Shown: in pieces, positions 1 to 64,000 of the stretch
Numbering within the stretch: the stretch's first letter is position 1
Layout of the letters: each line of letters begins with the position of its first letter
Assembly (NCBI RefSeq): GCF_900110085.1
Contig: NZ_FOCK01000005.1
Span: forward strand, 124,001-188,000
Source: Prevotella sp. ne3005
GTDB taxonomy: Bacteria; Bacteroidota; Bacteroidia; Bacteroidales; Bacteroidaceae
Direction: 5' to 3'
DNA length: 64,000 nt
Program-made: the position numbers and the translations under genes
Notes under the pieces: generated by a model
What the model was told of the DNA's origin: nothing
Databases searched by the model: none
The model's input: the letters and a program-made list of their open reading frames with translations, nothing else

Positions 1-1
1 G

Positions 2-802
2 GTGTGGACGATGAAGCTGACTAAGCTCAACGAGCAGGAATGTGAGGAGATGCAGCAGATGATGGAGCAGGAGGAGCCTTGGAACGCCGTGAACAGCGTA
101 CTGCTCAACCGGGCCTACCTGCGTGGTATGGTCTCATCAAAGCAGGAACTGCGCCTGTTGCGCAATAAGATTCTGGCCTATCACGGCTACCGTTTCCAGT
201 CGAAGGATCTGCAGGAGTATTTCGGTAAGGTAAGCTGGTACAAGCCAGGCAATGATAATAACGCCATCAAGCTGGACATCATCGAACAGACCAACATCCA
301 GCTCATTAAGAGCGAGGAGGCAGACAGGACGGAAGAGGTTTTGGGGGATGAACCCTATTGGGAAACGGAAGAGGGTGTGGCAGAATGCATCCGTGAGTAT
401 TTTGATGCCGTCAATAAGACTTTCGCAGAAGGGTCGGGCAAGAGTCCTTTCGACTTGGACAAGAAATACTATTCTGCCTATTGGAACGAAGTATATAATA
501 AGGTGAACGAGAAGGAAAGCAATGCCACATCGACAGAGCAGCTCTTTTTTGTGGATGACAACCACTGGACGGCAGGCCTGGAGACTCCCGTTGAAGCGAA
601 GGACATCAAGGTGGAGTTTCTGACAGACACTAAGGTCGAAGCCACATTAACCCTCGTGGATAAAAGGCATGGCCAAAGCCTGAAAGCCATTCTCACCCTA
701 GATTTTGAGGAGGCCATATGGCGCATCAGCAACTGGCTTGAAAAGAGTCACGATACCTCGGGAAGTATATTGGTTCGGATGGAAAAATATATAGGACGTT
801 AG
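2..802 (+). CDS. YARHG-domain protein, possibly 5'-truncated by window
   Basis: The reading frame is open from the first bases. It may start at the GTG at 2, at the ATG at 11, or upstream of the window. Residues of about 53-82 match the YARHG domain, an extracellular domain of unknown function: an LRNKILAYHGYRF stretch followed by LQEYF and WYKP. The C-terminal half (about 120-266) is acidic and not recognised; its end resembles an SnoaL-like stretch (LTLDFEEAIWRISNW), which is only a guess. It ends one base before the next gene, an exported protein, so the two are probably co-transcribed. Function unknown. Confidence 0.7.
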   Translation: MWTMKLTKLNEQECEEMQQMMEQEEPWNAVNSVLLNRAYLRGMVSSKQELRLLRNKILAYHGYRFQSKDLQEYFGKVSWYKPGNDNNAIKLDIIEQTNIQLIKSEEADRTEEVLGDEPYWETEEGVAECIREYFDAVNKTFAEGSGKSPFDLDKKYYSAYWNEVYNKVNEKESNATSTEQLFFVDDNHWTAGLETPVEAKDIKVEFLTDTKVEATLTLVDKRHGQSLKAILTLDFEEAIWRISNWLEKSHDTSGSILVRMEKYIGR

Positions 803-803
803 T

Positions 804-1415
804 ATGAAAAAACTATCATTAGCAATCATTTTCGCCTGCTTCACGCTGGCCGTAGCTGCACAAGAAGGTTTCCGAGTAGACTACCAGGGTGCTCGCCCAA
901 CAATCAATGACTTTGTGAAGGCCTATCTCACATCTATCCTCTCCGAAGAAGTAGAGGAATGTGACATGGAGGGAATAGCCATTTACAAAAGCCTGCAACG
1001 TGCCATAACCAGTAAAGAAAAGGGACGTCCACTCGAAGAGAACGTGACACTTACAATTGACACGAAAAACGGTTTCCTGGTTTATGAGCAAAAATACGAA
1101 GATTATGTATCAAGGATAGAGATGTGCTACTGGAATGAGTCAGACGGCAAACACAAGCTCTTTGCTGATAACAGATGGAGTTTCGAGAAAGGGAAACCCA
1201 TCCTCGGACAATACGACGGACTGAGTTTCTACCGCTACGACCATGCCACGAAGAAGATGAGCTGGTGTGAATCGCCTGGCTTCGACGTGGAATATTTCAA
1301 TAAATCCTATGCCCTGCCTCGTACGGGGAAGGACATCATCGTCACGACGTGGCATGAAGATGGCAAGAAGACCCAGAAGACACTGAAGTGGAACGGTCAC
1401 GGATTTAGCTACTGA
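804..1415 (+). CDS. Exported hypothetical protein
   Basis: A 203-residue protein with a clear signal peptide (Lys-Lys then a hydrophobic run to about residue 19, ending AVAAQ). The mature part is charged, rich in aromatic residues and probably beta-rich. I do not recognise the family. It starts one base after the YARHG gene and is followed by a strong hairpin terminator, so it is the last gene of that unit. Likely periplasmic or surface-exposed. Confidence 0.7.
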   Translation: MKKLSLAIIFACFTLAVAAQEGFRVDYQGARPTINDFVKAYLTSILSEEVEECDMEGIAIYKSLQRAITSKEKGRPLEENVTLTIDTKNGFLVYEQKYEDYVSRIEMCYWNESDGKHKLFADNRWSFEKGKPILGQYDGLSFYRYDHATKKMSWCESPGFDVEYFNKSYALPRTGKDIIVTTWHEDGKKTQKTLKWNGHGFSY

Positions 1416-1426
1416 ACGCTTGCAAT

Positions 1427-1825
1427 CTACAGCTCACCTTCGGGTGAGCTTTTTTCTTCAAATCCGAAAAACTCCTTTAATCCTTTTTTCTCCTTCAGGT
1501 CATCTATGGTAAATCCGTAATGACTGGCTGCTGCAAGGGTGATGACGCGTTCTAGAAATTCATCATAAGAAAGCCTGAACCACTCCTGCGGGATATCCAC
1601 ACAGATGGTTCCTCCACCATAGTGACTGCCTTCGTTCCATGCTTCGTCAAGCTCTGCTTCGTATTTGCCGTCATCCCTCTTGTTGAAGCAGTACCACGAT
1701 GTCCATTCTTCCATGCCCTCTACGTAGTGGCCTTCGAAATGTGGGGCAGAGTGCGACTTCGGCGAATAGGTGGCCTCGCCCTTCTTCGCATCCCTCCGAT
1801 AGATCATGAATTTTTCCTTGTGCAT
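1427..1825 (-). CDS. Hypothetical cytoplasmic protein
   Basis: A 132-residue acidic protein with no signal peptide or membrane segment. It is rich in Trp, Tyr and Glu, with a central GSHYGGGTICVDIP stretch. Family not recognised. Its 3' end overlaps the terminator hairpin of the convergent unit. It lies 79 bp downstream of the DUF1349 lipoprotein gene on the same strand and may share its transcript. Confidence 0.65.
   Translation of the reverse strand: MHKEKFMIYRRDAKKGEATYSPKSHSAPHFEGHYVEGMEEWTSWYCFNKRDDGKYEAELDEAWNEGSHYGGGTICVDIPQEWFRLSYDEFLERVITLAAASHYGFTIDDLKEKKGLKEFFGFEEKSSPEGEL
1430..1456 (+). terminator. Rho-independent terminator inside the end of the convergent gene
   Basis: AGCTCACC-TTCG-GGTGAGCT followed by TTTTTTC: an 8-bp perfect stem with a UUCG-type tetraloop and a U-tract. 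It serves the rightward unit. The same bases encode the last residues (SSPEGEL) of the leftward gene ending at 1427. Confidence 0.85.
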
Positions 1826-1904
1826 ATCTCTCTTATTTGTTTATGAAATATATGAGGGCAATGTTGCTTCCGATATGCGCCAGCTGTCATACGTTGTTAG
1901 TCAT

Positions 1905-2639
1905 TTACATGTTCTCGTCTGGCTGCTGGCCGTCGTGAGCCTTCCATGTGCATTCGGTAATCTTCATATCGGAGAATATGGCTGTAAAGGATGACTCTTC
2001 GGGCGAGCAGGCATAAATGCCGAAGCTGATTTCATCGGCGGCTGCAGGCATGTGGCAGACGCGCATCTGACTGAACGCCTGTCCGTCGGAAGAGCACTCG
2101 ATGCAGTAGTCATCCTCGCGGCGAGAGAACCGGTACCACATGGTTTTCACGTTTGCGGGAATAGCCGTCGTGGCCCAGTCAGAGTAGCCATTGTTTGTGA
2201 CTACACTGCCCAGATGCTGAAACTCCTCGTTCTCGTATTCCACCGAACCCTTCAGCCAGTTCTCGCTGCCAAGATACATCACGATACCACACTGGTCAAA
2301 ACGGTGATGACTGCCTGTAAAATCGGTCTTCACCACAAAGCTGAAGAACTTCTCACGCGTCTTCATCTGGAGGACAGGGGCGTTGTCGTTCTGAAAGTGG
2401 TAGTACGTGCGCTGCCACAGGTCTGTATGCGGCGCAGTGGTAATGACGATGGTGTCGCCCTTCACTTCATATCCCTTAGGCTCCCTTGTCCATTGGAGGC
2501 TGCTAAAATCAATGTGCCCACTATCGGCAATAGCCTCTTTGACGTTGTCTACAAATTCCATCTTCGATTCTTTTTGAGTTCGGTTTCCGCAAGCTGTAAG
2601 CAAGCAGAGACTGATGATAATGAAAATACCTTTTCGCAT
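1905..2639 (-). CDS. DUF1349 lipoprotein
   Basis: A 244-residue lipoprotein. The signal peptide ends in LLTAC, a lipobox with the acylated Cys at about residue 17. Residues of about 45-230 match DUF1349, a concanavalin-like fold also annotated as regulation of enolase protein 1: LWQRTYYHFQNDNAPVLQM, a GIVMYLGSENWLKGS segment and an FGIYACSPEESSFTAIF segment. The fold usually binds carbohydrate, but no substrate can be named here. A NifX-family gene remnant lies in its 165-nt leader. Confidence 0.85.
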   Translation of the reverse strand: MRKGIFIIISLCLLTACGNRTQKESKMEFVDNVKEAIADSGHIDFSSLQWTREPKGYEVKGDTIVITTAPHTDLWQRTYYHFQNDNAPVLQMKTREKFFSFVVKTDFTGSHHRFDQCGIVMYLGSENWLKGSVEYENEEFQHLGSVVTNNGYSDWATTAIPANVKTMWYRFSRREDDYCIECSSDGQAFSQMRVCHMPAAADEISFGIYACSPEESSFTAIFSDMKITECTWKAHDGQQPDENM

Positions 2640-2671
2640 ATTTAGTCGTTCTGGTTGTCTGATAATACAGT

Positions 2672-2776
2672 CTATTTCATTTGTTTGTCGAGTGTTACTA
2701 CGGTATAATAGGCACAGTGACCGAAATGGTCGTCTACCATGCCATCACGTGTTGGAATTGCTAATAACTTCATCAT
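2672..2776 (-). pseudogene. N-terminal fragment of NifX/NifB-family FeMo-cofactor-binding protein
   Basis: A 34-codon frame starting MMKLLAIPTRDGMVDDHFGH, then CAYYTVVTLDKQMK and a stop. This matches the start of dinitrogenase iron-molybdenum cofactor-binding family proteins (IPT-x-D-x-VDDHFGHC-x-YY) and then breaks off; the full domain is about 100-120 residues. A -7 box lies 30 bp upstream, so the remnant is probably still transcribed into the lipoprotein gene. Confidence 0.7.
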
Positions 2777-2805
2777 TATTTCACAAATACTATTAATTCA
2801 ATGGG

Positions 2806-2813
2806 CAAAGGTA
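2806..2813 (-). promoter_or_regulatory. Leftward Bacteroidota -7 box
   Basis: TACCTTTG on the minus strand (CAAAGGTA on plus). It is positioned to transcribe the NifX remnant and the DUF1349 lipoprotein gene. Confidence 0.6.
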
Positions 2814-2835
2814 CTCATAATTCCCCGTTTTTTTG

Positions 2836-2843
2836 TAAATTTG
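2836..2843 (+). promoter_or_regulatory. Rightward -7 box for the 2884 gene
   Basis: TAAATTTG, 40 bp upstream of the ATG at 2884. A good Shine-Dalgarno (AGGAGG) follows at about 2870-2875. It forms a divergent pair with the box at 2806-2813. Confidence 0.6.
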
Positions 2844-2883
2844 CAGCCATATTTAACAAATATATGAAATAGGAGGCTTAATT

Positions 2884-3066
2884 ATGGCACATCTTTGCGA
2901 AAACTGCAAATTCAGGGCACACTATGACAAGAAGCCCAATTCGTTGTTAGGCAAGTTCTGGCGTTGGCACATTAACTTCTGTCCAGGCTGGAAGGGTTAC
3001 TTTACTTCCCAAAGCGAGGAGAAGAAAGTTGAGTTGAGGGAAAAGTATAACTTCACCAAGTATTAG
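2884..3066 (+). CDS. Small Cys-containing hypothetical protein
   Basis: A 60-residue basic protein with CENC near the N-terminus and a third Cys at about residue 38 in FCPGWKGY, so it may bind a metal. It has a strong Shine-Dalgarno and its own -7 box, which supports it as real. Its stop is followed after three bases by another small gene and then the aminotransferase, suggesting a three-gene operon. Function unknown. Confidence 0.7.
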   Translation: MAHLCENCKFRAHYDKKPNSLLGKFWRWHINFCPGWKGYFTSQSEEKKVELREKYNFTKY

Positions 3067-3069
3067 TCT

Positions 3070-3213
3070 ATGGCACATTTCGGACAGTCTGATGATTTTA
3101 GGCGTGATGAGTTGATACGGATCATCGAGCATTCTGTTGAGAAATTGACGTTAGCGGAATTAGAGGCTCTATACTACGATATGACCACGAAGTCGTATAT
3201 CAATGATAATTAA
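3070..3213 (+). CDS. 47-residue hypothetical protein
   Basis: ATG at 3070, three bases after the previous stop, ending TAA at 3211-3213. The protein starts MAHFGQSDDFRRDELIRIIE and continues as an amphipathic helix rich in Leu and Glu. It sits tightly between two co-directional genes, so translation is plausible. Family not recognised. Confidence 0.6.
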   Translation: MAHFGQSDDFRRDELIRIIEHSVEKLTLAELEALYYDMTTKSYINDN

Positions 3214-3228
3214 GTGGATACATAGGAT

Positions 3229-4413
3229 ATGCGACCGTTATCAACAAGAACAGCAGGCTTTACGGATTCCGTTATCCGTAGGATGACCCGGATATCAAAC
3301 AAATACGGAGCCATCAATCTCTCTCAGGGATTTCCGGACTTCGACCCTCCAAAGGAGATCACAGACCGTCTGGCGGAAATTGCCCCTCGTGGTCCTCACC
3401 AGTATGCGATTACATGGGGAGCGCAGAACTTCCGTGAGGCATTGGCTAAGAAACAGAGTCACTTCACTGGTCTGGACATTGACCCTGATAAGAATATCGT
3501 GGTGACATGCGGATCGACGGAGGCTATGATGGCAGCCATGATGACGGTTGTGAATCCTGGCGACAAAGTGGCCATCTTCTCACCGTTCTATGAGAACTAC
3601 ACGGCAGACACCATTCTGAGCGGTGCTGAGCCGATATACATTCCACTCGTGCCGCCTACGTGGGCTTTCGATGCCAACCTGATAGAGGATGCGTTCAGGC
3701 AGGGTGCAAAAGCATTGGTACTCTGTAATCCGTCTAACCCCTGCGGTAAGGTCTTTACACGTGAGGAACTGCAGACGATAGCAGATATTGTAATAAGGTA
3801 CGATGGATATGTGATTACCGATGAGGTCTATGAGCACATCGTCTATGCGCCGCACAAGCACGTCTATATCTCCACACTTCCAGGCATGTGGGAGCGCACC
3901 ATCTCATGCAGCTCGCTTTCCAAGACCTACAGCATCACAGGCTGGCGGCTGGGCTATGTCATTGCCCCGGAACGCATCATCGACCGGGTGAAGAAGGTGC
4001 ATGACTTCCTGACTGTCGGTGCAGCGGCTCCATTGATGGAGGCTGCCATAGTTGGCCTATGTTTCCCAGATTCCTATTACGAGGGCTTGCAGGCACATTA
4101 TACTCACATGAAGCATCTGTTCTGTGACGGGCTTCGTCAGTTCGGATTGGAGTTTACTGATCCAGAAGGTGCCTATTATGTGATGCTTGATGTCTCGAAG
4201 TATGGTGTGAATGATGACCTGCATTTCTGTGAATGGCTTGCTGAGCATGTCGGGGTGGGAGCCGTTCCTGGCAGTTGTTTCTTCAAAGAGGATGTGCATC
4301 ATCTTATCCGTTTCCATTTTGCCAAGCGCGACGAGACATTACAAGCTGCCCTTGACCGTCTTTCAGAACTTGATAGCAAGGCAAGAACATATCAGTGTCA
4401 CCATTGGCGATGA
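3229..4413 (+). CDS. PLP-dependent class I/II aminotransferase (methionine/kynurenine type)
   Basis: A cytosolic fold-type I aminotransferase of 394 residues. The family transfers amino groups from methionine, kynurenine or aromatic amino acids to 2-oxo acids. Visible motifs: INLSQGFPDFDPP near residue 30, NPSNPCGK near 168, the aspartate loop ITDEVYEH near 197, and the PLP lysine K232 in SSLSKTYSITGWRLGY. The last dozen residues (KARTYQCHHWR) are not family-like. They come from a downstream acetyltransferase remnant read in another frame, so the original stop has probably been lost. Confidence 0.92.
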   Translation: MRPLSTRTAGFTDSVIRRMTRISNKYGAINLSQGFPDFDPPKEITDRLAEIAPRGPHQYAITWGAQNFREALAKKQSHFTGLDIDPDKNIVVTCGSTEAMMAAMMTVVNPGDKVAIFSPFYENYTADTILSGAEPIYIPLVPPTWAFDANLIEDAFRQGAKALVLCNPSNPCGKVFTREELQTIADIVIRYDGYVITDEVYEHIVYAPHKHVYISTLPGMWERTISCSSLSKTYSITGWRLGYVIAPERIIDRVKKVHDFLTVGAAAPLMEAAIVGLCFPDSYYEGLQAHYTHMKHLFCDGLRQFGLEFTDPEGAYYVMLDVSKYGVNDDLHFCEWLAEHVGVGAVPGSCFFKEDVHHLIRFHFAKRDETLQAALDRLSELDSKARTYQCHHWR

Positions 4414-4531
4414 CTGTTTTGTCGGCCCCAATGTCAGCATATACACCGCCTGTCACAGTACTGATCCTATGGACCGCAACTCCCGTCAGGAATGGGCAAA
4501 ACCTGTTTCTATCGTTATAAAGAATTTATGA
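4388..4531 (+). pseudogene. Internal fragment of a maltose/galactoside O-acetyltransferase
   Basis: In the frame starting at 4388 the translation reads ISVTIGDDCFVGPNVSIYTA, then CHSTDPMDRNSRQEWAKPVSI. This is the left-handed beta-helix region of the Lac/Maa/NodL sugar O-acetyltransferases; it is cut on both sides and has no start. It overlaps the 3' end of the aminotransferase and the start of the next small gene. An N-terminal fragment of the same family lies at 17629-17871. Confidence 0.75.
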
Positions 4532-4800
4532 CTGACTTTGATACCATCTGGCGCACTCAGGACGAAATCAGAACAGTGGTCAATGCTGTTCTGGGTGCGC
4601 TCGGCTTTGCCGCTCTTACCGAAGGGACGCAAGAATGTATCTGGAATCTCAGCTATAATGATCGACGGATGGCCATTGAACTGGAGTTGGCCAAGTATCT
4701 GGAGGAGGAAGAAGTTAACATGCTTATCAACCAGTTCCCAGTTACGGCTGACTATGACGGTGTAGGCTCGAAAGGAACAAAGTTCGTGTTTTACGTGTAA
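4528..4800 (+). CDS. Small hypothetical protein with a repeat insertion (paralogue at 11350)
   Basis: The start is taken at the ATG at 4528 because MTDFDTIWRTQDEIRTVVNA aligns with the start of the gene at 11350-11586. The two proteins match nearly end to end (RRMAI-LELxxxLEEEA/E, FPxxADYDGxGSKGxKFVFY). This one has 14 extra residues (LGALGFAALTEGTQ) exactly where the DNA carries a degenerate copy of the hairpin repeat also found at 12931. About 90 residues, acidic, cytosolic, function unknown. Confidence 0.7.
   Translation: MTDFDTIWRTQDEIRTVVNAVLGALGFAALTEGTQECIWNLSYNDRRMAIELELAKYLEEEEVNMLINQFPVTADYDGVGSKGTKFVFYV
4595..4637 (+). repeat. Hairpin repeat family B, degenerate, in frame inside a gene
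   Basis: GCGCTCGGCTTTGCCGCTC then TTACCGAAGGGACGCAAGAA. It aligns with the copy at 12932-12967 (GCGCTCGACCTCTGGTCGCT then TGCTACCAACGGGACGCAAG). It is absent from the paralogous gene at 11350-11586. Confidence 0.7.
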
Positions 4801-4897
4801 AAAGGGAACTCCCATTCCTGAGAATTCCCCGTGTCCTTTTTGAAAGGCATATGTAGAGGCAAAACGTACTCTTTATCTGCGTCCAAAGTGACCTGCA

Positions 4898-4942
4898 TTC
4901 TTGCGTCCCTATGGTAGCAAGCGACCGGAGGTCGAGCGGCTA
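4898..4942 (-). repeat. Hairpin repeat family B supplying the end of a gene
   Basis: On the minus strand it reads CGCTCGACCTCCGGTCGCTT then GCTACCATAGGGACGCAAGA. It encodes the last residues RSTSGRLLP and the TAG stop of the exported His-rich protein. Confidence 0.75.
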
Positions 4943-5547
4943 TGTCCATGGCGTGGTGTGTTGCTGGCCAAGGTGTGGTTTGAAATACCGTGACGCTTGT
5001 CAACTTTAACGGGAGCTTTTGGGTGATGCGGAGCTGGTGCAGGATGGCGCACAGCTGGAGCATGGTGATGCGGTGCAGGTTTGTGCATGTGAGCATAGTG
5101 TGAGCCGTGAATCCTGTTATGGCCACCCTTGTAGGTCACGAACACCGTCGGGTGTGCATTGTAGAAATGCCCTCTGTTGTAGTGAGAGTACACTGCAAAT
5201 GTCCAGCTGCCAGCTTTCCATGCTACAGGACGATAGAAGTGGGAGAGAGCCACATACTTGTCGTACTGCCAGCTGTTCAGAACATAGCGAAGGTCTGCGT
5301 TACGGCGATCCCACCAGATGCCGAAGACATCACCGTTTCCGTTCAGGCTCATCAGGTAGTCGAGATTGATCTCATAGACTGACTCATACTGTGCAGCGGT
5401 GAGGTTGAGCTCGTAAGCCATCTTGTCGCTCAGGAAGAGGGCTTCGTTCTTTGCTGCATTATAGCTCATTGCTTTGGCCGAGATAGTCATGACCATCATC
5501 ATTGCCAGGATCATCAGCCGATTAGTGCTCACTATCGTCTTCTTCAT
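4909..5547 (-). CDS. Exported His/Pro-rich protein
   Basis: 212 residues. A signal peptide runs to about residue 26 (hydrophobic Met-rich core, then SAKA). A globular part (about 30-120) is rich in Tyr and Trp, with MAYELNLTAAQYESVYEINL. The tail (about 140-205) is crowded with His and Pro (HHHAPAVRHPAPAPHH), which suggests metal or polyanion binding in the periplasm. The last nine residues come from a hairpin repeat. The upstream region shares a GGGGAAA-TCCCC box and the sequence TTTGCACCGTGAA with the exported His-rich gene at 17281, so the two are probably co-regulated. Confidence 0.8.
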   Translation of the reverse strand: MKKTIVSTNRLMILAMMMVMTISAKAMSYNAAKNEALFLSDKMAYELNLTAAQYESVYEINLDYLMSLNGNGDVFGIWWDRRNADLRYVLNSWQYDKYVALSHFYRPVAWKAGSWTFAVYSHYNRGHFYNAHPTVFVTYKGGHNRIHGSHYAHMHKPAPHHHAPAVRHPAPAPHHPKAPVKVDKRHGISNHTLASNTPRHGHSRSTSGRLLP

Positions 5548-5623
5548 ATCTTTATCTCCTATACTTTAAATTGTTACTATTATCCCTGGCTTACGCCAGC
5601 CCCTTATCAAGGGTCTTCAAATG

Positions 5624-5719
5624 TTCACGGTGCAAAGTACGGCATTTTCCTGCTGATTTGCAAAGGATAAACTCTAAAACGATAGGGGTAAAGTCCTAAA
5701 GATTCGGGGGATTTTCCCC
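5624..5719 (-). promoter_or_regulatory. Regulatory region with GGGGAAAATCCCC box
   Basis: Read leftward: GGGGAAAATCCCCC (5706-5719 on plus), then AATCTTTAGGACTTTACCCC, then about 65 bp further on TACTTTGCACCGTGAA. The same ordered set (palindromic G/C box, TTTAGG-N-TTT-ACC, TTTGCACCGTGAA) lies upstream of 17281. The -7 box itself has one base fewer than TAnnTTTG. Confidence 0.55.
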
Positions 5720-5817
5720 TCTGTAGTTGTATTGAACTGGTCAAATATGCTGAAATACCAAACTCTTGCGATGTAAAATGCCTTGCGGACGGTATTTCAT
5801 ATCTGATAGTTTCGCAG

Positions 5818-5825
5818 TAACTTTG
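5818..5825 (+). promoter_or_regulatory. -7 box for the 39-residue gene
   Basis: TAACTTTG in the context CAGTAACTTTGCACC, 52 bp upstream of the ATG at 5878. Confidence 0.65.
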
Positions 5826-5877
5826 CACCCAGATACTTTTAGCCATTTTACCAATTGTGAATTTAAAGGGTAAGTCT

Positions 5878-5997
5878 ATGGTAGTAACTAATGAGACCGA
5901 ACAAGGCCGACAGTACAAGGAATATACTCGTGAGGCCACAGGCAATAAAGCCGAAAGAAGCGCTCAGCTACTCGGTGGAGAGTTCTGGTACGAATAG
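5878..5997 (+). CDS. 39-residue hypothetical protein with its own promoter and terminator
   Basis: ATG at 5878, TAG at 5995-5997. The sequence starts MVVTNETEQGRQYKEYTREA and ends LLGGEFWYE. It is charged and soluble, with no membrane segment. A clear -7 box upstream and a strong hairpin terminator directly downstream make a monocistronic small-protein gene likely. Family not recognised. A small RNA carrying this frame by chance is the alternative. Confidence 0.6.
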   Translation: MVVTNETEQGRQYKEYTREATGNKAERSAQLLGGEFWYE

Positions 5998-6019
5998 CGC
6001 AGTTCCACAACCCGTTTGG

Positions 6020-6044
6020 AAGGCAGCCTTGGTGCTGCCTTTTG
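6020..6044 (+). terminator. Terminator of the 39-residue gene
   Basis: GGCAGCC-TTGGT-GCTGCC followed by TTTTGT. Confidence 0.75.
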
Positions 6045-6047
6045 TAT

Positions 6048-6869
6048 CTATTCTTCCCAGTCTATTTCCTGGAAGCGTGAGAAGCGTTTACCGTTCCGTT
6101 CTATCTGCTCAAAGAACATCTTTTCCGGACGTACCCAGTATTTGCGGTCGCCGTAGAGAGCCTGATAGACCACCATGCGTTCCTGAGTCTCTGAGTCGAA
6201 GGCTGATGCTATCAACTTGTACTTGTTTCCCTTGAAGTGCTGGAAATATCTTACCCGGTCTTCTGCGATGGGATAGTCAAGCAGCAGCTTCTCGATGAGC
6301 GGACAGTACCATGTCTTGAACTGTTCAGCCGTTGGGGTATGTCCTCCAGGGAAGTGATGGCTGTTCATATAGTGCTTCAGGAAAAGCGGCTCGAAGTGTG
6401 CCAATGTATCTTCCTCACCGAAGAGCCCCCATACGCGATCCTTATTATATATATTACAGCAGTCGAACTGGTGTACCTCCAGTTCCTCGAACTCACTGAT
6501 GAGTTGTTCGTCGATGGTGAAGTCCTGCTTGCCATCAGCCCTTGGTGACTTGTATTGATGGCTGCCGATACGTTCACGGAGGAAGTCGGACATCTTGAAG
6601 TGCGGATTGCCGAGTAGGGCAGGGATTCCTACAATCGGTGAGATCATCTGTGCATAGAACGAGCCGCAACTGTTGCCCACAAGCACGTCTGGTTTCTCCT
6701 TGTCACAGATGTCGCGGATAAGCCTGATGGCATCATGAGGGTGGAGTGGGAGGTCGGGGGTCAGCACGTGGGCTTTTCCCTCAAAAACCTCCCTCAGTGC
6801 CACAGCAGGCACACACTGGCCGCTGGCATAAAATCCGTGAAGGAACAATATCGTCTTTTCTTTCTGCAT
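6048..6869 (-). CDS. UPF0227 (YqiA/YcfP) alpha/beta-hydrolase fused to DUF1653
   Basis: Residues 1-190 form a small alpha/beta-hydrolase of the UPF0227 esterase type: LFLHGFYASG near the start, nucleophile elbow VGNSCGS, acid-region GEEDT and PGGHTPT with the likely catalytic His. Residues of about 200-273 match DUF1653 (RYFQHFKGNKYKLIASA, then VVYQALYGDRKYWVRP). DUF1653 usually occurs as a stand-alone protein, so the fusion suggests a shared substrate. The start is taken at the ATG at 6869, because the more upstream candidate lies inside the -7 box at 6879-6886. The leader is then only a few bases. Confidence 0.85.
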   Translation of the reverse strand: MQKEKTILFLHGFYASGQCVPAVALREVFEGKAHVLTPDLPLHPHDAIRLIRDICDKEKPDVLVGNSCGSFYAQMISPIVGIPALLGNPHFKMSDFLRERIGSHQYKSPRADGKQDFTIDEQLISEFEELEVHQFDCCNIYNKDRVWGLFGEEDTLAHFEPLFLKHYMNSHHFPGGHTPTAEQFKTWYCPLIEKLLLDYPIAEDRVRYFQHFKGNKYKLIASAFDSETQERMVVYQALYGDRKYWVRPEKMFFEQIERNGKRFSRFQEIDWEE

Positions 6870-6878
6870 ATCGGGTTG

Positions 6879-6886
6879 CAAAGGTA
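6879..6886 (-). promoter_or_regulatory. -7 box giving a near-leaderless transcript
   Basis: TACCTTTG on the minus strand. The expected start of transcription is about 3-6 nt before the ATG at 6869. Confidence 0.6.
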
Positions 6887-6939
6887 ATCAAAAATTTCTT
6901 ATTTACCCGAAAAAGTTTGTAAGATTGTAAAATAATGCT

Positions 6940-6947
6940 TATTTTTG
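6940..6947 (+). promoter_or_regulatory. -7 box for the metallopeptidase gene
   Basis: TATTTTTG. It puts the transcription start near 6953 and so favours the ATG at 6969 over the one at 6945. Confidence 0.6.
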
Positions 6948-6968
6948 CAGACATTTCTCTTGATAGAT

Positions 6969-7610
6969 ATGGCAATACAGGTGACATACAGGAGAACCAG
7001 GAGGCTGTCGATGCGCATTGTGAAGAACGGCGATGTTCATGTGTCGGCACCCATTGGCATGCCTAAGAAAGAAGTGGAGCGGTTCATTGAGGAACACCGC
7101 GAGTGGATAGCCGAGGCACGTAAGAAAACCTACGAGAGTCAGAAGCGCAGGGCTGACTTTTATAATCAGCTGCCGCTAAGGACGAGGGAACAGGCTGACG
7201 ATGCCCTGCGACGACTGAAAGCCCTGATAGAGCCGATGGTGGAGCGTCACTCCAAGGAGATGGGCGTGAAGCCAACCATTGTCCATTACAAGGCGATGAT
7301 CTCGCGTTGGGGTGTCTGCAATGTCAGGGACAAGTCCATCTGCTTCTCTGCCTATCTGTTGCTGTTGCCGGAATGGTGTGTCGAGCACGTGGTGGTTCAT
7401 GAGCTGTGCCATCTGTTGGAGCCAAGCCACAATGCCCGCTTCCATGCGCTGATGGACAAGTTCTTCCCTCGTTGGAAAGAAGCGCGGAAGGCTGCGATTA
7501 AGCGAGTGAAGATTGGAGCTTGCTCCGAATCATCCGAGCGTGAGCAGGCTCGACCGAAGGTCAAAGAAACAAGGCAAATCTGCAAGATGGAGGAAGACGA
7601 AGATGAGTAG
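6969..7610 (+). CDS. YgjP-like (DUF45) zinc metallopeptidase
   Basis: 213 residues from the ATG at 6969. The zinc-binding HELCH lies near residue 144, followed by EPSHNARF, which carries the third ligand His. ISRWGVCN and FSAYLLLLPEW upstream are also typical of the YgjP/DUF45 gluzincins. The cellular role of the family is not settled; it has been placed near M48 and SprT proteins. The last 30 residues (GACSESSEREQARPKV) look unlike the family. The DNA there (GCTCGACCGAAGGTC) resembles the core of hairpin repeat family B, so the tail may be repeat-derived. Confidence 0.88.
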   Translation: MAIQVTYRRTRRLSMRIVKNGDVHVSAPIGMPKKEVERFIEEHREWIAEARKKTYESQKRRADFYNQLPLRTREQADDALRRLKALIEPMVERHSKEMGVKPTIVHYKAMISRWGVCNVRDKSICFSAYLLLLPEWCVEHVVVHELCHLLEPSHNARFHALMDKFFPRWKEARKAAIKRVKIGACSESSEREQARPKVKETRQICKMEEDEDE

Positions 7611-7761
7611 CATTGCCCTTTTCATATTTGCTTCATCATAATTACTCAAAATCTGCTTGATTCTGGGTGTAAAGTTACGAATTATTGATAATTCTTTGTT
7701 TTTTTTGCCCCCAATATTAAAAATAAATCTGAAAAACTGATGCGTTTTCAGAAAATAGTCT

Positions 7762-7769
7762 TACCTTTG
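7762..7769 (+). promoter_or_regulatory. -7 box for the cobalamin riboswitch transcript
   Basis: TACCTTTG in TCTTACCTTTGTAGCG; transcription would begin near 7775. Confidence 0.65.
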
Positions 7770-7777
7770 TAGCGTGA

Positions 7778-8035
7778 TTCTGGAAAGAGTCGCCCGTAAA
7801 GGTGCACTTAGCTGTGCTTAATTGGGAACTGGAGTGTGAATCTCCGACTGTCCCGCAGCAGTGAACTCCGTTATGGCTCCTAAGCATAAACGCCATTAAG
7901 CTTCGCTTGATAGCGTTCACGCTCGACAAAGCTTGAATGCATTCGGCTTTGTTCTCGCTAAATCACGCCATTGCCCATTTGGGTGAGAAGGCGCTTGGGA
8001 GTGGAGGAAAGTCTGAAGACCAGCCTTTTTCGGTA
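7778..8035 (+). ncRNA. Cobalamin (B12) riboswitch with an enlarged variable arm
   Basis: Conserved landmarks appear in order: AATTGGGAACTGGAGTGTGA near 7830, ATCTCCGACTGTCCCGCAGC then AGTGA (the usual CCCGC-AxC-GT core), GCCATTGCCCATTTGGGTGA then GAAGGC near 7966, and AGTCTGAAGACCAGCC closing at about 8035. Between the core and the GCC-GAAGGC part lies an extra arm of roughly 90 nt with two hairpins. The first resembles hairpin repeat family A. The riboswitch presumably represses the flavodoxin-like gene when B12 is plentiful. About 200 nt with no convincing gene separate it from that gene; a GGGG/CCCC-TTTT stretch at 8179-8216 could be the expression platform. Confidence 0.9.
7887..7940 (+). 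repeat. Hairpin repeat family A copy inside the riboswitch arm
   Basis: CGCCATTAAGCTTCGCTTGA then TAGCG folds on itself and is followed by GCTCGACAAAG. It resembles the copies at 8783, 13645 and 15355 (GCC-TTAAGC-CGCTTGAA-GGC, then a GACAAAGTCAA-like stretch), but the match is partial. Confidence 0.5.
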
Positions 8036-8239
8036 ATATGCCAAACGGCTCTCGATGTAAGGGCGTGAGGCGAAACAAACATTTTTGTGGTTTAAATGAA
8101 TCGAAAAGGACTGCCATGTAGTCTCTTTGTTGGTTCTGCGCAGTCATGTGCGCATACGTGTATTATTATATAAGTTCACGGGGTAGCCTGTCGTGAGACA
8201 ACGTTTCCCCTTTTAACGAGTATTCAGAACAATAGAGAT

Positions 8240-8674
8240 ATGAAACATGAATCAATCGTCGTCGTGTACGACAGTTGTCAGGCTATTGCTGAAGAGATAG
8301 CCGACAAGTTGGGTGCTGAGACCGTCAGTGTCCAGAGTATAAACGTCAGGCAGATCGAGAACAGCCAGAGTCTCGTCCTTGCTGTCGAGTTTCTGGATGG
8401 TGGCAACCTGTCACCGCATTGGCAGTATGCCAGTCAGATGTTCCGTTGTGCCAGTCTGAGGGGCAAGAACCTCGCCGTTATGGTGGCTCTTGGCAATAGG
8501 GGCGATAACGGCATCTATGCCGATGTTTTCTGCCGTGAACTCAGGGAGAACGGGGCGCACATCGTTGGTGACTGTCTTTATGCAGATGCTCCGACCTGCA
8601 ATCTCAGTCGCTCGATTTCTGGTCGCTCTAATACATTAGAGAATTGGATCTGTGCCATTTCGCCTAACTTATAA
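8240..8674 (+). CDS. Flavodoxin-like protein under B12 control
   Basis: 144 residues, cytosolic. The order (IVVVYDS-x-AIAEEIADKLGA, a middle LRGKNLAVMVALGNRGDNGI segment, then FCRELRENGAHIVGD) follows a flavodoxin fold. The usual T/S-rich FMN phosphate loop is poorly kept, so FMN binding is uncertain. Near the C-terminus SRSISGRSN is encoded by a copy of hairpin repeat family B. It is the first gene after the cobalamin riboswitch; a role as electron donor for cobalamin or a B12-independent substitute is inference. Confidence 0.7.
   Translation: MKHESIVVVYDSCQAIAEEIADKLGAETVSVQSINVRQIENSQSLVLAVEFLDGGNLSPHWQYASQMFRCASLRGKNLAVMVALGNRGDNGIYADVFCRELRENGAHIVGDCLYADAPTCNLSRSISGRSNTLENWICAISPNL
8607..8632 (+). 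repeat. Hairpin repeat family B copy inside a gene
   Basis: GTCGCTCGATTTCTGGTCGC then TC, in frame near the end of the flavodoxin-like gene. It encodes SRSISGRS, compared with RSTSGRLLP at 12931 and 4898. Confidence 0.6.
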
Positions 8675-8687
8675 AATCATTCTCACT

Positions 8688-8774
8688 ATGCAGTATATCT
8701 TTATCGTAGCCCTTGAATTCGTTCTGGCTTTTATAGGCGTAGCCCTGCTCATCAGGTACTATAACCACAAGTGA
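8688..8774 (+). CDS. 28-residue membrane microprotein
   Basis: MQYIFIVALEFVLAFIGVAL then LIRYYNHK. It is a single transmembrane helix with a basic C-terminal end, starting 13 bp after the flavodoxin-like gene on the same strand. It lies in the same riboswitch-controlled unit. The composition is far from random and argues for a real small membrane protein. Function unknown. Confidence 0.6.
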   Translation: MQYIFIVALEFVLAFIGVALLIRYYNHK

Positions 8775-8782
8775 CAGAGCAG

Positions 8783-8842
8783 CGAGCGCCGTTAAGCTTG
8801 CTTAAACGGCTGAGTCGCGATGGAACTCGACAAAGTCAAGGC
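8783..8842 (+). repeat. Hairpin repeat family A
   Basis: GCGCCGTTAAGCTTGCTTAA then ACGGCTGAGTCGCGA then TGGAACTCGACAAAGTCAAG. The first part folds into a hairpin (GCCGTTAAGC/GCTTAAACGGC). It matches the segments at 13645-13703 and, inverted, 15355-15413. It lies between convergent genes and could also serve as a terminator. Confidence 0.7.
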
Positions 8843-8847
8843 GTAGG

Positions 8848-9513
8848 CTATCTTTTCCTGGCCCTGAAATAAAGCATCGCTCCCTCTACATGGAAGTCGA
8901 GGATGTCATAGTATGGCTCCAGACGTTGACGCACATCGTTTGCTGTATCGAAGGGAGGCGTGAACCAGCCCATGCGGGTCATGACAGTCTTGGCGAGCCA
9001 GTCGGCACCCCTTTGTTCACCCGCAATGTAGAAGCAGGCCAGTAGTTCTCCACCTGGCTTCAAGGTTCGCAGAATCTCAGCATATGCCTTGCCCTTGTTG
9101 GGGAACACATGGAGGCCGTTCATGCAGAGCACGATATCGAAAGTCCCTTCTTCGAAAGGCAGTGCTCCAACGTCGCCTTGCATGGTCTGTATGTTGGAGA
9201 TACCTGTTCCACGGAATCTGTACTCAGCCTGCTCCAACATGTCTTGGCTATAGTCCAGGCAGGTGATGTCGGCTTGCTTCATCTTTCTGTACTTCTCCGT
9301 GGTAAATACAGCCGTACCGACAGGCACATCGAGCAACCGCCCCTTGAAGTCATCGGGAATCCAACTCAATACCCTGCGGGCAATCTCGTTGTCATCGACA
9401 CCGCCCCAAAGTAGTTTGAAATACAATTTGCTCCACCATTTACCTTGTGTAATTGCATCATCGTAGAAACTCTTGCTGAACTTATACGAACTCTTAATCT
9501 TGTCTGCCATCAT
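8848..9513 (-). CDS. Class I SAM-dependent methyltransferase
   Basis: 221 residues, cytosolic. Motif I is LLDVPVGTAVF (a proline in place of the more usual glycine), motif II ITCLDYSQDMLEQA, post-I GDVGALPFEEGTFDIVLCMN, then LKPGGELLACFY. This is the Methyltransf_11/25 pattern of the UbiE-like group. The substrate cannot be read from sequence. A leftward -7 box at 9614-9621 would give a leader of about 100 nt. Confidence 0.85.
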   Translation of the reverse strand: MMADKIKSSYKFSKSFYDDAITQGKWWSKLYFKLLWGGVDDNEIARRVLSWIPDDFKGRLLDVPVGTAVFTTEKYRKMKQADITCLDYSQDMLEQAEYRFRGTGISNIQTMQGDVGALPFEEGTFDIVLCMNGLHVFPNKGKAYAEILRTLKPGGELLACFYIAGEQRGADWLAKTVMTRMGWFTPPFDTANDVRQRLEPYYDILDFHVEGAMLYFRARKR

Positions 9514-9613
9514 TCATATTCTTTTGTTTGACGGTGCAAAGCTCGTGCAAACCGAATGCAGTCAAGTTCACTTGAATTGCTGAGGTGCAGCCGAGTTTCG
9601 CAATTTTCAATTG

Positions 9614-9621
9614 CAAAGGTA
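9614..9621 (-). promoter_or_regulatory. Leftward -7 box for the 8848 methyltransferase
   Basis: TACCTTTG on the minus strand in CGTACCTTTGCAATT. Confidence 0.5.
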
Positions 9622-9650
9622 CGGCGATGTTGCCGCAATCCGGTTGCAAA

Positions 9651-10262
9651 CTATGCCTTCACGCCGATGACAGTCGCATTCGATGGCTTCATACGGTGAA
9701 TCTCGGTGTGGATGAAGCCTGCATCGTCGAGCAGAGTCTTCAGCTCCTCTGGCGAATAGGCAGTCATGCCTTCTACGACATTCGTCCACATGGAGTCGCC
9801 ATCAATTACTTCAACCAGAATGGCGAATTTCCCGCCCTGCTTCAGTACACGGCGCACCTCTTGAAGACAGTCAGGCAGGTTTGGCCAGAAATACACCGTC
9901 TCTACTGCTGTCACGAGGTCGAACTTCCCATCTTCGTAAGGCAACTTTTCGGCAGAACCCTGAGTGATGAATACCCGCTTGTCGAGCACTTTGGCATTCT
10001 CCTTCTTGGCTTTCGCTACGCTTTCCTCAGAGATGTCGATGCCATAGACCGTTGACCCCTCGCTCCGCTTCAGCAGCCGTTGCAAGGTTGCACCGCCACC
10101 ACAGCCGATATCGAGCATCGTCCAGCCGTCCTGAATATTGACCAGTTTCAGTCCCCAGTTCGTCAGCGGTGCATGACAGAGATTCATAAACTTCAGCATC
10201 GCGCGTCCCATCCGTCCTTGCGGACAGGCACAGTTGGTGAAAAACGTTTTTAACAGTCCCAT
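9651..10262 (-). CDS. Class I SAM-dependent methyltransferase
   Basis: 203 residues. Motif I MLDIGCGGGATLQRLL, then VYGIDISEESVAKA, GSAEKLPYEDGKFDLVTAVE and LKQGGKFAILVE. The pattern is UbiE/COQ5-like; the substrate is unknown. It starts three bases after the stop of the small membrane protein upstream, so the two form an operon. The neighbouring methyltransferase at 8848 is only distantly similar. Confidence 0.85.
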   Translation of the reverse strand: MGLLKTFFTNCACPQGRMGRAMLKFMNLCHAPLTNWGLKLVNIQDGWTMLDIGCGGGATLQRLLKRSEGSTVYGIDISEESVAKAKKENAKVLDKRVFITQGSAEKLPYEDGKFDLVTAVETVYFWPNLPDCLQEVRRVLKQGGKFAILVEVIDGDSMWTNVVEGMTAYSPEELKTLLDDAGFIHTEIHRMKPSNATVIGVKA

Positions 10263-10265
10263 GGC

Positions 10266-10652
10266 TTAATCCTTTACATATTTAATGCTATACCATGCCA
10301 GCACGAGGCCTACGATAATCATCATGGGCATGATGACGTATTGCCCAGCATTGTCGGAAGGCAGCTCCATGAACGCATGGGCGATGTTGAACAAGCCGAT
10401 GAGTGCGGCCAGCACGGCATTGATGACTTTCAGAGCTTTCTCTTTCCACAGCATACAGAGCACGCCACAAGCGGGAATAAGATACGAGAGCGTCATCATG
10501 AACACTATCATGCCCTGGTCAACGTTGCCGTCGGTGTCGGCAATGGCCATATTCTTGCCCCAAAACATGGGCAGAACATCACAAATGGAGTGGCAGGCAA
10601 AGCCGCAGACGGTCAGCAGCCACAGAATCGAAATCTTAATACTTCTTGTCAT
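10266..10652 (-). CDS. Four-helix small membrane protein
   Basis: 128 residues with four predicted transmembrane segments at about 7-24, 47-66, 73-93 and 103-122. The N-terminus is basic and inside. Family not recognised. It is the first gene of an operon with the methyltransferase at 9651. A hairpin in the leader at 10692-10714 may act on its expression. Confidence 0.75.
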   Translation of the reverse strand: MTRSIKISILWLLTVCGFACHSICDVLPMFWGKNMAIADTDGNVDQGMIVFMMTLSYLIPACGVLCMLWKEKALKVINAVLAALIGLFNIAHAFMELPSDNAGQYVIMPMMIIVGLVLAWYSIKYVKD

Positions 10653-10691
10653 AGTTGAATATTTAATAAGTTACTATTCTTTTTAAAATAA

Positions 10692-10714
10692 TGGCTGACC
10701 ATCACAGTCAGCCA
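10692..10714 (-). promoter_or_regulatory. Leader hairpin upstream of the membrane protein-methyltransferase operon
   Basis: Perfect 8-bp stem TGGCTGAC/GTCAGCCA with a 7-base loop. In the leftward transcript ATTATTTT follows, about 40 nt before the start codon. It could be an attenuator or a weak terminator. Confidence 0.45.
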
Positions 10715-10740
10715 CCTCATTACTAAACAAATACTATTTA

Positions 10741-10770
10741 TGCGCTCGACCTTTTGGTCGCTTTGCTCGC
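10741..10770 (+). repeat. Hairpin repeat family B, intergenic
   Basis: GCGCTCGACCTTTTGGTCGC then TTTGCTCGC. GCGACC/GGTCGC forms the stem. It lies in the leader of the operon read leftward. Confidence 0.65.
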
Positions 10771-10799
10771 AAAGAATTTTATACCTGTGATTTCGGGTG

Positions 10800-10807
10800 C
10801 AAAGGTA
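10800..10807 (-). promoter_or_regulatory. Leftward -7 box for the 10652 operon
   Basis: TACCTTTG on the minus strand in CATACCTTTGCACCC; the leader is about 140 nt. Confidence 0.6.
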
Positions 10808-11047
10808 TGACAAATTAACAAGATGCACAATACCTAAAACGCGGTGTTTTGAGCATTGCCCACCTGTGACGGCCAGCAAAAGCAGATTAACATGAAGTAG
10901 GTATTTTGTTTTGTATAGCAATTCTTTTGTTCTTGTTTTTCTGCAAAAAACTATTTTTTATGTATTTTTTCTGTAGAAAAAGGGCTTGAAAAACTGTTCT
11001 CAAATGTACAGTCATCTGAGCCGACAGAAGAGAAAGAACAAGATCCA

Positions 11048-11317
11048 GTGAAAGATGATTCTGCCGCTGACGAGAATCATACAAAGAGAGGCCGCCCGGC
11101 CTTACACAATAAAGTAATCAGATTCTGCACGATGGCAGATGATGACAAGGTTACACAGATTAGGACGATAGCCGCCAGAGAGGGTATTGCAATCAAGGAT
11201 TTGATGAACCTTGCCTTTGACAAAATTATCAATGAGTATGAAAGGAAATACGGGACAGTCAGGCTCCCGAAAGTCAAGAAAGGCGGCGATGTTTCCAAGG
11301 TCTTTGACCTTTCCTGA
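11048..11317 (+). CDS. Small AT-hook/RHH-like DNA-binding protein, start uncertain
   Basis: 89 residues from a GTG at 11048. KRGRPALHNK is an AT-hook-like motif near residue 13. The C-terminal part, with IAAREGIAIKDLMNLAFDKI, resembles ribbon-helix-helix or plasmid-partition accessory proteins. The frame is open upstream (EKGLEKLFSNVQSSEPTEEK) with no ATG, so this may be the 3' part of a longer, truncated gene. Function by resemblance only. Confidence 0.55.
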   Translation: MKDDSAADENHTKRGRPALHNKVIRFCTMADDDKVTQIRTIAAREGIAIKDLMNLAFDKIINEYERKYGTVRLPKVKKGGDVSKVFDLS

Positions 11318-11323
11318 TCTTCA

Positions 11324-11350
11324 GGGAATCTCATATGAGGTTCCCTTTTT
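11324..11350 (+). terminator. Terminator, probably bidirectional
   Basis: AGGGAA-TCTCATATGAG-GTTCCCT then TTTT. It lies between convergent genes ending at 11317 and 11350. Confidence 0.65.
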
Positions 11351-11586
11351 CATATGTAGAATACGAACTTTGAGCCCTTTGAACCTTCCCCGTCATAATC
11401 GGCTGGTATCGGGAACTGACAGCAAAGGTCACTGATAGCTTCCTCTTCAAGGGAAACTGTCAGTTCAAGGACAATAGCCATGCGCCTTTCGTCATAGGCC
11501 AGATTCCATAAACATTCACCCTGAACGGCATTGACTACCGTTCTGATTTCATCCTGAGTGCGCCAAATGGAATCGAAGTCAGTCAT
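11350..11586 (-). CDS. Small hypothetical protein, paralogue of 4528
   Basis: 78 residues starting MTDFDSIWRTQDEIRTVVNA. It aligns along its whole length with the protein at 4528-4800, but without that protein's 14-residue repeat-derived insertion. Acidic, cytosolic. Its start overlaps the end of the next upstream gene by 8 bp, indicating translational coupling. Function unknown. Confidence 0.7.
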   Translation of the reverse strand: MTDFDSIWRTQDEIRTVVNAVQGECLWNLAYDERRMAIVLELTVSLEEEAISDLCCQFPIPADYDGEGSKGSKFVFYI

Positions 11587-11887
11587 AGTATTCTATTGGG
11601 AGTTCTTCGCTGACATTGAAATCGTCGTGGAAGCCGTCATCGTACTTATAGACGATTTGCATTCCGCGATAGGTCGAAGGTACTTTTAGCACCTCCAGCA
11701 AATGCCACTTGGGGCGGCCAAAATCGTAGGACTCTCTGTCGAGAATGATACGATTGGAAACAAAGTCGAAGTGATAATATCCTCCACCGATACACTGGTC
11801 GCCTGGCTTCAGCAAATGTTTATGCTGGTTTACCTGGCCCAAACGGAATACCCCATCTATTGTTATTATGAACTTTGGTAGTGTCAT
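11579..11887 (-). CDS. Hypothetical beta-rich protein
   Basis: 102 residues from the ATG at 11887 (a GTG lies three codons upstream). Contains FRLGQVNQHKHLLKPGDQCI, GGGYYHFDF and DFGRPKWHLLEVL, which suggest a small beta-barrel. Family not recognised. It overlaps the following gene (11350-11586), so the two products may act together. Confidence 0.65.
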   Translation of the reverse strand: MTLPKFIITIDGVFRLGQVNQHKHLLKPGDQCIGGGYYHFDFVSNRIILDRESYDFGRPKWHLLEVLKVPSTYRGMQIVYKYDDGFHDDFNVSEELPIEYYD

Positions 11888-11903
11888 GCGATGCACAGGC
11901 TAT

Positions 11904-12104
11904 TTATTCCTTTGTTAATTTGTATACTGCTATTGTGGGTATAATGACCAGTAGCAATAGCAAAATCTCCACTAATGCGTAGGATCCGAAATAGTCAACC
12001 AATGTCTGGAATTTCAGAATACCATCTACCAGTATGACTAAAACAGCAAACCAGCATAGACAGAATATAGCAGAATACTTGATTTTACGCTTCTTTAGTT
12101 TCAT
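11904..12104 (-). CDS. Small two-helix membrane protein
   Basis: 66 residues with a very basic N-terminus (KLKKRKIK) and two hydrophobic segments at about 10-27 and 38-60. It sits in a run of leftward genes. No family recognised. Confidence 0.6.
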   Translation of the reverse strand: MKLKKRKIKYSAIFCLCWFAVLVILVDGILKFQTLVDYFGSYALVEILLLLLVIIPTIAVYKLTKE

Positions 12105-12155
12105 TCGTTGACGTAGTTCTTGATTGACATATTATAATACAAAGCCCAAATCCAC

Positions 12156-12581
12156 TCATAACAATCCTGATACAATATCGCCATGACGTTTCTCGTCGTT
12201 CTTCACGCTCTCCACCTCGGGGAAGTCTGCAATTAGGTGTTCATAACCAACGGCAGCATCGTACTCTCCCTTTGCAATCATCTTATAGAGGCGCTTCTTG
12301 CCTAACAGACAGTAAAGAATAGGCATGATTCGAGCCATCGTTTTCTTGGGTTTCAAAGCCTTTTGGGTATAGGCATGGAACACGCTGGCATGACGACCTT
12401 CTTCCTTTGCCAACTGAAGGAAAGCCTCACGCTCCTTATCCGTCTTAACCACTTTAGCCAGTCTCTGGTACATCAGCACAGCGTCAAGTTCGCCCTGCTG
12501 ACTACGCAATAGTTCTTCGCGATATTTGCCTCTTTGGCTTACGCCGTTTCTCCGTTCTTCGGAGACACTCAAATGTGTCAT
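12156..12581 (-). CDS. Ferritin-like / rubrerythrin-type diiron protein
   Basis: 141 residues. QQGELDAVLMYQRLAK and EEGRHASVF form the first EX-EXXH half-site. GEYDAAVGYEHLI and DEKRHGDIV form the second. This is the rubrerythrin/VIT-like four-helix diiron fold, usually linked to peroxide or iron handling, but it lacks the C-terminal rubredoxin. The first 20 residues (SVSEERRNGVSQRGK) do not look like the family and have the character of a repeat-derived extension. A -7 box (TATATTTG) lies at 12609-12616. Confidence 0.8.
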   Translation of the reverse strand: MTHLSVSEERRNGVSQRGKYREELLRSQQGELDAVLMYQRLAKVVKTDKEREAFLQLAKEEGRHASVFHAYTQKALKPKKTMARIMPILYCLLGKKRLYKMIAKGEYDAAVGYEHLIADFPEVESVKNDEKRHGDIVSGLL

Positions 12582-12608
12582 ATTACTAAACTATTCTAAA
12601 TTTGGGCG

Positions 12609-12616
12609 CAAATATA
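12609..12616 (-). promoter_or_regulatory. Leftward -7 box for the diiron protein
   Basis: TATATTTG on the minus strand. It forms a divergent pair with the box at 12639-12646. Confidence 0.6.
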
Positions 12617-12638
12617 CGAATAATCAAGGAATTATGAG

Positions 12639-12646
12639 TAACTTTG
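12639..12646 (+). promoter_or_regulatory. Rightward -7 box for the DUF4250 operon
   Basis: TAACTTTG, 27 bp upstream of the ATG at 12673. Confidence 0.6.
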
Positions 12647-12672
12647 TCCTTTGATTTAATAGTATTTGTGAA

Positions 12673-12873
12673 ATGGACTACCTTCCCAAAGACCCTGCCA
12701 TTCTGGTTTCGAGCGTAAATATGCTTCTGCGTGACGAGGAGTTTGACACGCTGGAATCACTATGCTATGCCTTCAGCATAGAATCCAAGGAAATCAAGGA
12801 CTATCTCATGAAGTATGGCTTCGTATGGAGTGAGCCTCAGAAACAATTCAGACCCATCGGCTACGATCAATGA
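12673..12873 (+). CDS. DUF4250-like protein
   Basis: 66 residues. LPKDPAILVSSVNMLLRDEE followed by a short helical part and KYGFVWSEPQKQF matches the small DUF4250 family (LPKDPxxLLSxVNxxLRDxY). Function unknown. Its stop overlaps the start of the next gene (ATGA), so the two are coupled. Confidence 0.75.
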   Translation: MDYLPKDPAILVSSVNMLLRDEEFDTLESLCYAFSIESKEIKDYLMKYGFVWSEPQKQFRPIGYDQ

Positions 12874-13154
12874 TCACAAAGGACAGCATAGAGACCGCCT
12901 ATAGCTTTCTGCATCAGAAGCGGCGCTCGACCTCTGGTCGCTTGCTACCAACGGGACGCAAGAATGTCTATATCCATTCTTCCCTCGACTGGCAGAAGGA
13001 TGATATTGAGTATGCTATTGCGTCCTATGCAGATGACATGAGTCGGGAATTATATGATGCCATCCGTGGCGGCAGGGCTGACTTCCTCCGTGACCACAAA
13101 CGGTTTCCAGAGGATATTACACAAGCAGTAGAACGATTAGAAAACATGTTATAG
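12870..13154 (+). CDS. Hypothetical protein with a repeat-encoded insertion
   Basis: 94 residues coupled to the DUF4250 gene by ATGA. Residues of about 18-32 (RRSTSGRLLPTGRKN) are encoded by the best copy of hairpin repeat family B. The rest (KDDIEYAIASYADDMSRELY, then ADFLRDHKRFPEDITQAVER) is helical and acidic. Not recognised. Confidence 0.65.
   Translation: MITKDSIETAYSFLHQKRRSTSGRLLPTGRKNVYIHSSLDWQKDDIEYAIASYADDMSRELYDAIRGGRADFLRDHKRFPEDITQAVERLENML
12929..12972 (+). repeat. Hairpin repeat family B, best copy
   Basis: GGCGCTCGACCTCTGGTCGC then TTGCTACCAACGGGACGCAA then GAATGTC. Inner stem GCGACC/GGTCGC. Read in frame it gives RSTSGRLLPTGRKNV. Confidence 0.75.
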
Positions 13155-13158
13155 AAGT

Positions 13159-13647
13159 ATGAAAATGAAGAAGATAATAAACCCTTGGCGCAACCATCCT
13201 GAGTACAACTGTTTCGGCTGTTGTCCTGAGAATCCTATTGGACTTCACATGGAGTTCTATGAGGATGGTGACTATATTGTGAGCAAATGGCATCCCGAGA
13301 AAAACTATCAGGGATGGGTGAACACCATGCACGGCGGCATCCTCAGTACGTTGATCGACGAGGTTTGCGGATGGGTGGTCACCCGTAAGCTACAGACCAG
13401 CGGATATACTGTACAGCTGAATGTGAAGTTCCGTAAAGCAGTTCCTACTACAGAGCCGGAGCTGACCATACGTGCAAAAGTCACGAAGCAAGTTCGCAAC
13501 TTGGTATATATCAATGCAGAGATAACAAATTCAAAGGGTGAACTCTGCAATGAGGGTGAAGTGGTCTATTTCCTGATGAATCAGGAGAAAGCCAAGGAAA
13601 TGGGATTCTTACACTGTGAAGTCGAAGATGAATCGAATGAGCAGTGA
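13159..13647 (+). CDS. PaaI/DUF4442-type hotdog thioesterase
   Basis: 162 residues. The N-terminal CFGCCPENPIGLHM and QGWVNTMHGGILSTLIDEVC mark the hotdog thioesterase group; the aspartate in STLIDE sits where the catalytic acid normally lies. NVKFRKAVP and GEVVYFLM are later strands of the fold. It probably hydrolyses an acyl-CoA, but the substrate is unknown. Its last codons overlap the start of the following methyltransferase pseudogene. Confidence 0.85.
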   Translation: MKMKKIINPWRNHPEYNCFGCCPENPIGLHMEFYEDGDYIVSKWHPEKNYQGWVNTMHGGILSTLIDEVCGWVVTRKLQTSGYTVQLNVKFRKAVPTTEPELTIRAKVTKQVRNLVYINAEITNSKGELCNEGEVVYFLMNQEKAKEMGFLHCEVEDESNEQ

Positions 13648-14118
13648 GAGCCATCAAACTCATTTGAATGGCCGAGTCGCGATTGAGATGGACAAAGTCA
13701 ATAGTAAGATGGATCCGATGGGAAGAGCGATTGCCGACTACCATAAGACTAAAAAGGCAAGCAAGCTCAGAGTGTTCTCTCCGATGTTTGAGGAGGACGA
13801 GATTCCCTTGACTACTCTTTTCCGCAGCTATGATTCAATGCCAAAGATAGAACGTAAAGCACTGGATTTGGCAAGATTGCTCCTGGAGGTCAAGTTCTCT
13901 GCGATTCATCGGATATCAGCTACGTTTTCGAGAATGAGGAAGGTATGATAGATATTCCAAACGAAATGGACTATTACGGTGAACATAGCTTCCAGATGCA
14001 ATACAAGGACATCATCGGAGAACACTTCGACTGGCTCTATATCGATGCAGACACCCTAAAAGAGAAAGTTGGGAGATATGGATATGCAGCCGTAGAGATT
14101 ATTGTTCAGACCCGATAA
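13628..14118 (+). pseudogene. SAM-dependent methyltransferase with an internal deletion
   Basis: The 5' part reads MDPMGRAIADYHKTKKA, LRVFSPMFEEDEIPLTTLFR and YDSMPKIERKALDLAR, which in this family immediately precedes the SAM-binding glycine loop. That loop is missing. After a frame change the text resumes with the family C-terminus: ISYVFENEEGMIDIPNEMDY, YGEHSFQMQYKDI, FDWLYIDADTL. The catalytic core, probably more than 100 residues, has been lost. The first codons (SESHQTHLNGRV) are encoded by hairpin repeat family A. Confidence 0.8.
13645..13704 (+). repeat. Hairpin repeat family A at a gene start
   Basis: GAGAGCCATCAAACTCATTT then GAATGGCCGAGTCGCGATTG then AGATGGACAAAGTCAATA. In frame it gives SESHQTHLNGRV, nearly identical to SESHQARLNGRV at the start of the YolD-like gene (15355-15413, inverted). 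Confidence 0.75.
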
Positions 14119-14129
14119 AATAAACGAAT

Positions 14130-14645
14130 ATGAGGAAAGCAAGCAGAGAAATGGATGCCACCTTCGCTTTTGAGGTGCTGGATAAGGCTCCGTATGTCAC
14201 CGTCAGTTTTACACGACCAGATGGAAGCCCTTACGGAGTACCTTTGTCTTTGGTTCGTACTGACGATAAGACTTTCTACTTTCATTGTGCTATGGAAGGA
14301 GAAAAACTGGACTGTATAACAGCTAACCCGATTGTTGCATTGTCGGCAGTCACCAGATGCACTCCTACCGTTGGCCCAAAAGACGGAAGTTTTTCACTGC
14401 AATATAAATCAGCGATGGCAGTAGGAAAAGCAGAAATCGTATCAGATAAAGAAGAGAAGATAGAGGCTATGAGGGCAATATGTCTGCGCTTTCTCCCCAA
14501 ACATATGGATGCCTTTGATGATGCAATCCAGCGTAGTTTAGAAAGAACGGCAGTAGTTAAGATAACTCTTACTGCACCTCCTACTGGTAAGCGTAAACAG
14601 TATGACAAGCAGGGTGAAGAAATGAAATGGGGACGAATGGAATGA
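14130..14645 (+). CDS. Nim-like pyridoxamine-5'-phosphate oxidase-family flavoprotein
   Basis: 171 residues. MDATFAFEVLDKAPYVTVSF, GSPYGVPLSLV, FYFHCAMEGEKLDCI and VALSAV are the split-barrel FMN-binding pattern of the PNPOx/Nim group. Some members reduce nitroimidazoles; resistance cannot be deduced here. Its stop overlaps the next start as ATGA. Confidence 0.85.
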   Translation: MRKASREMDATFAFEVLDKAPYVTVSFTRPDGSPYGVPLSLVRTDDKTFYFHCAMEGEKLDCITANPIVALSAVTRCTPTVGPKDGSFSLQYKSAMAVGKAEIVSDKEEKIEAMRAICLRFLPKHMDAFDDAIQRSLERTAVVKITLTAPPTGKRKQYDKQGEEMKWGRME

Positions 14646-14944
14646 ACAAAGTACGAATCACAGCCATACGCCAGACGGTCTATCCTGACCTGATGGCGAA
14701 GTATGAGAATCCCATTGAGCATACTTGCGATGTCAGGGAGGGTCAGCAATGGATATCAGAGAATGGAGAATGTCCTGTAGGGATGTGCCCTTCTGCCTGG
14801 TCATCCATGCGGGAGTTTGTAGAGTCTTTGGCCAGAGGTGAGGGGAATTTCTACGATGGCTGGATGAAGAATCCAATGAGTGCGATGATCAGCTGCAACG
14901 ACGGCTTCCGTCCGTTCAGTTTCTATATTGAGGTGATTGAGTAA
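14642..14944 (+). CDS. TIGR04076-family protein
   Basis: 100 residues from the ATG at 14642, which overlaps the upstream stop. KVRITAIRQTVYPDLMAKYE, then CPVGMCPSAWSSM and SAMISCNDGFRPFSFYIE, match the TIGR04076 family (KVxI..., xGxCxxAW, CCxDGxRPVxF). Function unknown; probably acts with the Nim-like protein it is coupled to. Confidence 0.8.
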   Translation: MNKVRITAIRQTVYPDLMAKYENPIEHTCDVREGQQWISENGECPVGMCPSAWSSMREFVESLARGEGNFYDGWMKNPMSAMISCNDGFRPFSFYIEVIE

Positions 14945-14947
14945 TGA

Positions 14948-15421
14948 TCAATCGATCCTTATATCTCTTATAGCATCAAGTGGGACTCTCTTCCCATCTG
15001 TAAACTCGATGCACTTTTCAAGTTCATCGATGCGCTTCACATTACCGGTATAAGACTGATAGGAACCACCATCCTTATGTTCGTCTGACACGAAATACTC
15101 GATGGTTACATGTGGCTGTTCCGAAAGCTTGGATAGAAGCAATTCCATCTTACGGTTCAACTCTTCATTGCCGGATTCACTCAAACCTACCCAGTCATCT
15201 GTAAAACGGCCTGATTCTTGAATGGCAGCATCATAACCTGTCAAAGCAGCAAAGGGCGCAAACTGGGCTGCACGGTTCCACATAGACATCCTTGGATGAT
15301 GCTTTGGCTCGTAGTGAGGCAGATTGATAATATCGTCGTAATTGTGATTGACTTCGTCTTCCTCTGTCACGACTCGGCCATTCAAGCGAGCTTGATGGCT
15401 CTCGCTGTTCCATCGGTTCAT
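14948..15421 (-). CDS. YolD-like protein paired with a Y-family polymerase
   Basis: 157 residues. MSMWNRAAQFAPFAALTGYD then AAIQESGR is the YolD-like signature. In Firmicutes these genes often lie next to umuC/dinB genes. Here it follows the polymerase with a 4-bp overlap, so a role in damage-induced translesion synthesis is likely. The C-terminal half carries a short beta segment (GNVKRIDELEKCIEF). The N-terminus (SESHQARLNGRVVTEEDEVN) is encoded by hairpin repeat family A. Confidence 0.85.
   Translation of the reverse strand: MNRWNSESHQARLNGRVVTEEDEVNHNYDDIINLPHYEPKHHPRMSMWNRAAQFAPFAALTGYDAAIQESGRFTDDWVGLSESGNEELNRKMELLLSKLSEQPHVTIEYFVSDEHKDGGSYQSYTGNVKRIDELEKCIEFTDGKRVPLDAIRDIRID
15354..15414 (-). 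repeat. Hairpin repeat family A at the start of the YolD-like gene
   Basis: On the minus strand GAGAGCCATCAAGCTCGCTT then GAATGGCCGAGTCGTGACAG then AGGAAGACGAAGTCAAT. GCCATCAAGC/GCTTGAATGGC forms the stem. Confidence 0.75.
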
Positions 15422-16929
15422 GCCTTGTGTCCTCCTATCTGTTCGTTACGTTCCTTGGCAGTGGCTCCCTCCTCGAAGTTCAGACCTCGGAGGATGGCAT
15501 TCTTGCCGAAACGCTGTTTGATTTTCAACTGTGCCTCCTGCATTCGGCGTTCTTTATCAAGCTTGGCTTGCTCTTCCTGCCGCTGTTTCTCCAGGGCCTC
15601 GTAGTCCGTGAAGAGATCAAGCTGCTGGGGAGCATTGTCCTGTGCCGCTACCGATGCTTCCGATACCACATGGTTCGTTGTCAGGTTCAGCCTGCGAATC
15701 AATAAATCTGGATTCACATGGCGGTCAAACAGCTCTGAAACACCTTCCATGATAAGGCGCGAGGATGATGTGGGCTTCTCGAAATTGAAGGAGCCGTGAG
15801 CATGTTTGGGCACCTGTTTGCCGTAATAGTTGGCGGTTGTCTCTCCATGATACTTGGCTCGGATTTCAGGACGAGTCAGACTCTCTGCATCATAGCCAAC
15901 AGTCAGTACCAGTTGGTCTGTCACCAAACGCTTCGAAACCAAGTCGAGTGCCATTCCTTCTGCCATTTCCTGTATCACCACACGGGCTTTCTTGAAAGTA
16001 TAAGGCTCCTGTAGAACTTGTCCGCTGCTGAAAGAGTTGGTCTCTGGACGATATGCCTTTACAGCTTCCATCGTACATGGTTCCCAGCCCCAGGCATGGT
16101 CTATCAGCAGTTCGGCATTCACGCCAAAGAGCCGGTAAAGCAGTCCCTCGTTCTGTATGGACATCCGTGCAATCTTTCCCATTGTGTCAATACCATAGAC
16201 GGCCAGTTTCTCTGCTATGCCTCTGCCTACACGCCAAAATTTGGTCAGAGGCTGGTAGTCCCACAACTCCTGACGATACGACATTTCATCCAGCTCTGCA
16301 ATACGCACACCGACTTTGTCTGCGGGCATCTTCTTGGCGACTATATCCATTGCAATCTTTGCCAAGTACATGTTTGTCCCAATCCCTGCAGTTGCCGTAA
16401 TGCCCGTTGTGGCCAGCACGTCGCGGATCATCTTCATGGCCAGTTCATGCGCCGACAACTTATAGGTTCTCAGATAGGCCGTCACATCCATAAATACCTC
16501 GTCGATACTATAGACATGAATATCCTCTGGAGCAATGTATTTCAGATAGGTCTCATAGACTTTGGTACTCACTTCCATGTAGTGAGCCATACGGGGTGGG
16601 GCAGCGATATAGTCGAGTTCTATGCTTGGATTGGCTTTTAGTTCCGGGTCATTGTAGGATTTGCCTGTCATCCTCCATCCGGCAGCTCTCTTGCGCTCGT
16701 TGTTCACCTCGCGCACTCTCTGAACCACCTCGAACAGTCGCGCACGTCCTCCTATGCCGTATGCTTTCAGCGACGGAGAAACAGCCAGACAGATGGTCTT
16801 CTCCGTTCGCGACACGTCAGCCACGACAAGGTTTGTGGTCAGCGGGTCAAGCCCTCTGTCCACACACTCTACTGAAGCGTAGAACGACTTCAGGTCGATG
16901 GCAATATATGTCCGCTGCTGCTCCTGCAT
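15418..16929 (-). CDS. Y-family translesion DNA polymerase (UmuC/DinB type)
   Basis: 503 residues. AIDLKSFYASVECVDRGLDP carries the first catalytic Asp and the YAS steric-gate region. YSIDEVFMDVTAYL carries the second Asp-Glu pair. TATAGIGTNMYLAKIAMDIV is the family thumb-proximal motif and VGRGIAEKLAVYGIDTMGKI the HhH region. The charged, Gln-rich C-terminal tail (about 430-503) may bind the clamp or the YolD partner. It is the first gene of the polymerase-YolD unit, with a -7 box at 17059-17066. I could not identify a LexA-type operator by eye. Confidence 0.92.
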   Translation of the reverse strand: MQEQQRTYIAIDLKSFYASVECVDRGLDPLTTNLVVADVSRTEKTICLAVSPSLKAYGIGGRARLFEVVQRVREVNNERKRAAGWRMTGKSYNDPELKANPSIELDYIAAPPRMAHYMEVSTKVYETYLKYIAPEDIHVYSIDEVFMDVTAYLRTYKLSAHELAMKMIRDVLATTGITATAGIGTNMYLAKIAMDIVAKKMPADKVGVRIAELDEMSYRQELWDYQPLTKFWRVGRGIAEKLAVYGIDTMGKIARMSIQNEGLLYRLFGVNAELLIDHAWGWEPCTMEAVKAYRPETNSFSSGQVLQEPYTFKKARVVIQEMAEGMALDLVSKRLVTDQLVLTVGYDAESLTRPEIRAKYHGETTANYYGKQVPKHAHGSFNFEKPTSSSRLIMEGVSELFDRHVNPDLLIRRLNLTTNHVVSEASVAAQDNAPQQLDLFTDYEALEKQRQEEQAKLDKERRMQEAQLKIKQRFGKNAILRGLNFEEGATAKERNEQIGGHKA

Positions 16930-17058
16930 ACATCCTATCTAATGATCTTCGCTTTCTGTATATTGGTCAAATCGTTCCAGTACTCGGACTGCTCTCGGGA
17001 CTTACGGATGATAATAACTCTTTTAGCGTCATATCTTATCGATGTTCTGTTTCGTGTG

Positions 17059-17066
17059 CAAAGGTA
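17059..17066 (-). promoter_or_regulatory. -7 box of the polymerase-YolD operon
   Basis: TACCTTTG on the minus strand; the leader is about 125 nt. Confidence 0.6.
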
Positions 17067-17138
17067 CAAAAAAAATGGCGAAATAACGCTGACATCCCTG
17101 AAAACAGGCACTTTTTTGATAACTATTAAAGATTGGGT

Positions 17139-17226
17139 AGGGGAAATCCCCATGATATTTTAGGGGTTTTGACCTTGCAGAATAGGACATTTCTCTTTCA
17201 AACCTCATCAAATCACCCTATCTTTG
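17139..17226 (+). promoter_or_regulatory. Regulatory region with GGGGAAATCCCC box and -7 box
   Basis: GGGGAAATCCCC (17139-17150, palindromic), then TTTTAGGGGTTTTGACC, then about 50 bp further on TATCTTTG (17219-17226) followed by CACCGTGAA. The same ordered set precedes the exported His-rich gene at 5547 on the other strand. Confidence 0.6.
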
Positions 17227-17280
17227 CACCGTGAATATGAAACAAAATGTCGAACCATTTAAAGAATAGGAGACAAGATT

Positions 17281-17661
17281 ATGAAGAAGACAATGAATAA
17301 GGTGATTGCAGCCATGATGATGGCCATCACATTTGCAATGCCGGCAATGGCAGGAAATAAGAATCACAACGGCAAGAAGGACAAGGTCGTTGCAGTGAAT
17401 AATAAGAAGGTGTCGCACTTCGATAAGAAGGTGGATAAAAAGACCGCACACTTCGATGCCCACAAGCATGCTTATCGTCCAGACGTGAAGGCTTGCACCT
17501 TCAAGGTGAGCCGCCATGACTCTCATAAGAAGGTTGTAGCAAAGGCAGAGCACATGAAGGGCGTAATGAACACAAAGTGGAATCCGCGTACACGTGAGCT
17601 GACTGTCATCTACGATGCCAAAGTAACATCAGCCCGTCATATCATGCACTTCGTGGCATAA
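17281..17661 (+). CDS. Exported His/Lys-rich protein with an HMA-like C-terminus lacking CxxC
   Basis: 126 residues. Signal peptide to about residue 24 (AMPAMA). The middle is Lys- and His-rich (HFDKKVDKKTAHFDAHKHAY). The last 55 residues run CTFKVSRHDSHKKVVAKAEH, then MKGVMNTKWN, LTVIYDAKVTSARHIMHFV. That spacing resembles a heavy-metal-associated (ferredoxin-like) domain with His in place of the CxxC cysteines. A periplasmic metal-binding role is inference. Own promoter and terminator. Confidence 0.8.
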   Translation: MKKTMNKVIAAMMMAITFAMPAMAGNKNHNGKKDKVVAVNNKKVSHFDKKVDKKTAHFDAHKHAYRPDVKACTFKVSRHDSHKKVVAKAEHMKGVMNTKWNPRTRELTVIYDAKVTSARHIMHFVA

Positions 17662-17871
17662 CCCTATGCCATTCCATATATAATCCAAAAGGCCCCGGCT
17701 TGCAACGCAGGTCGGGGCTTTGATAAGCTGATATAGACAATATATCCATTCATAGATAGTCATGGTCTGTAGTTTTGCGCATATATGCTTTGCCCTATAG
17801 TAACTCGCCAAACATTCCTCGCTTGTAAAGTTATAGAACTCTTCACGGCGCATCTTTTCAAATTCTGTCAT
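17629..17871 (-). pseudogene. N-terminal fragment of a maltose O-acetyltransferase
   Basis: The first 40 codons read MTEFEKMRREEFYNFTSEEC then LASYYRAKHICAKLQTMTIY, the typical N-terminal helical domain of Maa/NodL-type acetyltransferases. The frame then runs into unrelated sequence overlapping the terminator of the convergent gene. No hexapeptide repeats remain. A complete relative is at 18476-19054 and an internal fragment at 4388-4531. Confidence 0.75.
17690..17723 (+). terminator. Terminator of the 17281 gene
   Basis: GCCCCGGCTTGCAACGCAGG then TCGGGGC and TTTG. Confidence 0.7.
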
Positions 17872-17892
17872 AACTATAAGCTAAATTGGAAT

Positions 17893-18465
17893 TTAGTGGT
17901 CCAGCAACCTGCCGTAGTCGTTCCATTCGCCAAACATGCGTCCGGCTTTGGTCTCTGTGATAAAGTGCAACAGGGTCTGTTCATACATGCCCTTGTCTCT
18001 GGTCTTATAGAATGCCACATTGTAGGCACGAATACGTTGGTAGAGAGATGGAAAGGACTTGAATGTAGTCCATACACGAGCTGATTTCAAAGCCGTCTCA
18101 ACGTCTTTGTCTATCTTGAAACTGCGTACGCCCATTGGTGGCAGTACCTTTCTCCCTGCATCGGTCATCAGCCCTAACCGTTCCAGTCTTCTCACTCGCT
18201 CCTTATTCAACTCAGTCCAGGGGCTGTTCCGTTTTCTTGGAGTAAAGCATTGCATCCTCTTGCCGTCAATCAGTTTATGCCGACTGTCAATCCATCCGAA
18301 GCATAGTGCCTCCTCCACGGCATCAAGATACCAGAAATGCTGGTCATCTACAGGTCGTCCCCGTTTTACCTCAACCCAGCACTCTCTTTCATTGGCGTGG
18401 TGGGCTTCGAACCATGCCCGAAACTCTCTTCTATTGGCTATAATGAGGATGTTATGCTCTTTCAT
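17893..18465 (-). CDS. YdeI/OmdA-family protein
   Basis: 190 residues. FRAWFEAHHANERECWVEVK, DAVEEALCFGWIDSRHKLID and CFTPRKRNSPWTELNKERV are the YdeI/OmpD-associated signature; the C-terminal WTTFKSFPSL-x-R helix also fits. Some members have been tied to bacteriocin or antibiotic tolerance, but no biochemical role is established. It lies 10 bp downstream of the acetyltransferase gene on the same strand. Confidence 0.85.
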   Translation of the reverse strand: MKEHNILIIANRREFRAWFEAHHANERECWVEVKRGRPVDDQHFWYLDAVEEALCFGWIDSRHKLIDGKRMQCFTPRKRNSPWTELNKERVRRLERLGLMTDAGRKVLPPMGVRSFKIDKDVETALKSARVWTTFKSFPSLYQRIRAYNVAFYKTRDKGMYEQTLLHFITETKAGRMFGEWNDYGRLLDH

Positions 18466-18475
18466 AAATTCCGAT

Positions 18476-19054
18476 TTATCTGTCTTTTGTCTCTATCTTT
18501 TTTATTACCTTGGCTGGAACGCCACCAACAATAGTATTCGGTTCTACATCCTTTGTCACTACTGCACCAGCAGCTACTACGGCTCCATCGCCGATGGTTA
18601 CTCCAGCAAGAACGGTGGCATTGGCTCCAATCCATACGTTTTTGCCGATGTGAATTGGTGCATAGCTCATACTCTGGCGGTTGGCTGGATTTAGGTCGTG
18701 GTTGATGGTGGCCAGCACGACATTGTGACCTATGAGTGCGCCCTCGTCGATGGTGATACCACCTTGGTCTTGGAACTTACAGCCCATGTTGATGAAGACC
18801 CGTTCACCAACGATGGTGTTCTTGCCGCAATCGGTATGAAACGGCGGGAACATGCCTACTGATTTAGGCACCTCACGCCCCCACAACTGCTCCAGTAAAT
18901 CGTGCAACTGCTCTGGAGTATGGTACTTTCCGTTAATCTCGGCTGTAATCTTCAGTGCCTCCTGCGACAGCTGATGAAACATCATGTGGACATCACCACC
19001 GCCAATGACGGGTTTGCCTGATGCCATGTAATCTCGAAATTCTTGTATTGTCAT
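18476..19054 (-). CDS. Sugar O-acetyltransferase (Maa/LacA/NodL type)
   Basis: 192 residues. The N-terminal helical domain is followed by [20 protein letters not shown] and hexapeptide repeats of a left-handed beta-helix. NHDLNPANR carries the catalytic His, and [20 protein letters not shown] then [14 protein letters not shown] ends the coil. Acetyl-CoA-dependent; the acceptor is probably a sugar or similar hydroxyl. Intact, unlike the two fragments elsewhere in the window. Confidence 0.9.
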
Positions 19055-19086
19055 TGCTCTTTATTATTCTTTTGTAAATTTGTGAA

Positions 19087-19473
19087 TCAATCACATTCAG
19101 ACAAATACTTTGAGCGAATAGCCTTTGGAAGTTTCGATGCAATGAGTTGGTATGACTCTTTAATCAATCCCTTTACTATTGCTTCGTCCATTTCTTCGTA
19201 ATAGACATCGCTCCAGTGCTTCTTGTTCCAATGATAAGCGGGTCTCACGGCTGAGAATTGCTCTCTGAGTTCGATATTCCTGTCTGGAGATAGTTTCAAG
19301 GCAATTCTTGAAACTCCTTCCTTCATATCATACCTGCCACCGCCTAGCCACAGGCAGACGAAAATCTTTCCCTCCAAGCGGAAGTTAAGAATATCATCAC
19401 CAAACGCTTGGTCTTCGGTCACTCCTAGGAGTGACAACGTGTACTCTCTGACTTGCTCAATGTTCATAACCAT
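19087..19473 (-). CDS. MmcQ/YjbR-family protein
   Basis: 128 residues (ATG at 19473; a second in-frame ATG two codons on). NIEQVREYTLSLLGVTEDQA, FRLEGKIFVCLWL, ALKLSPDRNIELREQF and HWNKKHWSDVYYEEM follow the MmcQ/YjbR double-wing DNA-binding fold. Target and role are unknown. It is the last chromosomal gene before the left end of the proposed island. Confidence 0.85.
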   Translation of the reverse strand: MVMNIEQVREYTLSLLGVTEDQAFGDDILNFRLEGKIFVCLWLGGGRYDMKEGVSRIALKLSPDRNIELREQFSAVRPAYHWNKKHWSDVYYEEMDEAIVKGLIKESYQLIASKLPKAIRSKYLSECD

Positions 19474-19524
19474 TCAAAATTTACTTCTCCGGCACCAATC
19501 TCAAAGAGATGTCATGCTATTCTC

Positions 19525-19545
19525 TTATTTCCCCACGCAGAATCT
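19525..19545 (-). repeat. Orphan mnmE 3' end / candidate left attachment site
   Basis: Leftward codons AGA TTC TGC GTG GGG AAA TAA give RFCVGK-stop, the universal C-terminal CxGK end of MnmE, with no mnmE gene upstream of it here. Confidence 0.65.
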
Positions 19546-19565
19546 ACTTTCCGACGCAGAATGTA

Positions 19566-20001
19566 AAATCTGCAAATATAAGTCGTTGATAATCAGTGTA
19601 TATGCCTCCAATTGCAGGGGACAGATACTATGCCGAGGGACGGAGGAGGGACGGAAAATATACAAAAATCTGCAAATGAAGCTGCCGTCAAAAATAAAAT
19701 ATACAAACATCTGCAAAGACGTTTTTCCAGTTCTTTGTATATTCACATTCGTTAACACGGATTCTTGCACATTTTTGTATTCGCTGAGAAGCGAGTGAAG
19801 AGCGACTTCCAATTTCTGTCCCTTTAGGTACATTTATCTTTGCAGTTCTTTGTATATATTTATAATCAGACGAAAAATGGGCGTATTTTATAACTCAAAA
19901 TTGGCTTGTTAAAAAGTGTTGACACTATTTTTGTCCCTTTGTAGCATTTTACGAAATCTGTCCCTCGGGGGACACTATTGAGTAGTTATCTGTCCCTTTT
20001 T
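19566..20001. repeat. Iteron-like cluster: TCTGCAAAT and TSTGTCCCT motifs
   Basis: Three ATCTGCAAA(T/G) copies (about 19568, 19668 and 19710) are followed or interleaved by TCTGTCCC/TTTGTCCC copies. Four are forward (about 19815, 19930, 19957, 19989) and three inverted (GGGACRGA at about 19618, 19637, 19646). GACACTATT occurs twice (19921, 19971). The pattern fits a replication origin or recombinase arm-site array. Confidence 0.5.
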
Positions 20002-20457
20002 GTCCTTCGGCACTCTTCATTCTGTCAATCAGAGTCCGTTTATTATATTATTTGGCGGAAAAAAGTTTAGTTTAGGTTATGGATATATTAAATGCAAATA
20101 AACTAAACCGTGCCAAGTTCAATCCATTTTATACTTTCTCTTTTTCTTTTGGACGGCAGAAAAAACTTTCCACAATGTTGACATCGTGCGCGTATGCGCG
20201 TGAAAAGAAAAATGTATGTTTCTACTTTCTGGAGTAGATGAAATTAGGTTGCAAAGGTAACTGTTGTTCCTTCATCTACCCAATGTGATCCGTGGTATGG
20301 CTCAAATTCTCCACACTATCTGGGTTGTATTTGGAGCCATAACCTTGTGCTGATGGTCACAACACCTTGTGAAGCAACATAATTTCTAATCACTCCCGAA
20401 AGTTGAGAAATCTACAGTAAGGAAATTAAAAACATCGAGATTATGGCAAATCAAGCA

Positions 20458-20482
20458 ACATTATCAAAAGTTTTGATAATGT
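20458..20482. repeat. 25-bp near-perfect palindrome downstream of the GNAT gene
   Basis: ACATTATCAAAA-G-TTTTGATAATGT: 12-bp arms around one base, 12 bp beyond the GNAT stop. It may be an operator or a transcript-end hairpin; no long U-tract follows in the leftward direction. Confidence 0.6.
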
Positions 20483-20493
20483 TTCGAAGTTTG

Positions 20494-21441
20494 TCATAGA
20501 GATAATACCATGTGAATTGTAGTTGCCGTATGGCCTGAATGACCAAGGCGAGAAGGCAGTTTCACAAAACCATGACGGGCATACATCTTCACTGCATCGG
20601 CAAACTCCGGGAAAGACTCAATGTAGAGATGTGTATAGCCTGCTTTCCGTGCTTCATTGATGACCAGTGAGAAAAGTTTTGAGCCATACCCCTTCCCACG
20701 AACTTTCGGGGAAAGATAGAATTTTACCAGTTCTACATATCCTTCAGGCAAGCCTTCTGTTGGATAGAAACCACAGCCCCCCATCACCTCACTATCTTCG
20801 TTGATGACCCAATATCCGGCATTCACATCCTGCAAGGATTTCCATATATGCCATGTGCGGGAATCATCATAGACGGTGTTCACCAATGGTGCTCCATATT
20901 CCTCGAACACAGAACGTATCACACGGGCAAGCGGCTTCTGATCTTCCTGTTCTATCGGTCTGATGGTCGCTGTTTTATTCTCCAGACACAGTTCCATCAG
21001 TATATCACAACGTTCGTAGGCATTATTCTTCAGCAGTATCTCCTTGAATCCCAATTTGCGATAAAGAGCAATGGAGGCTTCCAAGCGGGTGTTGCCTTCG
21101 AGAAAGATTCGTTTTACATCATGACTGCGGGCATAGTCTAATAATGCCTCGCCCAGTTGGCGACCGATGCCTTTTCCCTGTGCATCTGGAGAGACTGCCA
21201 TCTTTGCCAGCTCGTGACAGTCAGATTCAGGATGCGGTTTCAGCGCACAGCAACCCACAACCTGTCTGCTTTCGTCTATAGCCAGAAATATCTGCCCACC
21301 ATGTCCGATGATGTTGTCATCGATATGTGCAAATGTGTCAAGATCAGACTGCTCCAGTCTGAACCAGGTCTCTATCCACTGCTTGTTCAGTTGGATAAAG
21401 TCCTGCTTGTATTGCGGCTCGTATGTGACAATTCGTATCAT
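20494..21441 (-). CDS. Tandem GNAT N-acetyltransferase
   Basis: 315 residues from the ATG at 21441 (MIRIVTYEPQY). Two GNAT domains: residues of about 1-155 with ELAKMAVSPDAQGKGIGRQL, and about 160-315 with ELVKFYLSPKVRGKGYGSKL. Both carry the acetyl-CoA loop Q/R-x-x-G-x-G/Y, so both halves may be active. The substrate is unknown. The -7 box at 21448-21455 lies almost at the start codon, implying a near-leaderless mRNA. Confidence 0.88.
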   Translation of the reverse strand: MIRIVTYEPQYKQDFIQLNKQWIETWFRLEQSDLDTFAHIDDNIIGHGGQIFLAIDESRQVVGCCALKPHPESDCHELAKMAVSPDAQGKGIGRQLGEALLDYARSHDVKRIFLEGNTRLEASIALYRKLGFKEILLKNNAYERCDILMELCLENKTATIRPIEQEDQKPLARVIRSVFEEYGAPLVNTVYDDSRTWHIWKSLQDVNAGYWVINEDSEVMGGCGFYPTEGLPEGYVELVKFYLSPKVRGKGYGSKLFSLVINEARKAGYTHLYIESFPEFADAVKMYARHGFVKLPSRLGHSGHTATTIHMVLSL

Positions 21442-21447
21442 CAATTG

Positions 21448-21455
21448 CAAAAGTA
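21448..21455 (-). promoter_or_regulatory. -7 box at the GNAT start codon
   Basis: TACTTTTG on the minus strand; expected transcription start at or just before the ATG at 21441. Confidence 0.55.
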
Positions 21456-21499
21456 CACCTTTCTTAGCATTTGTGCAATACCATAACAATGGTATTTAC

Positions 21500-22645
21500 T
21501 TATTCCTCCTCACCGTGGTCGGCCAACATAGACTCCAGATAAAAGGCCTTGGCTATGACAATTTCGGAGGAAGGAGACACGCTGTCGGTGAATGTGATTT
21601 GCGTGTAGCCTTGCTGGCTGAATCCCGTGACGACTTCCTGTTTCCGGAAACGGTTGGAACCAAGACTGACAAATACGAACTTGCGATTGGCACTCATCAC
21701 AATGGCTTCATCGGGCACGGCATCGCAGGTCTGTTCGTCACAGTGGATGACTGCCGAAACGAACATATTGGGCAAGAGTTTTGCCCCTTCCGCGCTGTCG
21801 AGTTTGACATGAACAGAAGCCGACTTCGACTCATTGTCCAAGGCTGCGGTAACGAACGAGACAGTGCCCGTGAGGAGTGTTGAGGACTGGTCGGAGAGTT
21901 GCATGGTGACCTTCTGGCCGATGTGGATGCTGGCGATGTCGCTTTCAAAGACATGGAGGTCGGCATGGAGGGCTTTGTTGTCATAGACCTTCATCAGCAC
22001 GGTCTCGCTGTCGAGATAACTTCCCATACTTACCAATATCTCGCCCACCACGCCCGAGATGGGTGAACGTACGGGAGCAGCATTCGAGAAATGCCCTTGC
22101 GCCACCTGACGACTGCTGATACCCAGTTGTTCCAACTGAAGGCGCAAGCCTTGCTCGGTGACGCTGGCCATGTCAAATTCGGCCTTGGCCTGTTGCAGGT
22201 TTTTACCCACACCAGCCCCTTGTTCATGAATATCCTGCTGACGCTGCAAGGCCTGCCGTGCCAGCGATAATTGCCGGGAAGCAACGAGATAGTCTTTCTG
22301 TAGAGCCACAATCTCGGTGTTCTCCACTAAGGCCAGCGTCTGTCCCTGCCTTACAGCCTGTCCTTCTTTCACCAGGATGCGCTTGGTGATGCCAGCAACC
22401 AAAGAGGTGACATCCGCACGGTCTTGCGGAGAAAGTCTCAAAGTTCCCGTGGCATTGATGGTGCCCGAAAGTTGGCGTTGCTCTACATGCCCGAACTTGA
22501 CACCGATGGTATTCAATTGCTGTTCGGTCAATTCAACGACATTCTCTTCATGCGACTCTTTTTCTTCCTCTGCCTGCTTCACTTCGTTCTTGCAAGAAAC
22601 GGTCAGCAGCGACAGGGCGATCATAGAATATATTATTATCTTCAT
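21500..22645 (-). CDS. RND efflux periplasmic adaptor (CzcB/CusB type)
   Basis: 381 residues. Lipoprotein-like signal (LLTVSCKNE, Cys at about residue 18). The HlyD/barrel-sandwich part has ILVKEGQAVRQGQTLALVEN near 90. A long coiled coil follows at about 115-170, then APVRSPISGVVGEILVSMGS and a beta-barrel. It joins the inner-membrane RND pump to the outer-membrane channel. Last gene of a four-gene efflux operon (27432 down to 21500). Confidence 0.9.
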   Translation of the reverse strand: MKIIIYSMIALSLLTVSCKNEVKQAEEEKESHEENVVELTEQQLNTIGVKFGHVEQRQLSGTINATGTLRLSPQDRADVTSLVAGITKRILVKEGQAVRQGQTLALVENTEIVALQKDYLVASRQLSLARQALQRQQDIHEQGAGVGKNLQQAKAEFDMASVTEQGLRLQLEQLGISSRQVAQGHFSNAAPVRSPISGVVGEILVSMGSYLDSETVLMKVYDNKALHADLHVFESDIASIHIGQKVTMQLSDQSSTLLTGTVSFVTAALDNESKSASVHVKLDSAEGAKLLPNMFVSAVIHCDEQTCDAVPDEAIVMSANRKFVFVSLGSNRFRKQEVVTGFSQQGYTQITFTDSVSPSSEIVIAKAFYLESMLADHGEEE

Positions 22646-22663
22646 CTTCTTAATCGTTAATAA

Positions 22664-23878
22664 TTACTTTCCTTTGATAAAATTCAGTTTGATGATGGCT
22701 TGATTCAACGCATCGATGGCCTTGGCATTATCCATCTCAACGGCAAGTGCCGCCGACAGGTTTTGCACGTGTTCCACGTAGGTAATCTCTCCGGCTCCAT
22801 ATTCGATACGCGACAGGCGACGCATCTCCTTGGCGGCAGGAAAGCCATCGCTCTGATAATAGTCGTATGAGCGTCTGGCACTCTCCAAGGCATTCTTGGC
22901 AATCAGCAGTTCGGAACCGCTCTTGCGCTCTGCCTGTTCCTTTCTTGTGCGTGCGATATCCACATCCAGTTTTGCAGCAGATTTACGAGCCTTCTGGGAG
23001 CCGTAGAAAAGCGGGAAGGCCACCCCGACTTCAAAGCCCATCCAGTTACCCTTGTCGAAGCGCGACCTGTCCACGTTGTAGGGGTTGATACCTGAAATGA
23101 CCAACTGATGACGGATTCCAACGTTGAATGATGGCATCATTCCCTGGCGGATGTAGTTCAGTTCACTTTCACTGCGCATCTGCTCACTCTCCAATAGTTG
23201 TCCCTGCGGGGTAGCGGCAAACGACCAGGCATCGTCCACAGGCTGCACACACAGATAACCGTCTGTGGCAACAACTGTTTCCGAGGTGTTCATCAACTGC
23301 TGCAACTGTATGGCGGCAGCCGTTTTCTCATCCTGAGCCTCACGCAGTCTGATACCATTCTCTGCCTTCATCTGCTGGGCGTTCATCAGTTCCAGGCGGT
23401 TGGTCTCACCGTTTTTATATCGGATGTCTGCCGTCCTGACAAACTCACCCAGCACGGAGTCGTTTCCGCAAAGCAGCGCTTCGACATGCTGCCAAAAGAG
23501 CAGCTGACTATAAGCCACGGAAACATCCCTCGTAAGTTCACTTTCCGTAAGTTGATGCCGGCTTTCTTCAACCAAAGTTTCGGCTTTCAGCAGTTTCCGC
23601 CGCTTGCCGTAAACGGTCGGGAAATCAATCTTCTGCGAGAGCGTCAGTGCATTGTCGGGACTGCCGCCCGATGTCGGGTCCTGCGACAGCAACAACTCCG
23701 TCCGATCCAGCTCGAAATAGGAGCCTTCCATTCGTTTTGCCCGCTGCACTTGCAGGTCGGCCACCTTCACGCCCATGTTGTTGGCACGGGCAATCTCGAT
23801 GCACTTCGCCAGCGACTGTGCATCCACTGACGACAGGCAACAGATCAATATTAATAAGGTACTATATATTCTTTTCAT
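22664..23878 (-). CDS. TolC-family outer-membrane channel (CzcC/CusC type)
   Basis: 404 residues. Signal peptide to about residue 20 (LSSVDAQ). Two OEP repeats with long coiled-coil helices: QSLAKCIEIARANNMGVKVA, FPLFYGSQKARKSAAKLDVD and VEHVQNLSAALAVEMDNAKA. It provides the outer-membrane exit duct for the RND pump; its start overlaps the pump gene's 3' end by 17 bp. Confidence 0.9.
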   Translation of the reverse strand: MKRIYSTLLILICCLSSVDAQSLAKCIEIARANNMGVKVADLQVQRAKRMEGSYFELDRTELLLSQDPTSGGSPDNALTLSQKIDFPTVYGKRRKLLKAETLVEESRHQLTESELTRDVSVAYSQLLFWQHVEALLCGNDSVLGEFVRTADIRYKNGETNRLELMNAQQMKAENGIRLREAQDEKTAAAIQLQQLMNTSETVVATDGYLCVQPVDDAWSFAATPQGQLLESEQMRSESELNYIRQGMMPSFNVGIRHQLVISGINPYNVDRSRFDKGNWMGFEVGVAFPLFYGSQKARKSAAKLDVDIARTRKEQAERKSGSELLIAKNALESARRSYDYYQSDGFPAAKEMRRLSRIEYGAGEITYVEHVQNLSAALAVEMDNAKAIDALNQAIIKLNFIKGK

Positions 23879-26800
23879 TTTCTGTTTGATGTGAATTTGC
23901 TTCCGTTTTTTTCGTAAAAGTCTTGTAAATGGTAGGAATCACGAAGAGCGTAAGAACCGTGGCTGTGAGCAGACCGCCAATAACGACGGTGGCCAACGGA
24001 CGCTGTACTTCGGCTCCATCACTGGTGGAGAGGGCCATGGGCAGGAAACCAAAAGAAGCTACCAATGCCGTTATGACAACTGGGCGCAGACGGTGTTCGC
24101 ATCCTTCGAGTATGCGCTGACGGACATCTGTGACACCATGATGTTGCAAGGCATTGAACTGTCCCACGAGTACTATACCATTGAGTACGGCAACACCGAA
24201 CAAGGCAATAAAGCCGATTCCTGCCGAGATACTCATTGGCATGCCGCGAAGCCACAAGGCAACGATACCGCCAATGGCTGAAAGCGGAATAGCCGATGCA
24301 ACGTATAGCGTCTCACGCACACTCTTCAAAGTGGCATAAAGCAATAGCAGAATCAACACGAGAGCCACGGGAATGGCAACCATCAACCGGTCTGTGGCGC
24401 TCTGCAGATTCTCGAACTCACCCCCGAAGGCATAGTGGTATCCGGCAGGCATCTCCAGACGGTCGTCAAGAATCTGCTGGATATCCATGACCGTGGAACT
24501 GACATCCCGCCCCTTCACGTTGAATCCTACAAAGATACTGCGCTCCCCATCCTCGTGAGAGATTTGCGCCGGAGCCTCCTTATAACTGATGGTGGCCAAC
24601 TGGCGCATGGGAACGGAAATGCCAGACGGTGAGGGTACGAATAGTTCCTCAAAATTGGAAAGGGCATCACGTCCGTCATTGTGGATGCGGAGCACAATGT
24701 CAAACTGACGATTCTCCTCCGTCACGCTCCCTGCTATTTTTCCTGCGAAAGCCGACTGCAGCACATCGTTGGCCTGACGGATAGAAATACCATACTTGGC
24801 CAACATCTGACGGTTGTATTCCACTTGCAGTTGCGGCAGTCCATTTACCTTTTCCACAAACAGGCTACCCACGCCTTCAACATCCTTGATAAGGCGCTCC
24901 ACCCTGTCGGCCAGGTCCGCTAACACCTCCGTATCACCACCGTAGATTTTCACCGCGACATCCTGACGAATACCAGTAATCAACTCGTTATTACGCATCT
25001 GGATAGGCTGCGACATCTCCACATCAAGACCTGGAATCACACCAAGGGCTTCTTCCATTTTTTCCTGCAAATCATTTTTCGTCTCGGCAGAAGTCCACTC
25101 TGCTTTTGGTTTCAGGGCGACAAGCATGTCGGCGCGTTCCACGGGCATCGGGTCGGTGGGTATTTCTGCAGAACCGATGCGCGTCACCACCTGTTTGATT
25201 TCGGGGAACTCCTGTTTCAGAATCTGTTCCGCCTTTGTACAGGTCTCCACCATTTGGGTGAGCGACGTGCCCTGCGCCATACTCAATTCTACAGCGAAAT
25301 CTCCTTCTTCGAGCGTGGGTACAAATTCAGCTCCAAGCCGACTCATCAGGAACAGCGAGGCCCCAAAGAGTGCCATCATACCGACAATGACACCCCTGCC
25401 GTGATTTATGCATTTATCCACCAGAGGCAGATACCATGATTGCAGCCGGGCCATCATACGCGCACTGAGTGACGTCGTGGCGTGCTCCAAACGCAGCATG
25501 ACCTTGTTGGTGGTTTTCCGCTTCAAGAATACAGCCGACATCATCGGGACATATGTAAGCGAGAGAATAAAGGCGCCGAGGATGGCAAAGAAAATGGTCA
25601 TAGCCATGGGACGGAACATCTTTCCCTCGATACCCACCAAGGTCATCATCGGCAAATAGACAATCATGATGATCATCTCTCCGAAGGCAGCCGACTTACG
25701 TATCCTACTCGACGATTCATACACCAGATTGTCGAAATTACGGATTTGTGTGTCATCCTGGGAAGCTATCCTCGCCACCACGGCTTCTACGATGATGATG
25801 GCACCGTCAACAATCATACCAAAGTCGATGGCACCAAGACTCATCAGGTTGCCGCTGACATCAAACACGCGCATCATACCGAAGGCAAACAGCATCGACA
25901 ACGGGATGACCGAAGCCACAACAAGTCCGGCTCTATAGTTTCCCAAGAAAAAGATGAGAATGAAGATGACAATGAGTCCACCCTCCATCAGATTGCGTGC
26001 AATGGTGTTAGTAACACGGTCTACCAACAAGGTGCGGTCAATAAATGGCTCAATGACAACACCCTTGGGAAGACTCTTCTGAATATCGGCAATGCGTGAC
26101 TTCACATTTTTGATGACTTCCTGAAAATTCTCGCCCCTCAACATCAGCGTGATACCAGCCACTACCTCGCCTTCACCATTACGGGTCACGGCACCGTAGC
26201 GTGTTGCATGTCCGAAGTGCACCTTCGCCACATCACCCACCAGAACGGGCACACCGCCCTGGGTCTTCACCACGATTTTCTCAATGTCATCCAACGTCTT
26301 CACCAATCCGAGGCCTCGAATATAATACTGATTGGAAAGACGCTCTATGTAACCGCCGCCAGTATTTTCATTGTTCTCGTTCAGGGCAGTATAGAGTTCG
26401 GCAATCGTCACGCCCATGGCATTGAGGCGCTCCAGGTTTATATCCACCTCATATTGCTTCACATAACCGCCCCAGCCACTGACCTCGGCAATACCTGGCG
26501 TACCCGACAACTGTTTTCTCACAATCCAATCTTGAATGGTACGCAGGTCGGTGAGCGAGTATTTATCCTCATACCCCTTCTCGGCACGGATGGTATAATG
26601 GTATATTTCACCCAAACCGGTAGAGATGGGTGCCAGTTCCACATCCACGTCATCAGGCAGTTTTTCCTTGACGCCCCCCAACTGCTGGTCTATCAGTTCA
26701 CGCGCCCAATAGTTGTCAGTTGCGTCGTTGAAGACCATCGTGATAACCGCCATTCCGCTACGGCTGATGCTCCTCCGCTCTTTTACTTCTGGAATATTGG

Positions 26801-27020
26801 CTAATGCCATTTCGATAGGTGTAGTGACGTTACGCTCCATCTCCTCAGCACCAGTAGATTGAGACGTCACGATAATCTGCACCTGATTGTTGGTGATGTC
26901 GGGTGTGGCATCGAAAGGCAGATGAAGCAAGGACCATAGGCCCCACGCCACCAATGCACAGGTAAATACCCCGACCACCAATTTGTTCTCAATAGAGAAC
27001 TTGATGATACGTTGAAACAT
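23862..27020 (-). CDS. Heavy-metal efflux RND pump (CzcA/CusA family)
   Basis: 1052 residues, the normal length. Twelve transmembrane segments: one near the N-terminus (LVVGVFTCALVAWGLWSL), two blocks of TM helices at about 335-540 and 865-1030, and two large periplasmic loops. GAIDFGMIVDGAIIIVEAVV is the TM4 proton-relay region typical of the HME subfamily (D-F-G-x-x-x-D-G). Proton-driven export of divalent or monovalent metal ions is the family role; the ion cannot be fixed by eye. Preceded by a 79-bp intergenic region with nested inverted repeats. Confidence 0.93.
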   Translation of the reverse strand: MFQRIIKFSIENKLVVGVFTCALVAWGLWSLLHLPFDATPDITNNQVQIIVTSQSTGAEEMERNVTTPIEMALANIPEVKERRSISRSGMAVITMVFNDATDNYWARELIDQQLGGVKEKLPDDVDVELAPISTGLGEIYHYTIRAEKGYEDKYSLTDLRTIQDWIVRKQLSGTPGIAEVSGWGGYVKQYEVDINLERLNAMGVTIAELYTALNENNENTGGGYIERLSNQYYIRGLGLVKTLDDIEKIVVKTQGGVPVLVGDVAKVHFGHATRYGAVTRNGEGEVVAGITLMLRGENFQEVIKNVKSRIADIQKSLPKGVVIEPFIDRTLLVDRVTNTIARNLMEGGLIVIFILIFFLGNYRAGLVVASVIPLSMLFAFGMMRVFDVSGNLMSLGAIDFGMIVDGAIIIVEAVVARIASQDDTQIRNFDNLVYESSSRIRKSAAFGEMIIMIVYLPMMTLVGIEGKMFRPMAMTIFFAILGAFILSLTYVPMMSAVFLKRKTTNKVMLRLEHATTSLSARMMARLQSWYLPLVDKCINHGRGVIVGMMALFGASLFLMSRLGAEFVPTLEEGDFAVELSMAQGTSLTQMVETCTKAEQILKQEFPEIKQVVTRIGSAEIPTDPMPVERADMLVALKPKAEWTSAETKNDLQEKMEEALGVIPGLDVEMSQPIQMRNNELITGIRQDVAVKIYGGDTEVLADLADRVERLIKDVEGVGSLFVEKVNGLPQLQVEYNRQMLAKYGISIRQANDVLQSAFAGKIAGSVTEENRQFDIVLRIHNDGRDALSNFEELFVPSPSGISVPMRQLATISYKEAPAQISHEDGERSIFVGFNVKGRDVSSTVMDIQQILDDRLEMPAGYHYAFGGEFENLQSATDRLMVAIPVALVLILLLLYATLKSVRETLYVASAIPLSAIGGIVALWLRGMPMSISAGIGFIALFGVAVLNGIVLVGQFNALQHHGVTDVRQRILEGCEHRLRPVVITALVASFGFLPMALSTSDGAEVQRPLATVVIGGLLTATVLTLFVIPTIYKTFTKKTEANSHQTENEKNI

Positions 27021-27031
27021 AACTTATATTT

Positions 27032-27101
27032 AGTATCAATTCTATAAAGTAAACTATATTGACCGCAGGTCAATAATACACTAAAAGATGGAATTGATAC
27101 T
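27032..27101. repeat. Nested inverted repeats between efflux genes
   Basis: Outer arms AGTATCAATTC (27032-27042) and GAATTGATACT (27091-27101). Inner perfect palindrome TATTGACC-GCA-GGTCAATA (27057-27075). It can fold as a branched hairpin in the operon mRNA or act as an operator. Confidence 0.7.
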
Positions 27102-27432
27102 ATTGAGGCGGTTGCCAGATAGATGCATAAACCGTATGCACATATCCATTGGAATAAGGAGTGAAGACCTTGTGGCAAGATAAGGGCTTCAAGCACATTT
27201 CCGTCACTTTTTTCGCCTTGACGACGTTTGCGCATCCGCAACAACTGGAGAAAGGCGAGCAACAGCAATGCCCTTCTGGACATGAAGTGTGATCATGATG
27301 AGAGCCGTCATTTCTATGCATCTGATGGCACTGTACTGCATCCAAATGCTCTGTCATGTCATCCCAATTACATGGTATGACAGACAGCAATAAAACAGAT
27401 ATGGACAACAGCAGCAATAACGGTTTCATCAC
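27100..27432 (-). CDS. Exported Cys/His-rich metal-binding protein (DUF6660-like)
   Basis: 110 residues. Signal peptide to about residue 18, then CNWDDMTEHLDAVQCHQMHR, HHDHTSCPEGHCCCSPFSSC and CGC. It has eleven Cys and ten His, clearly suited to metal binding. Small proteins of this kind commonly lead CzcCBA-type operons in Bacteroidota. First gene of the efflux operon, with a -7 box at 27465-27472. Confidence 0.85.
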   Translation of the reverse strand: MMKPLLLLLSISVLLLSVIPCNWDDMTEHLDAVQCHQMHRNDGSHHDHTSCPEGHCCCSPFSSCCGCANVVKAKKVTEMCLKPLSCHKVFTPYSNGYVHTVYASIWQPPQ

Positions 27433-27464
27433 ATTTAATTATGATATAATATCAATTTGCGCTG

Positions 27465-27472
27465 CAAAGATA
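27465..27472 (-). promoter_or_regulatory. -7 box of the metal efflux operon
   Basis: TATCTTTG on the minus strand in CGTATCTTTGCAGCG. The AraC pseudogene lies divergently just beyond it. Confidence 0.7.
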
Positions 27473-27531
27473 CGACATTTCACTTGCAACTCAGTTGCAA
27501 ACTTCTCATACCGTCGATTTCTTTTGAAATA

Positions 27532-28050
27532 ATGATTCAAAAAGATTGGGTGCAACCCCTGTTCTCACAAAGAGTTGCACTCAATTTGTCCGTTTTCAGC
27601 ATCTTTCGATTATTCCTCGACAGCAACCTGATGGGCAGCCTCTGCCTTACGATGATGTACGACATCTTCGATGCCCATGCCCAACGAGAATCCACAGACT
27701 CGCATACTGACCGGACAGCCTACATCGTCAAGCAGCTCATGGCACTTCTCTCCACCGGCATCAGCCGCACAGAGCGCGATGTGAGCTACTACGCAGAGCG
27801 ACTAAACGTATCGCCAAAGTATCTCTCGGCCACCATCAAGCGCGTGACAGGACACAGTGTCACCTCATACATCGACCGACACACCGTACCTATATTAAAA
27901 GAATATCTGAATGATGAGCGCCTGTCCCTCACCCAGATAGCATAACTTATGAATTTCACTACTCTTTCTTACTTCAGCCGCTACTGCACAAAGCATCTTG
28001 GTCAGTCACCCAGCGAGTACCGTCAGAGTCTTCAACCAACGTTCGAGTAG
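27532..28050 (+). pseudogene. AraC-family regulator with a nonsense codon in the DNA-binding domain
   Basis: The frame encodes a helical linker and an AraC HTH: ERDVSYYAERLNVSPKYLSA then TIKRVTGHSV, SLTQIA. A TAA at 27943-27945 sits where this family has Asp or Glu. The same frame continues LMNFTTLSYFSRYCTKHLGQ then SPSEYRQSLQ to a stop at 28048-28050. A single base change (such as GAA to TAA) accounts for the break. The N-terminal sensor part also looks short. It is divergent from the efflux operon, so it was probably its regulator. Confidence 0.8.
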
Positions 28051-28122
28051 TTCTTTATATATGAACTATATAATCGGCAGTAAACTAAAATTACCGCCGA
28101 ATTTATATTGTTCTGAATTGTA

Positions 28123-29220
28123 CTATTCCATTTTCACGATTGCTTCAATCATTTTCTTCGAAGTCATCTTGGCGTAGTTCTGTGTGCTTGACACCTGCCG
28201 ATGCCCGAGAAGAGCAGCAATGGTGTAAATGTCAACACCTTTGTCCAACAGCTGCATGGCGAATGTGTGCCGGAAACAGTGGAAGGTGATGTGCTTGCGG
28301 ATTTTTGCCTTGCTAATCCATCGATCAACATGAGTTACAAGAATGCTTTCTGTAATCATGGGGAATATCTTTCCTTCTGATTTCGATTCACCTAACACTC
28401 TGATGGCTGGAAGAGACAAGGGCAATTGAATCAAAGTGCCCGTTTTCTTGATACGGAACCTGATATACGCTTTTCTTCCACGGTCATGATGTATATTTTC
28501 CCATCTGAGAGCAAGGATGTCACTCCTTCTTAATCCAGTATAGATGGAAAACATGCCAGCCCTGTACACATCTGGATTATCAGCATATGGTGTACTTGCT
28601 AACTGCTTGATTTCCGCACTAGAAAGATATTCCTTTGGAATGTCATGGTTCCATTTTATCTTTTCTATGCATGTGGTGTAGTCTTCAGAAAGAATATTGT
28701 CCCTATAGGCAAAATGGACAATGCTAAGGAATGCATTGAAATATGCACTTGCAGAGTTCTTGGATAGCTTTTTCTTGGTGTGCTGCAGCCCCTTGGTACG
28801 AAGCAGGTAAAGACGGAACCGTTCGCATAGGCTCGCATTGATGTCCCTAAACTTGCATTGTCCCTTACAAAATCTCTCAAAATGAAGTCGGCTGCTTTGA
28901 TATTTTGCACCATGACAATCACCATTCAATCTGAAATACTCTAAAAAGTCCTCGTCAAGCCTGGCCTTAGCCAAGAAACTGTAGTCGTGACGAACCAGCT
29001 GCAGATACCTTTCACATCTAATTGTTTCTGCAATCTCCTCTACGGATCTGTTGTGCTTGAACTGATAGCTATTCTCCGGATTGGTGTATATTTCCAAATT
29101 CAAGCATTCGTATCTTATGCTATTGCCCTTGATGTCATGAATAGCAGGATTAAACTCCAGGTAGATGGATTTCATTTTACCCTGTGAAATATTTCTGTAC
29201 TTTAGAATCACTCGTGACAT
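28123..29220 (-). CDS. Tyrosine recombinase (integrase)
   Basis: 365 residues. N-terminal SAM-like core-binding domain, then the catalytic domain: TGLRRSDILALRW (first Arg), HCFRHTFAMQL (His314-x-x-Arg317), LGHRQVSSTQNYAKM (His340, Tyr349 nucleophile). All catalytic residues are present, so it may be active. The Bacteroidales transposon/island integrase type fits. It overlaps the upstream HTH gene by 13 bp and lies at the right end of the proposed island. Confidence 0.93.
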   Translation of the reverse strand: MSRVILKYRNISQGKMKSIYLEFNPAIHDIKGNSIRYECLNLEIYTNPENSYQFKHNRSVEEIAETIRCERYLQLVRHDYSFLAKARLDEDFLEYFRLNGDCHGAKYQSSRLHFERFCKGQCKFRDINASLCERFRLYLLRTKGLQHTKKKLSKNSASAYFNAFLSIVHFAYRDNILSEDYTTCIEKIKWNHDIPKEYLSSAEIKQLASTPYADNPDVYRAGMFSIYTGLRRSDILALRWENIHHDRGRKAYIRFRIKKTGTLIQLPLSLPAIRVLGESKSEGKIFPMITESILVTHVDRWISKAKIRKHITFHCFRHTFAMQLLDKGVDIYTIAALLGHRQVSSTQNYAKMTSKKMIEAIVKME

Positions 29221-29813
29221 AATTTACCTCCTTTCTTCACGACGGACAGTATATCTGCCTTATTATAAACCTGGCTTTTATTCAGTCTTTTCACTCTTAT
29301 CTTATGTAGGGCGGCAAGAGCAAAGATGACTTCCTCATCAATATCGAAGAGTGCGCAGGCTTCTTCAATGATAAGCCAACGCTTCAGTGCTATAGATTCA
29401 CGTTTCCATGCTTCTTCACAGGCTGACTTGCAGAAACGACGATACATACCAACATAGTATGAAGGAATAGAATTACGTGTCGCAAACTTAAGTAACCAGC
29501 ATCTGCTCATGCCCGTGTAGCGCATCAGCTCTTTCAAAGAGTAACTGGCATAACCGATAGGGGAGGTTGGTGTGGTTGGAAGAGCCGAGAACCATCTGAT
29601 GATCTTTATCCATGCTATCACATAGTTCCCATCGTTGTTCTTTTTTGCATCAATGATGCCGTTTGCAATGAGTTTGTTAATGTACTGGCGACTGAATCCA
29701 GAGAGATTAGCCGCTTCTCTTACAGAAAGCATCTCATGAGAGATTCTTGCTTTCCATTCTGCGTCCAAACTATCGTATGGATCGTAGAAGTGTTTCTTGT
29801 TGTTGTATATCAT
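29208..29813 (-). CDS. Multi-HTH DNA-binding protein, excisionase-like
   Basis: 201 residues from the ATG at 29813; a longer frame upstream is less likely. MerR/excisionase-like helix-turn-helix parts: SVREAANLSGFSRQYINKLI with NGIIDAKK, then YSLKELMRYTGMSRCWLLKF with IPSYYVG, then a third with IIEEACALFDIDEEVIFALA. It is translated just ahead of the integrase with overlapping ends, so a role in directing integration or excision is likely. Confidence 0.75.
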   Translation of the reverse strand: MIYNNKKHFYDPYDSLDAEWKARISHEMLSVREAANLSGFSRQYINKLIANGIIDAKKNNDGNYVIAWIKIIRWFSALPTTPTSPIGYASYSLKELMRYTGMSRCWLLKFATRNSIPSYYVGMYRRFCKSACEEAWKRESIALKRWLIIEEACALFDIDEEVIFALAALHKIRVKRLNKSQVYNKADILSVVKKGGKLCHE

Positions 29814-29878
29814 ATTATCAAAACCTGCTTTAGTGCAGGCATGATAATATAATGAAATCGGTGCAATGCAAACATCTA

Positions 29879-30015
29879 CAAAAATCTGCAAATATTAGGT
29901 GACAACTACCCTCAAAATGAGTATCGGATATTTGCAGATTTTTACCCCCATTTTTCGTACTTTCTACCGCAGAATGTGATAATTTTTATTTGCAGATTTT
30001 TGCAAATAGCTGATA
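29879..30015. repeat. TCTGCAAAT/ATTTGCAGA repeats at the right end of the island
   Basis: ACAAAAATCTGCAAATATT (29879), ATATTTGCAGATTTTTAC (29928) and TTATTTGCAGATTTTTGCAA then ATAGC (29988). These are the same motif as near 19.57-19.72 kb; candidate integrase arm-binding sites. Confidence 0.55.
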
Positions 30016-30089
30016 ATTAGATAGTTATTGTATTTGTTAAAATACTCTAACAAACCGTTATAACCATCTAGTAATCAATAAGTTACAAT

Positions 30090-31448
30090 CTATTTACCCA
30101 CGCAAAAGTGGGTAAAGATATTTCCTAGGACTTCGTTGGGGGTGATTTGACCGCCGGTGATTTCGGCGAGGGTGTCTAAGGCTTGGCGGAGGTCTTCGGA
30201 AAGAAGATCTCCACTCAGTTGTATCTGCAGACCATCGATAACGCGCTGAATATGGTCGTGGGCGCGGGTAAGAGCATCGTAGTGACGAGCATTGGATACG
30301 ATGATGTCGTTCTCCTGAATGGAGGGTATGTCGGCGGCTTGATAGATAGCCGATTCCAGATCACTCAGGTTTGTGCCGAACTTGGCGCTGATGGATAAGA
30401 GATGAAGGCGGAGTGTGGAGAGACGAGTGGATAGATCTTTAATGGAAATATCTGTTTGCTTGTCTATCTTATTGATAATGATAATCAATGACTTATTGCT
30501 ACAACGCTCTTGCATTTCTTGAATATCTTCTGCGGTGGGATTCGTATCGATGAGCCAGAGGACGATGCGTGCTTTTTCGATGGCGGCGTAGGTACGTTCA
30601 ATACCTATCTGCTCCACCTCGTCGGAGGTTTGACGGATGCCTGCCGTATCGATGAAACGGAAGGTGACGCCGTTGATGTCGATGGTGTCTTCAATGGTGT
30701 CGCGTGTGGTTCCGTGAATGTCGGAAACGATGGCGCGATCGTCTTTCAGAAGGGCATTCAATAGGGTGGATTTACCCACGTTGGTCTTGCCAACTATTGC
30801 TACAGGGATGCCTTGCTTCAATGCTTGACCTGTCTCAAAACTGCGAGCTAGTCGAGTGATATGATTGTCAATTGTTTTGGTAAGCTCCAAAAGCTCGCTA
30901 CGATCTGCAAACTCGAGGTCTTCATGGTCTGAAAAGTCCAGTTCCAACTCCAGCAACGAGGTCAGTTTCAGGAGTTGTTCGCGCAACATAGCCAGCTGTG
31001 AAGAGAAATGTCCGCGCAGCTGACTCATGGCCATCTGATGGGTAGCTTTGTTGGAAGAAGCAATCAGATCGGCTACAGCTTCGGCTTGCGAGAGGTCCAT
31101 CTTGCCGTTGAGGTAGGCGCGCTGGGTAAACTCCCCAGGTCCAGCCTGCCGACATCCGTTTTCAATTAGCAACGCCAGCACCTTATTCAGTATATAGCGC
31201 GAGCCGTGACAAGAAATCTCAGCGCTTTCTTCACCCGTATAAGAGTGGGGCGCGCGGAATACGCTCACCAGCACTTCGTCTACTACCACCTCACCATCTT
31301 TAATGTGGCCGTAGTGAATGGTGTAGCCATCGGCTTCCGTCAGATTCTTGGTGAAGACACGTGAAAGAATCTCAAGTGCCTGAGGACCTGAGATTCTAAT
31401 AATTCCGAGTGCTCCACCTGGAGCAGTTGCTAAAGCACAGATTGTCAT
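30090..31448 (-). CDS. mnmE: tRNA modification GTPase MnmE
   Basis: 452 residues, full length. The N-terminal formyl-THF-binding domain starts TICALATAPGGALGIIRISG. A helical domain follows. The G domain has GKTNVGKSTLLNALL near 226, DTAGIR and NKID, and the C-terminus ends in FCVGK with the conserved Cys. With MnmG it installs the 5-carboxymethylaminomethyl group on wobble uridine of tRNAs. The last codons lie inside the proposed attachment site, so they were probably supplied by the island. It abuts the nucleoside phosphorylase gene. Confidence 0.97.
   Translation of the reverse strand: MTICALATAPGGALGIIRISGPQALEILSRVFTKNLTEADGYTIHYGHIKDGEVVVDEVLVSVFRAPHSYTGEESAEISCHGSRYILNKVLALLIENGCRQAGPGEFTQRAYLNGKMDLSQAEAVADLIASSNKATHQMAMSQLRGHFSSQLAMLREQLLKLTSLLELELDFSDHEDLEFADRSELLELTKTIDNHITRLARSFETGQALKQGIPVAIVGKTNVGKSTLLNALLKDDRAIVSDIHGTTRDTIEDTIDINGVTFRFIDTAGIRQTSDEVEQIGIERTYAAIEKARIVLWLIDTNPTAEDIQEMQERCSNKSLIIIINKIDKQTDISIKDLSTRLSTLRLHLLSISAKFGTNLSDLESAIYQAADIPSIQENDIIVSNARHYDALTRAHDHIQRVIDGLQIQLSGDLLSEDLRQALDTLAEITGGQITPNEVLGNIFTHFCVGK
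30091..30107 (-). repeat. Candidate right attachment site in the mnmE 3' end
   Basis: TATTTACCCACGCAAAA, encoding the last MnmE codons FCVGK and part of the stop. It pairs with 19526-19542 (15 of 17 identical). Confidence 0.6.
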
Positions 31449-32324
31449 TTATATTCTATCAAGCACTTTCTCGATCAGTGTGTCGATGGAGTTCTTATAC
31501 TCTGTGTTCATCTCGGTGGTGTAGCGGTTGGCAATCACCATACAACAGGTCATAGCGCGATGGCCTAACAGTGAGGCGAGACCAGCTACGGCCGACGACT
31601 CCATCTCGAAGTTACAGATCTTCATACCGTCGTATTCGAAAGCCTCAATCTTCTCGTTCTGCTTGGGGTCGGCGATGTCTGCACGAAGCACGCGCCCCTG
31701 AGGACCATAGAATCCGCCACACGAGATGGTGTAACCTCGCACCATATCGTCCTGAGCTATCTTGTTGATGAGCTCTTCATCTGCCAAAGCCACATAAGGT
31801 GCGCCCTTGATGGGATCCCACTGCATGTGCTCTGTAAAAGCCTTCTCCATATCGATATCGCACACCACATTACGACCAGCATAGTAGTTCAGCAGACCAT
31901 CGAAGCCGATACTCTTTACGCTGGCGATGAAGCTGCCCGTCGGGGTGAAAGGCTGCAGTCCGCCACAGGTTCCGATGCGTACCATCGTCAACGTGCGATG
32001 CTCGTCTTTCTCTTCACGCGTCGTATAGTCGATGTTGGCGAGGGTGTCGAGTTCGTTCACCACGATGTCGATATTATCGCATCCGATACCATGACTCTGA
32101 ACCGTGATGCGCTTGCCTTTATACATACCAGTGATGGTATGGAACTCACGACTGCTGACCTCACACTCTTTCGAGTCGAAGTGTGCGGCAACGGTGTCAA
32201 CGCGGGCTGGATCACCCACCAGGATTACCTTGTCGGCCAACTGCTCTGGCTTCAGATGAAGGTGGAAACAAGAACCGTCGGCATTGATGATCAGTTCTGA
32301 TGCAGGAAATGTTCTTTTGCTCAT
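31449..32324 (-). CDS. Nucleoside phosphorylase (Udp-like)
   Basis: 291 residues from the ATG at 32324 (MSKRTFPASEL); a longer frame begins at 32360 inside the upstream gene. VILVGDPARVDTVAAHFD, VQSHGIGCDNIDIVVNELDT, MVRIGTCGGLQPFTPTGSFI and NFEMESSAVAGLA are the PNP/UDP family I phosphorylase motifs. It cleaves a nucleoside with phosphate; uridine is the likeliest substrate but not certain. It ends directly against mnmE. Confidence 0.9.
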   Translation of the reverse strand: MSKRTFPASELIINADGSCFHLHLKPEQLADKVILVGDPARVDTVAAHFDSKECEVSSREFHTITGMYKGKRITVQSHGIGCDNIDIVVNELDTLANIDYTTREEKDEHRTLTMVRIGTCGGLQPFTPTGSFIASVKSIGFDGLLNYYAGRNVVCDIDMEKAFTEHMQWDPIKGAPYVALADEELINKIAQDDMVRGYTISCGGFYGPQGRVLRADIADPKQNEKIEAFEYDGMKICNFEMESSAVAGLASLLGHRAMTCCMVIANRYTTEMNTEYKNSIDTLIEKVLDRI

Positions 32325-32349
32325 AGACTTGTTGATTTTATGGGTTTGT

Positions 32350-33150
32350 TTATTCTTCAATGAGTTTGTTGTCGGCCTCGAGCGCTCCCCAGATGTTATA
32401 GCGCACCTCCGGGTTCATCTGCTCCAGGGCGTCGTAGAGTTGTTTGATGTCCGTGCGATGCGAGTTGGTCTCGTAGGGACAGAGTTTCTGCTGTTTCTGA
32501 TACCCTTGCATCTCGGCCCACGTCTTGATGTCGCTCTCAGGAATGAGGCAAAGCGGGCGGATGATGGTGAGCGGCATCTTGCGCATCTTCAGACGGGCGG
32601 GCATCGTGGCGAAGTGAGCCTGATAGGTGAGGTTCATCAGTGCCGTATGGATGAGGTCGTCCTGATGATGCCCGAGGGCAATCTTGTTACAGCCGAGTTC
32701 CTGTGCGAGGTTGAAGAGCTGTTTGCGCCGATTCCACGAACAGAGGAAACAGGGCTGCTTTTGTTTTCTTTTTATTGAAGATTGCTCAGCTGTACGCTCG
32801 TTGCTTTCAATTTTCAATTTTCCATTTTCAATAGTTTCAAACCTCGTCGTTCTGATGTGGAGGGGAACGCCTAGATCGTCGCAGAACTGCTGCAGATAAC
32901 TGGTGTCCGTCTCGTAATGGATATTCTCCATCCGCACATGGATCGCTTCGACGCTGAATCGCGGGTGCTGGATCTTGGCGCGCTTCGCCAGCAGTTCCGT
33001 CAGCAGTAGTGAGTCCTTGCCTCCAGAGAGTCCCACGAGTATCTTGTCATCATCTTCTATCAGATGATAAGTAGCCATCGCCTTGACGAACCGCTCTTTC
33101 AAACGCTTCTCCAGGCGACGGCTCTCCATATCCGATACTGAGGAAATCAT
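32350..33150 (-). CDS. TtcA-family ATP-pyrophosphatase with a repeat-encoded insertion
   Basis: 266 residues. PP-loop LSGGKDSLLL near 41-50, CFLCSWNRRKQLF with the CxxC pair, GHHQDDLIHTALMNL and a C-terminal CPYE Cys are features of the TtcA (tRNA 2-thiocytidine) group. Just before CFLC, about 25 residues (IENGKLKIESNERTAEQ then SSIKRKQKQ) do not look like the family. Their DNA is the TTGAAAA/TTGAAGA heptamer repeat found between genes elsewhere. Probably still functional, because the insertion lies in a loop. Confidence 0.85.
   Translation of the reverse strand: MISSVSDMESRRLEKRLKERFVKAMATYHLIEDDDKILVGLSGGKDSLLLTELLAKRAKIQHPRFSVEAIHVRMENIHYETDTSYLQQFCDDLGVPLHIRTTRFETIENGKLKIESNERTAEQSSIKRKQKQPCFLCSWNRRKQLFNLAQELGCNKIALGHHQDDLIHTALMNLTYQAHFATMPARLKMRKMPLTIIRPLCLIPESDIKTWAEMQGYQKQQKLCPYETNSHRTDIKQLYDALEQMNPEVRYNIWGALEADNKLIEE
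32808..32836 (-). repeat. Heptamer repeat (TTGAAAA type) inside the TtcA-family gene
   Basis: Plus strand TTTCAATTTTCAATTTTCCA then TTTTCAATAG: tandem seven-base units, read leftward as ATTGAAAA TGGAAAA TTGAAAA TTGAAAG. In frame it encodes IENGKLKIES. Confidence 0.7.
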
Positions 33151-33184
33151 AAAGCTTAAAGCTTAATGCTCAAAGCTCAAAGCC
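33147..33184. repeat. Heptamer repeat (RAGCTTW type)
   Basis: ATAAAGCTTAAAGCTTAATG then CTCAAAGCTCAAAG: seven-base units AAGCTTA, ATGCTCA, AAGCTCA. It lies between the TtcA-family gene and the reductase gene and covers the latter's stop codon. Confidence 0.7.
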
Positions 33185-35540
33185 CCCTCAGGTGCTTATC
33201 CATGTTCAATGCTGCACGACGACCATCGCCCATGGCGAGGATCACGGTAGCACCACCACGCACGATATCACCTCCGGCGAAGATCTCAGCGCGCGAAGAC
33301 TGCATGTCGTCGTTGACGGCAATCGTGTTCTTGCGTCCGAGCTCGAGACCCTGAATAGACTTCGGTACGAGCGGGTTGGGAGATACACCAACGGCTACGA
33401 TCACCTGATCCACATCGAGCGTCACTGTCTTACCCTCTACGGGCACAGGACTGCGACGACCTGATGCATCGGGCTCGCCCAGCTCCATCACCTGCAGCAC
33501 GGCCTGCTTTACGGCACCCTGCTCGTCGGCGATATACTCGATAGGATTATGAAGCGTCAGGAAGTTGATACCCTCCTCCTTAGCGTGCTTCACCTCCTCC
33601 AGACGGGCGGGCATCTCTACCTCAGAACGACGGTAGACGAGTGTTACCTCAGCACCCAGACGCTTAGCCGTACGGCAAGAGTCCATAGCGGTGTTACCAC
33701 CACCCACCACGAGCACGCTCTTGGCAGGATTCAGCGGGGTATCGGTCTTCGGGTTGGCAGCATCCATCAGGTTCACACGGGTCAGATACTCGTTACTTGA
33801 CATGATGTTGATTGAGTTCTCACCGGGGATATTCATGAAGTTAGGCAGACCAGCACCCGAGCCAACGAAGATACCCTTGAAGCCCTGAGCCTCCAGCTGC
33901 TCCACGCTGATGGTCTTACCCACAATCACGTCGGTCTGGAAATGAACACCCATCTTAGCAAGATTCTCAATCTCCACATCCACGATCTTATTCGGCAGAC
34001 GGAACTCGGGGATACCATACTTCAGCACACCACCGATCTCGTGCAGCGCCTCAAACACATACACATCGTAACCCTTCTTCACCATATCGCCAGCAAAGCT
34101 CAGACCAGCAGGACCAGAACCCACTACGGCGATCTTAATGCCGTTGGCTGGTGCAATCTCAGGCAGAGAGATATTGCCGCTCTCGCGCTCGAAGTCTGCT
34201 GCGAAACGCTCCAGATAACCGATGGCCACAGCGGGCTCGTTCATCTTCAGGTGGATACACTTGCTCTCGCACTGCTTCTCCTGCGGACATACACGACCGC
34301 AGACGGCGGGTAGGGCAGAGGTGTTCTTCAGCACCTTAGCCGCAGCCAGGAACTGACCGCGCTCGATATTCTTGATGAACGACGGGATATTGATGTTCAC
34401 TGGACAGCCCTCTACACAGCTGGGCTTGGCGCAGTCGAGACAACGCTTGGCCTCTGTCATAGCCATCTCCTTGGTCAGACCGATATTCACCTCCTCCGTA
34501 CGAGTAGTGGCACGATAGACGGGGTCGAGCTCGGGCATGATCACGCGCTCAATCTGCGTGCGCTCCTTCGGCTTCATGCTCTTTCTGAGCTCATCGCGCC
34601 AAGCAGCGTTTCTGTCCGTCAGCACCTCGATGGTATCGTTCGTAGGATCGCTGTCCATCACCACGTCAGTGGTCTTCGAACTTTCCATCTTCAATTTTCC
34701 ATCTTCAATCGAATCCAGATGCTCCTCGTAGTGGGCCAGCTCCTCCTGCTCCTCGCGCTTGAAGGTTCCCATACGCTTGAACATCTCGTCCCAATCCACG
34801 AGGGCGCCGTCAAACTCAGGACCATCGATGCAGACGAACTTCGTCTTACCGCCAATCGTCAGTCGGCAGGCACCACACATACCCGTACCATCCACCATGA
34901 TGGTGTTCAGGCTGACCTCGCAGGGGATGTTATGCTTCTGGGCGGTGAGGTTAGAGAACTTCATCATGATTGGAGGACCGATGGCAAACACCTTGTCGAC
35001 ATGCGGCTCCTGCTCAATGAACTTCTCGATACCAACGGTCACCACGCCTTTCTCGCCGTAGCTACCGTCATCGGTCATGATGATCACCTCGTCAGAACTC
35101 TCGCGCACCTTATCCTCCAGGATAATCAGATCCTTCGAACGACCAGCCATCACTGAGAGCACGCGGTTGCCGGCAGCCTTCAGAGCCTGGATAATCGGCA
35201 GCATCGGGGCTACACCGAGTCCACCACCGGCACAAACCACTGTGCCGTATTTCTCAATCTTCGTCGGATTACCCAGCGGACCAACCACGTCGGTCACATA
35301 GTCGCCTACGTTGAGGGCGCAGAGCTTCTTCGAAGAGAGTCCCACCATCTGGACCACCAGTGTGATGGTACCTTTCTCGATGTCGGCGGCGGCAATGGTC
35401 AGTGGCATGCGCTCACCTTTCTTTCCTACGCGCACAATGACGAAGTTACCGGCTTTGCGGCTCTTGGCAATCAGTGGCGCCTCAATCTCGAAAAGGAACA
35501 CCTTTTCCGAGAACTGCTCTTTTCTTACGATCTTGTTCAT
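33177..35540 (-). CDS. NfnAB-type fused ferredoxin-NADP reductase/glutamate synthase-like flavoprotein
   Basis: 787 residues. Residues of about 1-280 form an FNR-like FAD/NAD module: VVCAGGGLGVAPMLPI, then CGACRLTIGGKTKFVCIDGP for a 2Fe-2S cluster. Residues of about 320-785 are the GltD-like part: CLDCAKPSC with two 4Fe-4S motifs, VVGSGPAGLSFAGDM for FAD, VVGGGNTAMDSCRTAKRLGA for NADPH. Such fusions replace separate NfnA and NfnB or the glutamate synthase small subunit and may carry out NADPH-linked electron bifurcation. The inter-domain linker contains IEDGKLKMESS, encoded by a heptamer repeat. Confidence 0.92.
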   Translation of the reverse strand: MNKIVRKEQFSEKVFLFEIEAPLIAKSRKAGNFVIVRVGKKGERMPLTIAAADIEKGTITLVVQMVGLSSKKLCALNVGDYVTDVVGPLGNPTKIEKYGTVVCAGGGLGVAPMLPIIQALKAAGNRVLSVMAGRSKDLIILEDKVRESSDEVIIMTDDGSYGEKGVVTVGIEKFIEQEPHVDKVFAIGPPIMMKFSNLTAQKHNIPCEVSLNTIMVDGTGMCGACRLTIGGKTKFVCIDGPEFDGALVDWDEMFKRMGTFKREEQEELAHYEEHLDSIEDGKLKMESSKTTDVVMDSDPTNDTIEVLTDRNAAWRDELRKSMKPKERTQIERVIMPELDPVYRATTRTEEVNIGLTKEMAMTEAKRCLDCAKPSCVEGCPVNINIPSFIKNIERGQFLAAAKVLKNTSALPAVCGRVCPQEKQCESKCIHLKMNEPAVAIGYLERFAADFERESGNISLPEIAPANGIKIAVVGSGPAGLSFAGDMVKKGYDVYVFEALHEIGGVLKYGIPEFRLPNKIVDVEIENLAKMGVHFQTDVIVGKTISVEQLEAQGFKGIFVGSGAGLPNFMNIPGENSINIMSSNEYLTRVNLMDAANPKTDTPLNPAKSVLVVGGGNTAMDSCRTAKRLGAEVTLVYRRSEVEMPARLEEVKHAKEEGINFLTLHNPIEYIADEQGAVKQAVLQVMELGEPDASGRRSPVPVEGKTVTLDVDQVIVAVGVSPNPLVPKSIQGLELGRKNTIAVNDDMQSSRAEIFAGGDIVRGGATVILAMGDGRRAALNMDKHLRGL
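34683..34712 (-). repeat. Heptamer repeat (TTGAAGA type) in the linker of the reductase gene
   Basis: Plus strand TTCCATCTTCAATTTTCCAT then CTTCAATCGA. Read leftward ATTGAAGA TGGAAAA TTGAAGA TGGAAAG, in frame IEDGKLKMES. Confidence 0.7.
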
Positions 35541-35548
35541 TTTAATTA

Positions 35549-35966
35549 TTGAATATTGAAGATTGAATATTGAAAATTAATTCAACGATTCTTTCTTCGT
35601 TTTTATTATTTTCACTAATGTAGCGACAATCCGAGTGCAATCAGCATAGATAGAATTATATTCTGTTTCACTGATAAAACCAGATTCATATAAGAGTTCA
35701 AGCCAGTACTGAGTTTCATTTGCTTCTTTAAGAGCTATACTTAGCTTGTTTATAAAGTCCATTGCGCTTTGAGCATTGATACTCTCACGTGCGTTTGCTC
35801 CGATACTTGTACCGCTTCTTAACAATTGCTTCGACATTACATACTCTTGCTTTACATCCTTCAGATATGTGTAGAGTTTGATGATACGAAGTGCAAAAGC
35901 CTTGCTGATTACTTGTATCGTATTATCTTCACGCATGAATATTCAATTTTCAATCTTCAATTTTCA
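35549..35966. mobile_element. Repeat-flanked four-helix-bundle gene cassette
   Basis: Left flank (35549-35580, plus strand) TTGAATATTGAAGATTGAAT then ATTGAAAATT. Right flank (35939-35966) read on the minus strand TTGAAAATTGAAGATTGAAA then ATTGAATATT. The flanks are imperfect inverted repeats built of seven-base units and enclose only the IVS-type gene. Solo copies of the same repeat lie in two neighbouring enzymes and at 55674. Mobility as a unit is inference. Confidence 0.5.
35577..35936 (-). CDS. Four-helix-bundle protein (23S rRNA intervening-sequence / S23 type)
   Basis: 119 residues, all helical. SKQLLRSGTSIGANARESIN, DFINKLSIALKEANETQYWL and ELLYESGFI form the S23/IVS signature. Such proteins are encoded in 23S rRNA intervening sequences and, as stand-alone genes, widely in Bacteroidota; they resemble the Avd protein of diversity-generating retroelements. 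Function unknown. Its stop and its upstream border both touch heptamer repeats, and it sits between two unrelated core genes. Confidence 0.88.
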   Translation of the reverse strand: MREDNTIQVISKAFALRIIKLYTYLKDVKQEYVMSKQLLRSGTSIGANARESINAQSAMDFINKLSIALKEANETQYWLELLYESGFISETEYNSIYADCTRIVATLVKIIKTKKESLN

Positions 35967-37283
35967 ATCAATCACGTCGCAGCCCATGTAGGGTACGAGG
36001 GCGGCGGGCACCTTGATGCCGTTCTCCGTCTGATTGTTCTCCAGCAACGCGGCCACGATGCGCGGCAGAGCCAGAGCCGAACCGTTCAGCGTGTGACAGA
36101 GCTCGGGCTTCTTGCTTCCCTCAGGACGGAAACGGCACTTCAGACGGTTGGCCTGATACGTGTCGAAATTCGAAACCGACGAAACCTCCAGCCAACGACC
36201 CTGTGCCTCTGAGTACACCTCGAAGTCATAGCAGATGGCAGAAGTGAAACTCTGGTCACCACCGCACAACAAGAGAATACGATACGGCAGTTCGAGCTTC
36301 TTCAACAGTCCCTCCACGTGCGCCAGCATCTCCTTATGGCTCTCCTTCGAATGCTCGGGCTTGTCGATGCGCACAATCTCAATCTTCGAGAACTCGTGCA
36401 GACGGTTCAGTCCGCGCACATCCTTACCATACGAGCCTGCCTCACGACGGAAACACTGTGTGTAAGCACAATTCTTGATGGGCAGATCCTTCTCGTCGAG
36501 GATCACGTCACGATAGATATTCGTCACAGGCACCTCGGCCGTAGGAATCAGGTAGAAATCGTCCACCTCGCAGTGGTACATCTGACCCTCCTTATCGGGC
36601 AGCTGACCCGTACCGTAACCTGAAGCCTGGTTCACCACCGTAGGCGGCATGATCTCCGTATAGCCAGCCTTGCGGGCCTCGTCGAGGAAGAAATTGATCA
36701 GCGCACGCTGCAGACGGGCACCCTTGCCGATATACACTGGGAATCCTGCACCTGTGATCTTCACGCCGAGGTCGAAGTCAATCAGGTTATACTTCTTGGC
36801 GAGCTCCCAGTGGGGCAGGGGATTGGCGATACCCAGCGAGGGGTTCACATCCCAGTTGCCTACGGTATCAGCGTCCGTACACTCCTTCAGGTTCGACTTC
36901 ACCACATGGTTATCCTCAGCGGCCTTGCCCTCAGGCACCTCGTCGTAGGGGATATTAGGAATCTGACAGAGCAGGGTGGTCATCTCCTCCTGAGCCTGAG
37001 CCATCGTCTCGTCGAGCTGCTTCGACTTCTCCTTGAGTGCAGCCACCTGAGCCTTCACCTGCTCGGCCTCGTCTTTCTTGCCTTCCTTCATCAGTCGGCC
37101 AATCTGTCCCGACAACTGCTTCTGCTCGTTCAGGCTCTTGTCTAACTCCTGCTGGGCCTCACGGCGCTTCTTGTCTACTGCGAGCACACCATCGATAGCC
37201 TCCTTGGCGTTGGGGAAATGTTTCTTCTCCAGACCACGGATCACGCGCTCGGTTTCCTCATTAATAAGTTTGAGTGTTAACAT
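35964..37283 (-). CDS. serS: Seryl-tRNA synthetase
   Basis: 439 residues. The N-terminal coiled-coil tRNA-binding arm spans about 30-105. The class II catalytic core has motif 2 TQCFRREAGSYGKDVRGLNR and motif 3 LNGSALALPRIVAALLENNQ. Attaches Ser to tRNA-Ser. The -7 box TAACTTTG lies at 37325-37332. Its stop codon falls at the edge of the heptamer repeat flanking the IVS-type gene. Confidence 0.97.
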   Translation of the reverse strand: MLTLKLINEETERVIRGLEKKHFPNAKEAIDGVLAVDKKRREAQQELDKSLNEQKQLSGQIGRLMKEGKKDEAEQVKAQVAALKEKSKQLDETMAQAQEEMTTLLCQIPNIPYDEVPEGKAAEDNHVVKSNLKECTDADTVGNWDVNPSLGIANPLPHWELAKKYNLIDFDLGVKITGAGFPVYIGKGARLQRALINFFLDEARKAGYTEIMPPTVVNQASGYGTGQLPDKEGQMYHCEVDDFYLIPTAEVPVTNIYRDVILDEKDLPIKNCAYTQCFRREAGSYGKDVRGLNRLHEFSKIEIVRIDKPEHSKESHKEMLAHVEGLLKKLELPYRILLLCGGDQSFTSAICYDFEVYSEAQGRWLEVSSVSNFDTYQANRLKCRFRPEGSKKPELCHTLNGSALALPRIVAALLENNQTENGIKVPAALVPYMGCDVID

Positions 37284-37324
37284 GTTAAATACGTATTTAT
37301 TTGTTTAATTCGCTTTCTAGCGTG

Positions 37325-37332
37325 CAAAGTTA
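37325..37332 (-). promoter_or_regulatory. -7 box of serS
   Basis: TAACTTTG on the minus strand; leader about 35-40 nt. Confidence 0.65.
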
Positions 37333-37378
37333 CGAATAAATGAGAGAAAAACCAAATGAATAAGGATTTTTTCTTTAA

Positions 37379-37495
37379 GATTTAAGCATTAAGCATTAAG
37401 CTTTATGATTACAATGTTTTTTTTCTTTAAGCTTTAATGCTTAAAGCTCAAAGCTTAAAGCTCAAAGCTCAAAGCTTAAAGCTCAAAGCTCAAAA
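37379..37495. repeat. Heptamer repeat arrays (RAGCTTW type)
   Basis: Two blocks. 37379-37412 has AAGCATT units ending in CTTTATGATTAC. 37427-37495 has about nine units of AAGCTTA/AAGCTCA. The CTTTATGATTAC end also closes the arrays at 38321 and 63265. Confidence 0.75.
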
Positions 37496-37496
37496 A

Positions 37497-37532
37497 GAAA
37501 TCCCGCTACTCCTTGCGGAGTGCGGGACCCTG
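37497..37532 (-). terminator. Terminator of rplU-rpmA
   Basis: Read leftward CCCGCACTCC-GCAA-GGAGTAGCGGG then ATTTCTTTTT; strong stem with a single mismatch. Confidence 0.8.
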
Positions 37533-37577
37533 TTGTTTGTTTGGAATAAGTTTCTTTTTAATGTTTGGTGATCATCA

Positions 37578-37606
37578 TGCTCAAAGCTTAAAGCTCAAAG
37601 CTCAAT
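37578..37606. repeat. Heptamer repeat (RAGCTTW type) after rpmA
   Basis: ATGCTCAAAGCTTAAAGCTC then AAAGCTCAA. Confidence 0.65.
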
Positions 37607-37610
37607 GACC

Positions 37611-37874
37611 TTAGGCTTCAGCGTTGGGGATTACTGAAACGACGCTCTTATCGCGCTTGCCCTTGTGGAAGTTGACAGTACCGTCAACGAGCGCATACAG
37701 CGTGTCGTCCTTACCGATTGCTACGTTGTTGCCAGGGTTGTGCTTCGTGCCGCGCTGACGAACGATAATGTTACCAGCCACGCACTGCTGACCACCGAAG
37801 ATCTTGATGCCAAGTCGCTGAGCTGCTGACTCACGGCCGTTCTTAGAACTACCTACACCTTTTTTATGTGCCAT
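37611..37874 (-). CDS. rpmA: 50S ribosomal protein L27
   Basis: 87 residues. [20 protein letters not shown] then LGIKIFGGQ and ILVRQRG-like [16 protein letters not shown]. It lacks the N-terminal cleaved extension known in Firmicutes. Binds near the peptidyl-transferase centre. Twenty bases downstream of rplU, the usual pairing. Confidence 0.97.
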
Positions 37875-37894
37875 AATGTTGTTCCTCCTACGTT

Positions 37895-38212
37895 TTAAGC
37901 GATTACTGACTTGATTTCTACTTCAGTGAACTGCTCACGATGACCGTTACGCTTACGAGAGTCCTTGCGACGCTTCATCTTGAAGACGATGACCTTGTCA
38001 CCCTTCACCAGCGGGTTCACTACTTCACACACTACCTTTGCTCCCTCTACGGTCGGAGCACCTACCTTCACTGCACCGTCAGCATCTACGAGCAGCACCT
38101 TGTCAAATTCAACAGTCTTACCAGCCTCGGCATCCTTGATGTGGTGCACGAAGAGCTTCTTGCCCTGCTCGGCCTTGAACTGCTGACCCTGAATTTCTAC
38201 AATTGCGTACAT
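37895..38212 (-). CDS. rplU: 50S ribosomal protein L21
   Basis: 105 residues. [20 protein letters not shown] and [20 protein letters not shown] match L21. The central [17 protein letters not shown] is typical. First gene of rplU-rpmA, with a -7 box at 38302-38309 and a leader of about 85 nt that may hold autoregulatory structure. Confidence 0.97.
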
Positions 38213-38301
38213 TATTTATTATTGTAATTATAGGGTTTTTTCCGCGAGGCGGCATACGTTCGTACACACTTCACTCTGCCCCAACGGACTCTAACGGGGT
38301 G

Positions 38302-38309
38302 CAAAGGTA
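38302..38309 (-). promoter_or_regulatory. -7 box of rplU-rpmA
   Basis: TACCTTTG on the minus strand in GTACCTTTGCACCCC. Confidence 0.7.
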
Positions 38310-38320
38310 CAACTTTTAGT

Positions 38321-38357
38321 TGAGCTTTAAGCATTAAGCATTAATCTTTATGATTAC
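38321..38357. repeat. Heptamer repeat (RAGCTTW type)
   Basis: TTGAGCTTTAAGCATTAAGC then ATTAATCTTTATGATTAC. Confidence 0.65.
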
Positions 38358-38359
38358 TT

Positions 38360-38428
38360 TTAGGAAAGTTTAACACTTGGGGTAAAGACAAAAAATAAAG
38401 CGATGACTTTCGCAAGCGATCGCTCCAT
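38360..38428 (-). CDS. Candidate 22-residue hydrophobic peptide
   Basis: MERSLAKVIALFFVFTPSVK then LS. A positively charged start and a hydrophobic core suggest a membrane or signal-like peptide. A -7 box (TACCTTTG) lies at 38486-38493, about 60 bp upstream. A hairpin (GCGAT/ATCGC) followed by TTTATTTTTT falls within the frame, so the transcript may instead be a short RNA ending there. Confidence 0.35.
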   Translation of the reverse strand: MERSLAKVIALFFVFTPSVKLS

Positions 38429-38485
38429 ATCTTCAATAGGTATTAGTTTTCTAAGGTAAAAAGATTGTTTTCAGGATAACGAGTG

Positions 38486-38493
38486 CAAAGGTA
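38486..38493 (-). promoter_or_regulatory. Leftward -7 box with no conventional gene
   Basis: TACCTTTG on the minus strand in TTTACCTTTGCACTC. Confidence 0.55.
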
Positions 38494-38787
38494 AACATTT
38501 TTTTGGAACCTAACAAACATTTTGCCCGATTTTTTTGACGAATAGCCATTGTGTTCCCACACAAGGATGAAAATTATAAAACGTTAACATAAAATTGTGC
38601 GCAATCGATTGAAATTCCCCCATTATCGAGCACATTTAACAGATCGTCTAAAAGAGAGATCATCGCCGCCTCCGCACCTTCCTCCGCCAAGTCGGCGACA
38701 AAGAGCGCGAATAACCACTTTTTTGTCCTAAAGTGAATAAAAAAGAAGATTTCCGCCAAAATCTTTGGAAGATATTAAAATAAATCG

Positions 38788-38795
38788 TATCTTTG
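38788..38795 (+). promoter_or_regulatory. -7 box of the candidate small RNA
   Basis: TATCTTTG in CGTATCTTTGCACCC. Confidence 0.65.
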
Positions 38796-38800
38796 CACCC

Positions 38801-38936
38801 AGAAAGTAAGTCGTGATAGGATGATGCATATGAGTAGTGCGAAGTCCCCGCCCGCATAGCATCACGCTTTTAGCGTAAACCTCCTTCACGCATTGAGGGG
38901 CAAAAATAAAGGCATCCATGTGGGTGCCTTTTTTAT
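38801..38936 (+). ncRNA. Candidate small RNA, about 135 nt
   Basis: Bounded by a good -7 box and a terminator (GGCATCC-ATGT-GGGTGCC then TTTTTT). The longest frame is 12 codons. Internal pairing is possible (GTGAT with ATCAC, GCGT with ACGC). I could not assign it to 6S, SRP, tmRNA or RNase P RNA. A leftward TATCTTTG at 38962-38969 could transcribe the opposite strand, where a 78-codon frame exists. Confidence 0.45.
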
Positions 38937-38977
38937 ATATTCCTGAGTGACTGAGGATTGACAAAGATAAAATGAAA

Positions 38978-39016
38978 GGCCTCGCTAATGGATGATATTA
39001 GCGAGGTCTTTTTGTC
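38978..39016. terminator. Bidirectional terminator after higA
   Basis: CCTCGCTAAT-GGATGAT-ATTAGCGAGG then TCTTTTTG: a 10-bp perfect stem. It ends the leftward higBA unit and anything read rightward. Confidence 0.75.
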
Positions 39017-39041
39017 TTATAAGGATTCGTAGTCTTTGGGC

Positions 39042-39404
39042 TTAGCAGCCTAGCATCGCGGCTGGGGTTATACCAAGCGTTGCGCATAGCATACGGGCGA
39101 TTTTAAGCGTAGGCTCTGCACGTCCGGAGATGTAATCACTAATTCGCGACTGACTTACTCCAATCTCTTCTGCCAGTTGCTTCTGGCTCATGTTCTTTTC
39201 ATCAAGCGACAATTGAATGAGTTGAGCAACAGTTGGCTTGGCGATAGGGTAGTGCTCTTTTTCATACTCTATCACCACGTCCGACATCATTGTCAGCTCG
39301 ATGGCATTGCGATCGTTTGCAGGTGTGTTGTCATCTACCAATGGCAGCAGTTCTTCAATTCGTGCCAATGCAAACTCGTATTTCTCCTTTGTAATCTTAC
39401 TCAT
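39042..39404 (-). CDS. higA: HigA-type antitoxin (XRE HTH)
   Basis: 120 residues. The C-terminal HTH_3 is VAQLIQLSLDEKNMSQKQLA then EEIGVSQSRISDYISGRAEP. The N-terminal acidic helical part probably wraps the toxin. It neutralises the partner and represses the operon. It follows the toxin gene, the usual HigBA order. Confidence 0.88.
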   Translation of the reverse strand: MSKITKEKYEFALARIEELLPLVDDNTPANDRNAIELTMMSDVVIEYEKEHYPIAKPTVAQLIQLSLDEKNMSQKQLAEEIGVSQSRISDYISGRAEPTLKIARMLCATLGITPAAMLGC

Positions 39405-39422
39405 AATCTTTCCTCCTTAATT

Positions 39423-39722
39423 TTATATTGATGCTGCATCTATCTTGTCATATTCGCTGTGGGTTCCAACAAATCGGATGAATACATGCCCAATTGTGAA
39501 CTTAACCACTACTATCAAGCGATATTTATTCCCCTTGATGTTAAATACGTAATGCTGGTTGCCAACGTAGTCAGTAGCAGGGAAATCAACCTTGATATCC
39601 GACAGATTCTTCCACTCTGCCTTTTCGGCTATGTCATACCAGCGTTCGAGAGCTGCCTGAGAGTCTCCATGCCCTTCAGAGCTGTAGAACTCCACTAACC
39701 GTCTATGTGATACTATTCTCAT
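39423..39722 (-). CDS. higB: HigB-type mRNA interferase toxin
   Basis: 99 residues from the ATG at 39722 (MRIVSHRRLVEFYSS). ALERWYDIAEKAEWKNLSDI, DYVGNQHYVFNIKGNKYRLI and VKFTIGHVFIRFVGTHSEYD are the HigB/RelE-type fold; family members cleave mRNA at the ribosome. The -7 box at 39731-39738 leaves a leader of only a few bases. Confidence 0.88.
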   Translation of the reverse strand: MRIVSHRRLVEFYSSEGHGDSQAALERWYDIAEKAEWKNLSDIKVDFPATDYVGNQHYVFNIKGNKYRLIVVVKFTIGHVFIRFVGTHSEYDKIDAASI

Positions 39723-39730
39723 TTCGGGGG

Positions 39731-39738
39731 CAAAGGTA
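39731..39738 (-). promoter_or_regulatory. -7 box of higBA
   Basis: TACCTTTG on the minus strand; near-leaderless start. Confidence 0.6.
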
Positions 39739-39876
39739 AATAATAATTTTGAAATTCGCAAGTTTTTACGGGATTATTTTTGTTTTTCAAATAATTTATC
39801 TACCCTTGCTATCTCTTGGGAGGTTTCACACCTCCCACCGCTAAGGCATCCTTTGGTGGTGTTTTTCATAACATAA

Positions 39877-39911
39877 CAAAAGCCCCAGGAGATTTCTCCA
39901 AGGGCTTTTTC
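39877..39911 (-). terminator. Terminator after the smalltalk gene
   Basis: On the plus strand AAAAGCCCCAGGAGATTTCT then CCAAGGGCTTTTTC. The stem pairs GCCC with GGGC and GGAGA with TCTCC; U/A-rich on both sides. Confidence 0.7.
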
Positions 39912-39913
39912 GT

Positions 39914-40015
39914 CTACATTCCCATGCACGAGGTTGCTCCCAGTGCTGTGAGTACGGCCGTGATCACCGACGCTATAATCTGCAGCGTCCACTTCAGAGT
40001 TTCTCTCTTCGTCAT
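39914..40015 (-). CDS. Smalltalk protein
   Basis: 33 residues: MTKRETLKWTLQIIASVITA then VLTALGATSCMGM. This is the smalltalk family pattern: charged start, one hydrophobic helix with alternating Ile/Thr, and a C-terminal TSC-M. A strong Shine-Dalgarno (AAGGAGG) lies eight bases upstream. It follows the HU-like gene, its usual partner in Bacteroidales. Membrane microprotein, function unknown. Confidence 0.88.
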   Translation of the reverse strand: MTKRETLKWTLQIIASVITAVLTALGATSCMGM

Positions 40016-40066
40016 AAAATACCTCCTTTCCGTCTTTTAGGTTCTACTTTGTTTGTCGAGCGGAGC

Positions 40067-40088
40067 GAGTGGGGGCTAGTGCCCCCTC
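40067..40088. promoter_or_regulatory. Intercistronic hairpin between HU-like and smalltalk genes
   Basis: GGGGGC-TAGT-GCCCCC with flanking GTG/CAC. There is no long U-tract, so it may stabilise the mRNA or tune smalltalk expression. Confidence 0.5.
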
Positions 40089-40090
40089 AC

Positions 40091-40636
40091 TCATTCGCCT
40101 GATCCGGACGATGCGGTGGCAACCGCAAACGAGCCGATGGGAATTTTCTCCTGATAGGTGCGCTCCTTGCCATCGATGGTCTTCTTCTTCGACTCGATCA
40201 CGTAGGCGGCCTTAAAGGTACACTCGTCCTTCAGTGCGCGACTGGTGAGCTTCTCGCCCTTCGAGTTCTCGGGGGTAAAGCGCAGGTGTACACCCGCAAT
40301 CAGGTTGTCTACTCCAACTGCCAGCGACTTCTCCACCGTGTCCTGCGCCTTCTTGCCGTCGCTCTCGATGCTGGGGCTGAAGGTACCGAAGCCGTCGAGC
40401 TTCACGGGCTGGCCCTGCGTCACCATCTCCTTCAGACAGCTGACGATGTTCTGCAACACGAGCACTGCCATGGGGTAGTCCACCAGCTTTCCATGCTCAG
40501 CGAGGTGACGGGCGAAGCCCTTCAGGTTCAGAGGCTCCTTGGTGTCAGCCTCGGGATAGTACTGGCCGTAACCGGCGTTGTACTGATTCTTGTTCTTCCG
40601 GAGATTCACCGGAAATGCAATTACTTCACTTGCCAT
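40091..40636 (-). CDS. HU-like DNA-binding protein (Bacteroidales long form)
   Basis: 181 residues, longer than HU (90). The IHF/HU-like core is at about 35-130: LKGFARHLAEHGKLVDYPMA then VLVLQNIVSCLKEMVTQGQP, VKLDGFGTFSPSIESDGKKA and HLRFTPENSKGEKLTS. The C-terminal extension is Lys/Thr/Ser-rich. Chromosomal and phage-associated copies of this family sit with smalltalk and DUF4248 genes, as here. Probably binds and bends DNA. Confidence 0.9.
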   Translation of the reverse strand: MASEVIAFPVNLRKNKNQYNAGYGQYYPEADTKEPLNLKGFARHLAEHGKLVDYPMAVLVLQNIVSCLKEMVTQGQPVKLDGFGTFSPSIESDGKKAQDTVEKSLAVGVDNLIAGVHLRFTPENSKGEKLTSRALKDECTFKAAYVIESKKKTIDGKERTYQEKIPIGSFAVATASSGSGE

Positions 40637-40723
40637 TTTGTTTGTTCCTTTCTTTTTTAAGTTTGTAAATAGTTTGTTTGTTCTCTCTTGCGACCTCGGC
40701 GGTACCGTTCCTCAATCACGATA

Positions 40724-40731
40724 CAAAATTA
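40724..40731 (-). promoter_or_regulatory. -7 box of the HU-like/smalltalk operon
   Basis: TAATTTTG on the minus strand. Confidence 0.55.
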
Positions 40732-40776
40732 CGAAATATTTTGCAACTTTGCAAGCAATTAGTCCTCTTGAAAATA

Positions 40777-40812
40777 CTTATATGAACTTATATGAACTTA
40801 AATGAACTTATA
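40777..40812. repeat. Ten-base direct repeats upstream of the HU-like gene
   Basis: ACTTATATGAACTTATATGA then ACTTAAATGAACTTAT: three and a half units of TATGAACTTA with a period of 10, one helix turn. It lies between the divergent HU-like and DUF4248 promoters. Confidence 0.7.
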
Positions 40813-40857
40813 CCAAATATTTTGTACTTTTCTCTTGGTAATCTCACCGATTTTTAG

Positions 40858-40865
40858 TATCTTTG
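40858..40865 (+). promoter_or_regulatory. -7 box of the DUF4248 gene
   Basis: TATCTTTG in TAGTATCTTTGCACTC. Confidence 0.7.
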
Positions 40866-40899
40866 CACTCGCATACAAGATAAATCTGATAATACGATT

Positions 40900-41124
40900 A
40901 TGAACAAACAACAACAGTCATTATGTACTAATTCTCAGCCTTCGATGGGCCGCATGGAGTTGGCGCAAGCCTATTTCCCGTCTATTCTGCCTCGTTCAGC
41001 ATGGCTTAAATTCAGGTCTCTGCTTGAGGATTACCCCGAACTTTCAGGGTTTGCTCATCAGAAGCGTCGCACCTACCTACCATCAGAGGTCAACATTATT
41101 TACCAATATTTAGGGCGCCCGTAA
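40900..41124 (+). CDS. DUF4248 protein
   Basis: 74 residues. MELAQAYFPSILPRSAWLKF then RSLLEDYPEL and RRTYLPSEVNIIYQYLGRP match DUF4248, a small Bacteroidales helical family with an HTH-like look. It commonly lies beside HU-like, smalltalk, DUF3987 and lysozyme-like genes, all present in this window. Function unknown; DNA binding is plausible. Confidence 0.85.
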   Translation: MNKQQQSLCTNSQPSMGRMELAQAYFPSILPRSAWLKFRSLLEDYPELSGFAHQKRRTYLPSEVNIIYQYLGRP

Positions 41125-41139
41125 GGGTGCCTTTTTTCC
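41113..41139 (+). terminator. Terminator of the DUF4248 gene
   Basis: GGCGCCC-GTAA-GGGTGCC then TTTTTT. Overlaps the last codons. Confidence 0.8.
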
Positions 41140-41316
41140 GGGTCCTGAGCCTGTAAAAAGATTACTCGGAGTAAAGTCAGAGTTTAGTCGGAGTAATCTC
41201 CTGCTTTACTTTGACTAAAATCATGCTTTACTACGCACCGCCGCGCAACAATATTTTTATTGAGGTTATTTTGTTGTATATTTTTACGTAAATTGTGTCT
41301 TTTATGTGTCATGTGT

Positions 41317-41346
41317 GTCATGTGTCACGAGTGTCATTAAGCTTTT
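41317..41346 (+). repeat. Left copy of a 30-bp direct repeat bracketing the defence region
   Basis: GTCATGTGTCACGAGTGTCA then TTAAGCTTTT. It agrees at 28 of 30 bases with 58542-58571, in the same orientation. Confidence 0.7.
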
Positions 41347-41363
41347 CGGGGGCCGAATATGCT

Positions 41364-41401
41364 CATATAAATATATAAATTATAATTTATATATTTATAT
41401 G
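41364..41401. repeat. Perfect 38-bp AT-rich palindrome
   Basis: Arms of 19 bp: CATATAAATATATAAATTA and its exact complement, no spacer. Only the two outer pairs contain G or C. Cruciform-prone; too AT-rich to be an ordinary terminator. Confidence 0.85.
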
Positions 41402-41429
41402 ATATAATATTCCCCCCTCCAATCTTAAA

Positions 41430-41467
41430 ATCCTTAATGACCTTAATGACCAATGACCTTAATGACC
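41430..41467. repeat. TTAATGACC direct repeats
   Basis: CCTTAATGACCTTAATGACC then AATGACCTTAATGACC: four units. The complementary GGTCATTAA occurs at 58532-58540, next to the right copy of the 30-bp repeat. Confidence 0.65.
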
Positions 41468-41549
41468 ACAAATCTTTCAAGAACCCCATCAATTCCTGTT
41501 GCAAATGAACTTTTTAGGCGAATAATTTGGAAGTCTAAAGGGGATTTAT

Positions 41550-41557
41550 TATCTTTG
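41550..41557 (+). promoter_or_regulatory. -7 box of the restriction-modification operon
   Basis: TATCTTTG in TTATTATCTTTGCACC, 24 bp before the DUF2971 start. Confidence 0.75.
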
Positions 41558-41580
41558 CACCTAATTAATCAAAGCCAAGG

Positions 41581-42348
41581 ATGGTCGCTAACAAACTATA
41601 TAAATATCTTGATGCTGATGGTGGAATGAAGATGCTAAATTACAGCAATCTTCAGTTCACTAACTCTACACGTTTGAACGACCCCTTTGACTGTCATCCC
41701 AGTCTGATAGATTTTTCTCAAGTCCCCAAAGAAAGGACTAAATATTGGGATAAAGAAGATGTTATAGCCGTTGAATCAAACCATTATGAATTATTGAGAG
41801 ATAAGGCATGGGTTTGTAGTCTTTCTAAATTGCACGATTCCTTGCTGATGTGGAGCTATTATGGCAACCATAAAGGTGTATGCATAGGTATCGATATGGA
41901 AAAAGCCGACCAATATCTTTCCCGTATACATTGCAATGTGTTTATCGGGGCTTTTGATATGGAAGTCCAATATAAGGACATCATCGAGAAACCTGATTAT
42001 TTCCATGATGCGAAAGACTATTATCGTTATCAATTATCGACAAAAGCAAAAGTTTGGGAGCATGAGCGCGAAGTAAGATTGATATTAATTGATCCTTCTT
42101 TAGCATTTATTCCGATGTCTCTTCCGTATACCCCCCAAGAAGGCGAAATAACTGACTGGAAAGAAGTTCGTGCGTATCCTAAAATTGGAGGTGAATGTTT
42201 TGAATCGCTGTACTTGGGAATCAAAATCGACGAAGCCGATAAAGAAAAAATAATCACAATTGCCCGTAAGTGCAATCCTAACATCAAGATATATCAAATG
42301 ACAATAGATCCTGATGCCTTCAGGCTGAAGGAAGAACAAATAAACTAA
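41581..42348 (+). CDS. DUF2971 protein at the head of the restriction operon
   Basis: 255 residues. LYKYLDADGGMKMLNYSNLQ then FTNSTRLNDPFDC, WVCSLSKLHDSLLMWSYYGN then HKGVCIGID and WEHEREVRLI are the DUF2971 pattern. The family is frequent in defence islands but has no settled function. It ends three bases before hsdM, so it belongs to that operon. Confidence 0.85.
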   Translation: MVANKLYKYLDADGGMKMLNYSNLQFTNSTRLNDPFDCHPSLIDFSQVPKERTKYWDKEDVIAVESNHYELLRDKAWVCSLSKLHDSLLMWSYYGNHKGVCIGIDMEKADQYLSRIHCNVFIGAFDMEVQYKDIIEKPDYFHDAKDYYRYQLSTKAKVWEHEREVRLILIDPSLAFIPMSLPYTPQEGEITDWKEVRAYPKIGGECFESLYLGIKIDEADKEKIITIARKCNPNIKIYQMTIDPDAFRLKEEQIN

Positions 42349-42350
42349 AT

Positions 42351-43913
42351 ATGGCAAAGAAACAGATAAAAGAAAAATCGATTGAAGAAACGCTGTGGGA
42401 ATCAGCGAATAAGCTGCGAGGCTCTGTGGAGCCATCGGAGTATAAGCACGTGGTGCTGAGTCTTATCTTCCTGAAGTATGCCTACGATCGTTTTACTGAG
42501 CGTAGGAATGAACTGGTGGCTGATGGCAAGGAGCAGTTTGCTGATAATCCCGTTTTCTATAACGCTAAGAATGTATTCTATCTGGAACCTGAGAGCCGTT
42601 GGGATTTCCTGATTGAGAATGCCAAGCAGAACGATATTTCCATCAAGATAGACAAGGCATTGGCAAAGGTAGAGGATAGCAACCCATCGCTGAAGGGTGC
42701 CTTACCCAGCAACTACTATGCTGGTCTGTCGCTCGATCGTACCAAGTTAGCTGCCTTGCTCGACGAGATCAATAAGATTGATACGCTGAAAGACCCTGAG
42801 CACGATCTGATGGGGCGTGTGTATGAGTACTTCTTAGGCAAGTTTGCTATTGCAGAGGGTAAGGGTAAAGGAGAATACTATACGCCAAAGACCATTGTAA
42901 ACCTGATAGCAGAGATGATTGAGCCCTATCGTGGCAAGATTTACGACCCCTGTTGTGGTTCTGGCGGTATGTTTGTGCAGAGCATGAAGTTTATCGAGGC
43001 CCATCATGGTAACAAGCGCGACATCTCAGTCTATGGTCAGGAATATACCAACACCACGTATAAGCTGGCGAAGATGAACCTGGCTATTCGTGGTATTGCC
43101 TGTAATCTGGGTGAAATGGCTGCTGACACCTTCCATAATGACCAGCATAAGGACCTGAATGCCGACTTCATCATGGCCAATCCTCCCTTCAATCAGAAGG
43201 ACTGGCGAGCAGATAATGAGTTGGTGGATGATCCCCGTTGGATGGGGTATGACACACCTCCTACCAGCAATGCCAACTATGGTTGGATTCTGAACATCGT
43301 CAGCAAACTCTCTGCTAACGGTACTGCTGGCTTCTTGTTGGCCAATGGCGCATTAAGTGGCGATGGCACAGAGTTGGCTATCCGCAAGCAGCTTATTCAG
43401 AACCATATTGTAGAGGCCATTGTGATTCTTCCACACAAGATGTTCTACTCTACAGATATTAGTGTGACACTGTGGATTATGAACAATAACAAGAAAGCTC
43501 GTACTGTCGAGCAGAATGGCAAGATGGTGAAGTATCGCAATCGCGAGAACGAGGTGCTTTTCGTCGACCTGCGACTTTGGGGAGAACCTTTTGAAAAGAA
43601 GTATGTTCAATTCCCTGTAGACCAGATACAACAGGTGGCTCAAAACTTCCACAACTGGCAGAGAGATGGTTACGAAGAAAACTATCATAACGAGGCTGGT
43701 TATTGCTATTCTGCAACTACAGAAGAAATTGAAGCTAAAGGCTGGAGCCTGGTTCCGAGCAAGTACATTGAGTTCAAAGGAACTGCTGAGGAAATCGATT
43801 ATGACGGAAAGATGAAGCAGATTCAGTCTGATCTTCGTGACTTGTTAGTACAGGAAGAAGAGAGTAAAAAGCAACTGAAAGAACTCTTTGCAAAGTTGGG
43901 CTATGGAATATAA
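42351..43913 (+). CDS. hsdM: Type I restriction-modification DNA methyltransferase subunit
   Basis: 520 residues. N-terminal helical HsdM_N (SANKLRGSVEPSEYKHVVLS). SAM motif YDPCCGSGGMFVQS at 198-211 and catalytic MANPPFNQKDW around 276-286 (N6-adenine type, NPPF). With HsdS it methylates the host recognition site; with HsdR it restricts. Its last codons overlap the hsdS start. Confidence 0.96.
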   Translation: MAKKQIKEKSIEETLWESANKLRGSVEPSEYKHVVLSLIFLKYAYDRFTERRNELVADGKEQFADNPVFYNAKNVFYLEPESRWDFLIENAKQNDISIKIDKALAKVEDSNPSLKGALPSNYYAGLSLDRTKLAALLDEINKIDTLKDPEHDLMGRVYEYFLGKFAIAEGKGKGEYYTPKTIVNLIAEMIEPYRGKIYDPCCGSGGMFVQSMKFIEAHHGNKRDISVYGQEYTNTTYKLAKMNLAIRGIACNLGEMAADTFHNDQHKDLNADFIMANPPFNQKDWRADNELVDDPRWMGYDTPPTSNANYGWILNIVSKLSANGTAGFLLANGALSGDGTELAIRKQLIQNHIVEAIVILPHKMFYSTDISVTLWIMNNNKKARTVEQNGKMVKYRNRENEVLFVDLRLWGEPFEKKYVQFPVDQIQQVAQNFHNWQRDGYEENYHNEAGYCYSATTEEIEAKGWSLVPSKYIEFKGTAEEIDYDGKMKQIQSDLRDLLVQEEESKKQLKELFAKLGYGI

Positions 43914-44973
43914 GAGATTAGGAGATTATATAGAGCCTATTGACGAGCGCAATAGTAAATTGGAAATCAAATTGTCGCAAGGTATTTGCAACGAGAAATA
44001 TTTCCAAGACCCTCGTCAAGTAGCGGAGAATTCTGCTGCTGACAAGATTGTGCGTCGAGGTTACTTTGCTTATAATAGAGCAACGACTCGTAATGGCGAA
44101 AAGATATCTATAGCTTATCGTGAAGGACCAGATTGTACTGTTTCTTCTGCCTATCAGGTATTTCGAATTAAAGATGAAGAGAAACTGAATCCCAAATATC
44201 TCTTGATGTGGTATAAGCGTTCTGACTTTGACCGTTATGCCAGATTCAGGTCACATGGAAGTGCTCACGAGTTCTTCGAGTATGAGGAGATGTGTGGAGT
44301 TTATCTTCCTTTACCAGATATTGATCGTCAGCGTGAAATCGTGGAGGAATACGAAACGCTATCCCGTCGCATTCGTCTGAATGAGCAGATGATTGAGAAA
44401 CTCGAAGCCACAGCCCAAGCCCTCTACCGCAAAATGTTTGTTGATGGCATCGACAAAGAAAACCTGCCTGAAGGTTGGGAAATGGGAACGATTGGGGATT
44501 TGTTTGAATTACAACGTGGATTTGATTTACCAAGCCAAGAAAGGACAGAAGGTGTTTATCCCATCTATGCATCTACGGGCATTACTGAATATCATAACGC
44601 GTATAAAGTAGAACCGCCATGTGTCGTTACTGGGCGAAGTGGCACAATAGGGGAGGTCTTTTATGTAGATAAGCAATGCTGGCCCCTCAATACGACGTTG
44701 TGGGTTAAAGACTTTAAGAATACACCTCCTTTCTTTGTTTATTACAAACTGAAAGAATTGGAATTAGGTAAAACGGTATCGGGTTTTGCTGCTGTACCAA
44801 CATTGAATCGAAATGATGTTCACATGATGGAATCTTTGATGCCACCAATAGGTTTATTAGCTGAATTTGAAAAGGAGATGACTGTCATACATCATCACCA
44901 ATCAATAACAGAGCAAGAAAACGAGAAACTAACAGAATTACAGTCTTTGCTTTTGGCGAAGATGGGGCAATAA
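43903..44973 (+). CDS. hsdS: Type I restriction-modification specificity subunit
   Basis: 356 residues from the ATG at 43903, which overlaps the hsdM stop region. Two target-recognition domains at about 1-170 and 180-350. Each ends in a conserved helix (REIVEEYETLSRRIRLNEQM then IEKLEATAQALYRKMF; LLAEFEKEMTVIHHHQSITE). The TRDs are unlike each other, predicting a bipartite target. Overlapping start and AT-rich second half are usual for hsdS. Confidence 0.94.
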   Translation: MEYKRLGDYIEPIDERNSKLEIKLSQGICNEKYFQDPRQVAENSAADKIVRRGYFAYNRATTRNGEKISIAYREGPDCTVSSAYQVFRIKDEEKLNPKYLLMWYKRSDFDRYARFRSHGSAHEFFEYEEMCGVYLPLPDIDRQREIVEEYETLSRRIRLNEQMIEKLEATAQALYRKMFVDGIDKENLPEGWEMGTIGDLFELQRGFDLPSQERTEGVYPIYASTGITEYHNAYKVEPPCVVTGRSGTIGEVFYVDKQCWPLNTTLWVKDFKNTPPFFVYYKLKELELGKTVSGFAAVPTLNRNDVHMMESLMPPIGLLAEFEKEMTVIHHHQSITEQENEKLTELQSLLLAKMGQ

Positions 44974-44985
44974 AAAAGAAATAAT

Positions 44986-46968
44986 ATGGTCTTAGAAACA
45001 GCAGCAATAGCAACAGCAGCCAAACCTTTAGTAGAGAAGATCGTTGTTGAATTAATTACTCCTAAGATTAAACAGTTTGTGGTGTGGTGCAAAGATGAGT
45101 ATAATGAGAAAATGATTCCAACTGCGGAACATTTTCAGGAGTATTTAGAACGGACATATGAAAAGTATAGTTGTATCAATGTACTTGCTATTCCTAATTC
45201 TCAATTCCAACTTAAAGATATTTATGTCACGCAATCATTAGTAAAATATAATCGTTTTGAAAGTGAGGGTGATACTACGATAATAAATCGGTTACCAACA
45301 GAATTGATTAAGAAGTATAAGAAATTATTAATTACAGATACTGCTGGTATGGGTAAGTCAACGATTCTGAAATACATGTTCATTGATTTGATAGACAAAG
45401 GTTTAAATGAAGTTGGAATACCCATTTTTGTTGAACTGAATAGACTTAATAAAAATCGTTCTATTCTTATAGAAATTCAAGAAGAAATGGATTCGTTATC
45501 CAAAAAGTTTGATACTAATTTGCTTTTTAAACTTATCCAAACTGGTGGTTTTATTTTCTTTTTAGATGGCTACGATGAGATATCTATTGCTGATAGGAAC
45601 TACGTAATTCAGGATATTCAGTCTTTTATTTCAAAAGCTGGCACAAAAAACTATTATATTTTGTCTTCCAGACCAGAAGATAGCTTGGCGAGTTTTGGAG
45701 ACTTTCAGTCATTTAAAGTTCAGCCATTAGCAAAAAAAGAAGCTTTTGAATTGCTAACTAAATATGATATAAGTAATCAAAAGAAAATATCAGAAGAGTT
45801 AATAAAAGAACTTAAAACTGGAAAATATGATTCTATTGATGAATATTTGGTGAACCCTTTACTGGTTTCTTTGTTATATATTGCATTCAATTATAAGGCA
45901 GAAATTCCTCTTAAGAAGCATCAATTTTATCGACAGGTTTATGATGCATTATTTAACTCCCATAAGTTAGCGCAAGGTCAAAAGCCACACGAAAAACGTT
46001 CCGGATTGGATATAGATGATTTTAACCGAGTTTTGAGGTTTGTCGGATATGAATGTCTGATTAGTATAGGTGTTCAATTTGGCAAGGATACAATTCTTGA
46101 CTCCATTAAGAGGGCAAAGACTTTTTGTGGTAATTTGAATTTTGGCGAATCAGACTTCCTGAAAGATTTAATGACTTCAGTCCCTCTATTTTCAAAAGAT
46201 GGAACTGAGTATAAATGGAGCCATAAATCATTAATGGAATATTTTGCTGCTCGATTTATTGCTGAAGATGCAAAAGAGAAACAAGATACAATATTAACAA
46301 GCATTTATAATAGCGAGGATTATTATAAATATATCAATATGTTGGATATATATTACGATATAGATTACAAGGGATTCTCAAAGAACATAACACTTCCATT
46401 ATTGGAAAAATTCATAGCGTACCGCAATAAACATTATCCTAAATTGTATAATAATGTTGATAAAGAGTTGTTAGAAGCTCGTATCGCTCTCTTATTTCCC
46501 TTTTGTCTAACTGGAATTACCAATTATTCATTTTTTAAGAGAAAAGGAAGAGGTAAGCAGGAACTATCTTTTTTCTATAAAAATGTAAAAGATGATAGAT
46601 GGTTTGGAACAAGTTATGGATATTATGATGATTTCGTCATATTAGGATTCCAAAAACAGGAGAATAGCAAGTATTGTTATCTGTCAAGGCTTATATTAAT
46701 AAAACGTCCAGAACTATTTACCAAAAATACAAGAAAACCAGAGAAGATAGATAAAAACCTTTATAAAGAAAATATGATTTATAAAATTGATGTTTTGTCT
46801 GGAGATAATGATATTAGTCTTTTTCAATTAATAAATTCTTTACTATCAGATGGGAATCGTCAATTGTACTCATATTACTTTGATTATAATGCAGTAATAT
46901 CTGAAACAGAGAAAATCAAAAAAGAAATAGAAATTAGTAAGAATCAATTAGATTTGTTACCAAAGTGA
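44986..46968 (+). CDS. NACHT-domain NTPase in the restriction operon
   Basis: 660 residues. An N-terminal helix-rich region of about 110 residues (possible effector or adaptor) precedes the NACHT core. Walker A is TAGMGKSTIL at 119-128. Walker B and its acidic extension are FIFFLDGYDEIS at 189-200. Sensor-like SSRPED and a winged-helix part with HKSLMEYFAARFIAED near 410-430 follow. The C-terminal 200 residues are unassigned and lack obvious LRR or TPR repeats. Related STAND/NACHT proteins defend bacteria against phage. The sequence is visibly more AT-rich than hsdM. It lies 12 bp after hsdS. Confidence 0.88.
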   Translation: MVLETAAIATAAKPLVEKIVVELITPKIKQFVVWCKDEYNEKMIPTAEHFQEYLERTYEKYSCINVLAIPNSQFQLKDIYVTQSLVKYNRFESEGDTTIINRLPTELIKKYKKLLITDTAGMGKSTILKYMFIDLIDKGLNEVGIPIFVELNRLNKNRSILIEIQEEMDSLSKKFDTNLLFKLIQTGGFIFFLDGYDEISIADRNYVIQDIQSFISKAGTKNYYILSSRPEDSLASFGDFQSFKVQPLAKKEAFELLTKYDISNQKKISEELIKELKTGKYDSIDEYLVNPLLVSLLYIAFNYKAEIPLKKHQFYRQVYDALFNSHKLAQGQKPHEKRSGLDIDDFNRVLRFVGYECLISIGVQFGKDTILDSIKRAKTFCGNLNFGESDFLKDLMTSVPLFSKDGTEYKWSHKSLMEYFAARFIAEDAKEKQDTILTSIYNSEDYYKYINMLDIYYDIDYKGFSKNITLPLLEKFIAYRNKHYPKLYNNVDKELLEARIALLFPFCLTGITNYSFFKRKGRGKQELSFFYKNVKDDRWFGTSYGYYDDFVILGFQKQENSKYCYLSRLILIKRPELFTKNTRKPEKIDKNLYKENMIYKIDVLSGDNDISLFQLINSLLSDGNRQLYSYYFDYNAVISETEKIKKEIEISKNQLDLLPK

Positions 46969-46978
46969 AAAAAGGGTT

Positions 46979-47068
46979 ATGATACAACCACAATACGAGA
47001 CGATGCCGGAGCACTATTTATTGTGCTTTAACGATGAGTGTAAAATAGCGGATAGCTGTCTGCATTGA
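46979..47068 (+). pseudogene. Fragment resembling the N-terminus of a DUF6078-type protein
   Basis: 29 codons: MIQPQYETMPEHYLLCFNDE then CKIADSCLH, then a stop. The C-x5-C-x5-CL pattern after a PEHY-like start is like small Bacteroidales proteins annotated DUF6078, which are much longer. It is probably a remnant between the NACHT and RloA-type genes; a real microprotein is the alternative. Confidence 0.45.
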
Positions 47069-47176
47069 CTGTGTTTTTAAAGATATATATTGATAGAGTT
47101 TGGGGTTCTATTACGAAAAATTGCAAAAATAATGCAGATTTTTGGGATAAAATGATATTTAATAGAATTTTAATAG

Positions 47177-47184
47177 TATATTTG
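47177..47184 (+). promoter_or_regulatory. Internal -7 box for the RloA/RloB pair
   Basis: TATATTTG in TAGTATATTTGCGGCAG, 23 bp before the ATG at 47208. The ATPase-RloB pair can therefore be expressed apart from hsdMS. Confidence 0.6.
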
Positions 47185-47207
47185 CGGCAGATAAGACATA
47201 GGGAATT

Positions 47208-48488
47208 ATGATACAGGAAATTAAAATCAAGAACTTTCTTTCGTTTAAGGATGAAGTGAAGTTCAGTTTCGAGGCAAGTAATGATAAGTTTGCAGAAGAC
47301 TCTCAAGTGGTGCAAATTAATGAGAACACAAGGCTGCTGCGCTTTGCTATTGTGTATGGCTATAATGCTTCTGGTAAGTCAAATCTGCTAAGCGTGTTTG
47401 ATTTCTTGTATGATTTTTGGTTTTATAAACCAATAGATGTATATGAAGAAACTGGTAGTATTCCATTCAAGTTTGATAAGCAGACACAAAACGAACCTTC
47501 ATCTATTGAGTTGATATTTTATGTAGATAATACCAAATATTGGTATCAGCTAGAATTAGATGAACATCTGGTTTATATGGAAAAATTGTACTATTACAAG
47601 AGTACCCAACCAACTCTATTGTTTGACAGGAAGTTAGATGGTGATCAGTCTTCTATTAGTTTTGGCTCAGCCTTGAAAGTCAGCAATATTGTAAAGGAGA
47701 GTATTATGGTTAATTGCTTAAAGAATATGTCATTTTTTGCAGCACGTAATCAGGTAAATGCAAGTATTCCTCTGATTGATGCTGCCAAGGAATGGATGAA
47801 AACTAAAATTGCACAAACAATATTCCCTCAGTTGGATTTGACAAAATATGCTCAACGTAATACTTCAGAAAATGATCAGCTGACAAAATACATACTTAAT
47901 TTCCTTAAAGAAGCAGATTTCAATATATCAGACATTAAGACAGATAAGATAAGCCCAACAAAAGAGGAGTTAATGAAACAACTCCTCAAGACTGCTGCCC
48001 AGATTAAAGCAAAAGAGGAAATGAAAGCCAAAGAAGATTTAAATAACCGTTTCAGAACAAATTTTGAACATACGGTAGAAAACGAAAGAGGAATAGAGTC
48101 ATATGTATTGAGTTCGGATTACGATGAAGAATCCAGAGGAACTTTACGGACTTTTGGCCTGGAAGCTGCATTATTTAATGTAATCCAAGCTAATGCGTTT
48201 CTTGCTATTGATGAGATTGAAACTTCGTTGCATCCAAAGTTGTTAGAAAAGATTTTGTTTGAGTATCTGAGGACTCAATCAAGATCACAGCTTCTTGTCA
48301 CAACCCATAATGATGGTTTGTTGGATTTAGTGGACGACTTGATAAGGAAAGACTCGGTATGGTTCACTGAAAAGGACAAGGCTGGTGTGACCGATTTGTA
48401 TAAGTTGACGGATTTTAGGGGGGTTAATCGTTTGTCATCTATCAGGGAGGCGTATCGCAATAAGCGTTTTGGTGCCACAATGAAATAG
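47208..48488 (+). CDS. AAA15-type ATPase (RloA/AbiL-like)
   Basis: 426 residues. N-terminal IKNFLSFKDEVKFSFEASN and Walker A YGYNASGKSNLLSVF at 50-64 are of the OLD/AAA15 ABC-like kind. A long insertion with a coiled coil lies at about 235-290. The Walker B block AFLAIDEIETSLHPKLLEKI is followed by LLVTTHNDGLLD. In known systems this ATPase pairs with RloB (AbiLi/AbiLii; also the OLD-like PARIS arrangement) and triggers abortive infection. Ends two bases before rloB. Confidence 0.88.
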   Translation: MIQEIKIKNFLSFKDEVKFSFEASNDKFAEDSQVVQINENTRLLRFAIVYGYNASGKSNLLSVFDFLYDFWFYKPIDVYEETGSIPFKFDKQTQNEPSSIELIFYVDNTKYWYQLELDEHLVYMEKLYYYKSTQPTLLFDRKLDGDQSSISFGSALKVSNIVKESIMVNCLKNMSFFAARNQVNASIPLIDAAKEWMKTKIAQTIFPQLDLTKYAQRNTSENDQLTKYILNFLKEADFNISDIKTDKISPTKEELMKQLLKTAAQIKAKEEMKAKEDLNNRFRTNFEHTVENERGIESYVLSSDYDEESRGTLRTFGLEAALFNVIQANAFLAIDEIETSLHPKLLEKILFEYLRTQSRSQLLVTTHNDGLLDLVDDLIRKDSVWFTEKDKAGVTDLYKLTDFRGVNRLSSIREAYRNKRFGATMK

Positions 48489-48490
48489 TT

Positions 48491-49207
48491 ATGAAAGAAA
48501 GAGAGTTAGCCGAGGACATCAAACAGCAACAATATTTTGAAGCTGTACCTGCACCTTCGCCTGAAAAGGACGAGGGTACAAGGGAGATGGGACCGCTGTA
48601 TCCGTTTCTTATCAGTGGCGGCACTAATACAGAACGCTATTATTTTACTCATATCAACGACACAACGGATTTTAAGTTCAATATAAAGCCAAAGTATTTT
48701 GCTGACGAGTCGAACTATACGGAAGCATTTCCCAAAAGGATAAGAGAAATATTGGATACAAATGTGGATGCTAAGATATTTTGTGTGTTTGATTGGGACA
48801 CCATATTTGGTGATGAGGCTAAGTTGAAGAAACATGAAGATTTTGAGAAGCTGTTCAAAACGGAAATCTCAAATGGTCGTGTAGCAATATGTCCAAGTAT
48901 GCCAAGCATTGAATATTGGTTTTTGTTACACTTCGAAGATTATACTGGTCTTCTAAGAAACTACCCTGCTGTATCTGGTCGGTTGGCACCATATATAAAG
49001 CCCTGTTTTCCTGACCCATCAAAAGGTCTTAAGCAGTTGTTGAAAAAAGCTAAATATCTAAAAGATTCTACTTGGGTGAAGAATCTCTGTTCGAATGGTA
49101 AACTGGATACTGCAATAAAACGGGCAGAAAATAATATCAAGACTGCGGAAGCATCTGGAGATTTGGAGAACCAATCCTACTCGTATGTATATAAGGTATT
49201 CAAATAA
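48491..49207 (+). CDS. rloB: RloB-family protein (toprim-like effector)
   Basis: 238 residues. FLISGGTNTERYYFTHIN is the family N-terminal glycine/glutamate motif. FCVFDWDTIFGDE and CPSMPSIEYWFLLHF then CFPDPSKGLKQLLKKA complete the RloB signature. The acidic residues fit a toprim-like metal site and so nuclease activity, as proposed for RloB and AbiLii. Coupled to the AAA15 ATPase. Confidence 0.88.
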   Translation: MKERELAEDIKQQQYFEAVPAPSPEKDEGTREMGPLYPFLISGGTNTERYYFTHINDTTDFKFNIKPKYFADESNYTEAFPKRIREILDTNVDAKIFCVFDWDTIFGDEAKLKKHEDFEKLFKTEISNGRVAICPSMPSIEYWFLLHFEDYTGLLRNYPAVSGRLAPYIKPCFPDPSKGLKQLLKKAKYLKDSTWVKNLCSNGKLDTAIKRAENNIKTAEASGDLENQSYSYVYKVFK

Positions 49208-49222
49208 TAAAGTATAACGCCT

Positions 49223-52200
49223 ATGTCAAACTTCAACGAACACAGTCTGGAAATGGCCATCATGGAGCTGTTTGAGCAACAAGGCTACAGCTACGTGAAT
49301 GGTGAGACAATCCATAAGGAATTGTCGGAGGTGCTGCTGCGCGATGACTTGCGGATGTATCTGATGGACAGATACAGCAAGGAAGGAATTACGCCAATGG
49401 AGGTGGAGCGCGTAATAGCCAAGTTGACGGCTGATAACGGCGCACCATTCTATGTGCAGAATGCACAGACCTACAGACTGATGACCGAGGGCTTTGCCAT
49501 CAAGCGCGAAGATGCTTCGAAGCCCGATTTGTTCGTTGAGGTGATAGATTTTGAGAATGTAGATAATAATATCTACAAGGTAGTGAACCAGTTGGAGATA
49601 AAGGGCACACAAAAGCGCATCCCTGATGGTATCGTATATGTAAACGGTCTGCCAGTAGTGGTGCTGGAGTTTAAGAGTGCCGTCAAGACCGATGCTACCA
49701 TCATGAATGCCTATACGCAGTTGACTGTGCGCTATCGTAGGGATATCCCCGAATTGTTCCGCTATAACGCTTTTGTTGTAATCAGCGATGGCGTAAACAA
49801 TAAATATGGTGCGCTGTTTGCTGACTACGACTTCTTCTATGCCTGGCGTAAGATTGAGCGAACTGATAGGCCTGGCGATGGTATTGATACGCTGCATACG
49901 ATGATGGAAGGATTGTTCCGTAAGGAACGACTGCTGAGCGTCATCAAGGATTTTGTATTCTTCCCAGATAATTCAAAGAATGAACTGAAGATAGTTTGCC
50001 GCTATCCGCAATTCTTCGCTACCCATAGGCTCTATGAGAATATCTTGGAGCACTCTCATATCAATGTGCTTGGTGATGGTAAAGGTGGAACCTATTTTGG
50101 CGCTACTGGATGTGGTAAGAGCTTAACGATGCTCTTCTTGACTCGCATGCTGATGCGTAGTCGCCATCTGGCCTCACCAACCATCGTGCTGATTACAGAC
50201 CGTACCGACCTTGACGACCAACTGTCGGGCCAATTCCTGAATGCCAAGCAGTTTATTGGCGACGAGACTGTTGTCAATGTTGAGACTCGCAGAGAGCTTG
50301 GTGAACTGCTTAGAGGCAGAAGGAGCGGAGGCGTATTCCTGACTACGATACAGAAATTCTCAGAGGATACTGATTTGCTGTCAGAACGTGCCAACATTAT
50401 CTGTATCTCTGATGAGGCCCATCGTTCGCAGGCCAATGTGGAACAAAATGTGAAGATTACAGATACTGGCGTAAAGCGTAGTTATGGTTTTGCTAAGTAT
50501 CTGCACGACTCGCTGCCCAATGCTACATACGTGGGCTTTACAGGTACGCCTATCGATGCCACCATCGATGTGTTTGGTGATGTGGTGGATTCGTATTCGA
50601 TGACAGAATCGGTGGCTGATGGTATTACACGTAGGATAGTTTACGAAGGTCGTGCTGCTAAGGTGTTTGCTGATAGTAAACAACTGCAGGAGATTGAGAA
50701 CTACTACAAGAAGTGTGAAGAAGAAGGTGCCAACGAGTATCAGATAGAGGAGAGTAAAAAGGCCGTAACTCAGATGAACAGGATTCTTGGCGATCCTCAG
50801 CGACTGGCTGTGGTAGCAAAGGATTTTGTAGAGCATTACGAGAAGCGTATAGAGGAAGGTAGTACCGTTTGTGGTAAGGCAATGTTTGTTTGCTCCAGCC
50901 GTCAGATAGCATACGATCTGTATAAGCAGATAATCGCCTTGCGTCCTGAATGGGAAGAAGAGCGCATCAAGATGGTGATGACCCGATCCAAGGATGACGA
51001 GCAGAAGCTTTATGACCTCTTGGGTACTGACGAAGATAGAAAGAAACTGGATTTGAAATTTAAAGATCCAGATTCCGACTTCAAGATTGCTATCGTGGTG
51101 GATATGTGGATTACGGGTTTCGATGCACCTTGTCTCGACACCATGTATATTGATAAACCTTTGCAGAAGCACACTTTGATCCAAACTATATCGCGTGTAA
51201 ATCGCGTATATGAAGGTAAGGATAAGGGCTTGGTAGTTGACTATTTAGGCATCAAGAGCAACATGAATAATGCTCTGAAACAATATGCTGGTGGTGGAGA
51301 CCTGGGCGAGAATATTGAAACTATCGAAAAGTCGCTAACAATGGTCAAGGATGAGCTTGACATCTTGAAGCGTTTGTTTGCTCAGTTTGATTATTCTAAG
51401 TTTACTACTGGCACCCCATTAGAACAACTGGAGTGTTTGAAGCGTGCTGCTGAGTTTATCCAGAGTACAGAAAAGACTCAGAATCTGTTCATGGGTCATG
51501 TCAAGAAACTGAAGTCGGCTTTCAATATCTGCTCTAATCATGATGATATAACAGACGAGGATAGAGAGAATATCCATTTCTTTACAGGTGTGCGCTCCAT
51601 TATCATTAAGTTGACAAAGGGTAATGCGCCTGATGTGACACAGATGAATCGCAAGGTGAGTCAGATGCTGGAAAAAGCCTTGCAGGCTGATGGGGTAGAA
51701 GAGGTGGCTCAGGTGAATGTCAATTCAAAAGACCTCGACCTGCTGAGTGAGGACTATATGACCAGACTCGAAAAGTTGGATATGCCCAACACCAAGGTTA
51801 AGTTGATGGAGAAACTGCTCCGCACAGTCATCAATGAGTTCAAGAAGGTGAATAAGATGAAGGGCGTTGACTTTACCAAGCGTTTGAACTCGCTGGTAGA
51901 GAAATATAACGATCGTAGCGATAATGCCATATTTGCCCAAGAGGTACTTGACGAGGTTGCCAAGCAGATGGCCGAACTCTTGAAGGAGGTGAACAAGGAA
52001 AAGAAATCATTCAAGGATTTAGGAATATCTTACGAGGAGAAAGCTTTCTATGATATCCTGAAGGAGATTGCCCATAAATTTGGATTCGAGTATCCTGAGG
52101 ATAAACTGCTGGCACTTTCGGCCGATGTAAAGAAGATGATTGACGACAAGTCAAAATATACTGACTGGGCTAATCGTACTGACATAAAGGCTGAGCTCCA

Positions 52201-52714
52201 GATGGACTTGATTCTGATTCTTGCAGAACACGGCTATCCTCCTGTACCTCAGGACGATGTGTTCAAAGAGATATTTGAACAGGCAGAGAACTTCAAGAAA
52301 TACGAAAAGGCTGAGAGTGAGGATAAGGGAGCTGATCTCGAGGATGTTGCTAAGCAGATAAATCTGATTGCAGCCTTTACTGCTGGTGAACCTAATATGG
52401 AATCAGAAAGGAAGGTAACCAAAAGATTTTTATCAAGATATGGTGCACAAGAGGCCAGACTTATTCCTCCTGGATCAGTGCTGGAAGATGTAGAGGACGA
52501 TAATGATGTTCGCGTCTTAATACATAATATGATGGAACTTTATGACGGAACAACCATCATGAATATCGTTGTGGAATGTCAGAAAGAGTTCCAAGAAAAA
52601 TATTTCAGTATGAAGGGTAATGAATGGCGCCACTTGATTCGCGACTATGTTAGAAACGTGACCCAACGACCAGATTTGCAAGATGATGAAGTTTTCAGAT
52701 ACTCTGTAGCTTGA
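49223..52714 (+). CDS. hsdR: Type I restriction endonuclease subunit R
   Basis: 1163 residues. Nuclease core RIPDGIVYVNGLPVVVLEFK S (PD at 134-135, E149-x-K151). Helicase motif I FGATGCGKSLTML near 292-304, motif II ISDEAHRSQ, motif III GFTGTP, and motif VI QTISRVNRVYEGKDKG. A long helical C-terminus contacts the methylase core. ATP-driven translocation and cleavage of unmodified DNA. Separated from hsdMS by three or four extra genes. Confidence 0.96.
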   Translation: MSNFNEHSLEMAIMELFEQQGYSYVNGETIHKELSEVLLRDDLRMYLMDRYSKEGITPMEVERVIAKLTADNGAPFYVQNAQTYRLMTEGFAIKREDASKPDLFVEVIDFENVDNNIYKVVNQLEIKGTQKRIPDGIVYVNGLPVVVLEFKSAVKTDATIMNAYTQLTVRYRRDIPELFRYNAFVVISDGVNNKYGALFADYDFFYAWRKIERTDRPGDGIDTLHTMMEGLFRKERLLSVIKDFVFFPDNSKNELKIVCRYPQFFATHRLYENILEHSHINVLGDGKGGTYFGATGCGKSLTMLFLTRMLMRSRHLASPTIVLITDRTDLDDQLSGQFLNAKQFIGDETVVNVETRRELGELLRGRRSGGVFLTTIQKFSEDTDLLSERANIICISDEAHRSQANVEQNVKITDTGVKRSYGFAKYLHDSLPNATYVGFTGTPIDATIDVFGDVVDSYSMTESVADGITRRIVYEGRAAKVFADSKQLQEIENYYKKCEEEGANEYQIEESKKAVTQMNRILGDPQRLAVVAKDFVEHYEKRIEEGSTVCGKAMFVCSSRQIAYDLYKQIIALRPEWEEERIKMVMTRSKDDEQKLYDLLGTDEDRKKLDLKFKDPDSDFKIAIVVDMWITGFDAPCLDTMYIDKPLQKHTLIQTISRVNRVYEGKDKGLVVDYLGIKSNMNNALKQYAGGGDLGENIETIEKSLTMVKDELDILKRLFAQFDYSKFTTGTPLEQLECLKRAAEFIQSTEKTQNLFMGHVKKLKSAFNICSNHDDITDEDRENIHFFTGVRSIIIKLTKGNAPDVTQMNRKVSQMLEKALQADGVEEVAQVNVNSKDLDLLSEDYMTRLEKLDMPNTKVKLMEKLLRTVINEFKKVNKMKGVDFTKRLNSLVEKYNDRSDNAIFAQEVLDEVAKQMAELLKEVNKEKKSFKDLGISYEEKAFYDILKEIAHKFGFEYPEDKLLALSADVKKMIDDKSKYTDWANRTDIKAELQMDLILILAEHGYPPVPQDDVFKEIFEQAENFKKYEKAESEDKGADLEDVAKQINLIAAFTAGEPNMESERKVTKRFLSRYGAQEARLIPPGSVLEDVEDDNDVRVLIHNMMELYDGTTIMNIVVECQKEFQEKYFSMKGNEWRHLIRDYVRNVTQRPDLQDDEVFRYSVA

Positions 52715-52860
52715 TACAAAACTACGCAGATACGTATTTGAAAAACCGCAAAGGTACTGCTTTTATGTGGATCCTGCAAACCGGATGTGCAAGTTTAACA
52801 ATATTTGATACAGCCGAAAATTTTCTTGGGAAAAGGCTTTGTTGTATTCTGAAAAAATTA

Positions 52861-52868
52861 TACCTTTG
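52861..52868 (+). promoter_or_regulatory. -7 box of the unknown gene pair
   Basis: TACCTTTG in TTATACCTTTGTGGC. Confidence 0.65.
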
Positions 52869-52923
52869 TGGCTCCATAAACTGAATGGACGATAAGTCCA
52901 CCAATTTAATTAATTACAACAAT

Positions 52924-53073
52924 ATGAAAGAACTAAAAAATGGAGCGAACTGGCTCCAATGCATGGGAACCCTCGACGCGGATCGTGCAAGTTCCCGAGT
53001 GACCAAAAACATTTTGAGATTTACTAACAGTGCCTTACCTATGACTGAGAAGGGAGGTGAGGTATGGCTGTGA
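52924..53073 (+). CDS. 49-residue hypothetical protein
   Basis: MKELKNGANWLQCMGTLDAD then RASSRVTKNILRFTNSALPM and a charged end. An ATG at 52885 in the same frame is possible but very close to the promoter. Its stop overlaps the next gene's start by 10 bp, and the Shine-Dalgarno (GGGAGGT) of the next gene lies inside it. Small, basic, unknown; the overlap suggests stoichiometric or antitoxin-like coupling. Confidence 0.6.
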   Translation: MKELKNGANWLQCMGTLDADRASSRVTKNILRFTNSALPMTEKGGEVWL

Positions 53074-54344
53074 TGGATGATGTTCTGCTGCTTTACGAAG
53101 CTCTTGATGCCTATAACATCGTGAAGGATTCGGGCTCGGTAGACGTTACTGTAAGAAGAGCAATGATGATTACTAAGTTGACGTACGACAACAATAAGTT
53201 GTTGAAGGCTTGTAAGGAGAGTCTTGCACAAGGCGTCATCAGCGATTCGTTCGACAGCGATTTCTGGACTCAGCACTTTGCAGTGAAATCCATTAAGGAC
53301 GGTTTTCTTGAGAAGGCTCTCGAGAAGTATGGCAACGTGACGATGGAGAGTATTGACGTTACTTTTGGCGTAGGGAAGCGCGAGGTTAAGGTGGTACGGG
53401 ATTTCCTTGATTTGATTGAGAGTGGTCTCGAAGAGATGAACCAACTTCTTGGGGATATCGAGGCGATGATGGGTGTGATTCCGTCGGATAAGTATGCTCA
53501 GTTTTATTTTTCGTGTAGAGACAAATTTAGTGACGGGCCTATCAGGAAGGCTTATCTGAACTGGCGGATAGAACAGCGGGAATTGTCTATCCCCATTCTG
53601 AAGGCAAGGCAGAATGAGGCTTTGTATGAGTTCCTTCTATCGAGAGTGATAAGTCACGACAAGCGGCTGAAAGTTTCGGAGAAGAGGGGCTTGGATATAG
53701 AGAGCTTTGTGGCCGATCTGCCTGTAGGTACCGAGATGACGGAAGAGCTGACCAATCTGTATGCAATGATGAACAGGTATATCACGTGGGTTGACTGCCT
53801 GATGCTAGTAGATTATGAAGGCTATGGTCGATTCGTTTGCAGCTGTTTTAATAAGTTGTCGAAGGAGGGGCTGCTGGCGCTGTTTAAGTTTGACATCACA
53901 CTCAGCTTGATTCATCAGGATATGGTAAAGCTGAACCCCGAGTTGGCAAGGCATCTACCTCAATACATGCCTCTGTCTAAGGATAATCATCACTTTGCCA
54001 TTGTGAAGAGTATTACGGTGAAAATGGAGCGTTTCTGGAGTGAGAAGGTGATAACCGATAGAAGATTCAAGTTAAGTTACATTGAGCAGTTGCTGAATGA
54101 ACTGTTGGATTCAGAATGGGGGAAAGCTATCACTCAGGACTGGAGAATCAGGAGCAAAAGAGACAAACTGGAGTGTAAGATTATTGGTGCCATGAAGGAT
54201 GCCGGGATTACGAGCGTAAGCTATAATGCTCTTGCTCCGAAAATATCTCAGATTGAAAAGATTCCGGATTCGATAGCCAATTATCTGGGGCAGGGGAAGG
54301 ATGAGCCTTACTTTGACTGGATTTGTGAGTATGTAAGAGGTTAA
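53064..54344 (+). CDS. Unknown 426-residue helical protein
   Basis: The start at 53064 is chosen for the GGGAGGT eight bases upstream. All-helical by inspection, with no signal peptide or membrane segment: SLAQGVISDSFDSDFWTQHF, DFLDLIESGLEEMNQLLGDI, WRIEQRELSIPILKARQ. I see no nucleotide-binding or nuclease motif. Family not recognised. Its place after hsdR and before phage-type genes, its own promoter and the coupled 49-residue gene suggest a defence or maintenance role; that is inference. Confidence 0.7.
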   Translation: MAVMDDVLLLYEALDAYNIVKDSGSVDVTVRRAMMITKLTYDNNKLLKACKESLAQGVISDSFDSDFWTQHFAVKSIKDGFLEKALEKYGNVTMESIDVTFGVGKREVKVVRDFLDLIESGLEEMNQLLGDIEAMMGVIPSDKYAQFYFSCRDKFSDGPIRKAYLNWRIEQRELSIPILKARQNEALYEFLLSRVISHDKRLKVSEKRGLDIESFVADLPVGTEMTEELTNLYAMMNRYITWVDCLMLVDYEGYGRFVCSCFNKLSKEGLLALFKFDITLSLIHQDMVKLNPELARHLPQYMPLSKDNHHFAIVKSITVKMERFWSEKVITDRRFKLSYIEQLLNELLDSEWGKAITQDWRIRSKRDKLECKIIGAMKDAGITSVSYNALAPKISQIEKIPDSIANYLGQGKDEPYFDWICEYVRG

Positions 54345-54358
54345 GGATTCCTATCAAA

Positions 54359-54508
54359 ATCCGATAATTTCATCCGATTGGGGCATTTCGGTCCAATCGG
54401 ATTTTTTTTGTTTCAAAATTTCTTTCCTTTGTTTATTGGGGTTCTGAGAGATTCTGATTATCCGATAATAATCGGATGGAAATTTATTGCTCAGTCGGAT
54501 AATCGGAT
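54359..54508. repeat. Cluster of ATCCGAT/ATCGGAT boxes
   Basis: ATCCGAT at 54359, 54372 and 54460; ATCGGAT at 54396, 54471 and 54502; GTCGGAT at 54494. The pair 54460/54471 forms ATCCGATAATAATCGGAT, about 35-50 bp upstream of the -7 box at 54511. This is a likely operator for a regulator of the Rha-like gene. Confidence 0.65.
54370..54411 (+). terminator. Terminator of the unknown pair
   Basis: ATCCGATTGG-GGCATTTCGGT-CCAATCGGAT then TTTTTTTG: a perfect 10-bp stem. The arms contain the ATCCGAT box found upstream of the next gene. Confidence 0.85.
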
Positions 54509-54510
54509 TC

Positions 54511-54518
54511 TACCTTTG
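54511..54518 (+). promoter_or_regulatory. -7 box of the Rha/KilAC gene
   Basis: TACCTTTG in TTCTACCTTTGCAGTG; the 5' leader is about 108 nt. Confidence 0.7.
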
Positions 54519-54631
54519 CAGTGTGATTCGAGAAATCACGGCGTTCCTTGAAATTCTGATACGTACAATATTAAAAATAATTATTCACATAAAGGTCGCC
54601 TGAAAGGGGGCGACGTTAAACAAACATTATT

Positions 54632-55336
54632 ATGAAAACAACAGTTGTATCAATTGCGTCGCAGACAACTCAGAACTCTGAGTCTGCACAGCAACACATG
54701 ACTTCGCTGGAGATTGCAGAACTCACAGGGAAGCAACACAAGAACCTGATGCGAGACATCAGAAACATGGAGCCTGCATGGGAAAAAGTACAAGGGCTCA
54801 AATTTGAGCTCTCGTCAAGAATCTACCAGTTGCCTAATGGTGGAACGAAAGAAGTTCCTTGTTATGTGCTCAATAAAACGGAGTGTCTCTACATCGCCAC
54901 GAAGTTTAATGATGAGGCGCGCGCCAAGTTGGTGCTGAGATGGGAAGAGCTGGAGCACGAACGGATGGCCAAGATGATTTCGCATGAGATCAAGTTGATC
55001 GCTGCCAACGATGAGGAAGTGCTTAACGAGGCAGACGTGATTATTGGTGAGGAGCTCGACGACCTGAACAAGTATAGCGACAACTGCTACACTCCAACAG
55101 AGGTAGGCAAACCTTTCGGAATGGATGGACGAGATCTGAACTCGTTTCTTGCTGACAAAGGTGTCATCCGCTGGGGACACGGACAGTGGCAACTTACTCC
55201 GGACTATCTGCATCGGGGGCTTGCGGAAAACCGAAGTTTCATCTATCATGGGCGCAACGGACAGCGTAAGACGCAGTCGAGGCTCGTCTGGACGGAGAAA
55301 GGACGGGAGTTTATTAATGATTTAATTGAGCTTTAA
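54632..55336 (+). CDS. Phage Rha/antirepressor-type regulator
   Basis: 234 residues. Residues of about 22-115 are the Rha (pRha) domain: MTSLEIAELTGKQHKNLMRD then IRNM, YVLNKTECLYIATKFNDEAR. Residues of about 150-232 resemble the KilAC antirepressor domain: YTPTEVGKPFGMDGRDLNSF then LADKGVIRW and RLVWTEKGREFI. It probably acts on gene control of a prophage-like module. Its last two codons and stop (GAGCTTTAA) fall in a heptamer repeat. Confidence 0.88.
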   Translation: MKTTVVSIASQTTQNSESAQQHMTSLEIAELTGKQHKNLMRDIRNMEPAWEKVQGLKFELSSRIYQLPNGGTKEVPCYVLNKTECLYIATKFNDEARAKLVLRWEELEHERMAKMISHEIKLIAANDEEVLNEADVIIGEELDDLNKYSDNCYTPTEVGKPFGMDGRDLNSFLADKGVIRWGHGQWQLTPDYLHRGLAENRSFIYHGRNGQRKTQSRLVWTEKGREFINDLIEL

Positions 55337-55402
55337 GCTTTAAGCATTGAGCTTTAGGAAATCAAAAAGATTAAAGATAAAAGCTAAAAGATTAAAGAAA
55401 AA
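55328..55402. repeat. Heptamer repeat (RAGCTTW type)
   Basis: GAGCTTTAAGCTTTAAGCAT then TGAGCTTTAGG, followed by AAGATTAAAGATAAAAGC units up to the next start codon. Confidence 0.7.
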
Positions 55403-55678
55403 ATGGAAGCAAAGATTTTAAGAGTGATGAAGTGCGGTGAGTGCTTCGCAGTGAAGAGTGAGAAGAGTGAGGGTGGGGTGCTGAATAAGCGCACACTGGT
55501 GTTGCAAGAGTTGGGCGGTAAGTTTGAACCGACCTACACAGTGGCAGCCTTGGGTAATTTGGCGACACTGCAGTTCAACGAGGGTGACATCGTGATAGCC
55601 ACTCTCCGATTCCAGAGTCGTGAGTTTAACGGACAGTCGTTTATGGATGTTGTAGCGACGGAAATTATTAAGCATTGA
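55403..55678 (+). CDS. Small OB-fold-like protein
   Basis: 91 residues. YTVAALGNLATLQFNEGDIV then IATLRFQSREFNGQSFMDVV is similar in pattern to DUF3127-type OB folds (GDxVxVxxxxxSREYNGRxxxD). Single-stranded DNA binding is plausible next to a DUF3987 gene. The stop codon lies at the start of a heptamer repeat. Confidence 0.6.
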   Translation: MEAKILRVMKCGECFAVKSEKSEGGVLNKRTLVLQELGGKFEPTYTVAALGNLATLQFNEGDIVIATLRFQSREFNGQSFMDVVATEIIKH

Positions 55679-55735
55679 AAATTGAAGATTGAAAATTGAA
55701 AATTTGAAATTGAGCTTTGAGTATTAAAGATTAAA
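55674..55735. repeat. Heptamer repeats, both types joined
   Basis: ATTGAAAATTGAAGATTGAA then AATTGAAAATTTGAAATT (TTGAAAA type) passing into GAGCTTTGAGTATTAAAG (RAGCTTW type). Confidence 0.75.
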
Positions 55736-55826
55736 CAATCGGGCGGAGTGGTGACGTGAAGGAAGTCTACGTAGTGAAAATGGCCAAATTCTGACACAAA
55801 CCCTTCACTCACAAATTCGCAAGATT

Positions 55827-56213
55827 ATGAGAAAAATAGTTAACATTTCAGTAAAGAGAGAAGTAACGCTTGACGGCATGATGACCGTGAGCAAGTTGGA
55901 GAACGGACTCAAGACAGCAGACTTTATGTGCTGCGAGGATGTGGAGTTAAAACCGTTCTCGGGAGTATTCAAGGTGCAGGGCATGCACGACGGCAATATC
56001 TATATGACAGAGCGGCCGAAGCGCAAGCGTAATCACCCCATCTATCGAGAAGACAATGCATCGCTCTCGTTAGGAACAGACGATGTTTGGTATTTCGTGT
56101 TCAGAATGGAAAAATGTCGCGTCAACGAATTGCCAGGAGAATTGATTCGACAGGCCAGTATGATTGCACGCAAAGTAATAAAAGACTTATTTAGTTTGAA
56201 TCTGGGAGATTGA
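55827..56213 (+). CDS. Hypothetical protein of the DUF3987 module
   Basis: 128 residues: KREVTLDGMMTVSKLENGLK, a central KPFSGVFKVQGMHDGNIYMT, then basic ERPKRKRNHPIYRED, and a C-terminal helix ELIRQASMIARKVIKDLF. No motif recognised. It ends three bases before the DUF3987 start and probably works with it. Confidence 0.65.
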   Translation: MRKIVNISVKREVTLDGMMTVSKLENGLKTADFMCCEDVELKPFSGVFKVQGMHDGNIYMTERPKRKRNHPIYREDNASLSLGTDDVWYFVFRMEKCRVNELPGELIRQASMIARKVIKDLFSLNLGD

Positions 56214-56215
56214 AG

Positions 56216-58540
56216 ATGAGTGTATATGTGATTGATAAAGAGGGTGGGCCGAAGATGATGCGGCCCATCCTGAATAGAGAAGAGTATTTGGCGCAGAGGG
56301 ATAGTGCTGACCAGAAAACTTATTTACAGCGCATACGTGCGGGTGAGGAGGGCTTGAAGCATAAGTTGACTCAGATGGTGTATTCGTGTCTGCCCAATGA
56401 GGATGGAAGTCTGAAGGGTTCGAAACGAATGAGTAGCACCGTGGGATTGGATGTAGACCATATTCCTCATGAAGAGATGGAGGCCGTAAAGACTCGCATC
56501 TTGGCGAAGAAGGATGAGGTGGGGCTGCTGATGTTCGAAGAGAGTGCTCGTGGTGAGGGTTATCATCTGGTGTTCCGTCGCAGGCCGGAACTATCGCAAG
56601 AAGAGAACCTTGCGTGGGCTTCGGAAGTGCTTGAAATCGCTTTCGATAAAGGTGCAAAAGATATTACAAGAGTATTCTTCACAACGACTTCCGATCAGCT
56701 GATTTTTCTCGATGATGCCATCTTTGAAATTGAAGAAGTGGAAGAAGTTGTAGATGCGAAGCCCCATGTTCATACGGAAGAAAGCAATGGCCCGACTTCT
56801 ACGAAGCTCTCAAAAGACTACGACGGCTTGCCGTATGCGGAGATTATCGCGAAGTGGTGGGAGATGTATAATGACGGAAGGGAGCCTGTGGAGAAAAACC
56901 GTGACTCACTGACGTATGAACTTGCCGTGAACCTGCGCCACATCTGCGGATTCAACCGCGACCTGCTGGGCGAGGTGATTCCCTGCTACGACAGATTCCC
57001 GCAGACGCAGAAGATGAAGTGTATCGATTCGGCTTTGGCTGCGAAACGTACGCAGATGCCCGAGCGGTTGAAGGACGTGCTTTTTGAAGTGAGACGCGAC
57101 CGCATGAATGGTGCCAATAATCTTGACAATGACTTGAAGAGTCTCGATGATGCTGTACAGGAGGATGACTGCTTCTACTACAAGCGTCTGCCGAAGATGC
57201 CACAGGGTGTGAAAGATTCAATAGACGCTGTGGGGCCAGCACTCACCATGCCTGTGGTGATGGCCATCTGTCCGGTGATTGGCATGCTGGCTTCGGGTGT
57301 CAGACTGGAAGTTCATGGTACGAAGAGCTCGCTGAATCTTATCAGCTATATCGCTGGTGATTTTGCTAGCGGTAAGGGTTCGATAGACCCCGTGATTAAT
57401 GCCTGGATAAACGAGGTGGCGTTGCAGGACCAAATTTATCAAGATCAGGAAGACGAGTGGCGGGCCAAGAAGCTGCTGGCGAAGAACCAAAAGAACCAAC
57501 CCGAGCAACCGAAGTTCCCCGTGCGCTATCTGACGTTGAACAACACCGTAGCCAATCTGGCTGAGCGACTGGCCAACACAGGCGGGAAACACGCTTTCTC
57601 GTTTACGCCCGAGGCCGATACGGTGGCCCAGAAATGGAAGTCGTCTATCAACGATTTCTCGGTGATGCTACGTCAGAGTTACGACGGCACCAGGTTTGAT
57701 CGCGAAGCACGCAGTGCCGAAGCGGTGAACGTACATATCAAGCAGCTGTTGTGGAACGTGGTGATGTGCGGTACACCCGATGCTCTCTACCGAGTGGTGA
57801 ACAACTACACCGACGGTTTTCAGAGTCGTATCGCGCTGGCCCGTACACCCGACAACACCTACACCCCCTTAGGCGATACCCTTTACGTGCTGACCGATCG
57901 TCAGGCAGAACGTATTCATCAGGTGGCCCACCTGTTGATGACGATGCAGGGCGATGTGGTGCTGTCGAAACTCGAACAGAAGAGTCGTGAATGGGTGGAG
58001 AACGTGAGACTGGAGGCCATCAAGAGCGACGACCGAATCATGGCCCGTCAGCGTTTCAGAACCTGTGTGACGGCAGCGCGAATGACTTGCTGTCTGATGC
58101 TCTGCAGGGTGTGCGAACAGCTGATTCAGAAACACGGCTACAACGGTGCCGAGAAGGTGTTAAAAGCCCAGCCCGACTTGTGGAAGACGATGCTGCAGAA
58201 AGCACAGACACCGCAGCTGTTGGACGCCTACGATGTGATTGCCGACTATCTGATAGAGACAGCGCTCTACTTCTTCCGTGAACGTATAGAGAATGCTTTT
58301 AAGAGTCGCGACTATGCGGGCAACAACGACCGCCGCCGCATGGGCAAGAACGACTCCATCTTTGCCCGATTGGATGTGGACTTCAGTTTTGAGTGTGCTA
58401 TGCAGCACAGTATCGGCGTGAAGGGAAGCGGTGTTACAGGCAACAGTGTTCGGCAGATGTTGAAGAACTGGAAGAAGCAGGGGCTGATCGTTCAGACCGA
58501 AAGGGGAAAGTATCATAAGGTTCAGGAAGTAGGTCATTAA
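56216..58540 (+). CDS. BT4734-like / DUF3987 protein (primase-helicase-like)
   Basis: 774 residues from the ATG at 56216. The N-terminal BT4734-like domain (SSTVGLDVDHIPHEEMEAVK, then ARGEGYHLVFRRRPEL and DITRVFFTTTSDQLIFLD) looks like a degenerate primase/VirE-N fold. DUF3987 follows at about 330-770: MPVVMAICPVIGMLASGVRL, IAGDFASGKGSIDPVIN (Walker-A-like) and FSFTPEADTVAQKWKSSIND. C-terminal winged-helix-like end (MLKNWKKQGLIVQTERGKYH). Such proteins occur in Bacteroidales phage-like modules; a replication role is assumed from the fold. Confidence 0.85.
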   Translation: MSVYVIDKEGGPKMMRPILNREEYLAQRDSADQKTYLQRIRAGEEGLKHKLTQMVYSCLPNEDGSLKGSKRMSSTVGLDVDHIPHEEMEAVKTRILAKKDEVGLLMFEESARGEGYHLVFRRRPELSQEENLAWASEVLEIAFDKGAKDITRVFFTTTSDQLIFLDDAIFEIEEVEEVVDAKPHVHTEESNGPTSTKLSKDYDGLPYAEIIAKWWEMYNDGREPVEKNRDSLTYELAVNLRHICGFNRDLLGEVIPCYDRFPQTQKMKCIDSALAAKRTQMPERLKDVLFEVRRDRMNGANNLDNDLKSLDDAVQEDDCFYYKRLPKMPQGVKDSIDAVGPALTMPVVMAICPVIGMLASGVRLEVHGTKSSLNLISYIAGDFASGKGSIDPVINAWINEVALQDQIYQDQEDEWRAKKLLAKNQKNQPEQPKFPVRYLTLNNTVANLAERLANTGGKHAFSFTPEADTVAQKWKSSINDFSVMLRQSYDGTRFDREARSAEAVNVHIKQLLWNVVMCGTPDALYRVVNNYTDGFQSRIALARTPDNTYTPLGDTLYVLTDRQAERIHQVAHLLMTMQGDVVLSKLEQKSREWVENVRLEAIKSDDRIMARQRFRTCVTAARMTCCLMLCRVCEQLIQKHGYNGAEKVLKAQPDLWKTMLQKAQTPQLLDAYDVIADYLIETALYFFRERIENAFKSRDYAGNNDRRRMGKNDSIFARLDVDFSFECAMQHSIGVKGSGVTGNSVRQMLKNWKKQGLIVQTERGKYHKVQEVGH

Positions 58541-58541
58541 G

Positions 58542-58571
58542 GTCATGTGTCATGAGTGTCATTAAGCTTTG
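58542..58571 (+). repeat. Right copy of the 30-bp direct repeat
   Basis: GTCATGTGTCATGAGTGTCA then TTAAGCTTTG; partner of 41317-41346. It runs into a heptamer array. Confidence 0.7.
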
Positions 58572-58644
58572 AGCATTAAGCATTAAGCTTTAGGCATGAA
58601 GTAATCATAAAGCTTAAAGCTAAAAGAATAAAGATTAAAGAAAA
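58562..58644. repeat. Heptamer repeats in two orientations
   Basis: AAGCTTTGAGCATTAAGCAT then TAAGCTTTAGG, and after a 10-bp centre GTAATCATAAAGCTTAAAGC then TAAAAG. The GTAATCATAAAG end is the complement of the CTTTATGATTAC end seen in other arrays, so this is a head-to-head pair. Confidence 0.7.
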
Positions 58645-59079
58645 ATGAGTTTATCAAGAGGATTTAGGAATTGTAACCCACTGAATATCCGTAGAGGCAG
58701 GGATCAGTGGCAGGGTCAGGCCGAAAGGCAGACCGATGCTGCCTTCGTAGTGTTTAAGTCGATGGAGTGGGGCTGGAGGGCAGCCTTCAAGTTGCTCACG
58801 CGTACTTATTATCATAAGTATCGCCTCTACACCATCCGGATGATTATCCAGAAGTGGGCACCGCCGCATGAGAATAACACCGAGGCGTATAGCATGTTCG
58901 TGTCGAAGCTTGCGGGTATTCCGCCCGATGAGCCCATCGGCATCCCGATGGAGAGTCCTGCCCGTTGGATGATGGTGGCCGCTGCGATGGCCATCCAAGA
59001 GAACGGTACCAGCGACATCGACTACTTCGCCATGCTCCGCGGCTGGACCCTCAGCCGCGAAAGTATCGCGGAGAACTAA
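58645..59079 (+). CDS. Phage structural protein P5-type muramidase-like protein
   Basis: 144 residues. RGFRNCNPLNIRRGRDQWQG near the start and FVVFKSMEWGWRAAFKLLTR then TYYHKYRLYTIRMIIQKWAP match the virion P5-like family (G-x-x-N-x-NPxNIR, WGxRA). Members are thought to cut peptidoglycan. No signal peptide, as usual for phage lysis or entry enzymes. Last gene of the phage-derived module. Confidence 0.88.
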   Translation: MSLSRGFRNCNPLNIRRGRDQWQGQAERQTDAAFVVFKSMEWGWRAAFKLLTRTYYHKYRLYTIRMIIQKWAPPHENNTEAYSMFVSKLAGIPPDEPIGIPMESPARWMMVAAAMAIQENGTSDIDYFAMLRGWTLSRESIAEN

Positions 59080-59082
59080 GCA

Positions 59083-59114
59083 AAATCCCCAGCCACTCGG
59101 CTGGGGATTTTTGT
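59083..59114. terminator. Bidirectional terminator
   Basis: AATCCCCAGCC-ACTC-GGCTGGGGATT then TTTG. Between convergent genes. Confidence 0.9.
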
Positions 59115-59115
59115 T

Positions 59116-61602
59116 TTAGTCCTCTTTCTTTTCAGTGGCTTCGCCGTTGGGCTGGTGGGCTTGGGGCTCACCAGCTTCAGCGGGCTCTGGGTCTTTGTGG
59201 GGGCGCTGCAGGGGATTGCCGTGTTCGTCGAGGAACATGGCATCGGGGTCGCTGACTGCAAGGGAGTCGACACCGATGGAGTCGGAGTCGGCAGGGGCCT
59301 TGAAGTAGCCGCCACAGTCGTACATCGCATTGGTGATGTCGATGTCGTGAGGAGCGGGGAATTTGGTGCGGTATTTCTTGAACTGCGGGTCGTTGAGCAC
59401 CGAACCGAGGAAGTAGCCACAGATGGGCAGAGCCGTGCGGTTGCCTTGTCCGAGCATACCTGTGCGGAAGTGGATGGAACGGTATTCGCCACCTACCCAT
59501 GCGCCACAGACCAGTCTGGGCGTGGTGCCGATAAACCAGGCGTCGGAGTGGTTGTTCGACGTACCCGTCTTACCACCGAAGTCGGTGTCGGCAGCCTTGT
59601 CGTAGCCCACGAATCCCATCAGTCGGGAGCTGGTGCCACTCATGCCGCCTTTCAGCAGCTGCTGTACGAGGAAGGCCGAACGGTAGGGGATGGCCTGCTT
59701 GGCTTCAGTGGGGGCTTCGTAGATCACGTTGCCGTCGCGGTCTTCAATCTTGGCCACGAGAATCGGACCTATCTGCTTGCCGTCGTTCACGGGTGTGCAG
59801 TAGGCATTGACCATCTCGAGCAGGTTGACGTCGCTGGCACCTAAGGTGAGCGAGGGCGTGGGGTCGAGTTTCGAGCGGATACCCATGTCGTGGGCGGTCT
59901 TCACGATGTTGTCGATGCCGCACTCCTGACCCAGACGCACAGCCACCGAATTGATACTCATGGCGAAGGCCTGCTTCAGTGAGATGTTGGCACCCGAGAA
60001 GTGGCCGTCGGCATTGGTGGGCGCCCAGGTGACTTCCTTGCCGTGATCCATCACTTTCATTGAGAAGTATTCGTCTTTGCGGTAGTCGCAGGGTGTGATG
60101 CCCTGATTCATGGCCTCTGTGTAGACGAAGAGCTTGAAGGTGGAACCGGGCTGGCGCATGGCTGTCACCTTGTCGTATTTCCACGAGTGGAAGTCGATGT
60201 CGCCCACCCAGGCTTTCACATGTCCCGTCTGCGGTTCCATCGCCACGAATCCGCAGTGCATGAAGCGCACCATGTAGCGGATGGAGTCCAGCGTTGAGAG
60301 TTCTTTTTCCACCTTACCATGTTCGTAGTCGAACACTTTTACAGGGTGGGGCAGGTTGAGATAGTAGTTGATGGAGTCTTCGTTGCCGTCGAATTTCTTC
60401 GAGAGGTATTTGTAGACGGGCTGTCGCTTGGCGATGTCTTCGATGAAGTTCTTGATTTCCTGATGGCGCTCGTCTTGCCAAGGGTTGGTGGAGCCCCAGT
60501 GCTGATTGAAGGTCTGCTGCACCTGTTTCATCTGCTTGACGGCTGCCTCTTCGGCATATTTCTGCATGCGCGAGTCGACGGTGGTGTAGATTTTCAGACC
60601 TTCGGTATAGAGGGCGTTGCGGTTGTCGAAGTATTCCTCGCACCAGTCTTTCAGATAGTCGGCCACAGCCTCACGGAAGTAGTTGGCATCGCCGTCGTAG
60701 GCCGATTCCACGCTGTAGTCGAGTTTGATGTCTATCAGCTTCAGCGAGTCGCATTCGGCCTGCGTGAGGTCGTTGTGCTGGCGCATCAGGTCTAATACGA
60801 TGTTACGACGCTTCAGTGAGTTCTCAGGATTAATCAATGGATTATAATAGGTGGTGGCCTTGAGCATCCCCACGAGGATGGCGGCATTCTCGGCCGTCAG
60901 GTCTTGGGGCTTGCAGTTAAAGTAGGTCTTGCAGGCCGTCTTGATGCCGAAAGCGTTGGAACCGAAGTCTACGGTGTTGGCATACTGCGTCAGGATCTCG
61001 TTTTTGGTGAAGAAGAATTCGAGTTTGTAGGCCGTGATCCACTCTTTGCTTTTCAGGATGAGCATCTTCAGTCCGGGGATGTTGCCCAGCAGACCAGTGG
61101 AGTATTCGCTTCGTGTGCGGAAGAGGTTTTTGGCCAGCTGCTGCGTGATGGTGGAGGCGCCGCGTGCATCGTGATGCAGGGCATAGTCCTTGAGTGCAGC
61201 CGCAAAGGCCTGATAGTCGATGCCGTGATGATGGAAGAATCGCTCGTCCTCGGTATCGATGAGCGCACGCCAGAAAACGGGGTTCACCTCTTCGTAGGTC
61301 ACGGGCGTACGGTTCTCACTGAAGAATTTGCCTATCAGCTTTCCGTCGGCACTGTAGATCATCGAGGCTTCGGCAGGGCGCTTGTTCTTGATGGTGGACA
61401 TGGAGGGCGACTTTCCGAAGAGCCAGAGGAAGTTGATGTCGACGGCTCCCAGATAGAGGAAGAATGCCACGATCAGGGAGACGATGCCCACAATGGTTTT
61501 CAGGTACCAGGGACGACCCTTGTAGAGACTCTTATACCAAGGCCAGATGCCTTTGACATACTGCCACAAACGGCTTGCTATTTCGCTAATCTTCTCTTTC
61601 AT
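59116..61602 (-). CDS. Penicillin-binding protein 1A-type transglycosylase/transpeptidase
   Basis: 828 residues. A single N-terminal TM helix (about 33-58). GT51 domain: [20 protein letters not shown], then [20 protein letters not shown]. Penicillin-binding domain: [17 protein letters not shown] (active Ser), [11 protein letters not shown] (SxN), [15 protein letters not shown] (KTG). The Pro/Glu-rich tail may be periplasmic linker. It polymerises and cross-links peptidoglycan. The start overlaps miaA by 17 bp. Confidence 0.95.
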
Positions 61603-62494
61603 AGTGGGATATGTAACTGATGATTTGTTTTGTTTCTTGTGGGTGGAACCACTTCACGCGTTCGTCTTTCTTATACCATGTAAGTTGTTTGCGGGCGTAA
61701 CGGCGGGTGTTGCCCTTGATGCGCTCTACGGCCTCTTCGAGTGGCCAGCGCCCTTCGAGATAGTCGAACAGCTCTTTATAGCCTACGGTGTTCAGCGCAT
61801 TCAGGTGGCGCAGCGGATAGAGGCTCTTGGCTTCTTCGAGCAGGCCGTCGGCCATCATCTGGTCTACGCGCTGGTTGATGCGATCATAGAGCTCTTCCCT
61901 GGGGCGGTTGAGTCCGATCTTGATGATCTGGAACGGACGCTGTCTTTTCTCCCGTTTACGGAACGAGGTGTAGGTCTTGCCCGTCATCGTGCAGATCTCG
62001 AGTGCATGGACCACGCGCCGGGGGTTCTGACGGTCGACGATCTCGTAGTACTCTGGGTCGAGTCGTTTCAGTTCGTCAACCAGTGCCTCAAGTCCTTCAT
62101 CGGCCAGTCGCTGTTTCATCAGCGTGCGCGTCTCGTCGTCGATGGTGGGGATGTCGTCGATACCGTCGCAGACTGCATCGATATACATCATACTGCCACC
62201 TGAGAGCAGGGCGTAGTCGCTGGTCAGGAATTGCTGTTCGAGGCATTCGAGCACCTGTTGTTCAAAGAGCGATGCGCTGTAGTAGTCGTCCAAGCCCAGC
62301 GTCCCCACGAAGTAATGCTTCACTTCCTGCATCTGTTCTTTCGTTGGCTGGGCGGTGCCGATACGGAGTTCGCGGTAGATCTGGCGCGAATCGGCATTGA
62401 TGATGGGGATGTCGAAGTGTTTGGCAATCTCCAGGCACAGAGCCGTCTTTCCAACCGCCGTAGGCCCTGTGATGACTATCAGCGTTTTTTCCAA
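61586..62494 (-). CDS. miaA: tRNA dimethylallyltransferase
   Basis: 302 residues. [20 protein letters not shown] (P-loop), [35 protein letters not shown] and [11 protein letters not shown] are the MiaA motifs. Adds dimethylallyl to A37 of tRNAs reading UNN codons. Six bases after lpxA and overlapping the PBP gene; a compact operon. Confidence 0.96.
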
Positions 62495-62500
62495 TCTTCT

Positions 62501-63271
62501 TTAGCGGATAACGCCTCGCTTGGAGTTTTCGATAAACGAGCAGATGTAATCCACCTCCTTGGAGTCGGGATATTTGGCGCGGGCTTCGGCCACACCTTCT
62601 TTCATCACGCCCTTGGAGTAGATGATACGATAGGCATCGTGGATGGCCTCGATGGTCTCGTTGGGGAATCCGCGGCGACGCAGACCCACGAGGTTCACAC
62701 CGGCATAGCGGATGGGCTCCTTGCCGGCAATGACGTAGGGAGGAATATCCTGCGAGGTGCGCGAGCCACCCTGGAACATGATGTAACCTCCCACATGGAG
62801 GAACTGATGGAACAGGCAGGTGGCGCTGATGATGGCGTAGTCGTCGACGATCACCTCGCCGGCAAATTTCGTGGAGTTGCCGATGATGCAGCCGTTGCCA
62901 ATCACACAGTCGTGACCCACGTGCATGTTCTCCATCAGCAGGTTGCCATTGCCGATGACGGTCTTACCCTTGGAGGCGGTACCTCGTGAGATGGTCACAT
63001 TCTCGCGGATGGAGTTGTTGTCGCCAATCTCACAGGTGGTCTCCTCGCCCTGGAACTTCAGGTCCTGCGGCTTGGTGGAGATGCTGGCACCAGGGAAGAT
63101 CTCGTTGCCGTTACCCAGGCGGGCGCCGAAGTGAAGGGTCACGTTGTTCAGCAGTTTGTTGTTGTCGCCTATCACCACGTTCTTGTCGATGACGCAGAAC
63201 GGTCCGATGATATTGTTGTCGCCCAGTTTTGCCTCAGGGTCAACGACGGCTAAAGGATGTATCTGATTCAT
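62501..63271 (-). CDS. lpxA: UDP-GlcNAc O-acyltransferase
   Basis: 256 residues. IHPLAVVDPEAKLGDNNIIG, then hexapeptide repeats of a left-handed beta-helix (NVTISRGTASKGKTVIGNGN). HVGHDCVIGNGCIIGNSTKF carries the catalytic His region, and the C-terminal helical part follows. First step of lipid A synthesis. It follows the fused lpxC/fabZ, with a heptamer repeat array in the 58-bp gap. Confidence 0.96.
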   Translation of the reverse strand: MNQIHPLAVVDPEAKLGDNNIIGPFCVIDKNVVIGDNNKLLNNVTLHFGARLGNGNEIFPGASISTKPQDLKFQGEETTCEIGDNNSIRENVTISRGTASKGKTVIGNGNLLMENMHVGHDCVIGNGCIIGNSTKFAGEVIVDDYAIISATCLFHQFLHVGGYIMFQGGSRTSQDIPPYVIAGKEPIRYAGVNLVGLRRRGFPNETIEAIHDAYRIIYSKGVMKEGVAEARAKYPDSKEVDYICSFIENSKRGVIR

Positions 63272-63332
63272 ACTTTGAGCTTTGAACTTTGAGCTTTAAG
63301 CATTAAGCATTAAGCTTTGAGCTTTATGATTA
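63265..63332. repeat. Heptamer repeat array between lpxC/fabZ and lpxA
   Basis: CATACTTTGAGCTTTGAACT then TTGAGCTTTAAGCATTAAGC, ATTAAGCTTTGAGCTTTATG, ATTAC. About seven units, ending in CTTTATGATTAC as in the arrays near rpmA. Confidence 0.75.
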
Positions 63333-64000
63333 CTTGTTCTTTACGATTTGGGCAGTGAATGTGGCTTCTGCCACGATGTGGTCGCCTACGAAGATATAAC
63401 CCTTCATCGAAGAGATTCCATGACGCACGGGAGCCAGCAGTTCTACCTTGAAGATGAGCGTATCGCCGGGCACCACCTTCTGACGGAACTTCACGCCATC
63501 TATCTTCATGAAGTAGGTACTCCAGCGCTCAGGCTCCTCAAGGGTGTTGAGCACGAGCAGACCACCACACTGGGCCATTGCTTCAATCTGGAGCACACCA
63601 GGCATAACGGGCTCCTGAGGGAAGTGTCCCTGGAAGAAAGGCTCGTTGGCTGTGATGTTCTTGATGCCCACGATGGTCGAAGCACCCAGTTCCACCACCT
63701 TGTCTACCAGCTGCATGGGATAGCGGTGGGGCAGGAGCTCACGGATACGGTTCACGTCCATCACCGGCTCCTCATTGGGGTCGTAGATAGGGGCCTGTAT
63801 CTCGTGTTTGCGGATCTCCTTGCGCATCTGGCGGGCAAACTTGTTGTTGATGGTGTGTCCGGGACGGGTGGCTACGATACGACCCTTGATGGGTTTGCCT
63901 ATCAGGGCCATATCACCAATGATGTCGAGCAGCTTGTGACGCGTACACTCGTTATCCCACTGCAGGGGCTTGTGCTGGATATATCCCAGATCGTTAGCGT
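63330..64000 (-). CDS. lpxC/fabZ: LpxC/FabZ bifunctional enzyme, 5' end beyond window
   Basis: The frame is open to the window edge. The first part is the end of LpxC (LQWDNECTRHKLLDIIGDMA then LIGKPIKGRIVATRPGHTIN; the H-K-x-x-D pair is catalytic/zinc-site). From about 63740 downward it is FabZ: MDVNRIRELLPHRYPMQLVD, FFQGHFPQEPVMPGVLQIEA and MAQCGGLLVLN, with His and Glu of the hotdog active site. It deacetylates UDP-3-O-acyl-GlcNAc and dehydrates 3-hydroxyacyl-ACP. The fusion is typical of Bacteroidota. Confidence 0.95.
   Translation of the reverse strand, partial: ANDLGYIQHKPLQWDNECTRHKLLDIIGDMALIGKPIKGRIVATRPGHTINNKFARQMRKEIRKHEIQAPIYDPNEEPVMDVNRIRELLPHRYPMQLVDKVVELGASTIVGIKNITANEPFFQGHFPQEPVMPGVLQIEAMAQCGGLLVLNTLEEPERWSTYFMKIDGVKFRQKVVPGDTLIFKVELLAPVRHGISSMKGYIFVGDHIVAEATFTAQIVKNK

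Follow-up and report, generated by a model that had tools for sequence, protein, structure and literature searches.

An S23-family gene bounded by inverted heptamer arrays, a probable transposase-less mobile cassette of many bacterial phyla

The window, a 64,000-nt stretch of the Prevotella sp. ne3005 genome, holds a small gene of the S23/IVP family whose two ends are set in inverted arrays of a seven-nucleotide unit, and the question it raises is whether gene and arrays form one element and, if so, of what kind. The family is very common: of 296 genomes sampled from the window's phylum (taken as Bacteroidota), each of them at least 90% complete, 235 have a match to PF05635. The protein is described as without known function, and the origin of the 23S rRNA intervening sequences (IVSs) as unclear, in the parts of PMC4990558 used here. 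We argue that the window feature is probably one copy of a widespread mobile cassette that lacks a transposase and consists of an S23/IVP gene ended by inverted heptamer arrays. The layout around many S23 members in many phyla, together with one clear case in which gene and repeats have moved as one, suggests that a type of small mobile element has been overlooked, and a simple rule (an S23 gene, its own inverted heptamer ends, and matching arrays elsewhere) ties together S23 genes, 23S rRNA IVSs and heptamer repeats and makes each directly testable.

The window cassette

The whole cassette, arm plus S23 ORF plus arm, spans 35545-35972 on the minus strand (~428 nt) between serS and nfnAB. Its ORF (35577-35936, minus strand) encodes 119 aa that match PF05635 at 91.3 bits (cut-off 33.8) and TIGR02436 at 106.5 bits (cut-off 24), making the protein a member of the S23/IVP family, and its AlphaFold2 model (mean pLDDT 91.3), with a best PDB match to 2rld (TM 0.90) and a further match to 2gsc (TM 0.83), predicts the four-helix fold of the solved members. 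A first delimitation of the arms gave 35548-35581 and 35935-35968, 34 nt each and 88% complementary; local alignment, which we take as best, places the downstream arm at 35545-35578 and the upstream arm at 35938-35972, both on the minus strand. A reading made from the sequence alone had proposed that inverted TTGAAAA/TTGAAGA arrays flank the S23 gene, and this is confirmed, with limits slightly off the 35541-35966 that it gave. The upstream arm carries TTGAARA heptamers on the S23 coding strand, its G-rich side, and the downstream arm carries them inverted; both contain four TTGAA cores at a spacing of exactly 7. Runs of at least two such cores number four in the window, whereas each of 20 order-2 Markov simulations gave 0-2.

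Both neighbours are co-directional with the S23 gene. Upstream lies serS (35964-37283, minus strand), whose last codons and stop codon (35964-35966) fall inside the upstream arm; downstream lies an NfnAB-type fusion gene (33177-35540, minus strand), and the S23 stop codon, said by the sequence-only reading to lie in an array, touches the downstream arm, which reaches up to it. These two names were given by eye or by that reading, as gene names here mostly were by eye, on simple ORF calling and one genome per species. Besides the S23 ORF, no reading frame of at least 60 aa fits between the arms, so the cassette holds no transposase gene, and no reverse transcriptase is apparent beside it, its neighbours being serS and nfnAB.

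The repeat itself occurs elsewhere, as had also been noticed. A solo array of the same TTGAARA unit stands at 55673-55713 (plus strand; placed at 55674 before), and copies in coding frame lie in two neighbouring ORFs, 32350-33150 (IENGKLKIESNE; the stretch at 32804-32836, minus strand, has two perfect cores) and 33177-35540 (IEDGKLKMESSK; a heptamer-like stretch near 34673-34709). Across the source genome, a three-unit TTGAARA pattern has 239 matches (overlaps counted) and its reversed control has 0. The array as such is therefore not special to S23, an idea we reject, and what is special is the inverted pair around the gene. Solo arrays between co-directional genes share the polarity of S23 upstream arms 37 times and oppose it 11 times, among 427 such gaps.

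Several further features were seen in the window. A second heptamer family, AGCTTTR/AGCATTA, occupies 33150-33186, 37373-37412, 37434-37500, 37577-37611, 38323-38352, 58565-58601 and 63273-63331, with a convergent pair at 37373-37500; its unit is absent from both armed S23 genes of the source genome. The NfnAB linker at 34673-34709, compared with its counterpart in a related species (L116), is a variable linker with heptamer-like stretches that uses different units in the two species at little changed length. An HTH protein (39042-39404) beside a HigB-type toxin family protein (39423-39761; PF09907, 112.5 bits) is a probable toxin-antitoxin pair.

Inverted arms are enriched at S23 genes

Arm scores were obtained by local alignment of the 120 nt upstream of a gene with the reverse complement of its downstream flank, with a threshold of 14 that was set on the genus set after the data had been seen and then reused for the other sets; the genus and many-phyla counts omit genes closer than 130 nt to the end of a stretch. 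The genus set comprised 51 stretches: the window, ten of the source genome, and forty from sixteen other genus genomes, taken from a score-ordered list that leans to multi-copy, well-assembled genomes and is thus no random draw. Eight of the ten source-genome stretches were picked for array richness, which makes the control harder. Inverted arms reached the threshold at 40 of 50 S23 genes (including one identical pair, L092) and at 17 of 799 other genes in the same stretches, while the direct-orientation score did so at 4/50 and 18/799. The enrichment at S23 genes over other genes that the sequence-only reading anticipated is therefore borne out in the genus, and it recurs in a many-phyla set formed from the best 80 of at least 569 confirmed loci from named genomes, in which the best-scoring loci are over-represented. 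There, 56 of these best 80 S23 loci carry inverted arms (53/74 when only complete flanks are counted), compared with 12/320 other genes of the same best 80 loci, or 8/143 among genes of 80-200 aa. By record titles the set covers Akkermansia, Fibrobacter, spirochaetes, Clostridia, Acidobacteria, Omnitrophota, Chloroflexi, candidate phyla and others.

Not every S23 gene is armed, and each of the following counts against the mobile-cassette reading. Ten of the 50 genus genes fall below threshold, three of them with direct-orientation arrays. Beyond the genus but within the window's phylum, 12 of the 30 S23 loci listed have arms and 18 of those listed fall below threshold, many with weak arms by eye. 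Two phage S23s have none (scores 7.0 and 8.5). No heptamer arms were recognised by eye at the source genome's third S23-like protein (L035:9210-9896, the same as L003). That protein has 228 aa, an S23-like domain just under the cut-off at 31.7 bits and a coiled-coil-like tail, and is perhaps a domesticated S23; a diversity-generating retroelement (DGR) beside it was considered and rejected, since asparaginase, UxaC and outer-membrane families adjoin it and no reverse transcriptase appears among the three neighbours scanned.

S23 matches also occur in 34 plasmid records. Among six cyanobacterial plasmid S23s examined, four have clear arms, one a weak pair (14.5) and one none (L317, 8.0), the last also counting against the mobile-cassette reading. 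Two plasmid cassettes of cyanobacteria lie inside cas operons, one between cas6 and cas4 (L314) and one between cas10 and a cmr3-like gene (L318). A figure legend in PMC10910872 names the 23S rRNA IVP among CRISPR-linked families, a listing that such cassettes may explain. Genes annotated as 'four helix bundle protein' inside operons, cas operons included, may accordingly be passengers and not parts of the system. Two other arrangements were encountered: three S23 copies within 6 kb at 83-86% DNA identity by blastn, their arms interrupted by small palindromes (L103, genome G094, 7046-12741), and an S23 gene (L047) that keeps matching arms although a TAG interrupts its frame in the conserved core.

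Arms match their own partners and keep one polarity

Arms fit the partner at the other end of the same gene: 121 of 176 true pairs reach the threshold, pairs lacking full flanks having been excluded, against 19 of 874 permuted pairs. Arms have a median length of 37 nt, the upstream one ending a median of 19 nt before the ATG, and their autocorrelation is 0.50/0.47/0.44 at lags 7/14/21, with all remaining lags between 2 and 20 giving 0.25-0.37. A period of 7 dominates in the genus, with some arms of 8 and 9. The unit varies from element to element (AGTTAAGG, GTCGTTTA, GAGTTGAC, GGTGAGA and more in other S23s of the genus), so a single constant unit for the family is rejected. Polarity, in contrast to the unit, hardly varies. 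Of 58 genus cases, 54 have an upstream arm richer in G than in C (3 reversed, 1 even); they come from a set of 80 entries and 72 sequences that does not include L003, its duplicate L002 or L073, which has no usable frame. The G excess also holds in 56 of 56 many-phyla loci, again from the best 80 of at least 569. Stop-codon content of the upstream arms seems slightly raised at most (hand estimate). The class has a 7-nt unit (8-9 nt in some members), a nearly fixed polarity and a location mostly in tight junctions between co-directional genes.

Cassette presence differs between species

The sequence-only reading had named conserved synteny as a finding that would speak against it. To follow the window site, 30 nfnAB loci from relatives and the source genome itself were taken with ~1.5 kb on each side (49/60 genomes matched; the gap to serS measurable in 20). 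An S23 gene is present at serS-nfnAB in only two of the 30, the source genome and G008, with an arm unit common to both; synteny is not conserved, and S23 is rejected as a standing member of this neighbourhood. Six relatives whose NfnAB starts are 94-100% identical have empty sites with gaps of 16-21 nt. At one of these serS ends in GATTGATTAA, at the filled site in GATTGATTGAAAATTG, and the heptamer array may grow from a matching serS end at the insertion site. Comparison of filled and empty serS-nfnAB sites by eye revealed no recognisable target-site duplication. The sdhA-sdhB site behaves similarly: in 30 loci, the gap (stop codon counted) is 5-24 nt in 21 and 58-201 nt in three, and six hold an S23 cassette.

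Related cassettes also occur at unrelated places. The S23 proteins of G106, G007 and G109, three species, are 84-92% identical and lie at three different sites, in gene clusters resembling sugar-nucleotide clusters; aligned homology extends from the upstream arm to the downstream arm or, in two of them, to tandem copies of the downstream arm. These three cassettes at three sites support mobility as a unit, and with it the first half of the earlier suggestion of a small mobile or repeat-propagating system. In L296 and L303, tandem copies of a unit comprising the downstream arm and the closing portion of the S23 frame follow the S23 gene.

The pace of movement appears modest. Among 93 distinct genus S23s, 47 have a site of their own and 46 share ten sites (judged by homology of both flanks); related S23s thus often share a site, and movement is not frequent. 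The S23 cassettes have yielded neither a target duplication nor an excision product nor a mobilising enzyme, and both this and the infrequent movement weigh against the mobile-cassette reading. The proteins are under purifying selection, with dN 0.016-0.18 and dS from 0.43 to saturated in ten pairs, and the closest of the G106, G007 and G109 proteins differ by dN 0.05 and dS ~1.7.

Units differ at shared sites, and array type correlates with S23 clade

Shared sites reveal a further behaviour of the arms. At sdhA-sdhB, 16 cassettes with homologous flanks and S23 proteins of one clade carry four different units (grouped by eye), each at both ends and some weak (scores 13.5-29.5); a seventeenth member of the clade sits at another site. 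At a second shared site, species differ between ATTGAAC and ATTGACC, and here too the two ends of a cassette carry the same unit. Such differences imply either that both ends are rewritten together or that the site is taken over in turn by related cassettes with different ends.

Genome-wide, the kind of array follows the kind of S23 protein. In 150 genomes, TTGAA arrays (at least 20 matches) occur in 7/10 with a clade A S23 and 14/140 without (p=3.6e-5), and in 5/35 with a clade B S23 and 16/115 without (p=1.0); AGTTAAGG arrays (at least 1 match) occur in 16/35 with clade B and 13/115 without (p=2.9e-5), and in 3/10 with clade A and 26/140 without (p=0.41), all by Fisher tests that overstate independence because the species are related. 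Arrays thus appear to follow their cognate clade and not the other, in a correlation with kinship uncontrolled. Clade A (10 genomes, identity of 67% or more) was drawn at a break in the scores once the array counts were known; clade B was limited at 1e-30, fixed together with its array search; the array cut-offs of 75, 20 and 1 matches were chosen after seeing counts; and the AGTTAAGG counts in G087 include the arms of the S23 cassette itself. Three of the 10 clade A genomes have fewer than 20 TTGAA matches, and G080 and G130 have AGTTAAGG arrays with no clade B S23. Two observations count against the mobile-cassette reading: G049, G101, G063 and G066 have 146-464 TTGAA matches and no clade A S23, and the second S23 of the source genome has the arm unit GGTTAGCG, arrays of which find no match elsewhere in that genome. 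The repeat-propagating half of the earlier suggestion therefore stands as a correlation, favoured by arrays that follow their cognate clade and weakened by this second S23 and by the array-rich genomes lacking the matching clade.

Some dispersed arrays form compact elements of their own. In G087, G130, G015 and G080 (L352-L363), convergent AGTTAAGG arrays surround a conserved core of ~30-80 nt, with 12 copies aligned; a pattern search for them used a minimum gap that was too long and missed those with short cores. No S23 frame was present in these stretches. The inner motif AAGCCAAATG is common to these mini-elements and the S23 cassette of G087. The mini-elements have the look of non-autonomous relatives of the clade B cassettes. 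Five G130 copies have different flanks by eye; some of the G087-type copies seem embedded in a longer repeat and may thus have spread for a different reason.

Mobile cassette, RNA element or by-product

The mobile-cassette reading draws on the architecture, its enrichment and polarity, presence and absence between species, related like-armed cassettes at different sites, and the correlation of array type with clade. By the mechanism we propose, the S23 protein, which has an Avd-like fold and, as one of two solved structures in the family, forms a homopentamer in the Xanthomonas crystal, would recognise its own heptamer array and recruit host replication or recombination enzymes, the cassette coding for no transposase or reverse transcriptase of its own. 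One arm would be copied from the other at the DNA level, by whatever presumed route, and this would keep the cassette ends matching. Solo arrays, whose origin we infer, and the array-core-array mini-elements would then be non-autonomous relatives. The TRAP ring reads triplets, one per subunit; an S23 ring that read one heptamer per subunit is by analogy an attractive picture only.

A bolder extension, which we hold tentatively and think rather doubtful, is that S23 drives bacterial heptanucleotide repeats in general. Each S23 would read the array of its own unit and copy arrays into junctions between genes, in cis at cassette ends and in trans as solo arrays and mini-elements, with host enzymes only, and S23-bearing IVSs, the STRR, GGGAATC and TAACTGA repeats and 'four helix bundle protein' genes would belong to one transposase-less class of many phyla with self-renewing, unit-switching ends.

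The strongest rival, unlikely in our judgement, places the function in RNA: arms would pair in the transcript, the S23 message would be looped out, cut by RNase III or controlled in translation, as happens in 23S rRNA IVSs, S23 would be an RNA-binding autoregulator with solo arrays as its targets, and the stem would be under selection. Several observations are consistent with this. The window cassette RNA is predicted to fold at -101.9 kcal/mol (z -3.6) with its arms paired; the upstream arm ends close to the start codon, at the median distance given above; S23 genes are co-directional with both neighbours in 43/49 cases, compared with 376/737 for other genes, so that transcription of the host operon may still matter; and RNase III cleaves the Coxiella IVS in vitro, with the cut at its first heptamer, as stated in the portion of PMC4990558 used. 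A selected RNA stem should, however, favour G-U among arm mismatches, and over 139 arms G-U (189) does not exceed A-C (206; p=0.42), the counts in a first, smaller genus set being 77 and 64. We therefore reject selection on an RNA stem as the main cause of complementary arms, whose matching looks instead like DNA-level copying or recent common origin. Two cyanobacterial S23 cassettes that run antisense to both neighbours also speak against an RNA-level element.

Somewhat less likely still, the arms could be a passive by-product, in which polymerase slippage expands arrays, foldback template switching homogenises inverted copies, and an S23 gene with some cellular function merely sits in array-rich junctions and moves by ordinary gene exchange. 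Arrays are abundant without S23, heptamer-like stretches occur even in the variable protein linker of NfnAB, and foldback copying would explain both the matched arms and the missing G-U bias. What this account leaves unexplained is the nearly 40-fold excess of inverted arms at S23 genes over others in the genus stretches, the arm polarity and the match of clade to unit. We give little credence to a retroelement-like origin, in which a reverse transcriptase acting in trans would copy cassette or arrays through RNA with S23 in the role of Avd: the modelled fold resembles Avd (4dwl, 8ub7), the part of PMC10053308 used ranks PF05635 first among the families next to DGR components, and A-A, conceivably a trace of adenine mutagenesis, is the commonest single arm mismatch type in the genus set (54/328), but no reverse transcriptase is apparent beside the window cassette or among the three scanned neighbours of the third S23-like protein.

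Comparison with known systems

The mobile-cassette reading borders on four known kinds of element. The resemblance to Avd of DGRs raised by the sequence-only reading holds at the level of predicted fold, since the window S23 model aligns with the Avd structures 4dwl (TM 0.73-0.80) and 8ub7 (TM 0.70-0.80) as a four-helix bundle; unlike with Avd, no reverse transcriptase is apparent beside the cassette. With pairs of insertion sequences and MITEs it shares an ORF-bearing cassette accompanied by short array-core-array copies with common end sequences. It differs from them in having no transposase, and hence is no insertion sequence, in ending in variable tandem arrays in place of a fixed terminal repeat, and in the absence of a recognised target duplication.

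The window repeat fits the class of heptanucleotide tandem repeats (STRR, GGGAATC, TAACTGA), tandem 7-nt units found mostly in gaps between aligned genes. Rehm et al. (PMC4692102), in the sections considered here, describe GGGAATC heptamers in Xanthomonas and GGGGA(C/T)T in Nostoc. On the sense strand the G-rich repeats stand shortly downstream of stop codons, on the antisense strand shortly upstream of ORFs, and two Xanthomonas genomes contain 70 and 75 convergent pairs; this placement fits the polarity of S23 arms and solo arrays. The TAACTGA repeats of Beggiatoaceae (PMC4679880, likewise in part) are tandem heptamers of the same sort, and both sets lie mostly in intergenic gaps near stop or start codons, as ours do. 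Whereas the available text of these two papers ties the repeats to no gene family or mobile element (PMC4692102 stating generally no such tie to mobile elements and identifying no role in gene regulation, and the term 'S23' having 0 matches in either text), each S23-linked unit goes with an S23 clade and forms the ends of S23 cassettes. A search of the open literature, with subscription papers and preprints outside its scope, yielded no report of a link between S23 genes and inverted heptamer arrays.

The closest relative is the 23S rRNA IVS. As described in the parts of PMC4990558 drawn upon, that of Coxiella burnetii is 428 nt long and has a terminal stem of 28 bp, with tandem GACAGAT heptamers preceding its S23 ORF, and earlier suggestions cited there regard IVSs as transposition remnants or mobile elements. 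The window cassette shares with it, so far as that description goes, the S23 ORF with complementary, stem-forming inverted terminal repeats around it, the heptamers upstream of the ORF, the length (~428 nt against 428) and the sporadic presence. It differs in lying between two protein genes and not in an rRNA gene, which by strict membership makes it no IVS. A search of 313 loci for seven short 23S rRNA motifs, two being required per locus, gave no match. The wider S23 cassette class differs from the Coxiella IVS, on the same partial account, in its many heptamer units and in the like arrays dispersed through the genome. S23-bearing 23S rRNA IVSs are most likely a special case of this cassette class.
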